From contig NZ_JAHCDA010000001.1 in assembly GCF_018413645.1 (NCBI RefSeq), positions 248,001-312,000 on the forward strand: a DNA stretch of 64,000 bases, read 5' to 3'. This stretch comes from Roseococcus pinisoli. Its GTDB lineage: Bacteria > Pseudomonadota > Alphaproteobacteria > Acetobacterales > Acetobacteraceae. Of the stretch, positions 1 to 64,000 are shown piece after piece. How positions within the stretch are numbered: position 1 is the first letter of the stretch; every line of letters begins with the position of its first letter. A program made the translations under genes and the position numbers. The notes under the pieces are model-generated. The model had not been told where the DNA came from, ran no database searches, and saw only the letters and a list, made by a program, of their open reading frames with translations.

Positions 1-416
1 CGCAGGATGTTGGAGGGCTTAATGTCCAGATGCACCACGCCCTGCCGGTGCAGCCCGTCCAGCGCGTCGGCCGTCATGGCGCCGATATGCGCGACCTCGG
101 CCGGGTCGCGCGGCAGGCGCTTGAGGTAGGGCAGCAGCGAGCCGCCATGGATGCGCTCCATCACGATCCAGGGCGTGGGCTCGTGGCCGGTGCCGTAGCA
201 TTTCGGCACATGCGGCCCGGTGAGGCGGGGCAGGATCATCTGCTCCATCTCGAAGCTGACGATGGCCGCCGGGTCCTCGCCCTCGGCGAGCTTGGGCATC
301 TTCATCAGCAGCGGGCCGGGATGCTCGGGATGCGTCACCTCGCGCAGCACGGCCATGCCGCCGCGATGCACTACCGGGCCCAGGGTGAAGCCGGCGATGA
401 CCTTGGGCGCGCTCAT
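1..416 (-). CDS. Serine/threonine protein kinase, N-terminal part (runs off left edge)
   Basis: The reading frame opens with ATG at 416 and stays open to the window edge, giving about 138 residues of a eukaryotic-type (Hanks) protein kinase. The start of the fold is visible: a glycine-containing loop near residues 12-20 (LGPVVHRGGMAVL), the VAIK-type lysine in LLMKMPK near residue 40, an acidic alpha-C segment (SFEMEQM), a hinge-like WIVMERI, and near the edge the catalytic loop HLDIKPSN (HxDxKxxN, with Leu in place of the usual Arg of HRD). The activation segment and C-lobe lie outside the window. The start codon overlaps the stop of the metallophosphoesterase gene by 4 bases (ATGA), so the two are almost certainly co-transcribed and probably translationally coupled. 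The substrate is not evident. The kinase-fold assignment is secure; activity cannot be judged without the DFG region. Confidence 0.85.
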   Translation of the reverse strand, partial: MSAPKVIAGFTLGPVVHRGGMAVLREVTHPEHPGPLLMKMPKLAEGEDPAAIVSFEMEQMILPRLTGPHVPKCYGTGHEPTPWIVMERIHGGSLLPYLKRLPRDPAEVAHIGAMTADALDGLHRQGVVHLDIKPSNIL

Positions 417-1153
417 GTCCCCGTGAAAAGCCGCTCGGCCAGGAAGTCCGGAAGCCCGGCCGCGCGGATCTTCGCCGCCGCCGTCTCGATGTCGTAGGGC
501 ACGCGCATCCAGCCGAATTCGCTCGAATCCGTGTCGAGCATGCCGTAGCAGGCGGCCGGATTGCCGTCGCGCGGCTGGCCCACCGCGCCCACGACGGCCA
601 GCCAACGGCGGGGCTGCAGCAACGGCAGCATGAGGTCCGAAGCCGGGCGGTGCGCGACCAGCTTCTCGGTCGCCGTCAGGCCGAAGAGGGCGGGCACATG
701 CGTGTGGCCGCAGAAGGTGAGGCGCGCATCGGTCGCCTCCAGGCTGGTGCGCGCGGCCGTCGCATCGGTGACGTAGAGCCAGCGCTCGGGGTCCGAGCCC
801 TCGGAGTGGACGTAGAGGCGGTCCTCCTCCTCATAGGTCATGGGCAGGCCGGCCAGGAAGCGCCGCGCCTCGGGCGTGAGCTGCGTCGCCGTCCATTGGA
901 TGGCGGTGGCCGCGAGGCGGGAGAAGTTGCGCGGCCCGGTCAGCGCCGCCTCGTCGTGATTGCCGCGCAGGGCCAGCGCGCCGCGGCCCACCAGCTCCTC
1001 CACCCGCGCCGTCACCTCGGCTGGGTTGGCGCCATAGCCCACCAGGTCGCCCAGGAAGACGAGCCGGTCGGCCCGCTGGGCCGCCGCATGGGTCAGGCAG
1101 GCCTCCAGGGCCTCCAGATTGGCGTGGATGTCCGCCAGCAGGGCGATCCGCAT
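413..1153 (-). CDS. Metallophosphoesterase (calcineurin-like)
   Basis: The product is 246 aa and cytoplasmic, with no signal peptide. It carries the metal-ligand motifs of the calcineurin-like superfamily in the expected order: DIHAN at residues 8-12, GDLVGYG near 35-41, GNHDE near 64-68, and GHTHVP near 150-155. Proteins of this length with a DIHxN start are usually annotated as YfcE/PrpA-like phosphodiesterases or protein phosphatases. The gene lies directly upstream of a Ser/Thr kinase with a 4-base overlap, so I infer a phosphatase-kinase pair acting on common targets, but a phosphodiesterase of small substrates is equally compatible with the fold. The next gene upstream is divergent, so this gene heads the operon. 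Confidence 0.85.
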   Translation of the reverse strand: MRIALLADIHANLEALEACLTHAAAQRADRLVFLGDLVGYGANPAEVTARVEELVGRGALALRGNHDEAALTGPRNFSRLAATAIQWTATQLTPEARRFLAGLPMTYEEEDRLYVHSEGSDPERWLYVTDATAARTSLEATDARLTFCGHTHVPALFGLTATEKLVAHRPASDLMLPLLQPRRWLAVVGAVGQPRDGNPAACYGMLDTDSSEFGWMRVPYDIETAAAKIRAAGLPDFLAERLFTGT

Positions 1154-1285
1154 ACGATGTGCTCACTTGCTCGTCAGGCAGCGGCCCCATGATGCGCCAA
1201 GCGACCTCGCCGCGCACCCCCGCTGCCTCGACACCCATGCGCAGCTGCCGCAACATCGTTCCGCGCCCGCGCTGGAACCCTATTG

Positions 1286-2239
1286 ATGCCCATACCCCTG
1301 CTCGTCCAGATCCCGCTGGACCCCCTGAGGCTCGCCCGCATCGCGGCCGCCGGCTTCGAGATCCATCACGCCCCCACCCCGGCCGAGCGCGCCGAGATGA
1401 TCCCGCGCCTCGCGCCCGTGCTGCGCGCGGTGCTGACCAACGGCGCGACCGGCATGAGCGCCGAGGCCATCGCCACCCTGCCGAAGCTCGAGATCATCTG
1501 CTGCATCGGCGTCGGCCACGAGACGGTGGACCTGCGCGCGGCCAAGGCCCGGGGCATCCGGGTGACCAACGGCCCCGCCACCAACGACGTCACCGTCGCG
1601 GACCATACCTGGGCGCTGATCCTCTCCATCGCCCGCAACATTCCCGGCGCCGATGCCGCCGTCCGCCAGGGCGAGTGGATGAACGCGCGCGGGCCGCGCC
1701 CCATCGTCTTCGGCAAGCGGCTGGGCATCATCGGCCTCGGCAATATCGGCCGGCAGATCGCCGAGCGCGGCGAGCGCGGCTTCGACATGGAGATCGCCTA
1801 CCACAACCGCGCGCGGCGCCCGGAAAGCCCCTATGCCTATCTTCCCTCGGTGAAGGCCCTGGCCGAATGGGCCGACTACCTGGTGATCGCCGCCCCGGGC
1901 GGCGCGGGCACGCGGCACCTGGTGAATGCCGAGGTGCTGGAGGCGCTGGGCCCCCAGGGCTTCCTCATCAACATCGGCCGCGGCAGCGTGGTGGATACGG
2001 AGGCGCTGGTGGCGGCCCTGCATGACGGCCGCATCGCCGGCGCCGCCATCGACGTGGTCGACGGCGAGCCGGAGGTGCCGCCCGCCCTGGCCGCAGCACC
2101 GCGCCTGATCATCACGCCGCATATTGCCGGCCGCTCGCCCGAGGCGATGATGGCCACCGCCAGCCTCGTCGCAGCCAATCTCCAGGCGCATTTCGCGGGC
2201 GAGCCCGTGAAGACGCCGGTGCCGATGCCGGTGGATTAG
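1286..2239 (+). CDS. 2-hydroxyacid dehydrogenase (NAD(P)-dependent, GhrB/hydroxypyruvate reductase-like)
   Basis: A 317-aa D-2-hydroxyacid dehydrogenase. It shows the Rossmann dinucleotide motif GLGNIG near residue 150 after the GKRLGII strand. The three catalytic positions of the family are all present: Arg in NIGRGSVVD, Glu in VDGEPEVP and His in TPHIAG. Length and the ICCIGVGHETVDL and NGPATNDVTVADHT segments match glyoxylate/hydroxypyruvate reductases. The exact substrate cannot be told from sequence. I take ATG at 1286; a TTG immediately upstream (1283) is in frame. The gene is divergent from the phosphoesterase operon and convergent with the export operon, from which it is separated by a hairpin. 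Confidence 0.85.
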   Translation: MPIPLLVQIPLDPLRLARIAAAGFEIHHAPTPAERAEMIPRLAPVLRAVLTNGATGMSAEAIATLPKLEIICCIGVGHETVDLRAAKARGIRVTNGPATNDVTVADHTWALILSIARNIPGADAAVRQGEWMNARGPRPIVFGKRLGIIGLGNIGRQIAERGERGFDMEIAYHNRARRPESPYAYLPSVKALAEWADYLVIAAPGGAGTRHLVNAEVLEALGPQGFLINIGRGSVVDTEALVAALHDGRIAGAAIDVVDGEPEVPPALAAAPRLIITPHIAGRSPEAMMATASLVAANLQAHFAGEPVKTPVPMPVD

Positions 2240-2248
2240 GACGCCACG

Positions 2249-2278
2249 CCCGGCGCCTCCCACGAAGGGAGCGCCGGG
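2249..2278. terminator. Hairpin between convergent genes
   Basis: An inverted repeat lies between the stop codons of the hydroxyacid dehydrogenase and the last gene of the export operon. The left arm (2249-2261) reads CCCGGCGCCTCCC and pairs with 2267-2278 apart from one bulged C; the loop is about 5 nt. There is no T-run, as is usual in very GC-rich genomes. It probably terminates transcription from both sides. Confidence 0.6.
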
Positions 2279-2286
2279 CCGCGATC

Positions 2287-3915
2287 CTAGATCCAGAGCT
2301 TCCCGCGGATCGCGCGCACCAGGTCGCCAACCGCCCAGTACAGCCAGGTGCTTCTCCCCGCCTCGACGCGGGCGCTGCCCTCCGTGCCGGCGCGCAGCAT
2401 CGCCAGGTCGTTGCCCGGATCCAGCTCCACGATCGCGCGGACCACGTTGCGGCCCTGCACCACCTCGGTCGTGGGGCGTATCCGCTCGATGGTGGCCACG
2501 ATCCGCAGGCTCGGGTCGGAGGCCGGCAGCAGGCGGACGCGGGCGCCCACCTGAAGCCGCCGCGCATCCCGGTCCAGCACCAGCACATCGGCGCGCATCC
2601 GGTCCGTGGGCGCGACCTCGAACAGCACCTGGCCCCGCATCACGAACTGGCCGGCATAGCGACGCAGATCGCCCGAGACGACAACGCCGCTGAGGGGGGA
2701 ACGGATGCTGGCGGCGTCGATGCGGTGCTGCAGCAGCGCCACCTGCGTTTCCGCCCGCTCCGCCGAGAGCAGGGCCAGCTGCTCGTTGGCGGGGTTACCG
2801 CGCGCACGGGCGATATCGGCCTCGCGCCGGTCATTGGCCGCGCGGGACACCGCCGCCGCGTGCTCGAGCTGCAGATCGCGGGTGGAAAGCCGCGCCAGCA
2901 AGGTGGTGTCCGCCTCGACGCGGTCACCGGGCTCGACGGCCACCTCGTCGAGCAGCGCGTCGAAGGGCGCCGTCACGATCCGCTGCTCGGTGGGCGCCAG
3001 GATGAAGGGCGCATTGATCTCGTCGGTGGTCGGCCAGACGCCTGCCACGACCACCAGCAGCGCCAGGGCCGCCAACAGATGCCGCGTGCCGATGCCCTTC
3101 CGCCTGGCCCGGCGCTGCATGGCGGCGAGGGGCGCGAGGCCATCGGCGATGCGCGCCAGGAGGTCCTTCGGCGGCAGCGCGCCGTCGCTTTCCACCAGCA
3201 GGGCCATGGCCCCGGTCGCGACGCCCAATCGCGGGGCGGCCTTGCCCTCCGGCTCCGGCGTGGTCCCGGCATCCAGCAGGGCCTCGAGCTCGCCGCGCAG
3301 CCGCCGCGCGAGGTCGGAGGCCAGCGCGATCTCCTGCTGGTCGGAAACGCCGATGTCCCGGATGCGGCCGGAAGCTACCACGCCGATCGCGACGCGCCTG
3401 ACGCGGAGCAGGTCCGCCAGGCCCGTCGCGGCGCGGTGCAGCGCCACAGGGCGATTGGGGGCCCCGAGCGCCGCCGGAAGAACGGTGCCGAGCACGGCCG
3501 CCACGCCGGCGCGTGCCCCCGCCTCGGCCGCCGCGACGAATCCCGCCACCAGCTGCAGGCGCTCGCGCGTCAGCGCCGCGTGCAGGGGATTGGCGATGCG
3601 CAGCCGGATCAGCAGGGCGCCGCCGGCTGCCGGCAGCGCGAAGAGCGTGGGCTGGCCCGGCCCTTCCTCGACATGGCGGACGGCGCCGGCGGCCAGGGCC
3701 AGGGCGGCGGCCTTTTCCCAGGCCTCGGTAAGCGCAACGCCGGCCGCCGCGGGATGGGCCGCGAGCATCGTGCTGCCCAGCAGCACCGCGCCGGCCTCGG
3801 CATTGGTCAGGTCGGCGGCGAAGCGCAGCAGCACGGCCGGCCAGTCCGGACGGCCGGCGGCGGCCCGCAAATTGTCGAGGACAAGGGCGAGCTGGTCGGA
3901 GGGCTGCTGGTCCAT
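2287..3915 (-). CDS. HlyD-family membrane adaptor with a large cytoplasmic N-terminal domain
   Basis: A 542-aa protein in three parts. Residues 1-275 form a soluble alanine-rich domain, possibly GAF-like: alpha/beta pattern with AVLLGSTMLAAHP and LLRVRRVAIGVV. A basic stretch (RRARRKGIGTRH) is followed by a single membrane span at about 279-294, which places the first domain in the cytoplasm. The periplasmic remainder has the membrane-fusion-protein pattern: lipoyl half-motif LLDEVAVEPGDRVEADTTL, a short helical hairpin, then the second half SIRSPLSGVVVSGDL and a beta-barrel region. HlyD proteins normally bridge an inner-membrane transporter and TolC. The start ATG (3915) shares one base with the stop of the preceding adaptor gene. 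It is the last gene of the operon, and no ATPase follows. The cytoplasmic domain is the unusual part and could sense or recruit cargo; that is inference. Confidence 0.75.
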   Translation of the reverse strand: MDQQPSDQLALVLDNLRAAAGRPDWPAVLLRFAADLTNAEAGAVLLGSTMLAAHPAAAGVALTEAWEKAAALALAAGAVRHVEEGPGQPTLFALPAAGGALLIRLRIANPLHAALTRERLQLVAGFVAAAEAGARAGVAAVLGTVLPAALGAPNRPVALHRAATGLADLLRVRRVAIGVVASGRIRDIGVSDQQEIALASDLARRLRGELEALLDAGTTPEPEGKAAPRLGVATGAMALLVESDGALPPKDLLARIADGLAPLAAMQRRARRKGIGTRHLLAALALLVVVAGVWPTTDEINAPFILAPTEQRIVTAPFDALLDEVAVEPGDRVEADTTLLARLSTRDLQLEHAAAVSRAANDRREADIARARGNPANEQLALLSAERAETQVALLQHRIDAASIRSPLSGVVVSGDLRRYAGQFVMRGQVLFEVAPTDRMRADVLVLDRDARRLQVGARVRLLPASDPSLRIVATIERIRPTTEVVQGRNVVRAIVELDPGNDLAMLRAGTEGSARVEAGRSTWLYWAVGDLVRAIRGKLWI

Positions 3916-4748
3916 CAGCTTTCCTTGCGCAGCGCGGCCGGCGTCAGCATCGCTTCGACGCCGGCGGGAATCGCCTCGTCGGGATTCTCGATGACGAAGA
4001 CGGTGCGGAACCGGCCGGAGGCGGCATCCATGAGCAGGTCCAGAAAGCGCAGCGTGGCCCGCACCTCGCGGTCCACGGGCGCGAGCAGCCGCAGCTCGTA
4101 TTGCCGTCCTGTCCGGAGATAGGGAAAGGCGGCGGCGGGCATGTAGAGCGTCGCCTCCAGGGTGCGCAGATCCGCGATGGTGATCGGGCGGTCGCTTCGG
4201 CTGAGGGGCGAGCCGACGCCGGTGTCGATCTTGAACACGCGGCCGTCGAAGGGAGCGCGGATCTGGTACTGCTCGATCACCGAGAGCTCCACCTCCAGCC
4301 GCCGCCGGTCGAGCCGGCGCCGATCCTGCGCCACCTGGACCGCGGCACGGGCGACGGCAAGCCGGGCATTGGCCTGCCGCAGCTCCCATTCCATGGCACC
4401 GCCGCGTCCCACCGCGCTCGACACGCGGGAGGCCTGGGCCTGGGCCTCGGTGGCCTGGGCCTCGGCCTGGAGCACGTCACCCTCGGCTTCGGCGGCGCTG
4501 CGCGCCTGCGCGATGCGTTGGGATTGAACCGTATCGTCAAGCCGCAGGACGGGCTGACCTTCCCGCACCCGATCGCCCTCGGCCACCATGATCTCGCGGA
4601 CCGTGCCGTCGAGGAGCGGGCCGAGCTGGGCGATGTCCCGTGCCTTCGTGACGCCGCGGACGGCCTCGAAGCCCGGCGACGTCTGCGCGGAAGCGGCCGT
4701 GGCGGCGAAGGGCAAGGCCAGGAGTGAGCGTCGGAGCGGTGCAATCAC
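3915..4748 (-). CDS. HlyD/RND-type periplasmic adaptor subunit, exported
   Basis: About 277 aa from GTG at 4748. A Sec signal peptide is evident (basic PLRRS, hydrophobic LLALPF, then TAASA before QTSPG). The mature part shows a split lipoyl motif: LGPLLDGTVREIMVAEGDRVREGQPVLRLDD, then a long alanine/glutamine/arginine-rich coiled-coil hairpin, then IRAPFDGRVFKIDTGVGS, and a final barrel (IPAGVEAMLTPAAL). This is a short periplasmic adaptor that would contact the TolC-like protein encoded three genes upstream in transcription order. An alternative GTG at 4793 would overlap the upstream gene and push the signal sequence inward, so I prefer 4748, although neither start has a strong ribosome-binding site. 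It is the second adaptor of the operon. Confidence 0.75.
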   Translation of the reverse strand: MIAPLRRSLLALPFAATAASAQTSPGFEAVRGVTKARDIAQLGPLLDGTVREIMVAEGDRVREGQPVLRLDDTVQSQRIAQARSAAEAEGDVLQAEAQATEAQAQASRVSSAVGRGGAMEWELRQANARLAVARAAVQVAQDRRRLDRRRLEVELSVIEQYQIRAPFDGRVFKIDTGVGSPLSRSDRPITIADLRTLEATLYMPAAAFPYLRTGRQYELRLLAPVDREVRATLRFLDLLMDAASGRFRTVFVIENPDEAIPAGVEAMLTPAALRKES

Positions 4749-4764
4749 GGGGACTGAGATTCCA

Positions 4765-6885
4765 TCAAATGGCCAGGCGCCGGTGCAGGGCACGCTGCCC
4801 CGCCCGCCAGAGCTGCGTCACCAGCGGGCTGGGCGGCAGGGCGACGAGCGCCTGCACCCGGCTGCCGTGGAGCGCCGCGACGTCCGACTGGGCAAAGGCC
4901 CGCAATTCGAAAATCCGTTCGACCGGAACGGGTTGGCCCCGCGGCCCGGCCCGGGTGGCGATCGGCCCGCCGGCCTCCTGCGACAGTGCCGCGGAGGGCA
5001 GCTCGTCGCGCGCCTCGGGACGGGCGCTCGCCACCCGCGCCGTGAAGGTCGCCACGGTGCCTCCCCATTCGCGGATCGGCAGCTCGGTGCCGTCGGTCAC
5101 GGCGTTGAGCACGGAGGCGCCCGTTTGCTGATCGAGCACGAGGCGAATGACGGCCGGCGCCGCCAGCGGAACGAGCACGCCCAGCGGATCACGATCGTCG
5201 CGCCGGACCCATGCTCCGCGCAGCCCCAGCGCCTTGCTGGGCTCCCAGAAGGCCGGCTGTGCCGTGACGACCTGCCAGCGCGCGATCTCGGCGCGCAGCT
5301 CCTGCTGCTGGCGCCGGTTGGCGGCGTCGCGCGCCTCGATGCCGTCCAGCAGACCAGGATTTTCGACGGTGGCCCGGCGCCGCTCCAGGTCCAGCGTCCG
5401 GGCTTCCAGCTCGAGATGCTGGAGGGTGCGCAACGCGTCCGGATTGCGCAGCGTGATCAGCGTCTCCCCGGCCGCGAGCGGGCCCGCGGGCGCGACCTCC
5501 GTCACCATGCCGTCGACCCCTGCGAAGATCTGCCGGGCGCCTTCGCGCTCGAGCGTGCCGGCGACCACGATGCGATCCGGGATCGGAATGAGGCAGGCGG
5601 CCGCCCCGATCCCGAGCAGCAGCGTCGCGACGATGGTCGCCACGCACGGCTTCTCCCTCAGCGCGAGGCTCATCTGCACGGTCGGGATGACGACGAACAG
5701 CAGCAGGATCAGCAGGACGGCCCCGGCGCCCAGGACGAAGTGCAGGCCATAGGCGATCCAGATCACGCCCAAGTAGATGGTCCAGCGATAGAGCGAGGAC
5801 CCCACGAACCAGAGCGCCGGGCGCCAGCTTTGCCAGGCCTCGGCGGGTCCCTGCCCAAGCACACGGAGCGCGATGTCGCGGGCCGCGAGACGCCCCCGCT
5901 GCTGGAGATTGTGGATGCCCAGCAGGTCCGACATCACGTAGTAGCCGTCGAGCCGCACCAGCGGATTGGCGTTGAAGAGAAGCGACGAGACACCCACGAC
6001 GAGCACGGTCTGGAACAGGATCTCCCGCCCCCAGCCCGGCGCGGCATAGGCCCAGAGGATCGCCGCGATGGCCGCGATCAGCCCCTCGACATAGATGCCC
6101 GCCGCCCCCACCAGCGCCCGCCGCCAGGGCGAGGCGACCATCCACATCCCGCTCACATCGACGTAGGGCGCGGGCATCATGAACATCAGCGAGATGCCCG
6201 AGCGGAAGACATTGAGGCGCTCGCCCTCGGCGGCCGCCATCCGCTGCGCCGCGACAGCGTGTCCCGCCTCGTGGAGCACCTTGATCAGCGTGAAGACGAC
6301 GAAGGCCTGTACGGCGTCGAGCGCGCCGAATTCGGACAGGCCGCGCATGCTCTCGAGCACGTCGGGCGCGCGGATGAACCAGAGCGCGGTCGCCGTGCCG
6401 GCCAGCGCCAGCCAGATCATGAAGCCCCAGGACGTGAACAGCCAGCCGAGGGCAGGCCGGAACACGCCGAGCAGGCGGCCGAGATCACCCAGGTCGAACC
6501 GCTTGTAGGTCAGGCCGCGCAGGGCATGGAGCGGGCCGGACGGGGGCGGACGGGGCGGCAGCCTCCGCCCCGGCACGCGCAGCACGCCCTGGCTGATGAG
6601 ATTGGCGACCCCCTGCACGAGCTCGACATCCTGCGGGGCATCGGCCGCTGCCGCGGGCATCATGGCCACGGCCTCGGCCACGCTGCGCCGGCCGTCCAGG
6701 AGGCCGAGCAGCGCATAGAGGCGCGGATGGAGGCGCATGTAGCGCTCGGCCAGCGGGGCGCGCACGATCCAGGACGGCCTTCCGCCCAGCACGAGGCGGC
6801 GGGCGGCCATGTCCGGATTGACCACGGGGCAGAGCTCGGCGACCGATTCCGTACCCGGAAGCGGCGCTCCTGCAGCCGCGCTCAT
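4765..6885 (-). CDS. Site-2-protease-like (M50) membrane protein with PqqD-like N-terminus and HlyD-like C-terminus
   Basis: A 706-aa polytopic protein. Residues about 20-105 resemble a PqqD-type winged-helix peptide-recognition domain (RLHPRLYALLGLLDGRRSVAEAV). About 150-460 hold several membrane spans and the site-2 protease signature: HEAGH at 205-209 (HExxH) and NPLVRLDG at 307-314 (NPxxxxDG), so the zinc ligands look intact. The last span (about 445-462) is followed by a periplasmic HlyD-like region (QIFAGVDGMVTEVAPAGPLAAGETLITL, helical hairpin, beta segments). Proteins of this architecture are annotated as site-2 protease or HlyD-family secretion proteins and, as I recall, neighbour large repetitive surface proteins. 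Here it occupies the place an ABC exporter would have in a type I system. Proteolysis, channel formation or both are possible; the role is inferred. Confidence 0.8.
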   Translation of the reverse strand: MSAAAGAPLPGTESVAELCPVVNPDMAARRLVLGGRPSWIVRAPLAERYMRLHPRLYALLGLLDGRRSVAEAVAMMPAAAADAPQDVELVQGVANLISQGVLRVPGRRLPPRPPPSGPLHALRGLTYKRFDLGDLGRLLGVFRPALGWLFTSWGFMIWLALAGTATALWFIRAPDVLESMRGLSEFGALDAVQAFVVFTLIKVLHEAGHAVAAQRMAAAEGERLNVFRSGISLMFMMPAPYVDVSGMWMVASPWRRALVGAAGIYVEGLIAAIAAILWAYAAPGWGREILFQTVLVVGVSSLLFNANPLVRLDGYYVMSDLLGIHNLQQRGRLAARDIALRVLGQGPAEAWQSWRPALWFVGSSLYRWTIYLGVIWIAYGLHFVLGAGAVLLILLLFVVIPTVQMSLALREKPCVATIVATLLLGIGAAACLIPIPDRIVVAGTLEREGARQIFAGVDGMVTEVAPAGPLAAGETLITLRNPDALRTLQHLELEARTLDLERRRATVENPGLLDGIEARDAANRRQQQELRAEIARWQVVTAQPAFWEPSKALGLRGAWVRRDDRDPLGVLVPLAAPAVIRLVLDQQTGASVLNAVTDGTELPIREWGGTVATFTARVASARPEARDELPSAALSQEAGGPIATRAGPRGQPVPVERIFELRAFAQSDVAALHGSRVQALVALPPSPLVTQLWRAGQRALHRRLAI

Positions 6886-6972
6886 GTCGGCGTCATCCGG
6901 CCGGCGTCATCGCTCCAACGGCCGGTCAAGACACGGGCCCGCGGCATTCGGGGCAGCGGACCCGCGCTCATG

Positions 6973-7395
6973 TCAGAACACGAAGTCCACGTGCTGGCCG
7001 GCATCGCCCCGGCAATAGCCGGTGCCGCCGCCGTCGATGCGGCGGGCGGGGTTGAGGATGGCGAAGCGGCACTCCAGCGGCGCGCGCTCCGGCGACAGAA
7101 GCTGGCCCACGAGGAAGGCGCCGCGGGTCGGCGCCGCCAGCGAATCCGGCCCGCCGATGCCCGGCGGCGCGTCGGCCGGCGTCAGCTGGCCGGCATAGAC
7201 GGTGCCGTCCGCCAGGCGCACCTCGACCAGCGGCTGCTCGGCGCCGGGGGCGGTGATGCGGGCCGTGACGGCGCGTGCGGGGCTGGTCGGCGTCTGCACT
7301 TCGGCGCCGCTGATGGTGATCGTCCGCGGGGCGCAGGCTGCCAGGGTGCAGGTCAGCAGGGCGGCGGCGAGAAGTGACTTTCGATGGCGGGACAT
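6973..7395 (-). CDS. Small outer-membrane-type lipoprotein of the export operon
   Basis: A 140-aa protein starting at ATG 7395 (SRHRKSLLAAALLTCTLAAC). It has a typical lipoprotein signal peptide with lipobox LAAC at about residues 18-21. The mature part is short and beta-rich with no domain I recognise (VTARITAPGAEQPLVEVRLADGTVYAGQL, CRFAILNPARRIDGGGTGYCRGDAG), with two further cysteines that could form a disulfide. The residue after the lipid cysteine is Ala, so no inner-membrane retention signal is seen. It lies between the TolC-like gene and the site-2-protease-like gene on the same strand with short gaps, so I infer an accessory subunit of the same envelope machine. Confidence 0.6.
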   Translation of the reverse strand: MSRHRKSLLAAALLTCTLAACAPRTITISGAEVQTPTSPARAVTARITAPGAEQPLVEVRLADGTVYAGQLTPADAPPGIGGPDSLAAPTRGAFLVGQLLSPERAPLECRFAILNPARRIDGGGTGYCRGDAGQHVDFVF

Positions 7396-7424
7396 GTTGG
7401 CGCTCGACTGTTCGGGGAATGGGG

Positions 7425-9236
7425 TCAACGCGACGCCGGCTGGACGGCGCCAGCTCCGGGCCGCGGGGTCTCCGGCGCACCGCGGCGGGCGACGTAGGCC
7501 GGGCCGCGATTGGCGTCGTCGATGCGGCGTACGTCGATCTGCTCCAGGGCGGTGAAGGTTCCGGCCACGCGCTGAAGCTGCACGAAGGCCAGCGTATAGG
7601 CCGCCTGGGCGGTAGCGGCGGCTTCCTCGGCCGCGGTCAGGCGATCCTGGGATTGCAGCAGCCGCTCCAGCGCGTCCGCGCCGCCGGCGGGGAAGGTGCC
7701 TTCCTCGAAGCGCGTCCGCTGGACGCGGATATCCGCCTCCGCGGCCTGGACCGCCGCGGCGCGCGCGCCGACCTCACGATAGGCCACGCGGTACTCGTTC
7801 AGCGTGACCTCGGCCTCGGTCACGATGGTGGCCAGCACGGCGCGCGTCTGGCTTTCCGCCTGCCGCGTCTCGAGACGGCGCCGGCTGAGCCGGGCGCGCG
7901 CGTCGTCGCTGCCCAGCGGGACCTCGAACCGGAAGCCGAAGACGCCGCCGGGCGTGTCCGCTTCCCGGCGCGCATCCGTGAAGGCCTCTCCGAAGCGGCG
8001 ATCGCCGGCGCGGCCGCTCATATTGCCCTCGACGATGATGTCGAGGCGGGGCAGCGCCTCGATCTGCGCCTGGCCCTCACGCAGGACCGACGCGCGATGC
8101 TGCAGGAAGGCCTGCTGCACCTCGGGGCGATAGGCCACCGCGGTCACCATCACGCTCTCCAGGCGCTGCGCCTGGAAGTCGCGCAACGGCCGGTCCGTCG
8201 GCACCAGCTCGCCGAAGCGATCGCGCTCCAGGCGGGGATCGTTGACCAGGCCACGCAGCCGGGCCTCGGCGTTGCGCACGGCGGCGCGGGCGCGCAGCAC
8301 ATCGGCCTCGCGCGTGGTCACCGCGGCGCGGGCGCGGATGGTCTGGTCCAGGCCCGCATCGACGCCGCCACGCCCTTCCAGGCGGGAGACGAGCGACTGC
8401 GTCGCGCCGAGCAGCCTTTGCCGCTGCTGGTACTGCACCCGCGTCAGCCACAGCGTCCAATAGGCGCGCGCCACTTCGCTGAGATGCGATTCCATCTGCC
8501 GCCGGAACTCCGCCACGGCGGAGCGGGAATCGAGACGCGCGACCTCGTGCAGGCTGCGCGTGTAGTTGGTGCCCGATTCACGGAGCAGCGGCTGCACCAC
8601 GGTGATGAAGGTGCGCGAGCTGGCCTGGGCGCGCGGGTTGTAGAAGGTGCTGTTGGTCGAGAAGTTCGAGAAGCGCTGCCCGACCGTCACCTCGCCGCCG
8701 GTCTCCGCCCGCTGGCGCAGGCCGAATTCCACCACGCGCTCACGCTGGATGAGGCGCGCCGCACCGCCCGTCGTCGCCAGGCTCTGCGTCGGCTCGTTGA
8801 TATTGGCGTAGCGGCCTTCCGCGTAGAAACGCGGGATGAAGCGGCCGGCGACCTCGCGCTCAGTGGTCTCGCGGATGGCCGGCAGGTCGCCGAAGCTGCG
8901 CATCTGCTGCGAGTACAGCATGGCGCTGTCGTACATGAAGCCGAGGCCGATCGGCAGCGCGCGCTGGCCTTCTTCCGTGGGCGTGGTGGCGCCGCGCATC
9001 CACCAGGGCGCGAAGCGGACGGCGCGTTCGCGGTCGCGCGCCGAAGGCTCCTCCGTCGTGGACGGGCGATAAAGCCCGCGGATTTCACTGCCGACCTGCT
9101 CGCGAAAGCGAGCGTCGATCGTGTCCACGTTGACGATCGCGTTGTTCGAGCGGTCGGTGAACCAGCCCTGCGCCAGAACCTGTCCGGCGGAAAGCATGAT
9201 GGGAGCGGCCAACAGAGCGGTACGCAGGCAATTCAA
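7425..9236 (-). CDS. TolC-family outer-membrane efflux/secretion protein
   Basis: About 603 aa starting at TTG 9236, which follows a GGGGG stretch and opens a clear Sec signal peptide (CLRTALLAAPIMLSAGQVLAQ). The mature protein has the duplicated outer-membrane-factor pattern: long amphipathic helices rich in Ala, Arg and Glu (ARAAVTTREADVLRARAAVRNAEARLRGLV; TAAEEAAATAQAAYTLAFVQLQRVAGT) alternating with strand segments such as FGFRFEVPLGSDDARAR. The region before the first repeat (about 60-200) is longer than in classical TolC. The gene starts 34 bases after the stop of the giant protein gene and is followed by a lipoprotein and inner-membrane parts. It would supply the outer-membrane channel for this operon. 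TTG as start is inferred from the signal peptide position. Confidence 0.8.
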   Translation of the reverse strand: MNCLRTALLAAPIMLSAGQVLAQGWFTDRSNNAIVNVDTIDARFREQVGSEIRGLYRPSTTEEPSARDRERAVRFAPWWMRGATTPTEEGQRALPIGLGFMYDSAMLYSQQMRSFGDLPAIRETTEREVAGRFIPRFYAEGRYANINEPTQSLATTGGAARLIQRERVVEFGLRQRAETGGEVTVGQRFSNFSTNSTFYNPRAQASSRTFITVVQPLLRESGTNYTRSLHEVARLDSRSAVAEFRRQMESHLSEVARAYWTLWLTRVQYQQRQRLLGATQSLVSRLEGRGGVDAGLDQTIRARAAVTTREADVLRARAAVRNAEARLRGLVNDPRLERDRFGELVPTDRPLRDFQAQRLESVMVTAVAYRPEVQQAFLQHRASVLREGQAQIEALPRLDIIVEGNMSGRAGDRRFGEAFTDARREADTPGGVFGFRFEVPLGSDDARARLSRRRLETRQAESQTRAVLATIVTEAEVTLNEYRVAYREVGARAAAVQAAEADIRVQRTRFEEGTFPAGGADALERLLQSQDRLTAAEEAAATAQAAYTLAFVQLQRVAGTFTALEQIDVRRIDDANRGPAYVARRGAPETPRPGAGAVQPASR

Positions 9237-9270
9237 GGTCGTAACCCCCAGGATCGGATAGCGTTCGGCG

Positions 9271-12200
9271 TCATCGGCTCGTGCTCCCGGCCAAGGGGCC
9301 GCTGGAGAGAAGCTCGCCGGTGAAGCGATTGAAGGCGAAGGAGAACGGATGCGCCGCCGCCGCGGCATGGCCGCGCAGCATCCCGCCCGCCGTCGAGCCG
9401 GCGGCGCCGTCGACAAGCTTGACGAAGGCGCCGGGATTGCTGGTGTCGCCGAAGGCGACGCGGGTGTTGCCGGGCGCATCGCCCAGCGGGCCTGCGCCGT
9501 TTCGGGTGATCGAGACCTGCACGTCGAACGGACGGCCGTCGAGGTCGTCGCGGAGCGGAATCTCCTGCCGATCGCCCGTGGGCACCAGGCGTTGACCGAG
9601 ATCGCGGAACAGCCGCGTCGCCGACAGGTAGTCGTCGGTGTTCGGCAGATCGCCTGGGAAGCCGACGGTGCGCGGGAAGGCCGCGATCCAGTTGCCGCCC
9701 GCATCGGCCATGCGGCTGGTCGAGGCGATGATGCTGCCCTGCCAGTCCCGCAGGCTGATAACCAGCGTGCTGCCCGGATCTGCCGTGCCGCTATAGATCG
9801 GCTCCGACCGGTAGCCCCGGAAGAAGTTCGTCAGGCGGTCGTCCCAGCCGATGATGTCTTGCAGGCCGCCCGCCCGCGCGGCGGGCTGGCCGGCGGCCAC
9901 CAGGATCTCCTTCTGGTCGGCCGCCGCCATTCTGAGCTCGCCGCCCAGATCGCCACCCTGGGGCCTGCCCGGGAAGCTGTCGGCCGTGAAGCTGGCGGCA
10001 TTCGTCGCGCGGCCGTCATTCGGCACATTCGTGACCAGCGCCTTGTAGGTGACGGTCACGACCTGATGGAGCGCGAGCTCCGGCACGATGATGCGGATGC
10101 CGCCGCCGACATACTCCACCACGGCGCCGGAGACGCCTTCCACCACGACGCTGCCGGCGACGATCGACAGGAAGCCCGGCATCGCATCGTCCCGGATCAC
10201 GAGATCGTAGGCGCCGGCGCTGGAGGCATCGGTGTGGCGGATCCGCAGCGTGTAGCCGACCTCCTGTCCGATGATGGCGAAGGGTTTGTCGACGCTCTTG
10301 TCGATCGCGAGCGCGGGCGCCACGACATCGACGGCCGCCGAGACGGGCGGCAGGATCACGCCGGCATCGACCACCTCGAGCTGCGCGGAATTGGCCGGCT
10401 GCGCGCCCGGCGGCAGCGCCCCCGCATCCAGGCGCGCCCGAACCTCGATGACGATCTGATCCGCCGCGCCCTGCGGCGTGTTGTCGGCCCGCGTGACGAG
10501 CGTGCCGAAGCCGAAGACCACGATGCGGCCATTGAGGGTCCCGGCGTCACCGACGGCCAGGTTGCCGCCGCTGACGTTGCCGCCGATCGACACGATGCCG
10601 GAGGAAATATAGGTGAAGCCGGCCGGCAGCAGGTCCCGCAGGATCAGCGTGGTCGAGCCTTCCTGCAGCGTGATGGTCAGGCGCCAGGTCACGGTTTCGC
10701 CGGGCGACACGTCGGCCAGGTTCGGATCGAACTGGCCGTTGGTGGTACCGGGATTGTCCGTGTCGGCGACGACCTTCGTCAGCGTCGGCAGCTTGGTCGA
10801 GATGGAGACTTCGTTGCTGTCTTCCCCGCTGGTCGCGACGTTCGGGTTGGTCCCGCCCGCGCCCGGCCACCCGTCCGGATCGACCGTGGGGGCGCTGCCC
10901 CAGCTGACCGAAGCCTGATTGTCCACCGTCGTGCCGCTGGCCTGCAGCTCCGAGACGACGCCCGTGAAGGAAATGATGGCCACCTGGCCGACATCGAGCT
11001 GCGGGATGATCACGGTCACCGCGGTATCACCCGGGGCGCTGCCGCTGATGATCTGCACGCCCGCAACCGGCACGCCGTTCACCGTGACGACCACATTGCC
11101 GCCGGAGACCAGCTGCAGCAGCGGGTCGGTAACGACGACGTCGAAGGCGACGGCGTTCGAGTTGTTGGTGACGGTGAGCGTGTAGACGATCGCGTCATTG
11201 CCATCGACGGGACCCGTCGTGTCCGCCGCCTTGATGATGGTGAGCGTGGGCGTCACGATGTCGGAGACGACCGTGTCGACCTGGCTTCCCTCCTGGCCCG
11301 CCAGCTCGAAATCCAGGGTCGCCCCCTGGCTCAGCCCGCCCTCGCCGGCCTGCACATCGGCCCGCACGCGGCCGATCACCTCGATGACGATGCGGTCCCC
11401 CGCGCCCGGCAGGGCGTTGTCCTGCAGGCCGGTCACCGTGCCGAAATTGAAGCGCAGCACGCCGCCAACCATCACGCCCGCATCGCCGACGCCCAGGCCG
11501 ACGACGGTGAGATCGCTCCCGATGCTCACGATCCGCGAGGAGATCAGGTCCAGCAGCCCGCCGGCCATGTCGTCGCTGACGACGACGCCGTTCGTCGCGC
11601 CCTGGGGCAGGGTGATGACGATCTGGTAGCGCACCAGCTCACCCGGGCTCAGGTCGCGCAGGTTGGGGTTGTAGGCGATGCTGTCCGTGGGATCTCCGCC
11701 CGAGATCACGGAGCTTTCTTCCAGCGTCTTGTCGAGGCCGGGCACCAGCGGCACCTGCGTGCTGTCCTCGTCCGTGCCGGCCTCGCCGCCCTCGCCGGGA
11801 TTGCTGTCCCAGGAGAGCGTGGCCGTGTTGTGCAGCACAGCGGCGACCGGCGCATCGTCGGCAACCCGGACCTTGAACTTGATGACCACCGTCTCGCCGA
11901 GCTTCAGGCTGTCGAGCGAGATGCCGATCGTATTGTCGCCGGCATTGTTGCCCGCGGTGACGCTGCCCGCGGTGGTGGTCACGCTGCCCGGGATCAGGAT
12001 CAGCCAGGGCGCCGCATCGGCCAGCAGGTCCTGCACGAGGATGTCGTAGGCCGCGGCGGTCGAGGCGGCGGCGTGCGACAAAGTGAGGGTGAACTCGCCC
12101 TCCTGGCCAGGGCGGAGGAAGCCGGCCGGCCCTTCCTTCTGGATCGTCAGGACCGGCGAGACGACGACGATGTCCTGATTGTCGGTCACCGAACGGTCGT

Positions 12201-15200
12201 CATCCCCGTCCGGCGTCAGCACCGCCACATTGGCGAGCGGGTCCGCCGGCGCGTCGTCGCGCAGGCGGGTCACGATCTCGACGATGATCGTGCCGTGATC
12301 GGGATCGCCCGGATTGTGCACATAAGTGCCGAAATTGAAGGTGATCACGCTGCCGGTAATGGTGGGCGTGACGTTCGGACCCTTGACGATCCGGTAGGAA
12401 ACAAAGTCGAAGCCCACGGGGATGCTGTCCGTCAGCACCAGCTCCTGCGTGCCGTTGCCGACCGTCGCGGTAAGGCGATAGGTCACGCTCTCGCCGCGCG
12501 CGACGTCGTTGCCCGCCGTGTCCTCGTTGGAGGTGGCGATGATCTCCTTGGTGAGGGAGTTGACGGTAATGATGTCGACCGTCGCGTCGTCGTCGCCCGT
12601 GTAGTTGTTCCCGTTCGTCGGCGCGGTGTTGTAGTCGATACCCGCGGTGTTCACGACCTGATCGCCGTTCCGCAGCGAGCCCTGCAGGAGGACCTGGTAG
12701 GTCAGGACGATCGGGCCATCGTTCAGGCCGTAGACGCCCGGAAGGGTCAGGACGACCTGGCCGCCCTCCTCGCTCACGCTGCCGCGCGTCGTGGAGGCCG
12801 AGCCCGCTACGAGCACCGCGCCGGTCGGCAGCAGATCCTGCAGGATCGCGCCATAGGCCGCGGAGGTGGAGGTCGTGGCATGGTCGATCGTGACGGTGTA
12901 GGTCACCGTGTCGCCGGGTTTCGCGGTCGTGACGTCCGCGACCTTGTCGATGGTGAGCACGGGCGTCACCAGATCGATGACGGCGGTCGCATTGTCGGTC
13001 TCGAGTCCGGGCTGTCCCTCGCCTGGGCCGAAGGTCTGCACCTCGGCATCGTTGGCGTAGGTCGTGCCGGCGGCGACGTCCTTCGCCGCCGTCAACCGCG
13101 CCGTGATCAGGATGACGATCTCGTCCGACGCGTTGCGCACATTGTCGCCGGCGTTCACCACCGTGCCGAAGTCGAAGGTGATGGTCTGGCCGGAAGCGGA
13201 GCCGCTGGCCCCGATGCCGAGCACGCTGCCCGTGATGCCGCCGAGACTATCCACCGAGGAGGAGAGATAGGTCAGCCCGGGCGCCAGCATGTCGCTCACG
13301 ACCAGCCGCTGCGTGCCCTCGCCGAGGCTGATCACGAGACGGTAGGTGACCGTCTCGCCGGCCGCGACATCGGGGTTCAGCGGGTCGAAGGCGTCGCTGC
13401 CCGTCTCGTCGAGGGAGGTGCTGACAACGGTCTTCGTGATGGTCGGCGTCAGCGCGACGAGATGCGTTTCCGAATCGCTGAGCTGCGGTGCCCCGCGGTC
13501 ATCAGGCCCATCCCCCGCGAGACTGTCGTAGTCGAGGGTGGCCGTATTGGTCAGCGACTGGCCCGGCGTCACGCTGTCGAGAAGGACGGCGCGATAGACG
13601 ATGGTGATGGGCGCATCGCCCAGCAGCAGCTTGGGCAGCGTCAGCGTCACGACGCCGCCCACATGGGAAATCGTGCCGACCGAGGAGGTCAGGCTGCCAT
13701 CCACGAGCTGCATGCCGGCGGGCAGCACGTCGCTCAGGTTGAGGTCGTAGGCTGGGCCGCTATTCGCGTCCGCATGGCTGATCGTGATCGTGTAGGAGAT
13801 GGCCGCGCCGGCATCGAGCGGCTCGCCCTCCGTCACCGAGGAGGTCTTCTCGATCACCAGCCGGGGCTCGACGACCTCGGCGCTCACGCTCGCGCGGTCG
13901 GTCTCGACGCCGTTGACCGATACCGCGCCGGTATTGGTCAGCACCTGGCCGCCGACATTGGCCACATGATCCACCACCCGCGCCTTCAGGCGGATGACGA
14001 TCTGGTCCTCCTGTCCGACGACCTGGTTGTCGGAGGTGTTGCGGACATGGCCGAAGCTGATGAGGACAGAATCGAGATTGCCGTTGCTTCCGGTGTCGGT
14101 GACCGTAACGCCCGGGTTCAGAAGATTTTGCCCGTTCACGCCGATCAGGCTGCCGCCGATGCCCACGCGGATGACCTCGAGCGAGCCGGCCACGTATTCC
14201 AGGCGGCCGCCCTGGCCGGCCAGGTTGGCGTCCGGCAGCAGGTCGAGCAGCGAGAGGTTGAGGCTGTCGCCCTCCGGCAGGGTGATGACGAGCTCGTAGG
14301 TAACCTCCTCGCCGATCGACAGGTCGTCCAGCGTCGGGTCGTAGAGGTCCTTGTCCGTGTCCGGGTTGGAGGTGACGACGATGGTCTTGGAGAGGGTGGG
14401 CGTAAGGACCGTCACCAGGGCGTCGTCATGGCCGCTGTACTGCCGCTCGTCGGGCGAGCTGCCGGGCAGGCTGTTGCCGGTGTAGTTCGCCGTGTTCGGG
14501 ATGGAGGCACCGGCCTCGGCCGTCGCCACCAGCCGTGCCTTGAAGGTGATGGTCAGGGTCTCGCCCACCGCCAGCTGGGCGAGGGTCACCCGGATGCTGG
14601 TGTCGCCGACCGTGTTGCCCGTCACGACGGAGGCCACCGCCCCGGACACCACCACGGAGCCCGCCAGGAAGGTCGCGTTGGGCGGCAGCTGGGCGAGGCT
14701 GTCCAGGACCTCGAGATCGAAGGCCGTGGTGGCGTGGCCTCCGGCGCCGTCGTTCTTCAGCGTGATGGTGTAGGTGAGCTCCTCATTGGCGCCTGCCCGC
14801 TCGGGCGTCACCGTCTTGGTGAGCGTCAGATCCGGCTCGACGATCTCCACGGAAGCGGAATCGGACCAGGTCACCCGCGGGCCGCCATTGGGGTCGTCGA
14901 TGCTGAGCGTGGCGTTGTTGGTCAGCACCTCGCCGCTCTTATTGGCCGCCACATCCAGCACGCGCGCGACGATCTCGATCACCACGCGGTCATTCGCGTT
15001 GACGATATTGTCCCAGGCGTTCGTCACGTCGCCGAAGTCGAAGGTGATCGTGTCCCAGACGCCGTCGCCGTCCCGGTCGGCCAACGTGCCCGTCTGGCCC
15101 ACGGCGAGTCCTGCCCCACCACTGAGGTTGCCGCCGACGCTGATGATCCGCGCCGAGACGTAGCCCAGGAGGCCGTCGCTACCGGCCGGCAGCAGGTCCT

Positions 15201-18174
15201 CCAGCCGCACATTGCCCGCCTTCCCTTCAGGGAAGGTCACGGTGACGTGGTAGGTCACCATCTCGCCGATGGCGAGGTCCGTCACGTCGGGATTGCCGGC
15301 GCCCGTGCCGGTGAAGTCGTGGCTCGTCTCGAAGACGATCTTCTCGAGGCTCGGCGCCGCGGTGATGACGCGCGCGCTGTCCGAGGCATCCTGCGCCGAG
15401 ATGGTCTCGATGCGGTCGTTGCCGCCCTCCACCGCCGCGAAGGAGACGATGCGGGCGGTGTTGTCGAGCTGCGCGTTCGGCACCGACACGTCGTCCGCCA
15501 GGACCAGGTCGTAGGTGACGATGACGATGTTGCCGCCATTGCCGGCATTGTAGGTCCCGATGGCGCCGTGGCCCGGAGGGTCGATCAGCTTGATGCCGCC
15601 ATTGGGATCGAACAGGCCCCCGCCCACGATCTCGTAGTTCAGGACATTGCCGGCACCGTCGGTGATCCTGAGGTTCAGCCCGCCGGCCGGAATCTCGAAG
15701 CCCGACGGGAAGGTGTCCCGAAGCAGGACGTCGAAGGCGCCATAGGGGCCCGAGCCCTTGTTCTCGACGGTGAGCGCGAAGGTGACGAGGTCGCCGGCAT
15801 CGACGCCCGCCAGGTTCGCGTCGATGGCGCCGCCCGCCAGCGCATCGCTGCTGATGACGCCCGTGAAGCGGGGGCCGGAGGAGCCGGGCGCATTGAACTC
15901 GACAGGGCCGTTGGAGCCGGAGAAGGTGCCGTCGCCCGTCGTGGCGACCACGCCCTTGGTGATGGATAGCACGGGCTCGCCGAGAACGATCTGGCTCACG
16001 GCCGAGTGAACCGTGACGAGGTTGTCCGTCGAGGTCTCCTCGGTGGTCACCATGTTCGTCAGGAACAGGCCGTCGCCGAAGGGGGTGTCCTTCACGCGCA
16101 CGGTGAAGAGGATCACCAGCTTGGTGTTCTCGTTGTGGTTGCCCAGATCCCCGAAGTCGAAGATCAGCGAGTTCGCCGCGGCATTCCCGGAGATCGAGGG
16201 AGTGGCCCCGGTGATGCCGCTGAAAGTATCGCCCATTCCGAACCAGGCCAGGCCGACACCGGGGGCGGCGCCATTGATCGCGTCCACGAAGACCAGCGTG
16301 TCGCCCGACACCCCGTCCCCGTTCACGTCCATCGCGCCGAAGATCGGCAGCGGCAGGAAGTCGATGATCCGCAGCCCGTGGGCGCGGGTCAGCGGCAGGT
16401 CGACCTCCAGGCGATAGGTCACGCTGTCGCCGGTCTGGATCGGACCTATCGGGCCGCCGACCACGTTCCCGTTGACCGCATAGACCGTCTTGGACACGGT
16501 CGCGACGGGCAGCGTGACCCCGGCCCCTGAATCGTCGGTCACGATATGGCCGGTGCCGAGGACCTCGCCGCTCACCGTCACGTCATTGCCGATCACGTCG
16601 CCTTCCACGACGTGGTTGGCCCGTTCCTGCTGGACGTAGTTCTCCTCGATCACGCTGCGGAAGGTGATCCGCATCGTGGACTCCCCGGATTCCGACCCGG
16701 TGGTGGAATCGGAGCCTAGGGAGGATTCGAGACCCGCATCCCGAAGAACCTTCGAGACATCGACCTGTAGCGTGGTGATGCCGGTCGTGGCGTCCCGCGA
16801 GTAGGCATACTGGCCGGCCAGCAGCGCGCCGGTGAAGATCTGCACGCCATTCTCGACGATCACGATGGTCGGCGAGAAGCTGTCGAGGAAGCGCTGACCG
16901 TCGGAAAGGACGTCGGTCACGACGAGGTTGTCGATCGCGAAATAGTCCGAGACCTGCCCCTCGATCACCCATTCCAGCTGCGAGCCGGGCCCAGGGGTGC
17001 CGCCGCCGACCACGGTGACGGATTTCTGCAGCGCCACCGACTTGGCGTAGATGACGTTCTCGGGCCCCTCGGGGTCGATCGTGACATTCTCGGTGGGGTC
17101 GCGGGCGTCCAGCGGCGTCCAGGTGAAATCGAGGCGCGCATTGTTCTCGAGCGCCCGTGGCGCGCCCGTCACGGGATCGAGGACGGCCCCGCCCGAATGG
17201 TTCTCCGCGACATAGAAGTCGATCCGAAGCCCAGGCATCGTGCCGCCGCCAACCACGGCCCCGTCGATGACCGCGGTGATGACATTGCCGTTCTGGGTGA
17301 CCGTGCCCGTGAAGCCGTTGAGGATTTCCCAACCCGTGACCACCACGCCGTCCGGCAGGGTGTCGGTCAGCACGAAGTCGGTGACGGTCTGCCCCGGGGC
17401 CAGCTTCGGCGTGATCGTCCAGCTATGCGGATAGGAAGGCCCGGTGGCCGTCTCCTGCTCCGGCCCGTCATAGATCTTGGTCAGGCTGGCGATGATGGGG
17501 TTGATGTCGAAGCCCGTCGTCGGGCCAAGAATGGGATGGTCGGTGGTCGGGTTGTTGAGGGGGTCGCCACCGAAGGCGAAGCCGCCCTGCGCCTGGATGT
17601 TCAGCGGCACGCCGCGGTCGGCCAGGTTGGAGAGGCCGAGCTCGAGGACGATGTCGGCCGGCGTCTGATCGCCCGTGAAGCTGCCGAAGGGCAGCGTCAG
17701 CACCACCAGCGTGGAGCCAGGCGTGCCCGTGAGGATCCGCGCGTTGCCGTTCTGGTCCTTCGCGAAAGGGTGCACCGCCTGGCCGTTCGCGTCGAACTCG
17801 ATCTGCGTGGCCTGCAGCTGCAGGCCCAGATAGGTCGCCCCCTGGAAGGTGACGCCGTCATCGCCGTCCGGCCCCACACCGGCACCGTCGGCGCCGTTGG
17901 TCGGCAGGATGATGTCGATATACGGGGCGTAGCCCACCCCGTCGCCCGGGCCGTCCGGCACATTGTCGAACCGGAGGGTGACATGCGTCGTGTCACCGAT
18001 CAGCACGTCCTCGGAGCCGTTCGAGATCGTGGCGCCATCCTCGGCGATCACCGTCACGATCGGCTGGGCGGCCAGGAGGATGCGTTCCTCCAGGAGTTCG
18101 AAGACCGGCTGGCGGGGGGAAGCGGCCGACGCCGGATTCCAGAGCGAAGCGGAACGCACAAGAAAGTTGAGCAT
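9271..18174 (-). CDS. Giant LEPR-XLL-type surface/adhesin protein with repeated DUF11-like modules
   Basis: About 2,967 aa from ATG 18174, chosen because GGGGAAG lies just upstream; an in-frame ATG at 18195 lacks such a site. Near the N-terminus (residues 28-36) is LEERILLAA, a close match to the LEPR-XLL motif known at the start of very large repetitive exported proteins. No conventional Sec signal peptide is visible. Residues about 40-940 contain divergent all-beta domains. About 940-2740 hold twelve modules of about 150 aa in an alternating A-B pattern, resembling DUF11/isopeptide-forming fimbrial repeats. Near 2795-2840 is a bacterial Ig-like segment (SGTADPGSTLVISLRD...DAGGNWIAAFP). I found no cysteine and no RTX nonapeptides. 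It heads a six-gene operon encoding TolC-like, adaptor and site-2-protease-like proteins, which I infer export it. The likely role is adhesion, biofilm or cell-surface layer. Confidence 0.85.
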   Translation of the reverse strand: MLNFLVRSASLWNPASAASPRQPVFELLEERILLAAQPIVTVIAEDGATISNGSEDVLIGDTTHVTLRFDNVPDGPGDGVGYAPYIDIILPTNGADGAGVGPDGDDGVTFQGATYLGLQLQATQIEFDANGQAVHPFAKDQNGNARILTGTPGSTLVVLTLPFGSFTGDQTPADIVLELGLSNLADRGVPLNIQAQGGFAFGGDPLNNPTTDHPILGPTTGFDINPIIASLTKIYDGPEQETATGPSYPHSWTITPKLAPGQTVTDFVLTDTLPDGVVVTGWEILNGFTGTVTQNGNVITAVIDGAVVGGGTMPGLRIDFYVAENHSGGAVLDPVTGAPRALENNARLDFTWTPLDARDPTENVTIDPEGPENVIYAKSVALQKSVTVVGGGTPGPGSQLEWVIEGQVSDYFAIDNLVVTDVLSDGQRFLDSFSPTIVIVENGVQIFTGALLAGQYAYSRDATTGITTLQVDVSKVLRDAGLESSLGSDSTTGSESGESTMRITFRSVIEENYVQQERANHVVEGDVIGNDVTVSGEVLGTGHIVTDDSGAGVTLPVATVSKTVYAVNGNVVGGPIGPIQTGDSVTYRLEVDLPLTRAHGLRIIDFLPLPIFGAMDVNGDGVSGDTLVFVDAINGAAPGVGLAWFGMGDTFSGITGATPSISGNAAANSLIFDFGDLGNHNENTKLVILFTVRVKDTPFGDGLFLTNMVTTEETSTDNLVTVHSAVSQIVLGEPVLSITKGVVATTGDGTFSGSNGPVEFNAPGSSGPRFTGVISSDALAGGAIDANLAGVDAGDLVTFALTVENKGSGPYGAFDVLLRDTFPSGFEIPAGGLNLRITDGAGNVLNYEIVGGGLFDPNGGIKLIDPPGHGAIGTYNAGNGGNIVIVTYDLVLADDVSVPNAQLDNTARIVSFAAVEGGNDRIETISAQDASDSARVITAAPSLEKIVFETSHDFTGTGAGNPDVTDLAIGEMVTYHVTVTFPEGKAGNVRLEDLLPAGSDGLLGYVSARIISVGGNLSGGAGLAVGQTGTLADRDGDGVWDTITFDFGDVTNAWDNIVNANDRVVIEIVARVLDVAANKSGEVLTNNATLSIDDPNGGPRVTWSDSASVEIVEPDLTLTKTVTPERAGANEELTYTITLKNDGAGGHATTAFDLEVLDSLAQLPPNATFLAGSVVVSGAVASVVTGNTVGDTSIRVTLAQLAVGETLTITFKARLVATAEAGASIPNTANYTGNSLPGSSPDERQYSGHDDALVTVLTPTLSKTIVVTSNPDTDKDLYDPTLDDLSIGEEVTYELVITLPEGDSLNLSLLDLLPDANLAGQGGRLEYVAGSLEVIRVGIGGSLIGVNGQNLLNPGVTVTDTGSNGNLDSVLISFGHVRNTSDNQVVGQEDQIVIRLKARVVDHVANVGGQVLTNTGAVSVNGVETDRASVSAEVVEPRLVIEKTSSVTEGEPLDAGAAISYTITISHADANSGPAYDLNLSDVLPAGMQLVDGSLTSSVGTISHVGGVVTLTLPKLLLGDAPITIVYRAVLLDSVTPGQSLTNTATLDYDSLAGDGPDDRGAPQLSDSETHLVALTPTITKTVVSTSLDETGSDAFDPLNPDVAAGETVTYRLVISLGEGTQRLVVSDMLAPGLTYLSSSVDSLGGITGSVLGIGASGSASGQTITFDFGTVVNAGDNVRNASDEIVILITARLTAAKDVAAGTTYANDAEVQTFGPGEGQPGLETDNATAVIDLVTPVLTIDKVADVTTAKPGDTVTYTVTIDHATTSTSAAYGAILQDLLPTGAVLVAGSASTTRGSVSEEGGQVVLTLPGVYGLNDGPIVLTYQVLLQGSLRNGDQVVNTAGIDYNTAPTNGNNYTGDDDATVDIITVNSLTKEIIATSNEDTAGNDVARGESVTYRLTATVGNGTQELVLTDSIPVGFDFVSYRIVKGPNVTPTITGSVITFNFGTYVHNPGDPDHGTIIVEIVTRLRDDAPADPLANVAVLTPDGDDDRSVTDNQDIVVVSPVLTIQKEGPAGFLRPGQEGEFTLTLSHAAASTAAAYDILVQDLLADAAPWLILIPGSVTTTAGSVTAGNNAGDNTIGISLDSLKLGETVVIKFKVRVADDAPVAAVLHNTATLSWDSNPGEGGEAGTDEDSTQVPLVPGLDKTLEESSVISGGDPTDSIAYNPNLRDLSPGELVRYQIVITLPQGATNGVVVSDDMAGGLLDLISSRIVSIGSDLTVVGLGVGDAGVMVGGVLRFNFGTVTGLQDNALPGAGDRIVIEVIGRVRADVQAGEGGLSQGATLDFELAGQEGSQVDTVVSDIVTPTLTIIKAADTTGPVDGNDAIVYTLTVTNNSNAVAFDVVVTDPLLQLVSGGNVVVTVNGVPVAGVQIISGSAPGDTAVTVIIPQLDVGQVAIISFTGVVSELQASGTTVDNQASVSWGSAPTVDPDGWPGAGGTNPNVATSGEDSNEVSISTKLPTLTKVVADTDNPGTTNGQFDPNLADVSPGETVTWRLTITLQEGSTTLILRDLLPAGFTYISSGIVSIGGNVSGGNLAVGDAGTLNGRIVVFGFGTLVTRADNTPQGAADQIVIEVRARLDAGALPPGAQPANSAQLEVVDAGVILPPVSAAVDVVAPALAIDKSVDKPFAIIGQEVGYTLRIRHTDASSAGAYDLVIRDDAMPGFLSIVAGSVVVEGVSGAVVEYVGGGIRIIVPELALHQVVTVTYKALVTNVPNDGRATNAASFTADSFPGRPQGGDLGGELRMAAADQKEILVAAGQPAARAGGLQDIIGWDDRLTNFFRGYRSEPIYSGTADPGSTLVISLRDWQGSIIASTSRMADAGGNWIAAFPRTVGFPGDLPNTDDYLSATRLFRDLGQRLVPTGDRQEIPLRDDLDGRPFDVQVSITRNGAGPLGDAPGNTRVAFGDTSNPGAFVKLVDGAAGSTAGGMLRGHAAAAAHPFSFAFNRFTGELLSSGPLAGSTSR
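9960..15355 (-). repeat. Six alternating A-B protein repeat pairs inside the giant protein gene
   Basis: Twelve modules are readable in the translation. A-type modules start with PTLTK-like strands near 15352, 14402, 13446, 12563, 11742 and 10788. They carry GExVTYRL, LLPAG and IVIEVxAR patterns and an aspartate-rich early loop. B-type modules start with PxLTIxK near 14836, 13865, 12966, 12158, 11253 and 10320. They carry VTYTxTIxHxxAxS and LPxLxLGD patterns. The A-to-A spacing is 821-956 bases (mean about 913). Similarity is clear in protein but the DNA has diverged, so the duplication is old. Confidence 0.75.
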
Positions 18175-18673
18175 CACTTCCCCAAGAAGCTTCATGCCAA
18201 TGCATATTTATATAAGTATAATCAGAAGATTACATACGCCGCAACATTTTCAACCAATTGAATATATTGAGCAATTCATATAAGATGTTTTCATGTATGC
18301 GTTTTCCGCATGGAATTCAGCGAAGAATGAAAACTCCGCATGCCGTTCGCCGCAGCTCGGAAAATGCCTCCCCGGGGCCAGCTCGCTCCTGAACAACCAT
18401 GCGTTCCTGACCGTTAACTATTTGATAATATTGATTGTTTTCGATCACGATCCACAGGGCCTTCTTCCACGCGGGAACGATCCGGCCAAAAGGCTCCAGC
18501 AACGTAATGTTGCCGTCACATACCCACCTATACGTGAAGATTTCACGGAGGCAATGGTCGCTCGCAGCTTCTTTACAAGGCGCGCCCTGACGAATCCGCG
18601 AAGCCGCCGCCCTATGAATGAAGGGCCGCCGCCCCAAATCCGTGGGGCGCATCCCGCGCCCGAAAGCCTCGCC
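18175..18673. promoter_or_regulatory. Divergent, unusually AT-rich intergenic region upstream of the export operon
   Basis: About 500 bases between the giant protein gene (minus) and an exported protein gene (plus). Bases 18201-18300 contain only about 28% G+C by my count, against roughly 70% in surrounding genes; a second AT-rich patch lies at 18415-18450. On the minus strand TTGAAA (around 18250-18255) and several TATA-like hexamers (TATACT, TATAAA at about 18205-18222) are possible promoter elements, but none can be assigned with certainty. Reading frames crossing it have no coding character. It likely holds both promoters and possibly a binding region for a nucleoid-associated silencer. 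Confidence 0.55.
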
Positions 18674-19285
18674 ATGACCCTCCTGTCCCGCCGCACGGCT
18701 CTGGTCCTCGGCCTGGGTGGTGTCGCCGCCCTTCCCGCCTGGGCCCAGCAGCCCGGCCCCGTCCGCCTCCGCGGCACCATCACCGAGCTCGACGGCAACG
18801 CCCTCGGCGTCGCGACCCGCACCGGCCAGCGTCTGGTGGTCCAGCTCGCCGACAACACCCCGATCGCCGCCCTCCGGCGCGTCGCGCTCTCTGAGATCAC
18901 GACGGGCACCGCGGTCGGCGTCGTCGCCGAGCCCGGCGCGGATGGCGAGCTTCGGGCCACCGCCATCACCGTCCTGCCGCCGGGGATGCGGATCACCGAG
19001 CTGCAGAACGCCTGGGACACCGCCCCCAACGCCTCCATGAACAACGGCCCGGTCGAGGCCGTGGTGGATAGCGGCGGCGGCCGCGACCTGACCCTGAGCA
19101 TCCTCGGCCGCCGCGTGCTGGTGCGCGTCCCGGCGGACACGCCGCTGCGCATGCCCATCCCCGCGGCGCGGACGGACCTGGTGCCCCAGGCCCAGGTCTT
19201 CATCAATGCGACGCGCGGCGAGGACGGGCGCCTTTCGGCCAGCCGCATCCTCGTCGGCAAGGACGGCGTCGACCCGGTCATCTGA
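18674..19285 (+). CDS. Exported protein of unknown function, DUF5666-like beta repeats
   Basis: A 203-aa protein from ATG 18674. The N-terminus LLSRRTALVLGLGGVAALPAWAQQ is a signal peptide with a twin arginine (SRRTAL), so Tat or Sec export is likely. The mature part consists of two similar small beta-barrel-like units (VRLRGTITELDGNALGVATRTGQRLVVQLADNTPIAAL and VEAVVDSGGGRDLTLSILGRRVLVRVPADTPLRM), each ending in a segment with ITVLPPG or FINATRGEDGRL. This resembles DUF5666-type OB-fold repeats, whose function is unknown. A longer in-frame extension upstream (from 18293) crosses the AT-rich region and lacks coding character, so it is not used. The gene is divergent from the giant protein operon; a shared function is not shown. 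Confidence 0.6.
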   Translation: MTLLSRRTALVLGLGGVAALPAWAQQPGPVRLRGTITELDGNALGVATRTGQRLVVQLADNTPIAALRRVALSEITTGTAVGVVAEPGADGELRATAITVLPPGMRITELQNAWDTAPNASMNNGPVEAVVDSGGGRDLTLSILGRRVLVRVPADTPLRMPIPAARTDLVPQAQVFINATRGEDGRLSASRILVGKDGVDPVI

Positions 19286-19503
19286 CCGCGTCGCGGCCGT
19301 CCACCTGCCCTCACGAAGCGGGTGGACGGCACCTCCGGTCTTCGTCATCCTGTCGCGCCCTGCGCTCGGCGGGTCCGGCCCGTCTCGCCGCCGCGGCATC
19401 GAACGATGGTCGGAGATTGCTAAGGATGGCTCGTCACGGACGCAGCGCCGCCCGCCCCCATGAGTGACCCGGCGCACCGCGCTCGGACCGGTGGGCCCGC
19501 GGC

Positions 19504-22500
19504 ATGATCGGCCTCGTCCGCATCGCCCTGGCGCGGCCTTATACCTTCGTCGTCATGGCGGTGATGATCGTCATCGGCGGCGTGATCGCCGCGATCCGCA
19601 CGCCGGCCGACATCTTCCCGAACATCCCGGTCCCCGTCGTCGCCGTGTCCTGGACCTTCAACGGCCTCTCGGCCGAGGACATGTCCGGCCGCATCCTCAC
19701 ACCCTACCAGCGCTCCCTGACCACGACCGTCAACGACATCGAGCATATCGAGGCGAACGCGCTGCCGGGCATGGGCATCGTGAAGGTCTTCTTCCAGCCG
19801 GGCGCGGATGTGCGCCTGGCCAATGCGCAGATCACCGCCATCTCGCAGACCCTGCTGCGGCAGCTGCCGCCGGGCGCCACGCCGCCGCTGATCCTGAACT
19901 ACAACGCCTCTACGGTACCGATCCTGCAGATCGCCCTCGCCGGCCAGGGGCTGAGCGAGCAGCAGCTCTTCGACCTCGGCGTGAACTTCATCCGCCCGCA
20001 GCTGGTGACGGTGCCGGGCGCCGCCATGCCCTTCCCCTTCGGCGGGCGCACGCGGCAGATCCAGATCGACATCGACCCGCAGGCCCTGCAGTCCAAGGGG
20101 CTTTCGGCCCAGGACCTCGCGGCCGCCATCGCGGCGCAGACGCAGATCACCCCGGCCGGCTTCGTGAAGATCGGCGAGTATCAGTTCAGCCTCACGCTCA
20201 ACAATGCGCCCGGCACGGTGGCCGAGCTGGCGGCGCTGCCGATCCGCACCGTCAACGGCGCGACGATCACCATCGGCGACGTCGCGAATGTCCGCGACGG
20301 CTCGGCGCCGCAGCAGAACGTCGTGCATGTGGACGGTCAGCGGTCCGTGCTGCTGACCGTGCTGAAGAACGGCGCAACCTCGACCATCAGCATCGTGAAC
20401 GGCATCCTGGACATCCTGCCGACGCTGCGCCCGGCCCTGCCGCCAAACCTGACCGTCACGCCGCTGAACGACCAGTCGCTCTTCGTGAAGGCGGCGGTCA
20501 CGGGCGTCGTCGTCGAGGGCGCTCTGGCCGCCGCGCTGACCTCGCTGATGATCCTGCTCTTCCTCGGCTCCTGGCGCTCGACGGTCATCATCGCGACCTC
20601 GATCCCGCTGGCCGTGCTGGCCGCGGTCTTCGCGCTGGCCGCCTTCGGCCAGACGCTGAACGTCATGACGCTGGGCGGCCTCGCGCTCGCGATCGGCATC
20701 CTGGTGGATGATGCCACCGTCACCATCGAGAACATCAACTGGCACCTGGAGCAGGGCAAGGACGTCCGCACCTCCATCATGGACGGCGCGCAGCAGATCG
20801 TCGTGCCGGCCTTCGTCTCGCTGCTCTGCATCTGCATCGTCTTCGTGCCGATGTTCTTCCTGCCGGGGGTCTCGGGCTTCCTCTTCGTGCCCATGGCGCT
20901 TTCGGTCGTCTTCGCGATGATCGCCTCCTTCATCCTGTCGCGCACGCTGGTGCCGACCATGGCGATGTACCTGCTGCGGCCGCATGCGGTCGGCCACGGC
21001 CACCCGCCGCCGCGCACCCACTTCCTGGGCCGGCTGCAGCGCGGCTTCGAGAACTGGTTCGAGCGGCGGCGCACCGCCTATGGACGGCTGCTGCGCCTCG
21101 CCATCACCGCGCGCGGCGCGACGGTGGCGATCTTCCTTATCTTCGCCTTCGGCAGCCTGGCGCTGGTGCCCTTCCTCGGTCGCAACTTTTTCCCCGACGT
21201 GGACAGCGGCACCATCGCGCTGCATGCCCGCGCGCCCTCGGGCACCCGCCTCGAGGAGACTTCCGCGCTGTTCGACCGGATCCAGGCCGAGATCCGCCAG
21301 CTGATCCCGGCCGATCAGATCGACACCATCGCCGACAATATCGGCCTCTCCTCCAGCGGCATCAACGTGATCTACAGCTCCTCGGGCACCATCGGCCCGA
21401 TGGACGGGGACATCATCATCAGCCTCCGCCGCGGCGCCGAGCCGACGGCCGACCATGTGCGCCGGCTGCGGCTGGAGCTGCCGCGCCTCTTCCCGACCAT
21501 GACCTTCTCCTTCCTGCCGGCCGATATCACCAGCCAGATCCTGAACTTCGGCGCCCCCTCGCCGATCGACGTGCAGGTGACCGGGCCGAACCTCGAGGAG
21601 AACCAGGCCCATGCGCAGCGCATCCTGCGCGCGATCCGCGGGATCGACGGGCTGGTGGATGCACGCATCCAGCAGCCGGCCAGCAGCCCCTCGCTCCGCT
21701 TCATGGCGGACCGCTCGCGCATCAACGCCATGGGCCTCGACACGCGCGACGTCACGACGAGCCTGGCGGGCTCCGTCGCCGGCTCGCTGCAGACGGCGCC
21801 GATCTACTGGCTCAACCCGGCCAATGGCGTGACCTATCCGGTCGTCGCGCAGACGCCGGAATACCTGGTGGATTCGATGGAGGAGCTGGAATCCATCCCC
21901 GTCACCGGCCCCCGCTCGCCCGAGCCGCAGATGCTGGGCGCGCTGGGCCAGATGGTGCGCGTGAACTCCCAGGCCGTGGTCTCGCAGTACAACATCCAGC
22001 CGCTGGTGAGCGTCTATGCCGCGACGCAGGGGCGCGACCTCGGCGCCGTCGCGCGCGACGTGGAGCGCGCGATCGCGAGGCTCGACGCCGAGAAGCCGGC
22101 CATCGTGCGCGTCACGCTGCGCGGCCAGTACCAGACCATGAACACCGCCTTCATGGGCATGGGCCTCGGCCTACTGGGCGCGGTGGTGCTGATCTACCTG
22201 ATCGTCGTCGTGAACTTCCAGTCCTGGTCGGACCCCTTCGTCATCGTCGCGGCCCTGCCCTCCGCGCTCGCGGGCATCGCCTGGATGCTCTTCGTGACGG
22301 GTACGCCCCTCTCGGTCCCGGCGCTGACGGGCGCCATCATGTGCATGGGCGTCGCGACCGCGAACTCCATCCTCGTCGTGAGCTTCGCACGAGAGAAGCT
22401 GGCCGAGCTCGGCGATGCGCGGGAGGCCGCCTTCGCCGCCGGCATCACGCGCTTCCGCCCCGTGCTCATGACCGCGCTCGCCATGATCATCGGCATGGCG

Positions 22501-22683
22501 CCCATGGCCTTCGGCCTCGGCGAGGGCGGCGAGCAGAACGCGCCGCTCGGCCGCGCGGTCATCGGCGGCCTCGTGGTCGCCACCTGCGCCTCGCTGATCT
22601 TCGTCCCTACCCTCTTCTCCATGGTTCATGGCCGCCGCGCCGTCCGTCGCGGCGCGCGTCCCGAAGGTGTCGCCCATGCCTGA
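19504..22683 (+). CDS. RND-family efflux permease (HAE1/AcrB-like)
   Basis: A 1,059-aa inner-membrane proton antiporter. Hallmarks include the N-terminal span PYTFVVMAVMIVIGG, periplasmic porter segments (TPADIFPNIPVPVV, DIEHIEANALPGMGIVKVFF), the TM4 motif GGLALAIGILVDDATVTIENI with its paired aspartates for proton relay, and two homologous halves of six spans each (second half from LLRLAITARGATVAIFLIF). The length is the usual one for the family. Its last 8 bases overlap the start of the adaptor gene downstream, so the two form an efflux pair. No TolC gene follows, so an outer-membrane factor must come from elsewhere. Substrates are not predictable; drugs, solvents or fatty acid-like compounds are typical. 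Confidence 0.9.
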   Translation: MIGLVRIALARPYTFVVMAVMIVIGGVIAAIRTPADIFPNIPVPVVAVSWTFNGLSAEDMSGRILTPYQRSLTTTVNDIEHIEANALPGMGIVKVFFQPGADVRLANAQITAISQTLLRQLPPGATPPLILNYNASTVPILQIALAGQGLSEQQLFDLGVNFIRPQLVTVPGAAMPFPFGGRTRQIQIDIDPQALQSKGLSAQDLAAAIAAQTQITPAGFVKIGEYQFSLTLNNAPGTVAELAALPIRTVNGATITIGDVANVRDGSAPQQNVVHVDGQRSVLLTVLKNGATSTISIVNGILDILPTLRPALPPNLTVTPLNDQSLFVKAAVTGVVVEGALAAALTSLMILLFLGSWRSTVIIATSIPLAVLAAVFALAAFGQTLNVMTLGGLALAIGILVDDATVTIENINWHLEQGKDVRTSIMDGAQQIVVPAFVSLLCICIVFVPMFFLPGVSGFLFVPMALSVVFAMIASFILSRTLVPTMAMYLLRPHAVGHGHPPPRTHFLGRLQRGFENWFERRRTAYGRLLRLAITARGATVAIFLIFAFGSLALVPFLGRNFFPDVDSGTIALHARAPSGTRLEETSALFDRIQAEIRQLIPADQIDTIADNIGLSSSGINVIYSSSGTIGPMDGDIIISLRRGAEPTADHVRRLRLELPRLFPTMTFSFLPADITSQILNFGAPSPIDVQVTGPNLEENQAHAQRILRAIRGIDGLVDARIQQPASSPSLRFMADRSRINAMGLDTRDVTTSLAGSVAGSLQTAPIYWLNPANGVTYPVVAQTPEYLVDSMEELESIPVTGPRSPEPQMLGALGQMVRVNSQAVVSQYNIQPLVSVYAATQGRDLGAVARDVERAIARLDAEKPAIVRVTLRGQYQTMNTAFMGMGLGLLGAVVLIYLIVVVNFQSWSDPFVIVAALPSALAGIAWMLFVTGTPLSVPALTGAIMCMGVATANSILVVSFAREKLAELGDAREAAFAAGITRFRPVLMTALAMIIGMAPMAFGLGEGGEQNAPLGRAVIGGLVVATCASLIFVPTLFSMVHGRRAVRRGARPEGVAHA

Positions 22684-23881
22684 AGCCCCCCTTCCCGACA
22701 CGACCCGTTCCGATACCGAGGCGATGGGGACGGAAATGGCCCATCCGCGCCGCGTCCTGCTCTTCCTGGCGGTGGGGCTGGCGGGGCTCGGCGGCGTCCT
22801 CTGGTTCACCATCTCCTCCCGCCTCGCGGCGCAGGAGAGCCTGCGCGAGGTGACGGCCGCCGCCGCCGTGCCGAGCGTGAACGTGGTGCAGCCGCGCGAG
22901 GTCCAGTCCCGCCCCCTCATCCTGTCCGGCCGCTTCGCCGCCTGGGCGGAGGCGCCCGTCTATGCCCGCACCGGCGGCTTCATTCAGCGCCGCCTGGTCG
23001 ATATCGGCGACCGCGTGCAGGCCGGGCAGCTCCTGGCGGTGATCGATGCGCCGGAGGTCGACCAGCAGCTCGCCGCCGCCACCGCCGCGCTGGCGACGGT
23101 CCGCGCCCAGCGCGACCTCTCGGCGCGCACGGCCCAGCGCTGGACCGAGCTCGGGGCGCGCAGCGTCGTCTCCCAGCAGGCGACGGATGAGCGGCGCGGC
23201 GACCTCGCGGCCCGCACGGCGCAGCTCACCCAGGCGGAAGCCGAAGTGAACCGGCTGCGTGCGCTCACCGGCTTCACGCAGGTCCTGGCACCCTTTGAGG
23301 GCACCATCACCAGCCGCGGCACGGATGTCGGCGCCCTGATCGTCGCGGGCGCCACCAATGCGCAGCCGCTCTTCACCGTCTCGGACACGCGGCGGCTGCG
23401 CCTCTATGTGCGCGTGCCCCAGGCCTATACGGCGGCCATCGCCCCGGGCGTCGTCGCGCGCTTCACCGTGCCGGAACATGGCGACGAGACCTTCACGGCG
23501 GAGGTGACGCGCTCGGCCGAGTCACTCGACATCCAGTCGGGCGCGATGCTCGTGCAGCTCGCCGTCGACAACTCGGCTGACCGGCTGCTGCCCGGCGGCT
23601 ATGCGCAGGTGCGGCTGGAGCTGCCGCCCGGGCCGATGGGCGGCCAGGTCCGCATCCCGGCCAGCGCCCTCATCTTCCGGCAGGACGGCACCTCGGTCGC
23701 CGTCGTGGACGACCAGGGCAAGGTCGCGGTGAAGCCGGTGCGGATCGCGCGGGACCTGGGCTCCGACCTCGACATCAGCTCGGGGCTGGAGCGCGGCGAA
23801 TGGGTGATCAACGGCCCGTCCGACGCCATCCGCAGCGGCGACGTCGTGCGGCCCAGCCGGACGGCGCCCGAAAGCCGCTAA
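22676..23881 (+). CDS. RND efflux periplasmic adaptor subunit
   Basis: A 401-aa membrane fusion protein from ATG 22676, overlapping the end of the permease gene by 8 bases. An N-terminal membrane anchor (RVLLFLAVGLAGLGGVLWFTI, about residues 25-45) is followed by the split lipoyl domain (APVYARTGGFIQRRLVDIGDRVQAGQLLAVIDAPEVDQQ and VLAPFEGTITSRGTDVGALI), an alpha-hairpin in between, a beta-barrel (LRLYVRVPQAYTAAIAPGVVARFTVPE) and a membrane-proximal domain ending near QVRIPASALIF. It connects the RND permease to an outer-membrane channel. It is not fused or truncated. Confidence 0.9.
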   Translation: MPEAPLPDTTRSDTEAMGTEMAHPRRVLLFLAVGLAGLGGVLWFTISSRLAAQESLREVTAAAAVPSVNVVQPREVQSRPLILSGRFAAWAEAPVYARTGGFIQRRLVDIGDRVQAGQLLAVIDAPEVDQQLAAATAALATVRAQRDLSARTAQRWTELGARSVVSQQATDERRGDLAARTAQLTQAEAEVNRLRALTGFTQVLAPFEGTITSRGTDVGALIVAGATNAQPLFTVSDTRRLRLYVRVPQAYTAAIAPGVVARFTVPEHGDETFTAEVTRSAESLDIQSGAMLVQLAVDNSADRLLPGGYAQVRLELPPGPMGGQVRIPASALIFRQDGTSVAVVDDQGKVAVKPVRIARDLGSDLDISSGLERGEWVINGPSDAIRSGDVVRPSRTAPESR

Positions 23882-23890
23882 CCGGCTCCC

Positions 23891-24259
23891 TCACATGCGC
23901 TTGTGGCAGACGGCCTCGATGTTGTGGCCATCGGGATCCAGCACGAAGGCGGCGTAGTAGTCGGGGTGATAATGCGGGCGGAGGCCGGGGCCGCCATTGT
24001 CCATGGCGCCTGCCTCCAGCGCGGCCTCGTGAAAGCGGCGGACCATTTCGCGATCCTCGGCGGCGAAGGCCACATGGGTCCGGCTGGGCGGTTTTCCGCT
24101 GGGTCCTAGCCAGAAGACGCCGTGCTCCCCGGCGCCGAATCCGGCATAGTTGATGCCGTCTCCCGCGACCAGGCGCATGCGGAGCGGCTTCAGGACGGCT
24201 TCATAGAAAGCCTGGGATTTCCCGAGGTCCTGGACGGGAATTCCGACGTGATCGAGCAT
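23891..24259 (-). CDS. VOC-family (glyoxalase/dioxygenase fold) protein
   Basis: A 122-aa single-module vicinal-oxygen-chelate protein: MLDHVGIPVQDLGKSQAFYEAVL at the start, AFAAEDREMVRRFHEAALEAGA in the middle and YYAAFVLDPDGHNIEAVCHK at the end. His4, and the Asp/Gly/His-rich C-terminal strand (DPDGHNIEAV), are at the places where metal ligands occur in this superfamily. One module of this size usually dimerises. The substrate is unknown; annotations range from glyoxalase-like to fosfomycin-resistance-like. It is convergent with the efflux adaptor gene, with only 9 bases between the stops. Confidence 0.85.
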   Translation of the reverse strand: MLDHVGIPVQDLGKSQAFYEAVLKPLRMRLVAGDGINYAGFGAGEHGVFWLGPSGKPPSRTHVAFAAEDREMVRRFHEAALEAGAMDNGGPGLRPHYHPDYYAAFVLDPDGHNIEAVCHKRM

Positions 24260-24337
24260 GGCCTCTCCTCCTGCTCGTCAAGCGCTCCTGGGATCGTGGG
24301 GTTGCGTTAGGGGCCGAAGAGGCCGGACGGCGACGAT

Positions 24338-24472
24338 TCAGGCGCGGTGCGCGCGCAGGGCCGTGCGGTTGCGGCGATCCATCATCATCACGGCAACGGG
24401 CGCCACGGCCAGTATCGTCATGAACGAAACGACCACCAGATCACTCACAGAAAACAGAATGTCGATCGGCAT
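24338..24472 (-). CDS. 44-aa single-span membrane peptide
   Basis: A short reading frame of 44 codons with a good ribosome-binding site (GGAGAAGAG, ending about 7 bases before ATG 24472). The product begins PIDILFSVSDLVVVSFMTILAVAPVAVMMMD, a convincing single membrane span, followed by a basic tail RRNRTALRAHRA. Its hydrophobic-then-basic layout suggests an N-out/C-in small membrane protein. It sits alone in the roughly 360-base gap between the VOC gene and the PepSY gene. I do not recognise a family. Support comes from the Shine-Dalgarno site and the protein-like layout. Confidence 0.5.
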   Translation of the reverse strand: MPIDILFSVSDLVVVSFMTILAVAPVAVMMMDRRNRTALRAHRA

Positions 24473-24623
24473 GGTCGTCTCTTCTCCATCATCATCGGCG
24501 CGGGGGCCGGGAACCCGAAAGGCTTGAGATTCATCCTTCGAGACTTTAAGAAACTACCGCGCGCCGTCTGAACGGGGACTGAGTGACCGATTCAGCTTTC
24601 ATTCATCGACTTGAGGTCCGCCC

Positions 24624-24980
24624 ATGCGCAAGCTTCTGATCCCCGGTGTCGTCGCCATTGCCGCGCTGGCCGGTTTGACCGTTCTCGATCGGGTGATGAC
24701 CGCCACGGGCATGCCGCGTGTCGAAGCCACCACCCAGGCCACCGAGCCCGAGGCGGCCGCAGCTTCCTCGGAGCATCGCCCCCTCTCGGACTTCGTGCGC
24801 GAGGCCGAGCGCCTCTACGACGCCCATGTCATCGAGGCCGAGATGGAGCAGCGGGACGGCCGTCGCGTGGCCGAGCTGAAGATGCTGCCGCCGCGCGGCC
24901 GTACCTTCACCATCGAGCTGGACGCGATCACGGCCGAGATCGTCCGGGCCCGCGGCAATGCCGAGGAATTCCGCCGCTAG
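24624..24980 (+). CDS. PepSY-domain exported/anchored protein
   Basis: A 118-aa protein with an N-terminal hydrophobic segment (LLIPGVVAIAALAGLTVLDRV), either a signal peptide or an anchor. A low-complexity linker (ATTQATEPEAAAASS) leads to a PepSY-like domain, in which a helix (LSDFVREAERLYDAHVIEAEME) is followed by strands (RRVAELKMLPPRGRTFTIELDAITAEIVRAR). PepSY domains are common in the periplasm and are often proposed to inhibit proteases or bind envelope components. A compact palindromic repeat begins at its stop codon. Confidence 0.65.
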   Translation: MRKLLIPGVVAIAALAGLTVLDRVMTATGMPRVEATTQATEPEAAAASSEHRPLSDFVREAERLYDAHVIEAEMEQRDGRRVAELKMLPPRGRTFTIELDAITAEIVRARGNAEEFRR

Positions 24981-25120
24981 AGCATCACCCGATCAGATGG
25001 AATCATCTGGTCGGGTAAAGATGCTCGAAACAAAAAGGTAGAGCGTTTGCCGTGAGCCTTTGCGAACGGAAAATGCTCTAGAAGATCGTTGCCCGACCGG
25101 ATGCTTCCAGCCGGTCGGGT
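24980..25120. repeat. Cluster of three palindromes (dispersed AGCATCACCCGA-type element)
   Basis: Three imperfect palindromes in tandem. 24980-25026: outer arms GAGCATC/GATGCTC, inner 13-base arms (24987-24999 with 25004-25016, one mismatch) and a GAAT loop. 25039-25080: 15-base arms starting TAGAGC (25039-25053 with 25066-25080, two mismatches). 25092-25119: CCCGACCGG/CCGGTCGGG, followed by a copy of the TCGGGTGATGCT motif that matches the first palindrome in reverse. Such clusters are widely dispersed in alphaproteobacterial genomes. It may act as a transcription terminator between the PepSY gene and the convergent ROK gene. Confidence 0.6.
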
Positions 25121-25145
25121 GATGCTTCGTCACACGGCGCCGGCC

Positions 25146-26201
25146 TCACGACCGGTTGGTAAAACGGGCGTTGCCCAGCCCGGTCCCGATCGTCATCACG
25201 CCCCAGCGCTCCACATCCTGCATCCGGGGGATCTCGCTCAGCCCCTGCAGCACGGCGTCGTTGTGCATGAGCACGGCCGTCGCGTGGTCGCCGATCTCAG
25301 GCAGATGCTCCGTCAGCGCGCGGGGCAGGTTGAAGCGGCTGCTTTCCCAGTTGCCCGGGAGGTTCTGCCCCCCGCGGTCGATGGAGCCGTCCTCCTCGAT
25401 GATCCCGGGGCAGCCGATGCCGATGAAGGGCGCCAGGCGGCGCTTCTCCTCCTTCGCCTGAGCCACCATGGCGGAGAGCATCTCCGCCATCCGCTCCACC
25501 GCCTCCTCTCGGCTGGGCTTGTCCTCGGCATGGGCCCAGACCTCCAGGCCCACGACCTTCGCCTGGGAGAGGTCCTTCTTTTTCTTCAGGTTCAGCTCCA
25601 CGAGGCCCACGCGGATGTTGGTGCCGCCGATATCCACCGCCAGCAGGCTGTCATGCCCCGCGAAGATCCAGCTCGGCGCCAGATGCACGGCGCCGATCAG
25701 CGCCGCCTCGTCCGGCTCGTGCGCGATGGGCAGCAGCTCCACCCCCAGCGCCTCGGCCTTCAGCAGCAACGACGCCCGGCCGATGGCCAGCTGCCCGACC
25801 CGGCTGCCGCTCATGCCCCCGCCCACGACGATGCGCTGCGTGTCCTTCCAGCCCTTGAGCTTCAGGAAGCGCCGGGTGACGCCGGCCAGCTCCTGCGCGA
25901 ACTCCTCCACGACGCCATGGGCCAGCGCAGCGGCCTCCGGCCGCTCGTCGCCCAGCAGCTTCTCGAGCTGGCGCTTGGAGACCTCCTCGGTCGGGGCATC
26001 GCCCAGCGGATCGTCGTCGCCGAGCTCGCGGAGCCGGTCGCGCCATTCGTCGAGGATGGCCCAGAAGGCGCGCTTGCTGGCGCGATCGCCGAGGAAGCCC
26101 TCGCGGTCGCGCAGCTCGGCATTATAGGCGTCGACGGTGACGCTGGTCAGCGTGGCGGCGCCGTGACCGGCGACGGGCGGCGCGGCGGCCTGTTCGGACA
26201 T
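25146..26201 (-). CDS. ROK-family (sugar kinase-like) protein with circularly permuted motif order
   Basis: A 351-aa protein from ATG 26201. The ROK/actin-fold motifs are all visible but not in the usual order. RIVVGGGMSGS (123-133) and PDEAALIGA (163-171), normally near the C-terminus, come first. Then follow the phosphate-binding VDIGGTNIRVG (189-199), GIGCPGIIEEDG (261-272), NLPGNW (280-285), the NDA motif with its conserved Asp (HNDAVLQG, 313-320) and GTGLGN (339-344) close to the C-terminus. The ROK zinc motif (CxCGxxGCxE) is not seen. Residues 20-120 are a helical region. Activity as a glucokinase or other sugar kinase is plausible but unproven. The gene is divergent from the next oxidoreductase gene. 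Confidence 0.75.
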   Translation of the reverse strand: MSEQAAAPPVAGHGAATLTSVTVDAYNAELRDREGFLGDRASKRAFWAILDEWRDRLRELGDDDPLGDAPTEEVSKRQLEKLLGDERPEAAALAHGVVEEFAQELAGVTRRFLKLKGWKDTQRIVVGGGMSGSRVGQLAIGRASLLLKAEALGVELLPIAHEPDEAALIGAVHLAPSWIFAGHDSLLAVDIGGTNIRVGLVELNLKKKKDLSQAKVVGLEVWAHAEDKPSREEAVERMAEMLSAMVAQAKEEKRRLAPFIGIGCPGIIEEDGSIDRGGQNLPGNWESSRFNLPRALTEHLPEIGDHATAVLMHNDAVLQGLSEIPRMQDVERWGVMTIGTGLGNARFTNRS

Positions 26202-26376
26202 GCGTGGTGGGCTCCCCTGATGGTCAGGCTTGAACGCGGCCGGACGGGGGCGGTTGGCCGCGGCGCCGAAATGACCCTCCGGCAAGGCGGCCAGGTGATC
26301 TTCCGCCCTTCCTGCTTGCAACTCGCGCGCGCGCCCATATCCATGAGAGAGTCCCCGGAAAGCTTGGGAGTGCCCC

Positions 26377-27387
26377 ATGAAGGCCGTCGCCTATACCCAT
26401 TGCCATCCCGTCACCCATGAGGAAGCGCTGGAGGACATGGTCCTCCGCGATCCGCCGGAACCGCGCGGGCATGACCTGCTGATCGAGGTGCGGGCCGTCT
26501 CGGTGAATCCGGTGGATGCCAAGCAGCGCGCCGGCGCCGACCCGGCCGGCGAGCCCCGCGTGCTCGGCTTCGACGCCGCCGGCGTCATCGTGGCGCGCGG
26601 CCCGGATGCGCATATCTTCGGCACGGGCGAGGAGGTCTACTACGCCGGCGTCATCAACCGCCCCGGCAGCAATGCCCAACTCCAGCTCGTGGACGAGCGG
26701 ATTGTCGGCCGCAAGCCGCGGAACCTGACCTTCGGCGAGGCGGCCTCGCTGCCCCTCACCGCCATCACCGCCTGGGAAGCGCTGTTCGACCGCCTGCGCC
26801 TACCGCGCGGCGGCGCCGATGACGGCGCGGTGCTGATCGTGGGCGGCGCGGGCGGCGTGGGCTCCATGGCCATCCAGCTGGCCCGCCGCCTCACCGGCCT
26901 CACCGTCGTCACCACGGCCTCGCGCCCCGAGACCCGCGAATGGTGCGAGAAGCTGGGCGCGCACCACGTCCTCGACCATGCCGGCGACCTGCCGGCCCAG
27001 GCCAAGCAGCTGGGCCTGCGGTTCCGCTGGATCTTCTCGACCACCCACACGGTCCGGCACTGGCGCGCCCTTTGCGAGATGGTGGCGCCGCAGGGCGCGA
27101 TCTGCGCCATCGACGACTTCATGGAGATCGAGATCGGCCGCCTGAAGGCCAAATCCGCCAGCTTCCATTGGGAGAGCATGTTCGCCCGCCCGGTCTACCG
27201 GGCCTCGGACCTGCTGGAGCAGCACCGCCTGCTCGACGAGGTGGCGACCCTCGTGGAGGCCGGTACGATCCAGCACACGCTGACCCGGCATCTCGGCCGC
27301 ATCCAGGCCGCGCATCTGCTCGAGGGGCACGCGCTGGTGGAGAGCGGGCGAATGATCGGCAAGGCCGTGGCCGAGGGCTGGAACTAG
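26377..27387 (+). CDS. MDR-family zinc-binding-type alcohol dehydrogenase/quinone oxidoreductase
   Basis: A 336-aa medium-chain dehydrogenase/reductase. It has the N-terminal GroES-like domain (DLLIEVRAVSVNPVDAKQRAG, PRVLGFDAAGVIVARGP) and the coenzyme domain with VLIVGGAGGVGSMAIQLAR (AxxGGVG dinucleotide motif) near residue 150. The classic zinc-ligand cysteine is absent from the NPVDAKQ segment, so it is likely a zinc-independent NADPH-dependent quinone/enone reductase despite the usual family name. It is divergent from the ROK gene, with a roughly 175-base promoter region between them. Confidence 0.85.
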   Translation: MKAVAYTHCHPVTHEEALEDMVLRDPPEPRGHDLLIEVRAVSVNPVDAKQRAGADPAGEPRVLGFDAAGVIVARGPDAHIFGTGEEVYYAGVINRPGSNAQLQLVDERIVGRKPRNLTFGEAASLPLTAITAWEALFDRLRLPRGGADDGAVLIVGGAGGVGSMAIQLARRLTGLTVVTTASRPETREWCEKLGAHHVLDHAGDLPAQAKQLGLRFRWIFSTTHTVRHWRALCEMVAPQGAICAIDDFMEIEIGRLKAKSASFHWESMFARPVYRASDLLEQHRLLDEVATLVEAGTIQHTLTRHLGRIQAAHLLEGHALVESGRMIGKAVAEGWN

Positions 27388-27390
27388 ATC

Positions 27391-27407
27391 GCCCCCCTTT
27401 TGGGGGC
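27391..27407 (+). terminator. Hairpin after the MDR oxidoreductase gene
   Basis: GCCCCC (27391-27396) pairs with GGGGGC (27402-27407) around a 5-base CTTTT loop, starting 3 bases after the stop codon. It is probably an intrinsic terminator without a clear T-tail. Confidence 0.5.
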
Positions 27408-27460
27408 ACGCTTTGGCGGCCCTCTAGGGAAGGGCGGCCGAAGGGGCTATCGACTCGCGC

Positions 27461-29911
27461 GTGACTGATTCCCCGCGACCTCCCCCGCTGATCGACCTTC
27501 CCGTCCAGGAGGCCATGCCGGCGCTGCTGGCCGCGCTGACCGCGGGCAGCAACGCCGTGCTCGTGGCGCCGCCCGGCGCCGGCAAGACGACCCTCGTCCC
27601 CCTGACCCTGCGCGACGAACCCTGGGCCCGGGGCCAGAAGCTGCTGGTGCTGGAGCCGCGCCGCGTCGCCGCCCGCGCGGCCGCGCGCCGCATGGCCTCC
27701 CTCCTCGGCGAGCAGCCGGGCGGCACGGTCGGCCTTTCCACGCGGCTCGACCGCGCGGTGTCGAAGGACACGCGCGTGGAGGTCATCACCGAAGGCCTGC
27801 TGATCCGCCGCCTGCAATCCGATCCCGGGCTCGAGGGCGTGGCCGGCGTGCTCTTCGACGAGGCGCATGAGCGGCATCTCGACACCGATCTCGGCCTCGC
27901 CCTCTGCCTCGACCTGCAACGCGGGCTGCGGCCGGAGCTGCGGCTGCTCGCCATGTCCGCGACGCTGGATGGCGGCGCCTTCACGAAGCTGCTCGACGCC
28001 CCGCTGATCGAGAGCGCCGGCCGCGCCCATCCCGTCCGCATCGAGAACACGAAGCGCGACGTCACCGAGCTGCGCGACCTCCCCGAAGCCATGGCCACCG
28101 CCATCCGCGGCGTCATGGCGCGCGAGGCGGGCGATGTGCTCGCCTTCCTGCCCGGCTGGGGCGAGATCCGCCGCACGGCCGAGCGCCTTTCCGGCCTCGA
28201 TGCCGACGTGCTGCCCCTCCATGGCGAGCTCTCGCCCACGGAGCAGGACAAGGCGCTCAATGTCGGCGCGCGGCGGCGCGTGGTGCTGGCCACCAGCATC
28301 GCCGAGACCTCGCTGACCGTCCCCGGCGTGCGCATCGTGGTCGATGGCGGGTTCCGGCGCACGCCGCGGCTGGACGGGGCCACGGGCCTCACCCGCCTCG
28401 TCACCGTGCGGATCAGCCGTGCCGCGGCCGAGCAGCGCGCGGGCCGCGCCGGCCGCACCGAGCCGGGCGTGGCCGTCCGGCTCTGGAGCGAGGCCATCCA
28501 TCGCGGCATGCCCCTGCAGGACCGGCCCGAGATGCTGGAGGCGGAACTTTCCGGTCTCGTGCTCGACTGCGCCTCCTGGGGCGCCGACCCGGCCACCCTG
28601 CCCTTCCTCGACCCGCCGCCCGAGGGCCAGTTGGCCGCCGCGCGCGCGCTGCTGAAGAACCTCGACGCGCTGGACGAGCAGGGCCGCATCACCACCATGG
28701 GCAAGCGCATGGCGCGCATGGGCACGCATCCGCGCCTGGCCCGCATGATGTGCGCGGTGGAGAACGAGGGCGAGGCCGCGCTGGCCGCCGATCTCGCGGC
28801 TTTGCTGGAGGAGCGCGATCCGCTGCGCGGCCGCGAGCCGCCGGCCGATATCACGCTGCGCCTGGACGCGCTGCACGGCCATGGCCATGCGGAGAGCGAC
28901 GCCATCGCCATCCGCGCCATCCGCCGTGCCGCCGCGCTGCATCGCCGGCGCCTGGGCGTGCATGGCAACGAGCCGCCGGAGGGCGATGCGGGCGCGCTGC
29001 TGGCCGCCGGCTTCCCCGATCGCATCGCGCTCAAGCGCGGCACCATGGACGGCGCCTTCCGCATGGCCTCGGGCCAGGGCGCGCGGCTTTCCGTCGCCGA
29101 TCCGCTGGCGAAGCAGACCCTTCTTTCCGTCGCCGACCTGGAGCTGAAGGGCACCGAGGCCCGCATCCGCATGGCCGCCCCCATCTCCCGCGCCACGCTG
29201 GAGGCGCGCTTCCCCGAGCGCTTCCACACGGTGGAGGGCGCCTCCTTCGACGCCCGGGCCAATGCGGTGCTGGCGCGCCGGCGCGTGATGTTCGGCCCGC
29301 TGGTGCTGGAGGAGACGCCGCTATCCGGCGTCGACCCCTCACTGATGGCCGAGGCATTGGCGGAGGCCGCCGCCGGCCGCGCCTTCCGCGACCTCGACTG
29401 GAGCGAAGGCGCGAAGCAGCTGCGCGCCCGCATCGGGCGCATGCACGCGCTGGAGGGCGCCCCCTGGCCGGACGTCTCCGACGCCGCACTGGCCGCGACG
29501 GCGAAGGACTGGCTGGCGCCCTATTGCGCGGGCCTGACCAAGCTCTCGGAGCTGAAGTCGCTCGACATCGGGCAGATGCTGCTGCCGCATGAGCTGCGCC
29601 GGAAGCTGGACGCCGCCCTTCCCACCCGCATCGCCCTGCCCGAAGGCCGCAGCGCGGGTGTGGACTACATGGGCGAGATTCCCACGCTGGAGGCCCGCGC
29701 CCAGCACCTCTACGGCATGGGCGCGATGCCCCCGCTCGCCGACGGGCGGGTGAAGCTGCAGGTGGCGCTGCTGTCCCCCGCCGGCCGCCCCATCGCGATC
29801 ACCGCCGATCTCGCCGGCTTCTGGCAGGCCGGCTGGATGGATGTGCGCAAGGACATGCGCGGCCGCTATCCCAAGCACAACTGGCCGGAAAAACCCGACC
29901 AGCCGGGATGA
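27461..29911 (+). CDS. hrpB: ATP-dependent helicase HrpB
   Basis: An 816-aa DEAH-family superfamily 2 helicase of the usual HrpB length. Motifs in order: Walker A APPGAGKTT near residue 40, Walker B/motif II DEAHERHLDTD, motif III SATLDGG, motif V ATSIAETSLTVPGV, and motif VI QRAGRAGRTEPG near 325-336. The C-terminal HrpB-specific domain follows (WLAPYCAGLTKLSELKSLDIGQMLLPHELRRKLD, RGRYPKHNWPEKP at the end). It starts with GTG at 27461. HrpB is an RNA/DNA helicase whose cellular role in most bacteria remains unclear. It stands alone between a terminator and the YqhA-like gene. Confidence 0.92.
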   Translation: MTDSPRPPPLIDLPVQEAMPALLAALTAGSNAVLVAPPGAGKTTLVPLTLRDEPWARGQKLLVLEPRRVAARAAARRMASLLGEQPGGTVGLSTRLDRAVSKDTRVEVITEGLLIRRLQSDPGLEGVAGVLFDEAHERHLDTDLGLALCLDLQRGLRPELRLLAMSATLDGGAFTKLLDAPLIESAGRAHPVRIENTKRDVTELRDLPEAMATAIRGVMAREAGDVLAFLPGWGEIRRTAERLSGLDADVLPLHGELSPTEQDKALNVGARRRVVLATSIAETSLTVPGVRIVVDGGFRRTPRLDGATGLTRLVTVRISRAAAEQRAGRAGRTEPGVAVRLWSEAIHRGMPLQDRPEMLEAELSGLVLDCASWGADPATLPFLDPPPEGQLAAARALLKNLDALDEQGRITTMGKRMARMGTHPRLARMMCAVENEGEAALAADLAALLEERDPLRGREPPADITLRLDALHGHGHAESDAIAIRAIRRAAALHRRRLGVHGNEPPEGDAGALLAAGFPDRIALKRGTMDGAFRMASGQGARLSVADPLAKQTLLSVADLELKGTEARIRMAAPISRATLEARFPERFHTVEGASFDARANAVLARRRVMFGPLVLEETPLSGVDPSLMAEALAEAAAGRAFRDLDWSEGAKQLRARIGRMHALEGAPWPDVSDAALAATAKDWLAPYCAGLTKLSELKSLDIGQMLLPHELRRKLDAALPTRIALPEGRSAGVDYMGEIPTLEARAQHLYGMGAMPPLADGRVKLQVALLSPAGRPIAITADLAGFWQAGWMDVRKDMRGRYPKHNWPEKPDQPG

Positions 29912-29974
29912 TGGGCGCTGGCACGGGATGCCTGGCCCATTGAAACCCGGCCATCCCCCCGACGACACTGGCGC

Positions 29975-30451
29975 ATGATCCACCGCCTCATTGCCGGTTC
30001 CGGCTACATCGTACTGATCGCGATCATCAGCATCTTCGCCGCCTCGGTCGCGCTCATGCTTTACGAGGCGGTGGTGGTGGCTTCGACGCTGGCGAAGGCC
30101 CTGGTCTCGGGGTCGAGCGCGCCGACAGCCTCAAAGGCCCTGGCAGCCAGCCTGATCGAGGCCATCGACGTCTTCCTGATCGCCATCGTCGCCTACATCA
30201 CCAGCATCGGGCTCTATGTCCTCTTCGTCGACGGCACCGCGCCCATTCCGAAATGGTTCAGCGTCCGCAACCTGGACGACCTCAAGGGCCAGCTCGTCAG
30301 CGTCATCGTCGCGGTTCTCGCCGTGCTCTTCCTGCAGGAAGCGGTACAGCGCGCGGGCGAGGCGGATCTGATCCACCTCGCCCTGGCCATCGCCCTGATG
30401 ATCGGGGTGCTGACCCTGTTCCTGAAGGTGACCAAGGGCAACTCAGACTGA
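29975..30451 (+). CDS. YqhA/UPF0114-family integral membrane protein
   Basis: A 158-aa protein with four membrane spans: about 8-30 (SGYIVLIAIISIFAASVALMLY), 60-85 (EAIDVFLIAIVAYITSIGLYVLFV), 108-122 (GQLVSVIVAVLAVLFLQE) and 134-150. The pattern and the segment KWFSVRNLDDLKGQLVSVIVAVLAV fit the UPF0114 (YqhA) family, whose function is unknown. It is convergent with the Bug-type binding protein gene, 20 bases away. Confidence 0.8.
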   Translation: MIHRLIAGSGYIVLIAIISIFAASVALMLYEAVVVASTLAKALVSGSSAPTASKALAASLIEAIDVFLIAIVAYITSIGLYVLFVDGTAPIPKWFSVRNLDDLKGQLVSVIVAVLAVLFLQEAVQRAGEADLIHLALAIALMIGVLTLFLKVTKGNSD

Positions 30452-30471
30452 GCCGGATCGGCTGAGGCGGC

Positions 30472-31458
30472 TCAGCTCTCGACGCGCAGATCCAGATCCC
30501 GGGCGAGGTTCGTCCAGTCCCGCAGCTTGGTCGCGATGAAGCTGCCGAACTCGTCCGGCCCCAGATAAGCGGGCACGGTATCGATGCGGCGCAGGCGCTC
30601 CAGCGTCGCCGGGGCCTCGGCTGCCTTGCGGAAGGCCTCGACCAGCCGGTCGACGATGGGCCGGGGCGTGCGGACCGGGGCCAGCAGGCCCGAGAAGCCG
30701 TCGAAGTCGAAGCGGTTGGAATAGCCGAGCTCGATGAGCGTGGGCACTTCCGGCAGGGTGGGCGAGCGCCGCGCGCCGCTGGCGGCCAGCGGCCGCACCC
30801 GGCCCGCTCGCACCATCTCGCCGGACGCGGCCATGCTGTGGAAGCCGCCCTCGATGGAGCCGGCCAGGATGTCCTGCAGCATCGGGGCCTCGCCGCGATA
30901 GGCAACCTGCGTGGCGTTCAGCCGCGCCTCCCGGGCCAGGATCAGGCCGAAGGCATGGCCGGTGGAGCCAGGCGCATAATTGCCGAAGGAGACGTCCCGC
31001 GGCCGCGCCCATTCGACGAACTCGGCCATCGTCGTCACCGAGGCCGGCACCTTCGGGCCCACCACGAAGTTGACCGCCGTGGTGCCCAGGCGCCCGATCG
31101 GCGCGAAATCCGCCACCGGGTCATAGGGAAAGCGGTTCATCACGACCGGGCTCTGGATATGCGTCGTGATGGTGAAGAGCAGCTGGTAGCCGTCCGGCGG
31201 CACCTTCGCGGCGGCCTCCGTGCCGACCATGCCGCCCGCGCCGCCACGATTGTCGATGACGATGGGCTGGCCGAGTTCCGCCTGCATGGGCTCGGCCGCG
31301 ATGCGGGCCCAGGTGTCCGTGCCGCCGCCGGCCGGGAAGGGCACGATGAAGCGGATCGGGCGGTCCGGATATCCCGCGGCGGCGCCCTGGGCGCGCACCA
31401 GGCTGGGCGTGGCCAGGACCGCGGACGCACCCCAGGCCAGCGCTTGACGTCTGAACAT
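30472..31458 (-). CDS. Tripartite tricarboxylate transporter (Bug-type) substrate-binding protein
   Basis: A 328-aa periplasmic binding protein. The signal peptide (FRRQALAWGASAVLATPSLVRAQ, with a twin arginine) is followed by the family signature YPDRPIRFIVPFPAGGGTDTWAR and the ligand-loop VIDNRGGAGGMVGTEAAAK. Bug proteins bind small carboxylates or similar compounds. No membrane subunits (TctA/TctB) are next to it, as is typical for the many orphan Bug proteins of Acetobacteraceae and Burkholderiales. The ligand cannot be predicted. Confidence 0.9.
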   Translation of the reverse strand: MFRRQALAWGASAVLATPSLVRAQGAAAGYPDRPIRFIVPFPAGGGTDTWARIAAEPMQAELGQPIVIDNRGGAGGMVGTEAAAKVPPDGYQLLFTITTHIQSPVVMNRFPYDPVADFAPIGRLGTTAVNFVVGPKVPASVTTMAEFVEWARPRDVSFGNYAPGSTGHAFGLILAREARLNATQVAYRGEAPMLQDILAGSIEGGFHSMAASGEMVRAGRVRPLAASGARRSPTLPEVPTLIELGYSNRFDFDGFSGLLAPVRTPRPIVDRLVEAFRKAAEAPATLERLRRIDTVPAYLGPDEFGSFIATKLRDWTNLARDLDLRVES

Positions 31459-31554
31459 TCGTTTCCCCGTATGGTTGTTTCGGGGATCGTCTCACGCCGC
31501 GCGCCGCGGCGTCCAGAGATGCCGACTCCGGCCAACGCGTCCTAGGATAGCGAG

Positions 31555-33111
31555 ATGGACATCAGCAGCGCCGGATTGGTGAGGCAGCGCGTCAGGATCT
31601 TCGACGCCGGCTTCGTCCTCGTCGTCATCGCCGTCTTCGCCTGGGTCGCCCTCCAGGTGGACCTCTTCCGCAACGTTAGCGGGCCGACCCAGGAGCAGAC
31701 CATCGAGGTCGACGAGCTCTTCGGCCTCACGACGCTGCTGATGTGCGGCATCCTCTTCTACGCATGGCGCCGCGCCCGCGAGCATCGCCACGAGAACGAC
31801 CTCCGCCTCGCCGCGGAGAGCGAGGTGCTGCATCTCGCCATGCAGGACCCCCTGACCGGGCTGCCCAACCGCCGCCGCTTCGACAAGGCCATCGGCGCGG
31901 CCCTGGCGGAGCTTCCCGTCCCGCCCGAGGCCCATGCGGTCCTGCTGCTCGACCTCAACGGCTTCAAGAAGATCAACGACGTCTACGGCCACCCGACGGG
32001 CGACCAGGTGCTGATCCATGTCGGCGCGCGCCTGCTTCGCGCCGTGCGCGAGGGGGACCTCGTGGCCCGGCTCGGCGGGGACGAATTCGTCATCCTCGCG
32101 CGCAACGTCGCCGGCGCCGAGGACGCGACCAATGTCGCGCTCCGCGTCATCGAGGAGCTGGCGCCGCCGATCGCCATCGGCCAGGCGCGCCATCAGGTCG
32201 GCACCGCCATCGGCATCGCCATGGGGCCTGCCGATGCCACGGAGGCGCAGGAGCTGCTCCGCAAGGCCGATGTCGCGCTGTACCGGGCGAAGGCGAAGCG
32301 CGAATCCTCGTTGCGCTTCTTCGAGGAGGAGATGGACCAGCATCTCCGCGAGCGCGACGAGCTCGAGCGTGCCATCGGCCCGGCGCTGGAGCGCGGCGAA
32401 TTCGCGCTGAGCTACCGGCCCAGCCGACAGGCCGGCGGCATGGTCTCCGCCTTCGAGGCACTGCCGCGCTGGGACCATCCGGCCATGGGCGAGATCGGGC
32501 CGGACCGCTTCCTGCCGATCGCCGCCAAGGCTGGGCTTCTCGCCGCCGTCACCGAGAAGCTGCTGGCCACGGCCTGCGCGGCCGCCTGCGACTGGGACGC
32601 GCCGGTACGCCTGGCCTTCGGCCTGCCCGCGGCGCTGCTGCCGGACACGGCCTTCGGTGCCCGGATCCTGGAGATCCTGGCTGAGGCGGGCCTGCCGCCC
32701 TCGCGCCTCCAGCTCGACATCGACGAGCGGGCGCTGACCCGCGATGCCGCCCGGGCGGCCGCCCTGCTGGAGCCCCTGCAGGCGGCCGGCGTCAACGTCG
32801 TCGCCGACCATTTCGGCACGGGCTATTCGGACCTCGCCAATCTCAGCCGGCTGCGGCTGAGCGGCGTGAAGATCGACCGCAGCTACGTCGCGGCCATGGC
32901 GCATGACCGGCAGGCGGCGGTGATGGTGCGGGCGCTGATCGGCATCGGCCAGGGGCTCGACCTGGCCGTCACCGCCGAGGGTGCCGTGCCGGAGGAGCAG
33001 AGGGAGGCCCTGGAAGCGCAGGGCTGCGCCCTGGCGCAGGGAGCCTCGGGCCAGGATGGGCTCACGGCCGAAGAGGCCTCGGCGCTGACAAGCGGCGGCC
33101 GGCCCGCCTAG
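31555..33111 (+). CDS. Membrane GGDEF-EAL protein (active-looking cyclase, degenerate EAL)
   Basis: A 518-aa protein. Two membrane spans (about 15-35 and 60-78) leave only a short loop outside, so there is no periplasmic sensor domain. The GGDEF domain (about 95-260) begins DPLTGLPNRRRF, has the intact active site RLGGDEF and an inhibitory I-site REGD five residues before it, so product-inhibited diguanylate cyclase activity is expected. The EAL domain (about 265-500) keeps the name motif as FEALPRW and the KIDRSY lysine. However, DDFGTG has become DHFGTG, the NLS asparagine region reads VRLAFGLP, and the later EGVE reads EGAV. I infer loss of c-di-GMP hydrolysis, with possible c-di-GMP binding only. 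Its stop overlaps a small convergent gene. Confidence 0.88.
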   Translation: MDISSAGLVRQRVRIFDAGFVLVVIAVFAWVALQVDLFRNVSGPTQEQTIEVDELFGLTTLLMCGILFYAWRRAREHRHENDLRLAAESEVLHLAMQDPLTGLPNRRRFDKAIGAALAELPVPPEAHAVLLLDLNGFKKINDVYGHPTGDQVLIHVGARLLRAVREGDLVARLGGDEFVILARNVAGAEDATNVALRVIEELAPPIAIGQARHQVGTAIGIAMGPADATEAQELLRKADVALYRAKAKRESSLRFFEEEMDQHLRERDELERAIGPALERGEFALSYRPSRQAGGMVSAFEALPRWDHPAMGEIGPDRFLPIAAKAGLLAAVTEKLLATACAAACDWDAPVRLAFGLPAALLPDTAFGARILEILAEAGLPPSRLQLDIDERALTRDAARAAALLEPLQAAGVNVVADHFGTGYSDLANLSRLRLSGVKIDRSYVAAMAHDRQAAVMVRALIGIGQGLDLAVTAEGAVPEEQREALEAQGCALAQGASGQDGLTAEEASALTSGGRPA

Positions 33112-33284
33112 AGCAGGAAAATCAGGTAGCTGAGCGCCGCGTTGCCACTGGCGAGGACCATCAGTGCCGCAAGCGCCGCCAGGGCATCGCTCCAGTCGTG
33201 GTTATCCTCGTCCAGCTTCGCCGTGCGCAGGATGCGCGGCGTGTTGACGGGTTTCTTCACCTTGCCCTCGTCATGGCGTGCCAT
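33108..33284 (-). CDS. 58-aa small protein with a C-terminal membrane span
   Basis: A short frame of 58 codons from ATG 33284, preceded by a purine-rich AAGGGGG ribosome-binding site. The product starts with a charged segment (ARHDEGKVKKPVNTPRILRTAKLDEDNHDWSDA) and ends in a hydrophobic tail (about residues 38-58: LAALAALMVLASGNAALSYLIFLL), so it looks tail-anchored. It is convergent with the GGDEF-EAL gene, the last 4 bases overlapping. No family is recognised. Coding character is supported by the ribosome-binding site and by the sharp switch from charged to hydrophobic residues. Confidence 0.5.
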   Translation of the reverse strand: MARHDEGKVKKPVNTPRILRTAKLDEDNHDWSDALAALAALMVLASGNAALSYLIFLL

Positions 33285-33524
33285 TCGACGGCCCCCTTCG
33301 ATCGTCGGACACCCTGGCGCAGGGGCGTAGCGCCATCAGGGCGGCGAAGCTTCCACGGCCTGCCAGCGCAGGTTCCGCGATGGAAGGGCCCGTGAAGGGT
33401 GGGAGAATGCGGGAAACCATAAAAGCCTTCATTGAATCTGCCCGGATCGTCCCGGGCCCTGCCCTCAATCATCGTCGCCGAAAAAAGTAGCAAGGAGAAT
33501 GAAATAAATACCGGAGGCGGCGGA

Positions 33525-34628
33525 TCAGGGGTCCGCCGGCGTGGCCGCGATCCAGGCCCGCCCGGCCTCCTCGGCCGGAAGCGTGGCCCTGGGATTGCTC
33601 ATGAAGGCCAGGATATCGCGGGCGATATCGGCCCGGATCTCGTCGCGCAGCAGCAGGTGCCAGCCCTCCGGATAGAAGGCGACCCGCGGCGCCTGTGCGT
33701 CGCGCAGCGCCCGCCGCGCGATGTGCGCCGGCACCACCTGGTCCTTGCCGCCCTCCATGAACAGGACGGGCACCTCGCCGCAGCAGCTCCGCAGATGCGC
33801 CACGGCCGCGTCCATCAGGTCGACGATGCCCTTCAGCATGTCGAAGCGAATCTCCCGCAGCGTCAGGGGGTCACGCGCGAAACGGCGCAGGGCGGCCTCG
33901 TTGTCGCTGGCCGTGATGCCCGCCGCACTGGCCGGCAAGGCCAGCGGCCCCAGCACCCGCGACGCCACCCAGAGCGGGCTCCGCAGGAGAGCCGACAGGT
34001 AGGGCCCGCCCCAGATCGCCGGCGAGGACAGGATCACCCCGTCCACATCGCGCGGCGAGGTGGCGAGCGCGATGGCGCCGCCCATGCTCTCGCCCAGCAG
34101 GAAGACCGGCAGGCCGGGATGCCGCGCGCGCAGCAGCCGGATCGACTCCCGCGCATCGGAGACCAGCGTATCCACCCCCGGCCAGTAGCCGCGCGGCGAG
34201 GTCCAGCCGAAGCCGCGCTGGTCGTAGGCGTAGACGACCGCCCCCCCCGCGGCGAGCAGCGGCCCGCCCTCGGCGAGGAAGTTGCCGCCGTGATCGCCCA
34301 GCCCGTGCATGGCGACGACCACGAAGCGCGGCGCGCCCTCGGGCCGCCAGACCCGCAGCGGCAGCCGGGCGCCGTCGGGCATCACCAGCATGGATTCGGG
34401 GCGCGGCCCGGAAGGCTGCGGCTCGGGCGGCGAGGGCGCGAAGGCGTAGGCCGGCCGCAGGGTCCAGGGCAGCGGAGGGGCGACGAAGGGCTCGATCCCC
34501 GCCTCCCGGATCACGGGCCCCGCCGGAACCATCACTGGGGCACAGGCGCCGAGCGACAGGCCGGCCAGCAGCAGCGAGGCGAGAAGCTTCACGGTCCTGG
34601 CCTGGGGGGAGGCATACGGCTGGTCCAT
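33525..34628 (-). CDS. Alpha/beta-hydrolase lipoprotein (monoacylglycerol lipase-like)
   Basis: A 367-aa protein from ATG 34628. The N-terminus has a hydrophobic signal and lipobox (LLLAGLSLGAC) near residues 15-25. The hydrolase fold follows, with oxyanion-region MHGLGDHGGNF, YDQRGFG, the nucleophile elbow GESMGG, an acid residue in FMEGGKDQVVP, and the catalytic His in EGWHLLLRD. The pattern matches the serine aminopeptidase S33/monoacylglycerol lipase group, here anchored to the envelope as a lipoprotein. A longer in-frame start (34667) would put 13 extra residues ahead of the signal and is less likely. Confidence 0.8.
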   Translation of the reverse strand: MDQPYASPQARTVKLLASLLLAGLSLGACAPVMVPAGPVIREAGIEPFVAPPLPWTLRPAYAFAPSPPEPQPSGPRPESMLVMPDGARLPLRVWRPEGAPRFVVVAMHGLGDHGGNFLAEGGPLLAAGGAVVYAYDQRGFGWTSPRGYWPGVDTLVSDARESIRLLRARHPGLPVFLLGESMGGAIALATSPRDVDGVILSSPAIWGGPYLSALLRSPLWVASRVLGPLALPASAAGITASDNEAALRRFARDPLTLREIRFDMLKGIVDLMDAAVAHLRSCCGEVPVLFMEGGKDQVVPAHIARRALRDAQAPRVAFYPEGWHLLLRDEIRADIARDILAFMSNPRATLPAEEAGRAWIAATPADP

Positions 34629-34681
34629 CCTGGTTCGAGGGCCTATGTTGCGGTCACCACGCGGCAAGATGAAGGCCCCGA

Positions 34682-34889
34682 ATGCGCGATCCGCAGATGA
34701 CCGGTTATGCTCCCCTCCTCACCCCCGGCGTGACGCCGGAGGACGTGATCCCGGTCGAATCCCGCAAGATCGGCTGCGACGGCGGCGACGGCCCGCTGGG
34801 CCATCCGCTGGTCTATCTCCGCATCGAGGATCGGCAGGTCACCTGCCCCTACTGCTCGCGCACCTACCGCCTGAAGGAAGGCGCGGGCG

Positions 34890-34906
<17 letters not shown>
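34682..34906 (+). CDS. NDUFS6-like zinc-finger domain protein
   Basis: A 74-aa protein. The second half is a CHCC-type zinc finger as in the mitochondrial complex I subunit NDUFS6 and its alphaproteobacterial relatives: IGCDGG, then GPLGHPLVYLRI (His ligand), then VTCPYCSRTYRL (CxxC ligands). The four metal ligands are intact. The gene ends 17 bases inside the start of polA, so the two are likely translated from one message. In alphaproteobacteria such proteins are linked to respiratory complex I; the pairing with polA may be accidental. Confidence 0.85.
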
Positions 34907-37718
<2,812 letters not shown>

Positions 37719-37722
37719 AATC

Positions 37723-38925
37723 ATGTCGTCCAACTTCTCGCGGGAGGAGAGGCGGATCCTCGTCTCCGTCTCCGGCGCCCATTTCATCAGCCACCTTCAC
37801 ATCCTGGCGCTGCCGCCGCTCTTCCCGCTGCTGCGGGAGACGATGGGCGTCTCCTTCCTGGAGCTCGGCTTCGCCCTCACGCTGCTGAACCTGGTCACCT
37901 TCTTCACCCAGGCGCCGATGGGCCTGCTGGTGGATCGGGTGGGCGCCAGGCGCACGCTGGTGGCGGGGCTGCTGCTGGGCGGGATCGCCTTCGTGCTGGC
38001 CGGGATCGGCGGAAGCTACCCCTGGCTGCTGGTCGGCGCGGCGCTCGCGGGCCTCGCGAACAGCGTCTACCACCCGGCCGACTACGCCATCCTGGGCAGC
38101 GCGATCGACGACGAGCATGTCGGCCGCGCCTTCTCCTTGCACACCTTCGCGGGCTATGCTGGCGGCGCCGTCGCGCCGTTCCTGATGCTGGGCATGGCCA
38201 GCCTCTCGGGCGTCTCCGGCGCCCTGATCCTGGCCGGCGTGCTGGGCCCCATTGCCGCCCTCCCCCTGCTGCGCGAGGCACGGGATGAGAAGCCGGCCGC
38301 GCGCCGGGCCAAGGGCGCCACCAAGGACGGCCCGCGCCTGCTGAACGCAGCGGTGCTCTCGCTCCTGGTGTTCTTCACCTTCATCGCCTTCGGCAACACG
38401 GCGGTGCAGGGCTTCGCCGTCTCCTCCTGGGAGGCTGCGCACGGGATCTCCCTGGCCTCGGCCAATGTCGCCCTGACGGCCTGGCTGGCGCTGAGCGCGA
38501 TCGGCGTGCTGGCTGGCGGCTATGTGGCCGACCGCACCAAGCGGCACGGCCTTGTCGCCGCGGTGGGGCTGGCGGCCGCGGCGGTACTGATCCTGGTCGG
38601 CGGCCTCGCCGATCTCGCTCCCGTGGCGCTGACGCTGGTCATGGCCACCTCGGGCTTCCTCTCGGGCCTCATCATGCCCTCGCGGGACATGATGGTCCGC
38701 GCGGCCGCACCTCCGGGCCAGGCGGGCGCGGCCTTCGGGCTGGTGAGCACGGGCTTCAGCGTCGGCGGGATCGTGGGGCCGCTGGGCTTCGGCTGGCTGC
38801 TCGACCATGGCCAACCGCTCTCGGTCTTCGTGATCGCGGCGGCGCTGATGGGGGCCGCGGTGCTGATGTCGCTGGTGCAGGAGCTGCGGCGCGGCCGCCG
38901 CGTCGCGATGGTGCCGGCCGAGTAG
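37723..38925 (+). CDS. MFS transporter (Fsr-like)
   Basis: A 400-aa, 12-span major facilitator. The N-terminal sequence AHFISHLHILALPPLFPLLRETMG, the loop 2-3 motif GLLVDRVGARRT and GFLSGLIMPSRDMMVRAAAPPGQAG are typical of the fosmidomycin-resistance-like (Fsr) group. No binding-protein or regulator is adjacent. It follows polA after 4 bases and is probably co-transcribed with it, ending at a hairpin. The substrate is unknown; small drug or metabolite export is the family expectation. Confidence 0.85.
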   Translation: MSSNFSREERRILVSVSGAHFISHLHILALPPLFPLLRETMGVSFLELGFALTLLNLVTFFTQAPMGLLVDRVGARRTLVAGLLLGGIAFVLAGIGGSYPWLLVGAALAGLANSVYHPADYAILGSAIDDEHVGRAFSLHTFAGYAGGAVAPFLMLGMASLSGVSGALILAGVLGPIAALPLLREARDEKPAARRAKGATKDGPRLLNAAVLSLLVFFTFIAFGNTAVQGFAVSSWEAAHGISLASANVALTAWLALSAIGVLAGGYVADRTKRHGLVAAVGLAAAAVLILVGGLADLAPVALTLVMATSGFLSGLIMPSRDMMVRAAAPPGQAGAAFGLVSTGFSVGGIVGPLGFGWLLDHGQPLSVFVIAAALMGAAVLMSLVQELRRGRRVAMVPAE

Positions 38926-38936
38926 CACCCCTGAGG

Positions 38937-38965
38937 GGCGTGAGAGGGCAAAGGCCCCTCACGCC
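38937..38965. terminator. Hairpin between convergent MFS and GST genes
   Basis: GGCGTGAG followed by GGGC (38937 onward) pairs with GCCC and CTCACGCC (ending 38965), with one mispaired base on each side and an AAAG loop. It lies exactly between the two converging stop codons and probably works in both directions. Confidence 0.65.
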
Positions 38966-38973
38966 GGGCCTCG

Positions 38974-39852
38974 CTAGGTCGCGGAGGCCAGCTTGTCCTG
39001 CGTCTTCGTCTCGAAGTCGCTCGCGTCGTGGCGCTCGTGCAGCTGGCTCGACGGCTCGCCCCGCAGGCGGTTGACCATCCGCCCGCGCTTCGCCGCCGGA
39101 CGCGCGCCGATCGTGTCGGCCCAGCGGTTCACGTTCTTGTATTCATGGGCGCTCAGGAACTCGGCCGCGTTCTCGTAGCCCCAGCCCTTCACCAGCCCGC
39201 CATACCAGGGCCAGATGGCGATGTCGGCGATGGTGTAGTCCGGCCCGGCGATGAACTCGCTCTCGCCCAGGCGACGATCCAGCACATCGAGCTGGCGCTT
39301 CACCTCCATGGAGAAGCGGTCGATGGGATATTCCATCTTGGTCGGCGCATAGGCGAAGAAGTGCCCGAAGCCGCCGCCGAGATAAGGCGCGCTGCCCATC
39401 TGCCAGAACAGCCAGGAGAAGCATTCGGCGCGCGCCGCGGGCTCGGTCGGCAGGAGGGCGCCGAACTTCTCCGCGAGATAGGTGAGGATCGCGCCGGACT
39501 CGAAGACGCGGATCGGCTTGGGCCCGCTGCGATCCAGCAAAGCCGGGATCTTGGAGTTCGGGTTCACGCCGACGAAGCCGCTGCCGAACTGGTCGCCCTC
39601 GCCGATGCGGATCAGCCAGGCGTCGTATTCCGCGCCCTTGTGGCCGAGGGCCAGGAGCTCCTCCAGCATCACCGTCACCTTCACGCCGTTGGGCGTGCCG
39701 AGCGAGTAGAGCTGGAGCGGATGCCGGCCGACCGGCAGTTCCTTGTCATGGGTGGGGCCGGCGATCGGCCGGTTGATATTCGCGAACTGGCCGCCGCTGG
39801 CCTTGTTCCAGGTCCAGACCTTGGGGGGGACGTAGTCGGAGGTGTCGCTCAT
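38974..39852 (-). CDS. yghU: Glutathione S-transferase / disulfide-bond reductase YghU
   Basis: A 292-aa protein from ATG 39852. The extended N-terminus (VWTWNKASGGQFANINRPIAGPTHDKELPVG), typical of YghU/YfcG-type Nu-class transferases, precedes a thioredoxin-like domain (LQLYSLGTPNGVKVTVMLEELL, NPNSKIPALLD, FESGAILTYLAEKFG). The C-terminal helical domain follows (GHFFAYAPTKMEYPIDRFSMEVKRQLDVLDRRL, DYTIADIAIWPWYGGL). Known members bind two glutathiones and reduce organic hydroperoxides or disulfides. It is a single gene, convergent with the MFS gene. Confidence 0.9.
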   Translation of the reverse strand: MSDTSDYVPPKVWTWNKASGGQFANINRPIAGPTHDKELPVGRHPLQLYSLGTPNGVKVTVMLEELLALGHKGAEYDAWLIRIGEGDQFGSGFVGVNPNSKIPALLDRSGPKPIRVFESGAILTYLAEKFGALLPTEPAARAECFSWLFWQMGSAPYLGGGFGHFFAYAPTKMEYPIDRFSMEVKRQLDVLDRRLGESEFIAGPDYTIADIAIWPWYGGLVKGWGYENAAEFLSAHEYKNVNRWADTIGARPAAKRGRMVNRLRGEPSSQLHERHDASDFETKTQDKLASAT

Positions 39853-39932
39853 CGTCTTGCAGGCTCCGGATGATGGGGGCTGGGCAGCATGTGGCCCCGC
39901 CCGGCCACTTGCCAACCGACCCTGCCGCCTTG

Positions 39933-40634
39933 TCAGGCCCGTTCCACCCTCGGCTCCCGCGATCCCGCCCAGATCGTCCGCAGGATCGCGCCCTGCGCGA
40001 CGGACTGCACCACATGCGGCCAGAGCGCGACGAGGCAGGTGCCGCCCGCCTGCCGGACGGAGGGGTAGAGGATGCCGTTGAGCCCGGCGTCGCGCACCGC
40101 CCGGGCCAGGGCATTGCCGGCCGGGTAGCCAAGGGCCGGATCGGGGTCGAGGCAGGCGGGCGCGGGCTGCGCCGCGCGCAGGTCCACGAAGTCGCCGGCG
40201 AAGCTGGCCCACATCTCCGCCCATTCGATCGTGGCGTTCCAGTCCCGCACGCGGTCGAGCTCGCGCCCGATATGAAAGACGACCTCGGCCAGGGAGGTCT
40301 CGAACGCCAGCGCCGCGTACCAGGCGCCGTAGCCCGGCTCGTTGAAGCGGTTCGCCTCGCGCGGCCGGAAATAGGCGAAGGCGGCATTCACGAAATGGGC
40401 ATGCGGCCGCCCGGCCGGAAAGGCGGAGGCCATGGCCGCCTCGGAGGTCAGGCGCGCGCTGGTGCCGCCCTCGATCTCGGCGAGGTCGCGCGCCAGCTGC
40501 GCCAGCTCCTCAGGCGGGCGGCCGGCCAGGGAGGGATCGTCCAGCAGCAGGTGCAGGACCGGATCGCGCAGCCGCGCCGTGGAGACGAGGCGGACGGCGC
40601 GCGGCTCCGCGAGGCGCGTGATCGGAAAATCCAA
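39933..40634 (-). CDS. RES-domain toxin
   Basis: A 233-aa protein. The RES-domain pattern is present: the arginine in NRFNEPGYGAWYAA, the glutamate in LAFETSLAEVVFHI and the serine in YPSVRQAGGTCLVAL give the R-E-S triad. RES toxins of characterised pairs (MbcT, ParT) consume NAD+ or ADP-ribosylate a metabolic enzyme. It is encoded 3 bases after its partner antitoxin gene. The length is typical of the family, and no truncation is visible. Confidence 0.88.
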   Translation of the reverse strand: MDFPITRLAEPRAVRLVSTARLRDPVLHLLLDDPSLAGRPPEELAQLARDLAEIEGGTSARLTSEAAMASAFPAGRPHAHFVNAAFAYFRPREANRFNEPGYGAWYAALAFETSLAEVVFHIGRELDRVRDWNATIEWAEMWASFAGDFVDLRAAQPAPACLDPDPALGYPAGNALARAVRDAGLNGILYPSVRQAGGTCLVALWPHVVQSVAQGAILRTIWAGSREPRVERA

Positions 40635-40637
40635 GCC

Positions 40638-41078
40638 TCAGAGCCCGCCGCGTAGCGCGTCCACATGGCGGCGGATCTCGATCATGCCCGGGATGCCGCG
40701 CTCGATCATCGCCTCGACCGGGGTGAGGTGCTGGAACAGCGGCCCGGCATTGCGCAGGCGCACCCAACGGTCGGCCATGTCGTCGGCGAAGAGCAGGTGC
40801 AGGCCCTTGAAGATGCCGATCATGGCCGAGACCCGCATCATCTGGTCCTGCGAGAAGGCCTGCTTCCAGGCGCCGGAGCGGATGCGGTCCCAGGTGGTGG
40901 CCGAGACGCCGATCAGCGCCGCGGCCTCGCCCCCCGTCAGCTTCCAGGCCCGCGCCAGGCTGCGCAGGCCGATCAGCGCGGCGGGGGTGAGCCGGGCGCG
41001 CTCCGCCTCCGAGACGAAGGTCTGCGGGGGCGGCGCGGGCGGCGAAACGGGGAGCAGATGGGGCGCGGAACCGGACAC
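40638..41078 (-). CDS. Xre/MbcA/ParS-type antitoxin (DUF2384)
   Basis: A 146-aa protein starting at GTG 41078 behind a GGAG site. The N-terminal HTH-like region (AALIGLRSLARAWKLTGGEAAALIGVSATTWDRIRSG) is followed by the DUF2384 toxin-binding domain (QMMRVSAMIGIFKGLHLLFADDMADRWVRLRNAGPLFQHLTPVEAMI). This is the standard antitoxin of RES systems; it neutralises the toxin and represses the operon, probably through the palindromes just upstream. Confidence 0.9.
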   Translation of the reverse strand: MSGSAPHLLPVSPPAPPPQTFVSEAERARLTPAALIGLRSLARAWKLTGGEAAALIGVSATTWDRIRSGAWKQAFSQDQMMRVSAMIGIFKGLHLLFADDMADRWVRLRNAGPLFQHLTPVEAMIERGIPGMIEIRRHVDALRGGL

Positions 41079-41110
41079 GGGACGATCTCCTATCCCCTAT
41101 CAAGTAATCA

Positions 41111-41145
41111 CCAAATGGAGATTCTTCAACCACCATTTGAAATGG
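41111..41145. promoter_or_regulatory. Palindromic candidate operator of the RES-Xre operon
   Basis: A perfect 6+1+6 palindrome, CCATTTGAAATGG (41133-41145), and a further AAATGG half-site within CCAAATGG (41111-41118) lie 33-67 bases upstream of the antitoxin start, in an AT-rich stretch. Antitoxins of this family autoregulate through repeated inverted sites, so this is the most likely operator. It also touches the stop of the solute-binding gene upstream. Confidence 0.5.
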
Positions 41146-41147
41146 CG

Positions 41148-42398
41148 CTATCCCCGTCGCAGCGCCTGGCACTCGCTCTCGGCCGCGGGGCGGAAGGCCT
41201 GGTCGCCGGGAATGGTCTGCACCACCTCCAGCAGGTCCCACTCGCCGCGCGACTGGGCCGGCCGCTTGGCCCGCATCAGGTACATGTCCCGGATGATGCG
41301 CCCGTCCTCGCGGATGCGGCCGTTGCGCGTCATGAAGTCGTTGATGGGCGTCTCGCGCATCTTGGCCATCACGGGCTGCGCCGCGTCGGTGCCGGCGGCC
41401 TTCACCGCGTTCAGGTAATGCGTCACGGCACCCCACATGCTGGCCTGGAACATGGTGGGCGGGCGGCCGTGGATCCGCGCGAAGCGCGTGGAGAAGGCGC
41501 GCGTCTCGTCCGTCTGGTCCCAGTAATAGGCCTCGGTGAAGACCAGCCCCTGCGCGGTCTCCAGCCCGATCGCTCGGATGTTGGTGAGCAGGCACAGCAG
41601 CGCCGCCGGCTGCAGCCCGCGCCGGATCAGGCCGAACTCGCCCATCTGCTTCACCGCGTTGATCAGGTCGGTGCCCGCCACCGCCAGGCCCAGCACCTGC
41701 GCGCCCGACTGCGCCGCCCGCAGCAGATGGGCCGAGAAGTCGCTCTCGTTCAGCGGCGCGCGGGTCGAACCCACGACCTCCCCGCCCAGGGCGCGCACCA
41801 CGGCCGCGCCATTGGCCTCCAGCGAATGGCCGAAGGCGTAGTCGGAGGTCAGGAAGAACCACTTGCGCTTGCCCTCGGCCATCATGGCGGAGACGGTGCC
41901 GCGGGCCAGGGCGTAGTTGTCGTAGGTCCAGTGCAGGCCGTTGGGCGTGCAGGCGGTTCCCGTGAGGTCGGTCGTGCCGGCCGCGACGGTGACGTTGATG
42001 CGGTTCTTCTCCCGCGTGAGCTGCTGCACCGCCAGCGCCACGGCCGAATTGCCGAGGCCGAAGATGGCGTCGACCTTCTCCTGGTCGTACCAGCGGCGGG
42101 CAATGCCCATGCCGATATCGGGGCGGTTCTGCAGGTCCCCGTAGATGAGCTCGATGGGCGCGCCCAGCACGCGGCCGCCGAAATCCTCGACGGCCATGCG
42201 GGCGGCCACCACGTCGCCCATGCCCTGCTGGTCGGCGAAGACGCCGGTCATGTCGTCCAGCACGCCGATCTTCACGACGTTGTCGGAAGCCTGCGCGAGG
42301 GCGCGTCCGCCGGGCCAGATGGCGGCGGCGGCCAGGCCGGCGCCCCCGAGCATCAGCGGGCGGCGCGCGGCCGTCATCCTCGTCTTGTCGTCGATCAA
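41148..42398 (-). CDS. ABC transporter substrate-binding protein (branched-chain amino acid/urea type)
   Basis: A 416-aa periplasmic binding protein of the LivK/UrtA class. A Tat-like signal (TAARRPLMLGGAGLAAAAIWPGGRALAQ) is followed by VVKIGVLDDMTGVFADQQGMGDVVAARMAVEDFGG, the first lobe (DAIFGLGNSAVALAVQQLTREKN) and the hinge segments (KWFFLTSDYAFGHSLEANGAAVV). No permease or ATPase genes are adjacent. It is probably an orphan binding protein; the ligand is unknown. The gene precedes the RES-Xre operon on the same strand, but the palindromes between them suggest a separate promoter. Confidence 0.85.
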   Translation of the reverse strand: MIDDKTRMTAARRPLMLGGAGLAAAAIWPGGRALAQASDNVVKIGVLDDMTGVFADQQGMGDVVAARMAVEDFGGRVLGAPIELIYGDLQNRPDIGMGIARRWYDQEKVDAIFGLGNSAVALAVQQLTREKNRINVTVAAGTTDLTGTACTPNGLHWTYDNYALARGTVSAMMAEGKRKWFFLTSDYAFGHSLEANGAAVVRALGGEVVGSTRAPLNESDFSAHLLRAAQSGAQVLGLAVAGTDLINAVKQMGEFGLIRRGLQPAALLCLLTNIRAIGLETAQGLVFTEAYYWDQTDETRAFSTRFARIHGRPPTMFQASMWGAVTHYLNAVKAAGTDAAQPVMAKMRETPINDFMTRNGRIREDGRIIRDMYLMRAKRPAQSRGEWDLLEVVQTIPGDQAFRPAAESECQALRRG

Positions 42399-42481
42399 TG
42401 GTCTTCCTCCCTGGGCCGACCCTCTCCGGGGCCGGTCTTCAGGGAAGGATCATCATCATCGCGGCACCGGCTGCAAGAAAT

Positions 42482-43537
42482 TCAGGCCGGCGGCAGGATG
42501 CGCGCCTCCCGATAGGCGGCGATCTGGTCGGCAAAGACGGCCCAGGAATTGGCAAAGCCGGTGAAGCCCGCCTCGCGCGCCGCCGTCATCGAGCAGAGCA
42601 CGTCGTAGTCCATGCCCATGAAGAAATCGAAGAAGCGCCAGCTCGCGACCTGGTCCAGCGGCAGCGCGAGGCCGTGGCGCTCGCGGATACGCTCCCAGAC
42701 CTCCTCCTTGCCGGCCATCCAATGGGCCATCGACATGGGGCGCACCGTGCCCGGCCGGCAGCCGAACTGCTCGGCCAGGAAGGGCCAGAGCTCGCCCCAG
42801 CGGAAAGCATCGCCATTGGTCATGTTGAAAGCGCGATTGGCGCAGCGCGGCTCGCCGAGCATCCAGAGGATGCCGTCGGCCAGGAACTTCGCCTCCGTCA
42901 CCTCGTGCAGCGCATTCCAGGTACCGGGCCGGCCCGGGAAATCGAAGGGCACGTCCAGCTCGCGGCAGAGGGCGGCATAGGCGCCGAGCGTCGAGACCAT
43001 GTTGCGCGCGCGGCCGGGCGCCACGTCGAGGACGAAGTTCGGCCGGCTGGTGCTCCACACCCAGTCCCGCCCCTGCTGGCGTTCCGCGATGAAGTCCTGC
43101 TGGTCGTAGTAGAAGTTGGGCGGCATGTGGCGCGGATCGCCCTCGCGCGCCGGGGTGCGGTAGGGGCCGATATGCATGCCGTACCACTTCGCCCCGTGCA
43201 CGAGGTGGATGTGCGAGAGGCGCGGCAGGCTGGCCTCGGCGGCGTCCACCAGGTTGCGCAGCATGCGCAGGTTGCCGGGCACGTCCTCCACGCCCGTCTC
43301 GTCATGCGGCGCGCGGGAGGCGTAGACGATGCGCCCGATATCCGGGCGCGTCGCCAGCGCTTCGGCCAGCTGCTGCGGATCATCCAGGTCCGTTGCCAGC
43401 CAGAGGGCCTCGCCCACGGGCTTGTTCCGCGAAAGGCCGATGACGGTATGGCCGGGTTGTTCCCGGCCGCGTTCCAGGATGCGGCTGCCCGCCGCACCGG
43501 TTGCCCCGACGATCAGGGTGACGCGCGTATTTTCCAT
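42482..43537 (-). CDS. SDR of the PRISE type (progesterone 5-beta-reductase/iridoid synthase-like)
   Basis: A 351-aa short-chain dehydrogenase. N-terminal dinucleotide motif TLIVGATGAAGSRILE, then LSRN, DLDDPQQLAEAL. The PRISE signatures are present: HGAKWYGMHIG (in plants QGTKHYxG with catalytic Lys) and FYYDQQDF with the catalytic Tyr. Plant PRISE enzymes reduce enone or dicarbonyl substrates with NADPH. Bacterial members are less studied. It ends 7 bases from the divergent-looking boundary with pmbA on the same strand, so it may be part of the same transcript. Confidence 0.75.
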   Translation of the reverse strand: MENTRVTLIVGATGAAGSRILERGREQPGHTVIGLSRNKPVGEALWLATDLDDPQQLAEALATRPDIGRIVYASRAPHDETGVEDVPGNLRMLRNLVDAAEASLPRLSHIHLVHGAKWYGMHIGPYRTPAREGDPRHMPPNFYYDQQDFIAERQQGRDWVWSTSRPNFVLDVAPGRARNMVSTLGAYAALCRELDVPFDFPGRPGTWNALHEVTEAKFLADGILWMLGEPRCANRAFNMTNGDAFRWGELWPFLAEQFGCRPGTVRPMSMAHWMAGKEEVWERIRERHGLALPLDQVASWRFFDFFMGMDYDVLCSMTAAREAGFTGFANSWAVFADQIAAYREARILPPA

Positions 43538-43544
43538 CGGGGGA

Positions 43545-44882
43545 TCATGCCCCGGCGAGCGTCATCCCGTCGATGCGCAGCGTCGGCGCGTCGGTGCCAC
43601 GCTTGTAGACGAGGTCGTCGGCCGCGGTCATGGCGAGGAACATCTCCGGCAGCTTGCCGGCGATGGTGATCTCGCTCACCGCCTCGGCCAGCTTGCCGTC
43701 GCGGATCATGAAGCCGGCCGCGCCGCGCGAGTAGTCGCCCGTGATGCCGTTCACGCCCATGCCGATGAGCTCGGTGATGTAGAGCCCCTCGCGGATATCG
43801 GCCATCAGCGCCTCGGGGGAGAGCGCGCCCGGCTGCAGCCAGAGGTTGGTCGGCGCGGGGCCCGGCGGGCCGCCGGTGCCGCGGGCCGCATGGCCCGTGG
43901 TGGTCAGGCCGAGCTGCTTCGCGCTGCGGCCGTCCAGCAGCCAGGTGGTCAGCACGCCGTTCTCCACCAGCGCCCGGCGCTGGCCACGCTGGCCCTCGCC
44001 GTCGAAGGGGCGGGAGCGCATGCCGCGCGGGCGCAGCGGATCGTCCATCACGGACATGCTGGCGGGCAGGATCTGCTTGCCCAGCGCGTCCTTGAGGAAG
44101 GAGGTGCCGCGCGCGATGGAGGCGCCGTTGATGGCGCCGACCAGATGGCCGAGCAGCGAATTCGCGACGCGCGGGTGATAGACGACGCTGAGCTTCGTGC
44201 TCTTCGGCCGCACCGGGTTCAGGCGGGCCACCGCCTGCTCGCCGGCGCGGCGCCCGACGGCGACCGCATCCTCGAGGTCGGACAGGAAGGCCGTGCTGGC
44301 ATAGTCGTAGTCGCGCTGCATGCCCGTGCCCTCGCCGGCGAGCGCCGTGGCGGAGACGGAATGCGAGGAGCGCGTATAGGCGCCGAAGAAGCCGCGGCTG
44401 GTGGCCAGCGCGCGCGAGCCGCGCGACCAGCCGGCCGAGCCGCCTTCGCTGTTGGTCACACCCTGCACGCCGAGCGCCGCTTCCTCCGCCAGCGCGGCGC
44501 GGGCGAGCAGCGCATCGGCATCGGGCTCGGCCTCGTCGGCGAGGTCGAGCGACGCGGCGTCGATGGGCTCCGGCGCGTCGAGCAGCGTGGCGTAGCTGTC
44601 CTCGGGCACGACCTGCGCCATGGCGACCGCGCGCTCGGCAAGCGCGGCAAAGCCAGAAAGCGAGGCGTCGGTGCCGCTCACGATCGCCATCCGGTTGCCG
44701 AGGAAGACCCGCAGCCCGACATCCGTGCTCTCGGATCGCTCCAGCTGCTCGATGGCGCCGAGGCGGCGCTGCACCGCGAGCGAGGCCGAGTGCACCAGCA
44801 GCGCATCCGCCTGGTCGGCGCCGGCGCGGCGCGCGGCCTCCAGCAGCGCGGCCAGGATGTCGGCGTCCGGAATTCCGCTCAT
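43545..44882 (-). CDS. pmbA: TldE/PmbA-family metalloprotease subunit
   Basis: A 445-aa protein of the TldD/PmbA family. N-terminal helices (ADILAALLEAARRAGADQADALLV) lead to LERSESTDVGLRVFLGNRMAIVS. A conserved core follows (VVYHPRVANSLLGHLVGAINGASIARGTSFLKDALGKQI) and the C-terminal part ends with a family-typical GAAGFMIRDGKLAEAVSEITIAGKLPEMF. PmbA/TldE is the non-metal partner of TldD in a protease that degrades antitoxins and matures some peptides. No tldD is in this window. It overlaps the M16 peptidase gene by 4 bases. Confidence 0.9.
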   Translation of the reverse strand: MSGIPDADILAALLEAARRAGADQADALLVHSASLAVQRRLGAIEQLERSESTDVGLRVFLGNRMAIVSGTDASLSGFAALAERAVAMAQVVPEDSYATLLDAPEPIDAASLDLADEAEPDADALLARAALAEEAALGVQGVTNSEGGSAGWSRGSRALATSRGFFGAYTRSSHSVSATALAGEGTGMQRDYDYASTAFLSDLEDAVAVGRRAGEQAVARLNPVRPKSTKLSVVYHPRVANSLLGHLVGAINGASIARGTSFLKDALGKQILPASMSVMDDPLRPRGMRSRPFDGEGQRGQRRALVENGVLTTWLLDGRSAKQLGLTTTGHAARGTGGPPGPAPTNLWLQPGALSPEALMADIREGLYITELIGMGVNGITGDYSRGAAGFMIRDGKLAEAVSEITIAGKLPEMFLAMTAADDLVYKRGTDAPTLRIDGMTLAGA

Positions 44883-46144
44883 GCCGCCAGCTTCTCCGCG
44901 ATATCGGCCAGCGTCGGCACCTTCGCGATCGGGCCGAGGGTCGCCAGCGTCGGCCGGCCGCGGAAGAGCCGCGCCGCCGCGCGCTGGATGTCCTCCACCG
45001 TCACCGCGGCGATGCGGGCCTTGGTTTCCTCGGTCGGGATGATGCGGCCATGCACCTGGAGCTGCCGGGCGATCTGCTCGCAGCGGCTGCCGGTGGATTC
45101 CAGCGACATCAGCAGCGAGGCGCGCAGCTGCGCCTTGGCGCGGTTCAGCTCCTCCTGCGTGACGTCGAGCTGCACGCGGCGCAGCTCCTCAACGGCGACG
45201 GGAACGAGCTCGGCCACCTGTTCCTCGCCGGTGCCGGCGTAGAGCGCGAAGACGCCCGTGTCGTGATAGGGGCTCGCGAAGGAATAGATCGAATAGACCA
45301 GCCCGCGCTTCTCGCGGATCTCCTGGAAGAGGCGCGAGGACATGCCGCCGCCGAGCAGCGTGGAGAGCAGCTGCACCGGGTAGTGGTCCGGGTCGGTATA
45401 GGTCGCCGAGGGGAAGCCGAGCACGATATGGACCTGGTCCAGGTCGCGCTCCTCCCGGTATTCCTGGCCGGCATAGACCGCGGCCTCGGGCTCATGCGGG
45501 GTCACGGCCGGCAGGTCGGCGAAGTGCTGGTTCACCAGCGAGAGCAGCTGTTCGTGCTCCACCGCGCCGGCGGCGGCGACCACCATGCGCGAGGGGCCGT
45601 AATGCCGCGCCATGTAGGTCGACAGCACGTCGCGCGGCATCTTCTCGATGATCTCCTCGGTGCCGAGGGTGGGCCGTCCCATCGCCTGATTGGGGAAGCA
45701 GGCGTGCTGGAAGTGATCGAAGACGATGTCGTCCGGCGTGTCGTTCGCCTGGCCGATCTCCTGCAGGATCACGCCGCGCTCACGCTCCAGCTCCTCGGGG
45801 ATCAGCGTGGAGTGGCAGAGGATGTCGCCGATGATGTCGGCCGCCAGCGCCGTGTCCTCCTTGAGGACCTTGCAGTAATAGGCGGTCTGCTCGCGCGCCG
45901 TGTAGGCGTTGATGTGGCCGCCCACATTCTCGATCTCGCGCGCGATGGAGGCTGCGTCCCGCCGCGCCGTGCCCTTGAAGGCCATGTGCTCGAGGAAGTG
46001 GGAGGCGCCGTTCTCCGCCGCGGTCTCGTTGCGCGTGCCGGCATGGACATAGGCGCCGATGGAGACGGTCTCCACGCGCGGCATGGTCTCGCTCGCGACG
46101 AGGAGGCCGCTGGGCAGGCGCGTGACGCGGACGGTGTCGGTCAT
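44879..46144 (-). CDS. M16 zinc metallopeptidase (mitochondrial processing peptidase beta-like)
   Basis: A 421-aa protein from ATG 46144. The inverted zinc motif HFLEH is at residues 49-53, with the downstream acidic ligand region ELERERGVILQEI. The second half has the inactive-domain pattern (VHIVLGFPSATYTDPDHYPVQLLSTLLGGGMSSRLFQEIREKRGLVYSIYS). This single-chain M16B type is the closest bacterial relative of the mitochondrial processing peptidase and is soluble here (no signal peptide). Upstream in-frame codons (to 46321) are not coding in character. In alphaproteobacteria this gene commonly neighbours thrC; here two genes separate them. Confidence 0.92.
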   Translation of the reverse strand: MTDTVRVTRLPSGLLVASETMPRVETVSIGAYVHAGTRNETAAENGASHFLEHMAFKGTARRDAASIAREIENVGGHINAYTAREQTAYYCKVLKEDTALAADIIGDILCHSTLIPEELERERGVILQEIGQANDTPDDIVFDHFQHACFPNQAMGRPTLGTEEIIEKMPRDVLSTYMARHYGPSRMVVAAAGAVEHEQLLSLVNQHFADLPAVTPHEPEAAVYAGQEYREERDLDQVHIVLGFPSATYTDPDHYPVQLLSTLLGGGMSSRLFQEIREKRGLVYSIYSFASPYHDTGVFALYAGTGEEQVAELVPVAVEELRRVQLDVTQEELNRAKAQLRASLLMSLESTGSRCEQIARQLQVHGRIIPTEETKARIAAVTVEDIQRAAARLFRGRPTLATLGPIAKVPTLADIAEKLAA

Positions 46145-46450
46145 GTCGTGAGGGGGGCTTTCAGGGCTGGTCAGGCAGGGAATAGTCCTAGCCGGCTTCG
46201 GGACGGGCTGAAACCTTGGCGTCGGAGCGCAGGGCCAGATATCGGAACGCCCTCCCCAATCTTTCAACCTTCCCCGGCCATCCGCCCTGTGCAACCGCGC
46301 GCCGTCTTCGCGGTTGCACAAGCGCCGCCGCGCGCCTGCCGGCGGCCGCGACGCGTGCCCGCCCCCTCACACGCCACAGGGCCGGGCACGCCCCATTTGG
46401 GTCGCAAAGGCATCATCGTCGTGCCTTGGGCCAGTCGGATCAGGAAGCCC
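46145..46450. promoter_or_regulatory. Divergent intergenic region with a perfect 12-bp inverted repeat
   Basis: This 306-base gap separates the M16 peptidase gene from the acyltransferase gene. It holds a perfect inverted repeat: TGTGCAACCGCG (46288-46299) with CGCGGTTGCACA (46309-46320), loop of 9 bases. Because both flanking genes read outward, a terminator makes little sense. An operator or a 5'UTR hairpin of the acyltransferase message is more likely. I see no other gene here. Confidence 0.5.
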
Positions 46451-47581
46451 ATGACGGCACGCACAAACCGGCTGATCGAGCTCGATTCGCTTCGTGGAAT
46501 CGCGGCTTTGATCGTCGTGCTCCACCACGCCTACCTCTCCCTGCCCTACCTGCCGGACTGGGTGCACTGGACGCTGGACGCCACGCCGCTGCGCCTCATC
46601 GGCGCGGGACGGCCGGCGGTGATCTTCTTCTTCGTGCTGAGCGGCTATGTGCTGACCCGCGCCCTGGCGGCGCAGGAGGAGCGGCAGCCCGGCAGCGTGA
46701 TGAACGGCCCCGCCTGGGCCGGCTATGCCGCGCAGCGCGCGGTGCGCCTCGGCCTGCCCGTTCTGGCCTCGCTGCTCGTCTCGGCCGCGCTGCAGCTCCT
46801 GATCTGGGAAGCCCCCCTGCCCGCCGAGACGCCCGGCCTCGTGGGCGTCGCGACCTGGGCGAAGATGTGGAGTTGGAAGAGCCTCACCGAGCAGGCGCTG
46901 CTGCTGAGCGCGGGCAACGGCTTCCAGCTGAACCCCGTGCTCTGGAGCCTGGTGCACGAATGGCGGATCAGCCTGCTGCTGCCCTTCGTGCTGCTGTTCC
47001 GCGGCCGACTGGCGCTGCTGATGGCGGTGGCGCTGCTGGGCGCGGGCATCGCGCGGCTCGCCGGCATGCCGGAGGGCGACGTGGCGCTGGGCAGCAGCCT
47101 GCTGAAGACCTTCGCGGCCAGCGCCGGCTTCCTGCCGGCCTTCGCGGCAGGCGCGGCGCTGGCGCTCGGCCGGGTGCCGCGGCTGGACCCGGCCCAGGCC
47201 TGGGCGGCCGGCATCGCGGTGCTGGTCATGGCCATGGCGGCGCATGACTACGGCGTGATCCTCGCCTCCGTGCTGCTCATCCTGCTGGCGCAGCGGGACG
47301 GCCCATTCGCCTGGCAGATGCGGCGGCCTTCGCTGGTCTGGCTGGGGCGGATCTCCTTCAGCCTCTATCTGATCCACATGCCTCTGCTCCTCGCCGCGAC
47401 GCATCTGCTCCGCGACCAGCGCGTGCCCGAGCTCGCGGCGCTGATCGCCGTGGTGCTGTCCTTCCCGGCGGCGGCGCTCATGTACCGCTGGGTGGAGATG
47501 CCGGCCCATGGCCTTGCCCGACGCCTGAAGGCGCCGCAGCGCCGCGCTCCCGTCGCGGGCGCCAGCTATCAGGCGCGATAG
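46451..47581 (+). CDS. Acyltransferase 3 family membrane protein
   Basis: A 376-aa protein from ATG 46451 with AGGAAG just upstream. The start ARTNRLIELDSLRGIAALIVVLHH carries the family signature (DxLRGIAA and the catalytic HH-type histidine region), and 8-10 hydrophobic spans follow (VIFFFVLSGYVLTRAL; ISLLLPFVLLFRGRLALLMAVALLGAG; VWLGRISFSLYLIHMPLLLAATHLL). Such enzymes O-acetylate or acylate lipopolysaccharide, peptidoglycan-linked polymers or exopolysaccharide at the inner membrane. No sugar biosynthesis genes are adjacent. Its end overlaps the convergent DUF4269-like gene by 13 bases. Confidence 0.85.
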   Translation: MTARTNRLIELDSLRGIAALIVVLHHAYLSLPYLPDWVHWTLDATPLRLIGAGRPAVIFFFVLSGYVLTRALAAQEERQPGSVMNGPAWAGYAAQRAVRLGLPVLASLLVSAALQLLIWEAPLPAETPGLVGVATWAKMWSWKSLTEQALLLSAGNGFQLNPVLWSLVHEWRISLLLPFVLLFRGRLALLMAVALLGAGIARLAGMPEGDVALGSSLLKTFAASAGFLPAFAAGAALALGRVPRLDPAQAWAAGIAVLVMAMAAHDYGVILASVLLILLAQRDGPFAWQMRRPSLVWLGRISFSLYLIHMPLLLAATHLLRDQRVPELAALIAVVLSFPAAALMYRWVEMPAHGLARRLKAPQRRAPVAGASYQAR

Positions 47582-48129
47582 CCCGCGGCGCCCAAGAGCC
47601 CGCGCAGGGCATCGTCCGGGCCGGCCTCCAGCGTGAGCAAGGCCTCGTAGGGATCGCCGGGCAGGCGCAGCGCGGCGGCAAAGGCCGGCTCGGTCTTGGC
47701 GCCTTCCGATCGGGCGATCATGACGGCCGAGCGGAAGGCCGGCCCACCCCATTCGAGAAGCCGGCGCTCCACGAGGAAGTGCCGCCACCCCTGCTGGCGG
47801 TCGACCGGCAGGGCCTGGCCGAAAATCTCGAAGGGCCAGCCCTGGGCGGTGAAGTTGCAGACGACCGGGCGGTCCGCGCCCGTCCATTGCCGGATCAGGA
47901 AGCCCGAATAGCCACCGAAGGCCTCCCAGGCGGCCAGGGTGAAAGCCGCGGCATCGGGCGCATGGCAGAGGATATCGATATCGCTCGACGGCAGATCCAG
48001 GCCGAGCGGCGGCGTGCCTGCGATGCGCGGGTCGAAAGGCGCCAGGGCCCGCAGGACCCCGACGCGCTCGATCGCCTCGAGATAGCCCGGGCGGTCGTCT
48101 TCAGGCGTCGACGCTGTTCCGCCGCGCAT
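47569..48129 (-). CDS. DUF4269-like nucleotidyltransferase-fold protein
   Basis: A 186-aa protein. GTPPLGLDLPSSDIDILCHAPD near residues 38-59 resembles the DxD active-site strand of nucleotidyltransferase folds, as in DUF4269. The rest (FEIFGQALPVDRQQGWRHFLVERRLLEWGG; LRLPGDPYEALLTLE) is typical of that group. Function is unknown. It overlaps the end of thrC by 29 bases on the same strand, so it is co-transcribed with it, and it is convergent with the acyltransferase gene. Confidence 0.75.
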   Translation of the reverse strand: MRGGTASTPEDDRPGYLEAIERVGVLRALAPFDPRIAGTPPLGLDLPSSDIDILCHAPDAAAFTLAAWEAFGGYSGFLIRQWTGADRPVVCNFTAQGWPFEIFGQALPVDRQQGWRHFLVERRLLEWGGPAFRSAVMIARSEGAKTEPAFAAALRLPGDPYEALLTLEAGPDDALRGLLGAAGYRA

Positions 48130-49510
48130 GCGCCTTCACCCGCGCCTCGATCTCGCCGAGGTTGTTGGGCAGCACCGTGAAGCGCTCCTCGCGGGAGAAG
48201 AGGTCGGCCAGCGCCGGCGGAAGCGCGGGGCGGAGGCCCGTGGCGCGCTCGACGGCATCGGGGAACTTCGCCGGATGCGCCGTCGCCGCGATGATCACGG
48301 GCAGCCTGCCGTCCGGCATCAGCGTGCGCACCGCAGCCGTGGCCACGGCGGTGTGCGGATCGGCCAGGTAGCCCACGTCCCGGTTCAGGCGCTGGATCTC
48401 GGCCAGCGTGCCGGGATCGTCCAGCGTGAAGCCGGAGAAGAGCTTCGTCGCCTCGCGCCAGGCCGCGTCGGGAACCGGCATGCGGCCGGCGGAGCGGAAC
48501 TCCTTCATCTGCCGCGCGGTCGCGACGGGGTCGCGGCCCAGCAGCTCGAAGAGCAGCCGCTCGAAGTTGCTGCTGACCTGGATGTCCATCGACGGCGAGA
48601 GCGAGGGCTCCACCGGCCGCGCGCTCATGTCGTTCGCGTCCAGGAAGCGCACCAGGATGTCGTTGCGGTTGGAGCCGATTAGGAACTTGCCGATCGGCAG
48701 GCCCATGCGCCGGGCGGCCCAGGCCGCGAAGACATTGCCGAAGTTGCCGGTGGGGACGGAGACCGCCACCTCGCGATCCGGCGCGCCGAGGCTGAGCGCG
48801 GCATAGGCGTAGTAGGGGATCTGCGCCGCGATGCGGGCCCAGTTGATGGAGTTGACCGCCGCCAGCCGCATCTCGTCGCGGAAGGGCGCGTCCACGAACA
48901 TGGCCTTCACCAGGTCCTGGCAGTCGTCGAAGCTGCCCTGGACGGCGATGTTCGCGACATTGGGCGAGAGCACCGTGGTCATCTGCCGGCGCTGCACCTC
49001 GCTGGTGCGGCCCTCCGGGTGCAGGATCACGATGTCCACCGCCTCGCGGTCGCGGCAGGCCTCGATGGCCGCGCTGCCGGTGTCGCCGCTGGTGGCGCCG
49101 ACGATGGTGATGCGCTGGCCGCGCTTCTTCAGCACGTGGTCGAACAGCCGGCCGAGCAGCTGCAGCGCCATGTCCTTGAAGGCCAGCGTCGGGCCGTGGA
49201 ACAGCTCCAGCGCGAATTCGTTGGTGCCGAGCTGCACCAGCGGCACCACGGCCGGGTGGCGGAAGCCGGCATAGGCCTCCGTGGTCAGGGCCCGAAGCTC
49301 GTCGAGCGTCAGCGCATCGCCGACGAAGCGGTGGATCAGCCGAGCCGAGAGCTCCGCATAGGGCAGGCCGCGCAGGGCGCGCCATTCCTCGGGCGTCAGG
49401 ACAGGCCAGGTTTCCGGCAGGAAGAGCCCGCCATCCTCGGCGAGGCCGGCGAGAAGGACATCCTCGAAGCCGCGCGGGGCGGCCTCTCCACGGGTCGAAA
49501 CGTAACGCAT
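48101..49510 (-). CDS. thrC: Threonine synthase
   Basis: A 469-aa PLP enzyme converting O-phosphohomoserine to threonine, of the long (bacterial/yeast) class. It begins RYVSTRGEAAPRGFEDVLLAGLAEDGGLF, the conserved ThrC start. The PLP lysine is in HGPTLAFKDMALQLLG near residue 110. The phosphate-binding loop is ATSGDTGSAAIE, and the class-specific VPTGNFGNVFAAW follows. The length is normal. It is divergent from the aquaporin gene and followed by the DUF4269-like gene. Confidence 0.97.
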   Translation of the reverse strand: MRYVSTRGEAAPRGFEDVLLAGLAEDGGLFLPETWPVLTPEEWRALRGLPYAELSARLIHRFVGDALTLDELRALTTEAYAGFRHPAVVPLVQLGTNEFALELFHGPTLAFKDMALQLLGRLFDHVLKKRGQRITIVGATSGDTGSAAIEACRDREAVDIVILHPEGRTSEVQRRQMTTVLSPNVANIAVQGSFDDCQDLVKAMFVDAPFRDEMRLAAVNSINWARIAAQIPYYAYAALSLGAPDREVAVSVPTGNFGNVFAAWAARRMGLPIGKFLIGSNRNDILVRFLDANDMSARPVEPSLSPSMDIQVSSNFERLLFELLGRDPVATARQMKEFRSAGRMPVPDAAWREATKLFSGFTLDDPGTLAEIQRLNRDVGYLADPHTAVATAAVRTLMPDGRLPVIIAATAHPAKFPDAVERATGLRPALPPALADLFSREERFTVLPNNLGEIEARVKAHARRNSVDA

Positions 49511-49685
49511 GGGCCCTGTTTAGGTCCTTGCGGCCGCGCCGGGTAGGGCACCCCGGGATTGCCGGAATTTTTCTTTCAACTGAACGAAAAATCAACTACC
49601 GACAGGTGGTTACTTCGTGACGCCCAACACGACCCTCAGTTTTCGTTTTCGTTTACTTATACCGAAAAGGAGCTGCAAGAAGATC

Positions 49686-50390
49686 ATGAAAATAACGCTG
49701 CAACACCGGCTGACGGCCGAGTTCATCGGCACCTTCTGGCTGGTCTTCGGCGGCTGCGGCGCCGCCGTCTTCGCCGCCGGCTTTCCCCAGCTCGGAATCG
49801 GCTTCCTGGGCGTGTCCTTCGCCTTCGGCCTCACCGTGCTCACCATGGCCTATGCAGTGGGCCATATCTCCGGCGGGCACTTCAATCCGGCCGTAACGCT
49901 GGGGCTCTGGGCCGCGGGGCGCTGCGCCAACGGGCACGTCATCCCCTACATCATCGTGCAGGTGGCGGGCGCCATCGTGGCCTCCGCCGCGCTCTGGGCG
50001 ATCGCCTCCGGCAAGCCGGACTGGGTGCCCGGCGGCTTCGCCTCGAACGGCTTCGGCGCGCTGAGCCCCGGAGGCTACAGCATGACCGCCTGCTTCCTGG
50101 CCGAGCTGATCCTCACCTTCATCTTCCTGATGATCATCACCGGCACGACGTCGAAGGGCGCGGCCGTCGGCTTCGCGGGCATTCCCATCGGGCTGGCGCT
50201 GACGCTGATCCACCTCATCTCCATCCCCATCACCAATACCTCGGTGAATCCCGCGCGCAGCACGGCGCCGGCGCTCTTCGCGGGGGGCGAATATGTCGGC
50301 CAGCTGTGGCTCTTCTGGCTGGCGCCGATCGCGGGCGCGCTCATCGCCGGCGTGGTCGCACGGGCCCTGTACGAAGCGCCCGAGAGCTGA
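49686..50390 (+). CDS. aqpZ: Aquaporin Z
   Basis: A 234-aa six-span channel from ATG 49686 ([31 protein letters not shown]). Both NPA boxes are present: [12 protein letters not shown] and [14 protein letters not shown], the second with the Arg of the selectivity filter. The N-terminal [14 protein letters not shown] and [13 protein letters not shown] segments match AqpZ, so it should pass water rather than glycerol. An upstream in-frame ATG at 49617 would add a basic, non-conserved segment and is not used. The 5' region is AT-rich and shared with divergent thrC. Confidence 0.93.
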
Positions 50391-50421
50391 TGCTTCGTCA
50401 CAAAAACCCGTGTTAGCCTGC

Positions 50422-50447
50422 CCCTGGCCGGACAACCCCGGCCAGGG
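50422..50447 (+). promoter_or_regulatory. Perfect 10-bp stem hairpin overlapping the ribosome-binding site of the next gene
   Basis: CCCTGGCCGG (50422-50431) pairs with CCGGCCAGGG (50438-50447), loop ACAACC. It lies after aqpZ and covers the first part of the GGGAGG Shine-Dalgarno (50445-50450) of the gene at 50456. It can be an aqpZ terminator, or it can hide the ribosome-binding site of the next gene; there is no T-run. Confidence 0.5.
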
Positions 50448-50455
50448 AGGATACA

Positions 50456-50908
50456 ATGATTCTGAGCCGTCGCCCCATGGCGCTTCTCGGCACGGCTGTC
50501 GCCGTGGCCGCCGTTCTGCCCGCCGCCGCACAGACCGCCGATGACAGGGCCGTCGCGCATGCCGTGGAGTCCCTGACCCGCGCCATGCTGAACCCCGACC
50601 GCGCCGCGCTGGACGCGCTGGCGCATGACGCACTGAGCTACGGCCACTCGGCCGGTCGGATCGAGACCAAGGCGCAGTTCGTCGACAACCTCGTCAGCCG
50701 GAGCAATCCGTTCGGCGAGATCAACATCAGCGACCAGACCATCGCCATCGTGGGCGACCAGGCGATCGTGCGCCACAACTTCACGGGCAACACCACCGGC
50801 GGCGGCCGCGTGACCCCGGTGCGCATCGGCATCCTGCAGGTCTGGACGAAGCAGGGCAGCAACTGGCGCCTTCTCGCCCGCCAGGCCTTCGTCCGCCCGC
50901 CGGCCTGA
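50456..50908 (+). CDS. Exported NTF2-like (SnoaL/DUF4440-type) protein
   Basis: A 150-aa protein from ATG 50456. Signal peptide ILSRRPMALLGTAVAVAAVLPAAAQ (about 1-26, twin-Arg containing). The mature part has the cone-shaped NTF2-like pattern: a helix with AVESLTRAMLNPDRAALDALAHDALSYGHSAGRIETKAQFVDNL, then strands (ISDQTIAIVGDQAIVRHNFTGN, GILQVWTKQGSNWRLLARQAF). Members of this fold act as isomerases, hydrolases or binding proteins; I cannot say which here. It ends at a convergent terminator. Confidence 0.8.
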   Translation: MILSRRPMALLGTAVAVAAVLPAAAQTADDRAVAHAVESLTRAMLNPDRAALDALAHDALSYGHSAGRIETKAQFVDNLVSRSNPFGEINISDQTIAIVGDQAIVRHNFTGNTTGGGRVTPVRIGILQVWTKQGSNWRLLARQAFVRPPA

Positions 50909-50915
50909 CCGACGT

Positions 50916-50939
50916 CGCGGAGAGGCCCGCCTCTCCGCG
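50916..50939. terminator. Strong bidirectional hairpin
   Basis: A perfect 10-base stem, CGCGGAGAGG (50916-50925) with CCTCTCCGCG (50930-50939), loop CCCG, lies between the convergent NTF2-like and cupin genes. Confidence 0.75.
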
Positions 50940-50979
50940 GAAGACCGACCGTGGCCCCGTTGGGCCACGATCGGATCTC

Positions 50980-51408
50980 TCATCCCGCCGGCGGCGGATC
51001 GCAGGGCTTGGTGTCCATCGGCCCGGGGATCGAGAGTTCGAGAATCTCGACATCATCCGAGGTCGCGAATTCGTTGTGCTTCATGCCGCCGGGAATGAGC
51101 ACGGCGTCACCCGGCCCGAAGCGCCGGCGCACACCGTTCTCGAAGCCCAGCTCCACCCAGCCCCGTAGCACGTAGACGAACTGCGCGTCGCAGATATGGA
51201 CATGCCAGCCGGTGGGCTCCGTCATGCCGGTGATCGCCGTCATCACCTGGGCGCGCATCCGCCCGTTCGTGGCCTCCGCGACGCCGAGATCCCGGTACTT
51301 GAAGAAGGGGCGCCGCCCCGGAACGAAGGCGGTATTCTCCCCGGTCGCCATCGCGAATTTGACGGGCGCGGCACCCGCGGGCGGGGGCATCGTGGTCTGG
51401 CTGCTCAT
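50980..51408 (-). CDS. Cupin-domain protein
   Basis: A 142-aa protein from ATG 51408, preceded by a textbook AAGGAGGT ribosome-binding site. A single cupin barrel is seen: motif 1 around GWHVHICDAQFVYVLRGWVELGFENG (His-x-His metal ligands) and motif 2 around RFGPGDAVLIPGGMKHNEF (His). The metal ligands of the 3-His type are present. Function is unknown; enzymes, sugar-binding or regulatory roles occur. It is convergent with the NTF2-like gene. Confidence 0.85.
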   Translation of the reverse strand: MSSQTTMPPPAGAAPVKFAMATGENTAFVPGRRPFFKYRDLGVAEATNGRMRAQVMTAITGMTEPTGWHVHICDAQFVYVLRGWVELGFENGVRRRFGPGDAVLIPGGMKHNEFATSDDVEILELSIPGPMDTKPCDPPPAG

Positions 51409-51609
51409 CGTGACCTCCTTCGTTGAAGACGGAGAAGGTACGCGGGCCCAGCTGGGCCTCGAGGCGCATGGCCATGCGCCGCTTTCCCCGTTCCGGACTG
51501 CCCGATGCTTCGATCGGCAGCGGTGCGATCGCGGAGAGGAAAGCCTATCCGGCCCGCGGCCGGCGGCACAAGAAGAAGGCACCGGGTGGAAGCCTTGGCC
51601 CCGGGGGGC

Positions 51610-51632
51610 GCGGGAGGGCATAGCCCTCCCGC
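51610..51632 (-). terminator. Terminator hairpin after gcvP
   Basis: A perfect 10-base stem, GCGGGAGGGC (51610-51619) with GCCCTCCCGC (51623-51632), loop of 3, starting 9 bases after the gcvP stop. The rest of the gap to the cupin gene (51409-51609) shows no gene that I can support. Confidence 0.65.
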
Positions 51633-51640
51633 ATTTCACG

Positions 51641-54558
<2,918 letters not shown>

Positions 54559-54562
<4 letters not shown>

Positions 54563-54933
54563 GCAAGCGTGTCCACGAAGGCCGCGTAGCCGTCGGCGTC
54601 CAGCAGGTCGTCCGGCAGGGCGCCGTCCAGCTCGATGCGGAAGAACCAGCCGCCTTCCGTGGGCTCGGTGTTGATCAGGCCGGGGTTGTCGACGAGGGCG
54701 GAGTTCACCTCGACGATCTTGCCAGCGATGGGCGCATAGACGTCGGACGCCGCCTTCACGCTCTCGACCACCGCGATGGCCTCGCCGATGGTGACGGCGC
54801 GGCCGACCTCGGGCAGGTCCACGAACACCACGTCACCCAGCGCGCTCTGCGCATGGTCGGTGATGCCGATGGTGGCCACGCCACCCTCCAGCCGCACCCA
54901 TTCGTGGTCCTTGGAGAATTTCAGCTCGGTCAT
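54559..54933 (-). CDS. gcvH: Glycine cleavage system H protein
   Basis: A 124-aa lipoyl carrier: [40 protein letters not shown] is the conserved start. The lipoylated lysine lies in [13 protein letters not shown], and the family's terminal region GGWFFRIEL follows. It shuttles the aminomethyl group between GcvP and GcvT. It starts 11 bases after gcvT. Confidence 0.96.
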
Positions 54934-54944
54934 GGCAGGTGTCC

Positions 54945-56030
54945 TCAGCGGGCGTAGCGATGGGGTTGGAAAGGCATGGGCGCGATGCGGGCCGGCAGCG
55001 GCTTGTCGCGCACGATGAGGTCGATGGCGGTGCCGTCGGCGGCGGCGTCGCGGGCCACGTAGCCCATGGCGACCGGCGCGCCGATCGTCGGGCCGAAGCC
55101 GCCGGAAGTGACCTCGCCGATCACGGCGCCGTCCTTCTGGATGACGGTATGGCCGCGCGCGGGTTGGCGCCCCTCCGGCCGGATGCCGACGCGCAGGCGC
55201 TTCACGCCGTTGTCGAGATGGTCGCGCACGACGTCGGCGCCGCGGAAGTTCCACTCGGTGCGGCGGCGCTTGCCGATCGACCAGGTGAGCGCTGCCTCGA
55301 TCGGGCTCGTCGTCTCGTCGAGATCGTTGCCGTAGAGGCAAAGCCCGGCCTCCAGGCGCAGGCTGTCGCGCGCGCCGAGGCCGGCGGGCAGGACGCCCGG
55401 CATGGCGAGCAGCGCACGGGCCAGGGCCTCGGCCTGGTCGGCCGGGACGGAGATCTCCAGCCCGTCCTCGCCCGAATAACCGCTGCGGCTGGCCAGGACC
55501 TTGATGCCGGCGATCTCGATCTCGGCGATGCCCATGAAGGTGAGCGTGGTCGGCACCAGGGCGGCGACGGCCGGGCCCTGCAGCGCGATCAGCGCGCGGT
55601 CGGGCAGCGGGCGCAGCGTGACGCCGGCGGGCAGCACGCTCTCGATCAACGGCAGGTCGATGTGCTTGCGGCTGGCATTCACGACGAGGAAGAGGCGGTC
55701 GCCCAGATTGGCGAACATGAAGTCGTCGACGATGCCGCCGGCCTCGTTCAGCAGCAGGCCGTAGCGCTGGCGGCCGGGCTTGAGCGCCTGGACGTCGGCC
55801 GGCGTCAGCTTCTCGAGCGCGGCGGCCGCACCCTCGCCGACGAGCTCGGCCTGGCCCATGTGACTCACGTCAAAGAGCGAGGCCTGGGCGCGGCAATGCA
55901 GGTGCTCGGCCATGATGCCGGCGGGGTATTGCACGGGCATGCTGTAGCCGGCGAAGGGGACCATCCGGCCGCCCAGCTCACGGTGCAGCGAGGCCAAGGG
56001 TGTTTCGAGCAGAACTTCGGAGTCGGTCAC
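54945..56030 (-). CDS. gcvT: Aminomethyltransferase (T protein)
   Basis: A 361-aa tetrahydrofolate-dependent aminomethyltransferase. It starts at GTG 56030 behind an AGGGGGA site: TDSEVLLETPLASLHRELGGRMVPFAGYSMPVQY is the standard start. Then DVSHMGQAELVG, SRSGYSGEDGLEISVPADQAE and GLGARDSLRLEAGLCLYGNDLDE carry the folate-binding region. A longer open frame upstream (to 56162) runs through the riboswitch and is not translated. It is the first gene of gcvTHP. Confidence 0.96.
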   Translation of the reverse strand: MTDSEVLLETPLASLHRELGGRMVPFAGYSMPVQYPAGIMAEHLHCRAQASLFDVSHMGQAELVGEGAAAALEKLTPADVQALKPGRQRYGLLLNEAGGIVDDFMFANLGDRLFLVVNASRKHIDLPLIESVLPAGVTLRPLPDRALIALQGPAVAALVPTTLTFMGIAEIEIAGIKVLASRSGYSGEDGLEISVPADQAEALARALLAMPGVLPAGLGARDSLRLEAGLCLYGNDLDETTSPIEAALTWSIGKRRRTEWNFRGADVVRDHLDNGVKRLRVGIRPEGRQPARGHTVIQKDGAVIGEVTSGGFGPTIGAPVAMGYVARDAAADGTAIDLIVRDKPLPARIAPMPFQPHRYAR

Positions 56031-56068
56031 GCATCCCCCTGCCGCTTCGCGCGGCGTTGAGTTTGTGA

Positions 56069-56312
56069 CCCCCCTCTGTCCACGGAGCCTGAGAGATTCA
56101 GTGGATGTGCTGCGCGGCCCGTTCACCCTTCCGGCCATTCGGCCTCCAGGGACGGGACGCAAGCGCGGCCACCTTACTCCGTCGGCGTCGCCCTCCTTGC
56201 GGAGGCCGAACTTTCCAGAGCGCCCAATCCCACGCGGCCCTTTTGCCTGAGCGTTTCCGGGGGCCGGTTGCGCCTTCGGCGACCCGGTCCGAGGGACCGG
56301 GTTCTCTCCCGC
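56069..56312 (-). promoter_or_regulatory. Tandem glycine riboswitch upstream of gcvTHP
   Basis: Read on the minus strand this segment carries two successive glycine aptamers. Aptamer 1 (about 56180-56312) has CGGGAGAGAACC, CGCCGAAGGCGCAACC and CGCTCAGGCAAAAGGGCCG followed by CTCTGGAAAG. Aptamer 2 (about 56069-56180) has CGCCGACGGAGTAAGG, GGAAGGGTGAACGGGCC, CTCTCAGGCTCCG and the closing GGACAGAGGGG. These are the known conserved blocks of the class. It ends about 38 bases before the gcvT start. In this family glycine binding normally turns gcv expression on. The aptamer identity is clear; I cannot see which switching mechanism (terminator or ribosome-binding site) is used. Confidence 0.92.
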
Positions 56313-56427
56313 GCGGGATGCACAGGCAGGGGCCTACATGCGCTGGGATCGCGCCGGAGGCAAGGCGTTTCGGGGCGGAATCCCCGCCCCGGGGCGACGC
56401 CTGCCGGAGAAGCGGGCGGCCCGCGCC

Positions 56428-56586
56428 TCAATCGAAATCGGTCGCGAGCGAGACCGGCTTCCAGGCCTCGATCTCCGCCTGGAGGGCGGCGAGCTTCACG
56501 CCCACCGCCTGCACCGCATCCGGGCCGAGCAGCAGATGCGCCGGCGGGTTCGGGGCGTCCGCCGCGCGGTCACCGGGCGACGTCAT
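56428..56586 (-). CDS. Small hypothetical protein (about 52 aa)
   Basis: A short frame from ATG 56586 giving TSPGDRAADAPNPPAHLLLGPDAVQAVGVKLAALQAEIEAWKPVSLATDFD. The last 25 residues form a plausible helix with a charged end, unlike random high-GC frames. An in-frame ATG at 56694 would extend it to 88 aa. It lies between the riboswitch and the LCCL-OmpA gene, transcribed towards gcvT. No family is recognised, and it may be spurious. Confidence 0.35.
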   Translation of the reverse strand: MTSPGDRAADAPNPPAHLLLGPDAVQAVGVKLAALQAEIEAWKPVSLATDFD

Positions 56587-56712
56587 GATCGCCTGACGCA
56601 GGGCGGCGCGGCGTGCCCACGCGACAGACAAGACAATCCCCCAGCCCTCAGAAGCTTGTCGCGGATCATTCGCGTCATCCATGTTGAGGCTCAAGAAAAG
56701 GGGAGATCCGCC

Positions 56713-58464
56713 GTGCGCCGAATGCTGTTGTCCCTGCTCCTGCTCGCCTGGTCAGGCGCCGCTTCGGCACAAGCACCGGCGGCACCCGCCCTCGACATCT
56801 GCCCCGACAATATGAGCGCCTATAGCGGCTCGGACGAGGTGGTGCAGTGCGCCTGCTCGGCCGAAGCGACGCAGCGCGGCTCGGTCTGGGGCTCGAACAA
56901 CTATACCGCCGACAGCGCGACCTGCCGGGCGGCCCTGCATGCCGGCGCGGTGCGCCGCCAGGGCGGGCCGGTGACGGTGCGCATGAGCGGCGGCCTGCCG
57001 CGCTACATCGGCACCACGCGCAACGGCATATCCTCCTCCAACTATGGCGCCTACGAGGCCACCTTCCGCTTCGACGGCGACGGCGCGGCGCCGGGACAAG
57101 CCGCAGGAGGACAGGCCACTGCCGCCAGCCCGGCTTCTTCCGGCAACGAGGTCTGCCCTGACAATCTGCGGGCCTATGCGGGCTCGGACGAGGTCGTCCG
57201 CTGCGCCTGCCCGGCCGAGGCCACGCAGCGCGGTTCGGTCTGGGGAACGGACGCCTATACCGCCGACAGCTCGACCTGCCGGGCGGCGCTCCACGCCGGC
57301 ATGGTCGGCCGCCAGGGCGGCCCGGTGGTGGCGCGCATGAGCAGCGGCCTGCCGCGCTACATCGGCACCACGCGCAACGGCATCTCCTCCTCCAACTACC
57401 CCGCCTACGAGGCCACCTTCCGCTTCGAGGGCGAGCGCGTGGCGGGCAGCCAGGCGCCGGCCGCCGCCGGCAGCGAGGCCTGCCCCGACAACATGCGGGC
57501 CTATGCGGGCTCGGACGAGGTCATCCGCTGCGCCTGCCCGGCCGAGGCCACGCAGCGCGGCTCGGTCTGGGGAACGGATGCCTATACCGCCGACAGCGGG
57601 ACGTGCCGGGCCGCGCTCCACGCCGGCGCGGTGCGCCGCCAGGGCGGCCCGGTCTCCATCCGCATGCTGACCGGCCTGCCGCGCTACGTCGGCACCACGC
57701 GCAACGGCATCGCGAGCACCAACTACCCCGCCTACGAGGCGAGCTTCCGCTTCGACGGGCTGGAGGCGAGCGGCCCGCAGCTCTGCCCCGACAACATGTC
57801 CGCCTATGCCGGCTCGACCGAGGTGCTGCAGTGCCTGTGCACGGGCGAGGCCGTGATGCGCAGCAGCTCCGTCTGGGGCAGCAACAGCTACACGGCCGAT
57901 AGCGGCACCTGCCGTGCGGCGCGGCATGCGGGCGTGGTGCCGATGACGGGAGGCCTCGTCGAGCTCGAGATGCTGCCCGGCGAGGCTCGCTATCCCGGCA
58001 CGACGCGCAACGGCGTCACGAGCGCCAACTGGCAGGAATATCCGGCCGGCTTCCGCTTCCGCGGCGCCCAGAACGTGACGGCCGGCGCGCCGGTGCAGGC
58101 GCCCGTGGCCGCCGCGCTGCGGCAGCAGGGGCATGTCGCGCTCTACATCACCTTCCGCACCAACTCGGCCGACCTCGACATCTCGGCGGCGCCGGTGCTG
58201 AGCCAGGTGCGCGACGCGATGCAGGCCGACCCGGCGCTGCAGCTGCGGCTGGTCGGCCACACGGACAACCAGGGCGGCCCGAACATCAACGTGCCGCTGT
58301 CGCAGCGTCGGGCGCGGTCGGTGCAGGCCTGGCTCGTGCAGAACGGCGTTCCGGCCGCGCGGCTGAGCGCCGATGGCCGCGGCCAGGCCGAGCCGATCGC
58401 GGAGAATACCAGCGAGGCCGGGCGTTCACTGAACCGCCGCGTCGAAGCCGTCCGGATCGACTAG
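56713..58464 (+). CDS. Exported protein with four LCCL-like repeats and an OmpA-type peptidoglycan-binding domain
   Basis: A 583-aa protein from GTG 56713, behind GGGGAG. Signal peptide RRMLLSLLLLAWSGAASAQ (about 1-22). Four repeats of about 100 residues start at the conserved Cys near residues 30, 147, 256 and 357. Each has CPDNxxAYxGS, then CxC with EAxxR, SVWGxxxYTADSxxCRAAxHAG, GGxV, and YxGTTRNGxxSxN. The YTADSxxCRAAxHAG and RNGxxSxN parts are the signature of the LCCL domain. From about 477 the OmpA-like domain follows (YITFRTNSADL, LVGHTDNQGG, NVPLSQRRARSVQAWL, NRRVEAVRID). It should sit in the periplasm or outer membrane, bound to peptidoglycan. The partner of the LCCL repeats is unknown. 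Confidence 0.88.
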   Translation: MRRMLLSLLLLAWSGAASAQAPAAPALDICPDNMSAYSGSDEVVQCACSAEATQRGSVWGSNNYTADSATCRAALHAGAVRRQGGPVTVRMSGGLPRYIGTTRNGISSSNYGAYEATFRFDGDGAAPGQAAGGQATAASPASSGNEVCPDNLRAYAGSDEVVRCACPAEATQRGSVWGTDAYTADSSTCRAALHAGMVGRQGGPVVARMSSGLPRYIGTTRNGISSSNYPAYEATFRFEGERVAGSQAPAAAGSEACPDNMRAYAGSDEVIRCACPAEATQRGSVWGTDAYTADSGTCRAALHAGAVRRQGGPVSIRMLTGLPRYVGTTRNGIASTNYPAYEASFRFDGLEASGPQLCPDNMSAYAGSTEVLQCLCTGEAVMRSSSVWGSNSYTADSGTCRAARHAGVVPMTGGLVELEMLPGEARYPGTTRNGVTSANWQEYPAGFRFRGAQNVTAGAPVQAPVAAALRQQGHVALYITFRTNSADLDISAAPVLSQVRDAMQADPALQLRLVGHTDNQGGPNINVPLSQRRARSVQAWLVQNGVPAARLSADGRGQAEPIAENTSEAGRSLNRRVEAVRID

Positions 58465-58476
58465 GATGCGATCCGG

Positions 58477-58507
58477 GGGGGCGAAAGCGGCAGGGCTGAA
58501 CGCCCCC
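58477..58507. terminator. Hairpin between LCCL-OmpA and thioesterase genes
   Basis: GGGGGCG (58477-58483) can pair with CGCCCCC (58501-58507) over a 17-base loop in the gap between two convergent genes. It is weaker than the other hairpins listed. Confidence 0.35.
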
Positions 58508-58543
58508 TCCCCGGCCACGCTCTGGCGGCGAGGGCCCGCGCGG

Positions 58544-59032
58544 CTAGGCCTTCACGATCATCAGCGTGGAGGAGGCATAGGCGTAGAGCGTCCGGCCCTC
58601 ATCCCCGGTCAGCCGCGCCTCGGCGATGGCGATGCGGCCGCCGCGATGGACCACCTTGCCCTCGCAGCTCACCCGGCCGCTCTTCACCGTCAGGGCCTTG
58701 GCGTAGTTCACCTTGAGCTCCAGCGTTGTGTGGCCGTAGCCGGGCTCGATCGTCGTCCGCACGGAGTTCCACAGCGCCGCGTCCAGGATGGTCGCCGCGT
58801 AGCCGCCATGGGCGATGCCGATGCTGTTGTAGTGCTGCTCGCCGATCTCGCCCTCCATCACGGCGAGGCCGGGCTCGGCCCGCGCCAGGCGGATGCCCAT
58901 CAGCGAGAAGATCGGGCTGCGCCGCACGCCGTCCGCGATCCCCGCGCGCATGGATTCAAGGCCCGGCAGCCCGGCATGGGGCGACGGCCCCTCCTCGACA
59001 TCCCAGGTGACGGTGTGGCTGCGTGTCGGCAT
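58544..59032 (-). CDS. PaaI-family (hotdog-fold) acyl-CoA thioesterase
   Basis: A 162-aa hotdog protein: EGEIGEQHYNSIGIAHGGYAATILDAALWNSVRTTI contains the family motif HGG with a nearby Asp, and LELKVNYAKALTVKSGRVSCEGKVVHRGGRIAIAEARL is the second strand block. Residues and length match the PaaI/YdiI type, which hydrolyses aryl- or acyl-CoA esters. It stands alone, followed by the SDR gene upstream in coordinates on the same strand. Confidence 0.85.
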   Translation of the reverse strand: MPTRSHTVTWDVEEGPSPHAGLPGLESMRAGIADGVRRSPIFSLMGIRLARAEPGLAVMEGEIGEQHYNSIGIAHGGYAATILDAALWNSVRTTIEPGYGHTTLELKVNYAKALTVKSGRVSCEGKVVHRGGRIAIAEARLTGDEGRTLYAYASSTLMIVKA

Positions 59033-59101
59033 CGGTCGGACCTTCCTTGTTCCGTCCTTTGCTTAGGGCGCGGCCCGCTCGCGGCCAACGGGCCCGGCGG
59101 T

Positions 59102-59710
59102 TCAATAGCCGACGGTGAAGCGCTCGCGGATGTGCATCGGCGTCTCGAGCTCGTCGACCAGCGCCACGGCGAAGTCCTCGAAGGAAATGCGGCTGCCCTC
59201 GGGGCTCACCAGCAGCCGGTCCGCGCCGAGGCGGAACTTGCCCGTGCGCTCGCCGGCGACGAAGAGCGCGGAGGGCGAGAGGAAGGTCCAGTCCAGCATC
59301 CGTTCGTCGCGCAGCAGGTCGAGGAAGGCGGTGCCGGCCGCGGCCTCGGGCCGATAGGCCGGCGGAAAATCGGGCGTGTCGACCAGCATCGTGCCGGGCG
59401 CCACCTCCAGGCTGCCGGCGCCGCCCACCACGATATAGCGCCGCACGCCCGAGGCCCGCACCGCCTGGATCAGCAGCCGCGAATCGCTGCCCGTGAAGCG
59501 GACGGCGCTGATGGCCGCGTCGTGCCCGGCCAGCAGCCGCGCCAGGCCGGGCTCGTCGAAGACATCGCCTGCCTGGGTGGTGACGCCGTGCAAGGCGGGC
59601 AGCTTCGCGATGTCCCGGGCGATGGCCGTGACGCGGTGCCCGCGCCGGGCAAGCTCCGCCAGGATGCGCGAACCGGCCTGACCGGTGGCGCCGATGAGTG
59701 CGACATGCAT
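59102..59710 (-). CDS. Atypical SDR (NAD(P)-binding, NmrA-like)
   Basis: A 202-aa protein from ATG 59710 with the dinucleotide motif HVALIGATGQAGSRILAELARRGH and IARDIAKLPAL, the pattern of atypical short-chain dehydrogenases (YwnB/NmrA-like). SAVRFTGSDSRLLIQAVRASGVRRYIVVGGAGSL is the conserved central part. No catalytic Tyr-x3-Lys is evident, so it may be a redox sensor or a reductase with an unusual site. It is divergent from the enterotoxin-like gene, with about 209 bases between. Confidence 0.8.
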   Translation of the reverse strand: MHVALIGATGQAGSRILAELARRGHRVTAIARDIAKLPALHGVTTQAGDVFDEPGLARLLAGHDAAISAVRFTGSDSRLLIQAVRASGVRRYIVVGGAGSLEVAPGTMLVDTPDFPPAYRPEAAAGTAFLDLLRDERMLDWTFLSPSALFVAGERTGKFRLGADRLLVSPEGSRISFEDFAVALVDELETPMHIRERFTVGY

Positions 59711-59919
59711 GGCGGCAACCCTCTCTCCATGGCGGATCGCGCGCCCCGCGCGGCGCGGTCCCGGGACATGAAGTCCCCGCAACCCTCCGCGGTTGCCTCC
59801 GACGAGACGGGAATGGCGCCGACCGCCCTCGAGGCCGGCCCGCCCGCCGATTTCCCATCGCTTCCCCCCATAGGCCGCGGCGAGACGCCGGCGGACATCC
59901 ATCCAGAAGGAGAAAGATC

Positions 59920-61029
59920 TTGCTGACCTACAGGCACGTCACCCGGGCAGGCTGGCCCAAGCAGGTCGCCAACCACCCGGAGTGGGAGCCGGCGAACATG
60001 GAGGGCGACTTCGAGGGCTTCCTCCCCTACTCGAACTACAACTGGAAGAACCGCAACGGCGACGCCAACCGGGACAGGTCCCACGAGTGGCCCATCATCG
60101 TCCCGGACCGTGGGCCGCCGGTTCCGAAGGAGCTGCCCGAGATCATCCGCAAGATGGTCTCGATCGACTGGAAGCAGGTCGAGCCCCGGGACGGCGCGGT
60201 GCGCACCCATGCCGGCACGGGAAATCCGAACTCCATCGTCATCGGCGCGCGGGGCATGGCGCAGGGCCCGGCCAATCAGCTCGTGCGGCCGGGGGGCTAC
60301 AACCCGCAGGTCCGCCCGACGCAGCCCGTCGTCGTGAAGCAGGGGAATGACGCCGCCATCGCCTCGGACTGGGCCCTCTCCATGGACCTCGTCCGCACGA
60401 ATGCCGTGACCTACCGGGGCGACAAGCGCAGCCCGGTGGAGATCCAGCGCGCCGACGGCTTCCACCCGCCGGCGAGCCGCAAGGATCGCGCCTATCTCGA
60501 GAAGAACATCTACCAGGGCTTCAACAACTACATGCAGCGGCGGTTCAATCGCCCCCTGGACCAGCACCTCTTCCTGGCCGTGGTGGATAAGGGGCTGGTG
60601 ACGCCCGACGCCAAGGAGATCCTGAACGAGTACATCGTCTGGCTGTCGATCGTGAGAAAGGAATCGGCGCATCTCGGCCGCATGGTCGACAACGAGCTGC
60701 TCAAGGCCTGGATCTCGACGGCGCGCTGCCTGGATGTCTCAGTCAAATTCGCCAACTTTCAGTTCACGCCGGGTTGGCTCTACGTGACCCGGGTCTTCGG
60801 CGGCTACGTCGTGCCGCATGCCTCGAGGAACGAGGTCGAGTGGGGAACGGCGGAATCCGAGATCGCGCATTACGGCCCCATCCCCTGGTGGCAGGTCTGC
60901 GGCTTCATGCACATCGACGACAAGGGGATGCCGGACAGCCCCATCTTCCTGCGGAGGGCTTTCCGCAAGCTCGACCCCGTCGCCTGCGAGAAGATCTACA
61001 AGGCGCTCAGCGGCAAGCTGCCCTACTGA
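59920..61029 (+). CDS. Cholera/heat-labile enterotoxin A-like ADP-ribosyltransferase
   Basis: A 369-aa protein starting at TTG 59920, behind a strong AAGGAG. The three hallmarks of the R-S-E ADP-ribosyltransferases are present in order: R166 in TYRGDKRSPVEIQRADGF (compare YRxDxRxPxEIxxxxG of enterotoxins), the STS-like WISTAR at 264-269, and the catalytic ExE at E312-x-E314 in ESEIAHYGPIPWWQVCGF. The last matches the EQEVSALGGIPYSQIYGW block of LT/cholera toxin A closely. An N-terminal part of about 160 residues is unassigned. No signal peptide is visible and no B-subunit gene is adjacent, so delivery and target are unknown; a contact or effector type toxin is possible. There are few cysteines (C270, C328, C356). 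Confidence 0.72.
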   Translation: MLTYRHVTRAGWPKQVANHPEWEPANMEGDFEGFLPYSNYNWKNRNGDANRDRSHEWPIIVPDRGPPVPKELPEIIRKMVSIDWKQVEPRDGAVRTHAGTGNPNSIVIGARGMAQGPANQLVRPGGYNPQVRPTQPVVVKQGNDAAIASDWALSMDLVRTNAVTYRGDKRSPVEIQRADGFHPPASRKDRAYLEKNIYQGFNNYMQRRFNRPLDQHLFLAVVDKGLVTPDAKEILNEYIVWLSIVRKESAHLGRMVDNELLKAWISTARCLDVSVKFANFQFTPGWLYVTRVFGGYVVPHASRNEVEWGTAESEIAHYGPIPWWQVCGFMHIDDKGMPDSPIFLRRAFRKLDPVACEKIYKALSGKLPY

Positions 61030-61039
61030 CGCCTGCCGC

Positions 61040-61061
61040 CCCGGCGCCCCACGGCGCCGGG
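61040..61061. terminator. Hairpin between enterotoxin-like and DmpA genes
   Basis: CCCGGCGCC (61040-61048) pairs perfectly with GGCGCCGGG (61053-61061) over a CCAC loop between the two convergent stop codons. Confidence 0.65.
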
Positions 61062-61071
61062 CGCACCCGCC

Positions 61072-62163
61072 TCAGCGCGGCGCTTCGAGCCGGTGGTGGC
61101 GGATCAGCCGCGCCACCTCCTCGGCCGGGATCGCCTCCAGCCTGCGGCCGCCATGGCCGGTCATGGTCACGGCCTGGAGCATGGCGTTGTACACCGCCTC
61201 CTCCGTCGCCTCGGACGCCGCCTGGAACAGCGGCGACATCTGCTCGTTCGGCAGGTCCAGCACCGCTGCCACGCCCCGGCGCTGGGCCGGCGTGCGGCGC
61301 ACCGCCTCGGCCGTCGAGAAGGCCACGGCATAGTCGCCCGAGCCGTTCGACATCGAGGAGCCGGTGCGCCCGATGCCGAGGAAGGTGCGGCGCGCCAGGC
61401 GGGTGAGGTTGCGGTCCGACAGGGGCGCGTCGGTCGCCAGCACGATCATCATCGAGCCGTCGCCGCCGCGGTCGTCCAGGCGGTCCTTCAGGTAGTACTG
61501 CCCGAGCGCCTGGCCGACCGGCGCGCCGTTCACGGTCAGCACGCCGCCGTAATTGGTCTGCACCAGCACGCCGAGCGTGTAGCCGCCGAGGCCGCGCGGC
61601 AGTACGCGCGAGCTGGTGCCGATGCCGCCCTTCCAGCCGAAGGCCTGGGTGCCCGTGCCGGCGCCGACGCAGCCCTCGGCGACGCGGCCGGGGGCGCAGG
61701 CGGCCAGCGCGTCGAGCACATGCTGCTTCGTGACGTGGCGGCCGCGGATGTCGTTGAGGACGCCGTCATTGGTCTCGCCCACCACGGCGTTGACGGAGAG
61801 GACGCGCTCGTTGCCCGGCTGGGCCAGGGTCCATTCCACAAGGCCCGCCATGCCCTCAGCGACGGAGAGGGTGTTGGTCAGGATCACGGGCGTCTCGATC
61901 TCGCCGAGCTCGAGCAGCTGAGTGGAGCCGGCGAATTTTCCGTAGCCGTTGCCGGAGACGAAGCCGGCCGGGGTCTTGTCCTGGAAAGTGTTTCCGGGGT
62001 GCGGGCGGATGGCGGTGACGCCGGTGCGGACGGCGTCACCCTCGATGAGCGTGACATGGCCGACCGTGACGCCGGCGACGTCGGTGATGGCGTTGAGCGG
62101 GCCGGGTGGGAGGATGCCGGGGGCGATGTGGAGGGTGCGGGCGCGTTGCATTGCCGATGCCAT
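61072..62163 (-). CDS. P1-family peptidase (DmpA, L-aminopeptidase/D-esterase-like)
   Basis: A 363-aa protein from ATG 62163 (an internal ATG at 62151 is possible). The P1 pattern is clear: NAITDVAGVTVGHVTLIEGD at the start, GFVSGNGYGKFAGSTQLLELGEIETPVILTNTLSV, GCVGAGTGTQAFGWKGGIGTSSR, and the self-cleavage/nucleophile site in SNGSGDYAVAFSTAE. Such enzymes cleave themselves before a serine and then act on N-terminal residues of peptides, D-amino acid esters or beta-peptides. There is no signal peptide, so it is cytoplasmic. An AT-rich gap of 90 bases separates it from prmA. Confidence 0.9.
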   Translation of the reverse strand: MASAMQRARTLHIAPGILPPGPLNAITDVAGVTVGHVTLIEGDAVRTGVTAIRPHPGNTFQDKTPAGFVSGNGYGKFAGSTQLLELGEIETPVILTNTLSVAEGMAGLVEWTLAQPGNERVLSVNAVVGETNDGVLNDIRGRHVTKQHVLDALAACAPGRVAEGCVGAGTGTQAFGWKGGIGTSSRVLPRGLGGYTLGVLVQTNYGGVLTVNGAPVGQALGQYYLKDRLDDRGGDGSMMIVLATDAPLSDRNLTRLARRTFLGIGRTGSSMSNGSGDYAVAFSTAEAVRRTPAQRRGVAAVLDLPNEQMSPLFQAASEATEEAVYNAMLQAVTMTGHGGRRLEAIPAEEVARLIRHHRLEAPR

Positions 62164-62256
62164 CAAAATACTCAGCAGAAGAGGTTGCGATATTTGATCA
62201 ACTTGACTTTACGGCTTTATTTTTAGCAACGAACCAATCGAAGAAACGAATTCCGA

Positions 62257-63144
62257 TCAGGAATCCTTCCTCAACACCAGCGTGCACCACGGCGCCAGAT
62301 CGATCCGCCTCTCCAGCACCAGGCCCGCGCGCCGATGCGCGATCAGCACCATCCGCGCCTGCGTCCCCAGCAGCCCCGCCAGAATCGCCCGCCCCCCCGG
62401 CGCCAGATGCGCGCCCAGATCCGCCGCCATCGCGCAGAGCGGCCTTGCCAGAATATTCGCGAAGATCAGGTCGAAGGGCTGGCCCGTGCGGATCGCCGCA
62501 TGCCGGTACCCATCCGCCAGGATCACCCGCATCCGCCGCTTCAGCCCGTTCATCGTGACGTTCTCTTCCGCCACGCGCACCGACCAGGGCTCGATATCCG
62601 TCGCGAGCGCACGGGCGCCCCGAAACATCTTGGCCGCGCCCATGGCCAGGATGCCGCTGCCCGAGCCCACGTCCAGCACGTAGCGCGGCCGGCGGTGCAG
62701 CCCCTCCAGCGCCATCAGGCACCCCTGGGTCGAGGAATGCTCGCCCGAGCCGAAGGCCAGGCCCGCATCCAGGGTCAGCGGGATGCGCCCATAGGTCAGG
62801 CGCGGCTCCACATGCGTCGGCCGGATGAGGAAGCGCCGGCCGATCTCCTGCTCCGGAAAGGCCTCCACGGTGCGGGCCAGCCAGCCCTCCGCCTCCACCG
62901 GCGCGCGCTCCAGCACCGCCTCGTAGCCGGAGAGGCCGGCGGCGAGCGCCAGGGCCGTGGTCAGCGCGTCCTGGTCGGCCAGCGCCTCGCGCACGGCCTC
63001 GATGCGCCAGGTGTCCGTCGCCTCGTCGCGGAACAGGGCCACGGTGGCGCTGACCGCCAGCAGGGCGGATTCGTAGGAGGGCACGGCCTCCTCCGGCAGC
63101 TGATCGAGCACCAGGGTCTCGAGCTGGGCGGGCTGCTTCTTCAT
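62257..63144 (-). CDS. prmA: Ribosomal protein L11 methyltransferase
   Basis: A 295-aa SAM-dependent methyltransferase. AFGSGEHSSTQGCLMALE and YVLDVGSGSGILAMGAAKM (SAM site) with DLIFANILARPL (the NxxANI motif for substrate) are diagnostic of PrmA. It trimethylates L11. The ATG overlaps the uvrD stop by 4 bases, so the two are translationally coupled. Confidence 0.94.
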   Translation of the reverse strand: MKKQPAQLETLVLDQLPEEAVPSYESALLAVSATVALFRDEATDTWRIEAVREALADQDALTTALALAAGLSGYEAVLERAPVEAEGWLARTVEAFPEQEIGRRFLIRPTHVEPRLTYGRIPLTLDAGLAFGSGEHSSTQGCLMALEGLHRRPRYVLDVGSGSGILAMGAAKMFRGARALATDIEPWSVRVAEENVTMNGLKRRMRVILADGYRHAAIRTGQPFDLIFANILARPLCAMAADLGAHLAPGGRAILAGLLGTQARMVLIAHRRAGLVLERRIDLAPWCTLVLRKDS

Positions 63145-64000
63145 GCGGGCTCCACAAAGCGGGCGAAGAGGCGCTTTGCCCCGGCCTTTTCAAATTCGAT
63201 GTCCAGCTTGTCGTCGTCGACGCCGGTGATGCGGCCATAGCCGAATTTCTGGTGGAAGACGCGCATGCCGCGCGAGAATCCCTTCTCGTGCTCGGGGCGC
63301 TGGTCCACCTCCCAGGCGCCGGCCTCGATCACCCGCGGGCGCCGCGTGCTGGTGAGCGCGCCCGCCCCGAAGACCGAGGAGGGAATGCGCGGCGCCTGCT
63401 GCACCCCGCCCTCGCGCAGGATCTCGGATTCCGGCAGCTCGTCCAGGAAGCGCGAGGGGATGCTGCTGGTCCAGTTGCCGTAGATGCGCCGGTTGGCGGC
63501 ATGGCTGATGGTGCAGAGCCGCTTGGCGCGCGTGATGCCGACATAGGCGAGGCGGCGCTCCTCCTCGAGGCTTTTTGCCCCGCCCTCGTCGAGGCTGCGC
63601 TGGCTGGGGAACAGCCCCTCCTCCCAGCCGGGGAGGAAGACCATGTCGAATTCCAGCCCCTTGGCCGCGTGCAGCGTCATGAGGCTGACCTTCTCGCCCT
63701 CCGCCGCGTCGTCGGTGTCCATGACGAGGGCGATGTGCTCCAGGAAGGCGCCGAGCGTGGGGAACTCCGCCATGGCGCGGAGCAGCTCCTTCAGGTTGTC
63801 GAGCCGGCCGGGGGCCTCCAGGCTGCGGTCGGCCTTCCACATGTCGATATAGCCGCTCTCCTCCAGCACCTGGGCGGCGGTGACGACATGGCCTTCCTTC
63901 TCGAGGCCGGCGCTCCAGCGGGCCAGGCCCTCCAGCAGCTCGCGCAGGGCGGCGCGCGGGCGGGGGCGGATGGCGTCGGTCTCGATCAGCCGGGCGGCGG
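63141..64000 (-). CDS. uvrD: UvrD/PcrA-type DNA helicase, C-terminal part (runs off right edge)
   Basis: About 285 residues of the C-terminal half are visible, open to the window edge. Motif V is in LMTLHAAKGLEFDMVFLPGWEEGLFPSQR and motif VI in EEERRLAYVGITRAK, followed by SIPSRFLDELP and the C-terminal Tudor-like domain (GMRVFHQKFGYGRITGVDDDKLDIEFEKAG). It acts in nucleotide excision and mismatch repair as a 3'-5' helicase. Motifs I-IV are outside the window. Confidence 0.93.
   Translation of the reverse strand, partial: AARLIETDAIRPRPRAALRELLEGLARWSAGLEKEGHVVTAAQVLEESGYIDMWKADRSLEAPGRLDNLKELLRAMAEFPTLGAFLEHIALVMDTDDAAEGEKVSLMTLHAAKGLEFDMVFLPGWEEGLFPSQRSLDEGGAKSLEEERRLAYVGITRAKRLCTISHAANRRIYGNWTSSIPSRFLDELPESEILREGGVQQAPRIPSSVFGAGALTSTRRPRVIEAGAWEVDQRPEHEKGFSRGMRVFHQKFGYGRITGVDDDKLDIEFEKAGAKRLFARFVEPA

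Follow-up and report, generated by a model that had tools for sequence, protein, structure and literature searches.

Type I secretion systems (HlyB/HlyD/TolC, LapBCE) join a TolC channel and HlyD-type adaptors to giant repeat cargo that carries no Sec signal. The gene cluster described here resembles them in these features. However, it has no ABC transporter gene, and it adds a putative recognition element at the N terminus of the cargo, a PqqD-M50-HlyD fusion protein and, in many relatives, a SecA paralogue. The combination of a PqqD-like with an S2P-like domain is also found in the intramembrane proteases of daptide and other RiPP pathways (NF041824 and YydH/LiaK, NF058609), which makes leader-directed processing the natural reading of the fusion. 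In contrast to these proteases, the cluster fusion has a C-terminal HlyD extension, is accompanied by giant cargoes, and scores 102 bits against the NF041824 cut-off of 300 bits. The accessory Sec system (SecA2) devotes a second SecA to large surface proteins. Similarly, in many relatives of the cluster a second SecA is encoded beside a large surface-type cargo; the differences are the Gram-negative setting, the shortened SecA paralogue, the HlyD/TolC partners, and the lack of the paralogue in the genome studied here.

The LEPR-XLL domain (NF012209, “LEPR-8K”) is a motif at the N terminus of giant proteins, as in the cluster. The model describes the tag only, and the FDAA/FDGA leaders of the cluster relatives escape it. 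The passages on LEPR-XLL found in open-access papers link it to no export machine. The SapCDEF system of Campylobacter exports the S-layer, with SapD as the ABC transporter. SapC-family proteins adjoin several relatives of the cluster (L074:12182-13036, PF07277, 1.2e-74; L229:3558-4355, annotated as SapC; those in L093 and L128 are recognized by eye only), whereas the cluster described here has no ABC transporter. The initial annotation considered the mechanism undescribed, and a search of open-access papers, which leaves most subscription papers and all preprints outside, likewise returned no description of such an export system.

Gene content of the cluster

The stretch of DNA analyzed here (the window) comprises 64,000 nucleotides, G000:C1:248001-312000, of a 4.79-Mb genome. 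The cluster and its divergent neighbor contain the following features, in window coordinates.

9271..18174, minus strand: giant cargo protein, 2,967 aa from ATG 18174; the alternative ATG 18195 gives 2,974 aa
18067..18093, minus strand: LEPR-type leader core LEERILLAA of the giant, residues 35-43 counted from ATG 18195
7425..9236, minus strand: TolC-type outer-membrane channel, TTG start, 603 aa; OEP (PF02321), 1.2e-18
6973..7395, minus strand: small lipoprotein with the lipobox LAAC
4765..6885, minus strand: fusion of PqqD-like, S2P-like (M50) and HlyD-like parts, 706 aa
6259..6273, minus strand: HExxH zinc motif HEAGH of the fusion, residues 205-209; H205, E206 and H209 the same in every sequence of two alignments (18 and 43 sequences)
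5944..5973, minus strand: NANPLVRLDG (NPxxxxDG motif) of the fusion, residues 305-314; N305, P308, D313 and G314 invariant in the same alignments
3915..4748, minus strand: exported periplasmic adaptor of the HlyD/RND-MFP type, GTG start; TIGR01730, 2.4e-32, over the cut-off; HlyD_3
2287..3915, minus strand: HlyD adaptor with an N-terminal domain of about 270 residues; HlyD_3; one clear transmembrane segment at residues 275-293
19504-22683, plus strand: divergent AcrB-type RND pump, ACR_tran, 1.5e-187, separated from the giant gene by about 1.3 kb
22628-23881, plus strand: HlyD adaptor of that pump, part of the divergent neighbor 19504-23881

The six ORFs between 2287 and 18174 lie on the minus strand in an operon-like arrangement, either overlapping at their ends or separated by 16 to 87 bp, and read from 18174 downward as giant, TolC, lipoprotein, PqqD-M50-HlyD fusion, exported HlyD and membrane HlyD. 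Strand, order and spacing are thus as initially annotated, and the ORFs and their Pfam/NCBIfam families confirm them, as well as the absence of an ABC gene from the set (0 of 6 genes match an ABC family in Pfam/NCBIfam). The giant consists of DUF11/TIGR04226 and isopeptide-forming pilin-like repeats (Pfam/NCBIfam), with no Cys residue and no RTX nonapeptides. The lipoprotein has no family match in Pfam or NCBIfam; a counterpart ORF in the sibling cluster L005 is 41% identical over 123 aa. Hydropathy reveals no long transmembrane segment in the exported adaptor. Two relatives of the membrane HlyD adaptor match a GAF domain, which is not matched by the window copy. Elsewhere in the window, tandem glycine riboswitch aptamers (56074-56321, minus strand, 66.3 and 33.2 bits) lie on the same strand as the gene for the glycine cleavage P-protein (51641-54562).

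By itself, the window fusion protein stays below the family cut-offs, with 19.1 of 27.2 bits for PF02163 and 102.4 of 300 bits for NF041824, and at E ≤ 0.1 it matches M50 alone, neither PqqD nor HlyD_3. At the same threshold, the 43 aligned members of the family match M50 (PF02163) in all cases, HlyD_3 in 37 and PqqD (PF05402) in 32. A search of PDB sequences with the family profile returns, from the N to the C terminus, PqqD (3g2b, 5.8e-4, positions 15-103), an archaeal S2P (3b4r, 0.0035, positions 197-229) and many membrane-fusion proteins (positions about 445-636). Judged from these profile matches, the homology of the N-terminal part to PqqD is real, as the initial annotation had assumed. 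The zinc-site residues HExxH and NPxxxxDG, also recognized there, are retained throughout both alignments; together with the hydrophobic segments of the fusion they place it among M50/S2P proteins. A second, lower-scoring class of PqqD-M50-HlyD-like proteins occurs in the phylum of G390, with best E values mostly of 1e-104 to 1e-147 and without LEPR.

Leader-bearing giants and their linkage to the fusion gene

The leader of the window giant is a borderline match to NF012209, with 18.8 bits (cut-off 17 bits) in a genome search, at window 18049-18105, and 12.6 bits on the protein. Our own leader profile (A3) gives it 3.7e-11, the window sequence being itself one of the 26 rows. These rows were chosen by the pattern LE-x-R, so that their invariance in the alignment is a selection artefact. 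The leader core is wider than the model, LE-x-R-x-x-[L/F]-[S/A/D]-[A/G], with LEPR-XLL as one form. There are 22 Pseudomonadota genomes with the fusion and no NF012209 match; the surroundings of a fusion gene were read in 18 of these, 6 of which have a large ORF with LE-x-R-x-x-FDAA/FDGA close by. A leader of the FDAA/FDGA type is also found in the second cluster of the sibling genome G014. The hybrid leaders LEPRMMFDGA (G063) and LEPRLLFDGA (G121) join both forms, which therefore represent a single motif. A definition of the leader by NF012209 only was rejected as too narrow.

At E ≤ 0.01, the 26-row profile detects a leader in 14 of the 22 NF012209-negative fusion genomes (6 of these 14 supplied rows) and in 1 of 23 fusion-less genomes, a control set taken from the head of the list in which two genomes were included for having LEPR matches. 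In 12 named genomes the giant runs off the fetched locus. A genome-wide search finds a leader at E ≤ 0.01 in 11 of them, on a frame of more than 3,000 aa in 9 of the 12; one of the 12 is the donor of a profile row. Annotation may hide the leader: in L229:1-3378 (NZ_CP123586.1, Alisedimentitalea scapharcae) the leader LEPRLLLAAD lies upstream of the RefSeq start, within the longer frame. The segment preceding the motif has a net positive charge in 20 of 22 leaders examined. The 15-residue hydropathy maximum within the first 70 residues of these 22 leaders is 0.55 to 1.7, and none has a strong hydrophobic stretch. As the core of a Sec signal is expected to be higher, by a threshold of our own judgment, simple hydropathy suggests that these leaders are non-Sec. 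In L153, a large repetitive protein (12871-19998; repeats of the LDGLxSTxLxxL type) beside the fusion gene has no leader motif at its listed start.

The initial annotation proposed co-occurrence across genomes as a check, and the association holds. Among the genome of the window and 40 relatives, the fusion is found in 3 of 41 genomes, and these also have the three best LEPR matches; in one of them the open frame of the giant spans 17,855 aa. Two close relatives (G008 and G001) have a marginal LEPR match over the cut-off and no fusion match. Among 349 Pseudomonadota, 91 genomes have the fusion (E ≤ 1e-15) and 82 have LEPR (E ≤ 0.05), with 69 having both, 13 LEPR only, 22 the fusion only and 245 neither (Fisher 9e-40). 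At stricter LEPR thresholds the fusion is present in 39 of 40 genomes (E ≤ 0.001; the exception is G251) and in 33 of 33 (E ≤ 1e-4; Fisher 3e-22). At most three fusion candidates were scored per genome, which makes the numbers of copies and of same-contig pairs minimum counts.

The genes are physically linked as well. Distances were counted on LEPR rows with E ≤ 0.0102. Of these 82 rows, 17 were dropped because their frames are shorter than 1,000 aa. The remaining 65 frames have a median of 4,412 aa and reach 19,427 aa. Among the matches listed, 33 of the 65 share a contig with a fusion gene, 30 of these 33 within 20 kb and 27 within 10 kb; the other 32 have no listed same-contig fusion and were not counted.

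The second sample consists of 145 genomes from the phylum to which G390 belongs (a Verrucomicrobiales bacterium, source of locus L065). It contains 31 genomes with the fusion (E ≤ 1e-30), 12 of them in a strong class (E < 1e-200), and 14 with LEPR (E ≤ 0.01). All 11 genomes that have both belong to the strong class, of which 11 of 12 thus have LEPR (Fisher 4e-13 for the strong class, 2e-6 for all 31). The mismatches are 3 of the 14 LEPR genomes, without the fusion, and 20 of the 31 fusion genomes, without LEPR, 19 of which represent the weaker class. LEPR giants in this sample have open frames of 18,984, 19,216 and 20,466 aa. In the control genomes, LEPR exceeds the cut-off in 1 of 14 (Deinobacterium chartae). 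Leader-bearing giants are therefore linked to the PqqD-M50-HlyD/HlyD/TolC set. The TolC profile is insensitive (27 ORFs in the locus maps), so that TolC missing from a map is no evidence. The initial annotation had named gene sets without LEPR-XLL proteins as speaking against its reading. Such sets do occur, with FDAA/FDGA leaders, but these are a variant of the same motif.

Several of these clusters are found in annotated genomes. Plasmid p2 of Azospirillum argentinense encodes a DUF4347 giant with the leader LEPRFMFDAA, followed by TolC, adaptor, HlyD and M50-HlyD, and a Kosakonia cowanii cluster has the leader LEPRMLFDGA. The p2 cluster has no adjacent SecA gene; locus L074, from Bradyrhizobium sp. 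DOA9, has the SecA paralogue. The E. coli plasmid NZ_CP081687.1 (L230 and L232) carries a giant with the leader LESRQLFDGA, TolC, adaptor, HlyD and M50-HlyD; the E. coli fusion gene is found in 24 of 5,426 genomes in a near-identity search, and 21 of its 25 places are on plasmids. A RefSeq plasmid of Alisedimentitalea scapharcae has the order giant, HlyD, peptidase M50, SecA. In G063 and G121 the giant, TolC, two HlyD and the fusion are all found together. In three gammaproteobacterial loci (L111:13108-16233, L131:13392-16403 and L086:18580-21462) a sensor-like membrane protein of about 1,000 aa adjoins the exporter genes; the likeness of these proteins was judged from the starts of their sequences.

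A SecA paralogue in many relatives

Of the 95 loci (the window included) whose fusion gene was usable, 41 encode a SecA paralogue at most 4 kb away from it. Most of these paralogues have about 630 to 760 aa. Many of the negative loci end shortly after the fusion gene. The paralogue in L116, with a DEID box outside the search pattern, was added by eye. In 31 of 40 loci measured, the distance to the fusion gene is 210 bp or less. All five paralogues searched against Pfam contain the SecA_DEAD, SecA_PP_bind and SecA P-loop domains. Among the 349 Pseudomonadota, with at most three SecA candidates scored per genome, the paralogue (E ≤ 1e-188) is found in 34 genomes, all of which have both the fusion and LEPR (E ≤ 0.05), and in none of the 258 fusion-less genomes (Fisher 6e-23). 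In this phylum it is separable from housekeeping SecA by the score and the end of the match; outside it the separation by score is imperfect, as a 980-aa frame in G388 that scores 668 bits is probably a housekeeping SecA. On B. subtilis SecA, the alignment of the paralogue profile stops near residue 610. Given the domain boundaries of SecA, the paralogue presumably lacks the helical wing and the two-helix finger. As the paralogue, which the initial annotation does not mention, lies beside the fusion in many relatives, a system without an ABC transporter need not be one without a motor.

The paralogue is not part of every such cluster, and that idea was rejected: it is found in none of the FDAA-class loci, and the only SecA that the profile detects in the window genome or in its sibling G014 is long and of the housekeeping type. 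In the window organism, therefore, either ordinary SecA or another energy source may serve. A midpoint-rooted tree was made from 95 fusion proteins. Thirteen of its rows, including the FDAA-type loci, group on a deep branch of their own that has no SecA (support 100). The window protein and its sibling sit on a long branch beside mostly SecA-bearing rows (36 of 50), with a support of 94, under the 95 mark.

Proposed function and alternatives

The explanation that we favor, with a probability of roughly 60%, is that the genes build a trans-envelope exporter dedicated to one giant surface protein. The giant would be made with a short, non-Sec N-terminal leader with the core LE-x-R-x-x-[L/F]-[S/A/D]-[A/G]. 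The fusion would bind this leader through its PqqD-like domain, presumed to be cytosolic, in the way that PqqD/RRE domains bind RiPP leaders, and would clip it at the membrane with its S2P-like zinc site. TolC and three HlyD-type subunits (the periplasmic one, the one in the inner membrane and the one at the C terminus of the fusion) might form the conduit to the surface. The push might come from a SecA-type ATPase. In many relatives this would be the dedicated truncated paralogue, whereas the organism of the window might use its ordinary SecA. Export, leader binding, cleavage, motor and topology are all predicted from domain homologies and gene neighborhoods, as is the whole SecA step for the window.

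The description of the system as “ABC-free” in the initial annotation is correct for the cluster, which has no ABC gene, but not for the genome, where an unlinked PrtD-type T1SS ABC transporter is encoded on another contig (G000:C5:1069146, 677.8 bits). This transporter might power the export, with HlyD and TolC borrowing it and the M50 fusion only processing the cargo. Such sharing would suit the 27 of 32 fusion-bearing genomes in which an LssB-type (18) or PrtD-type (19) ABC exceeds the cut-off, and a published Vibrio giant (PMC10868602) combines an LEPR-XLL N terminus with C-terminal RTX and serralysin domains. However, neither type exceeds the cut-off in 5 of the 32 genomes (G098, G059, G121, G063 and G337; the best LssB scores in G063, G121 and G337 are 294 to 351 bits versus a cut-off of 693). 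ABC ORFs recognized by sequence pattern are found in 9 of 99 mapped loci, never inside the same-strand run of the cluster; two lie directly beside the cluster in L146 and one just past TolC in G063, all on the opposite strand. RTX nonapeptides are present in only 1 of 11 leader-type cargoes with the C terminus in hand, a count in which two cargoes are shorter than 500 aa, two are seen as the C-terminal part only, and signals without RTX would go unseen. A borrowed ABC transporter appears improbable, although the unlinked PrtD-type one may still serve in the organism of the window. It is also improbable, if slightly less so, that the giant crosses the inner membrane in some other way and that the set acts later, the S2P domain cutting LEPR to release or fix the protein like sorting enzymes. 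The invariant zinc-protease residues would fit such a role, and S2P proteins are known as proteases; no S2P-like domain is known to act as a protein channel, which also weighs against the dedicated exporter. Against this stand the N-terminal position of the leader, its lack of a strong hydrophobic stretch and the reader-type PqqD-like domain, as well as the TolC and HlyD parts of the set and, in many relatives, its SecA-type motor.

The similarity to daptide pathways might be taken to mean that PqqD-M50 cuts a short RiPP-like peptide off the N terminus of the giant, to be exported by HlyD and TolC. Among curated models the daptide protease NF041824 is indeed the nearest, and all 43 fusion members match it at E ≤ 0.01. 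However, it covers only residues 38-402 of the window fusion, and the cargoes, mostly frames with lengths between 1,000 and 20,000 aa, share hardly anything but the leader, so that a peptide product is very unlikely. The notion that HlyD and TolC serve the divergent AcrB-type RND pump or another efflux system, with the giant as a chance neighbor, draws on the closeness of the pump and its HlyD adaptor to the giant gene. It is the least credible of these readings, and both of its parts were rejected: the pump brings its own adaptor, the listed stretches of four annotated plasmid clusters with HlyD, M50 and giant genes contain no RND pump gene, and leader-bearing giants are linked to the fusion gene across the phylum.

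A bolder version of the dedicated-exporter reading, which we regard as speculative, would make this a new secretion class, in which a SecA motor threads the giants not through SecYEG but through a ring of the S2P-like domains of the PqqD-M50-HlyD subunit, which would read and cut the leader and feed HlyD/TolC. If so, an intramembrane-protease fold would serve as leader peptidase and protein-conducting gate together, and the SecA-family motor would have lost the portion that acts on SecY.

As far as our searches reach, no description exists of how LEPR-tagged proteins, which range from thousands of residues to twenty thousand, are exported, and several parts of the putative exporter are currently annotated as efflux adaptors. 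The clusters are carried by culturable Azospirillum, Bradyrhizobium and Kosakonia and by a Rhodobacterales plasmid, and also by E. coli plasmids. The linkage found here ties the LEPR tag to a conserved and widespread machine, with a candidate motor in many of its relatives.
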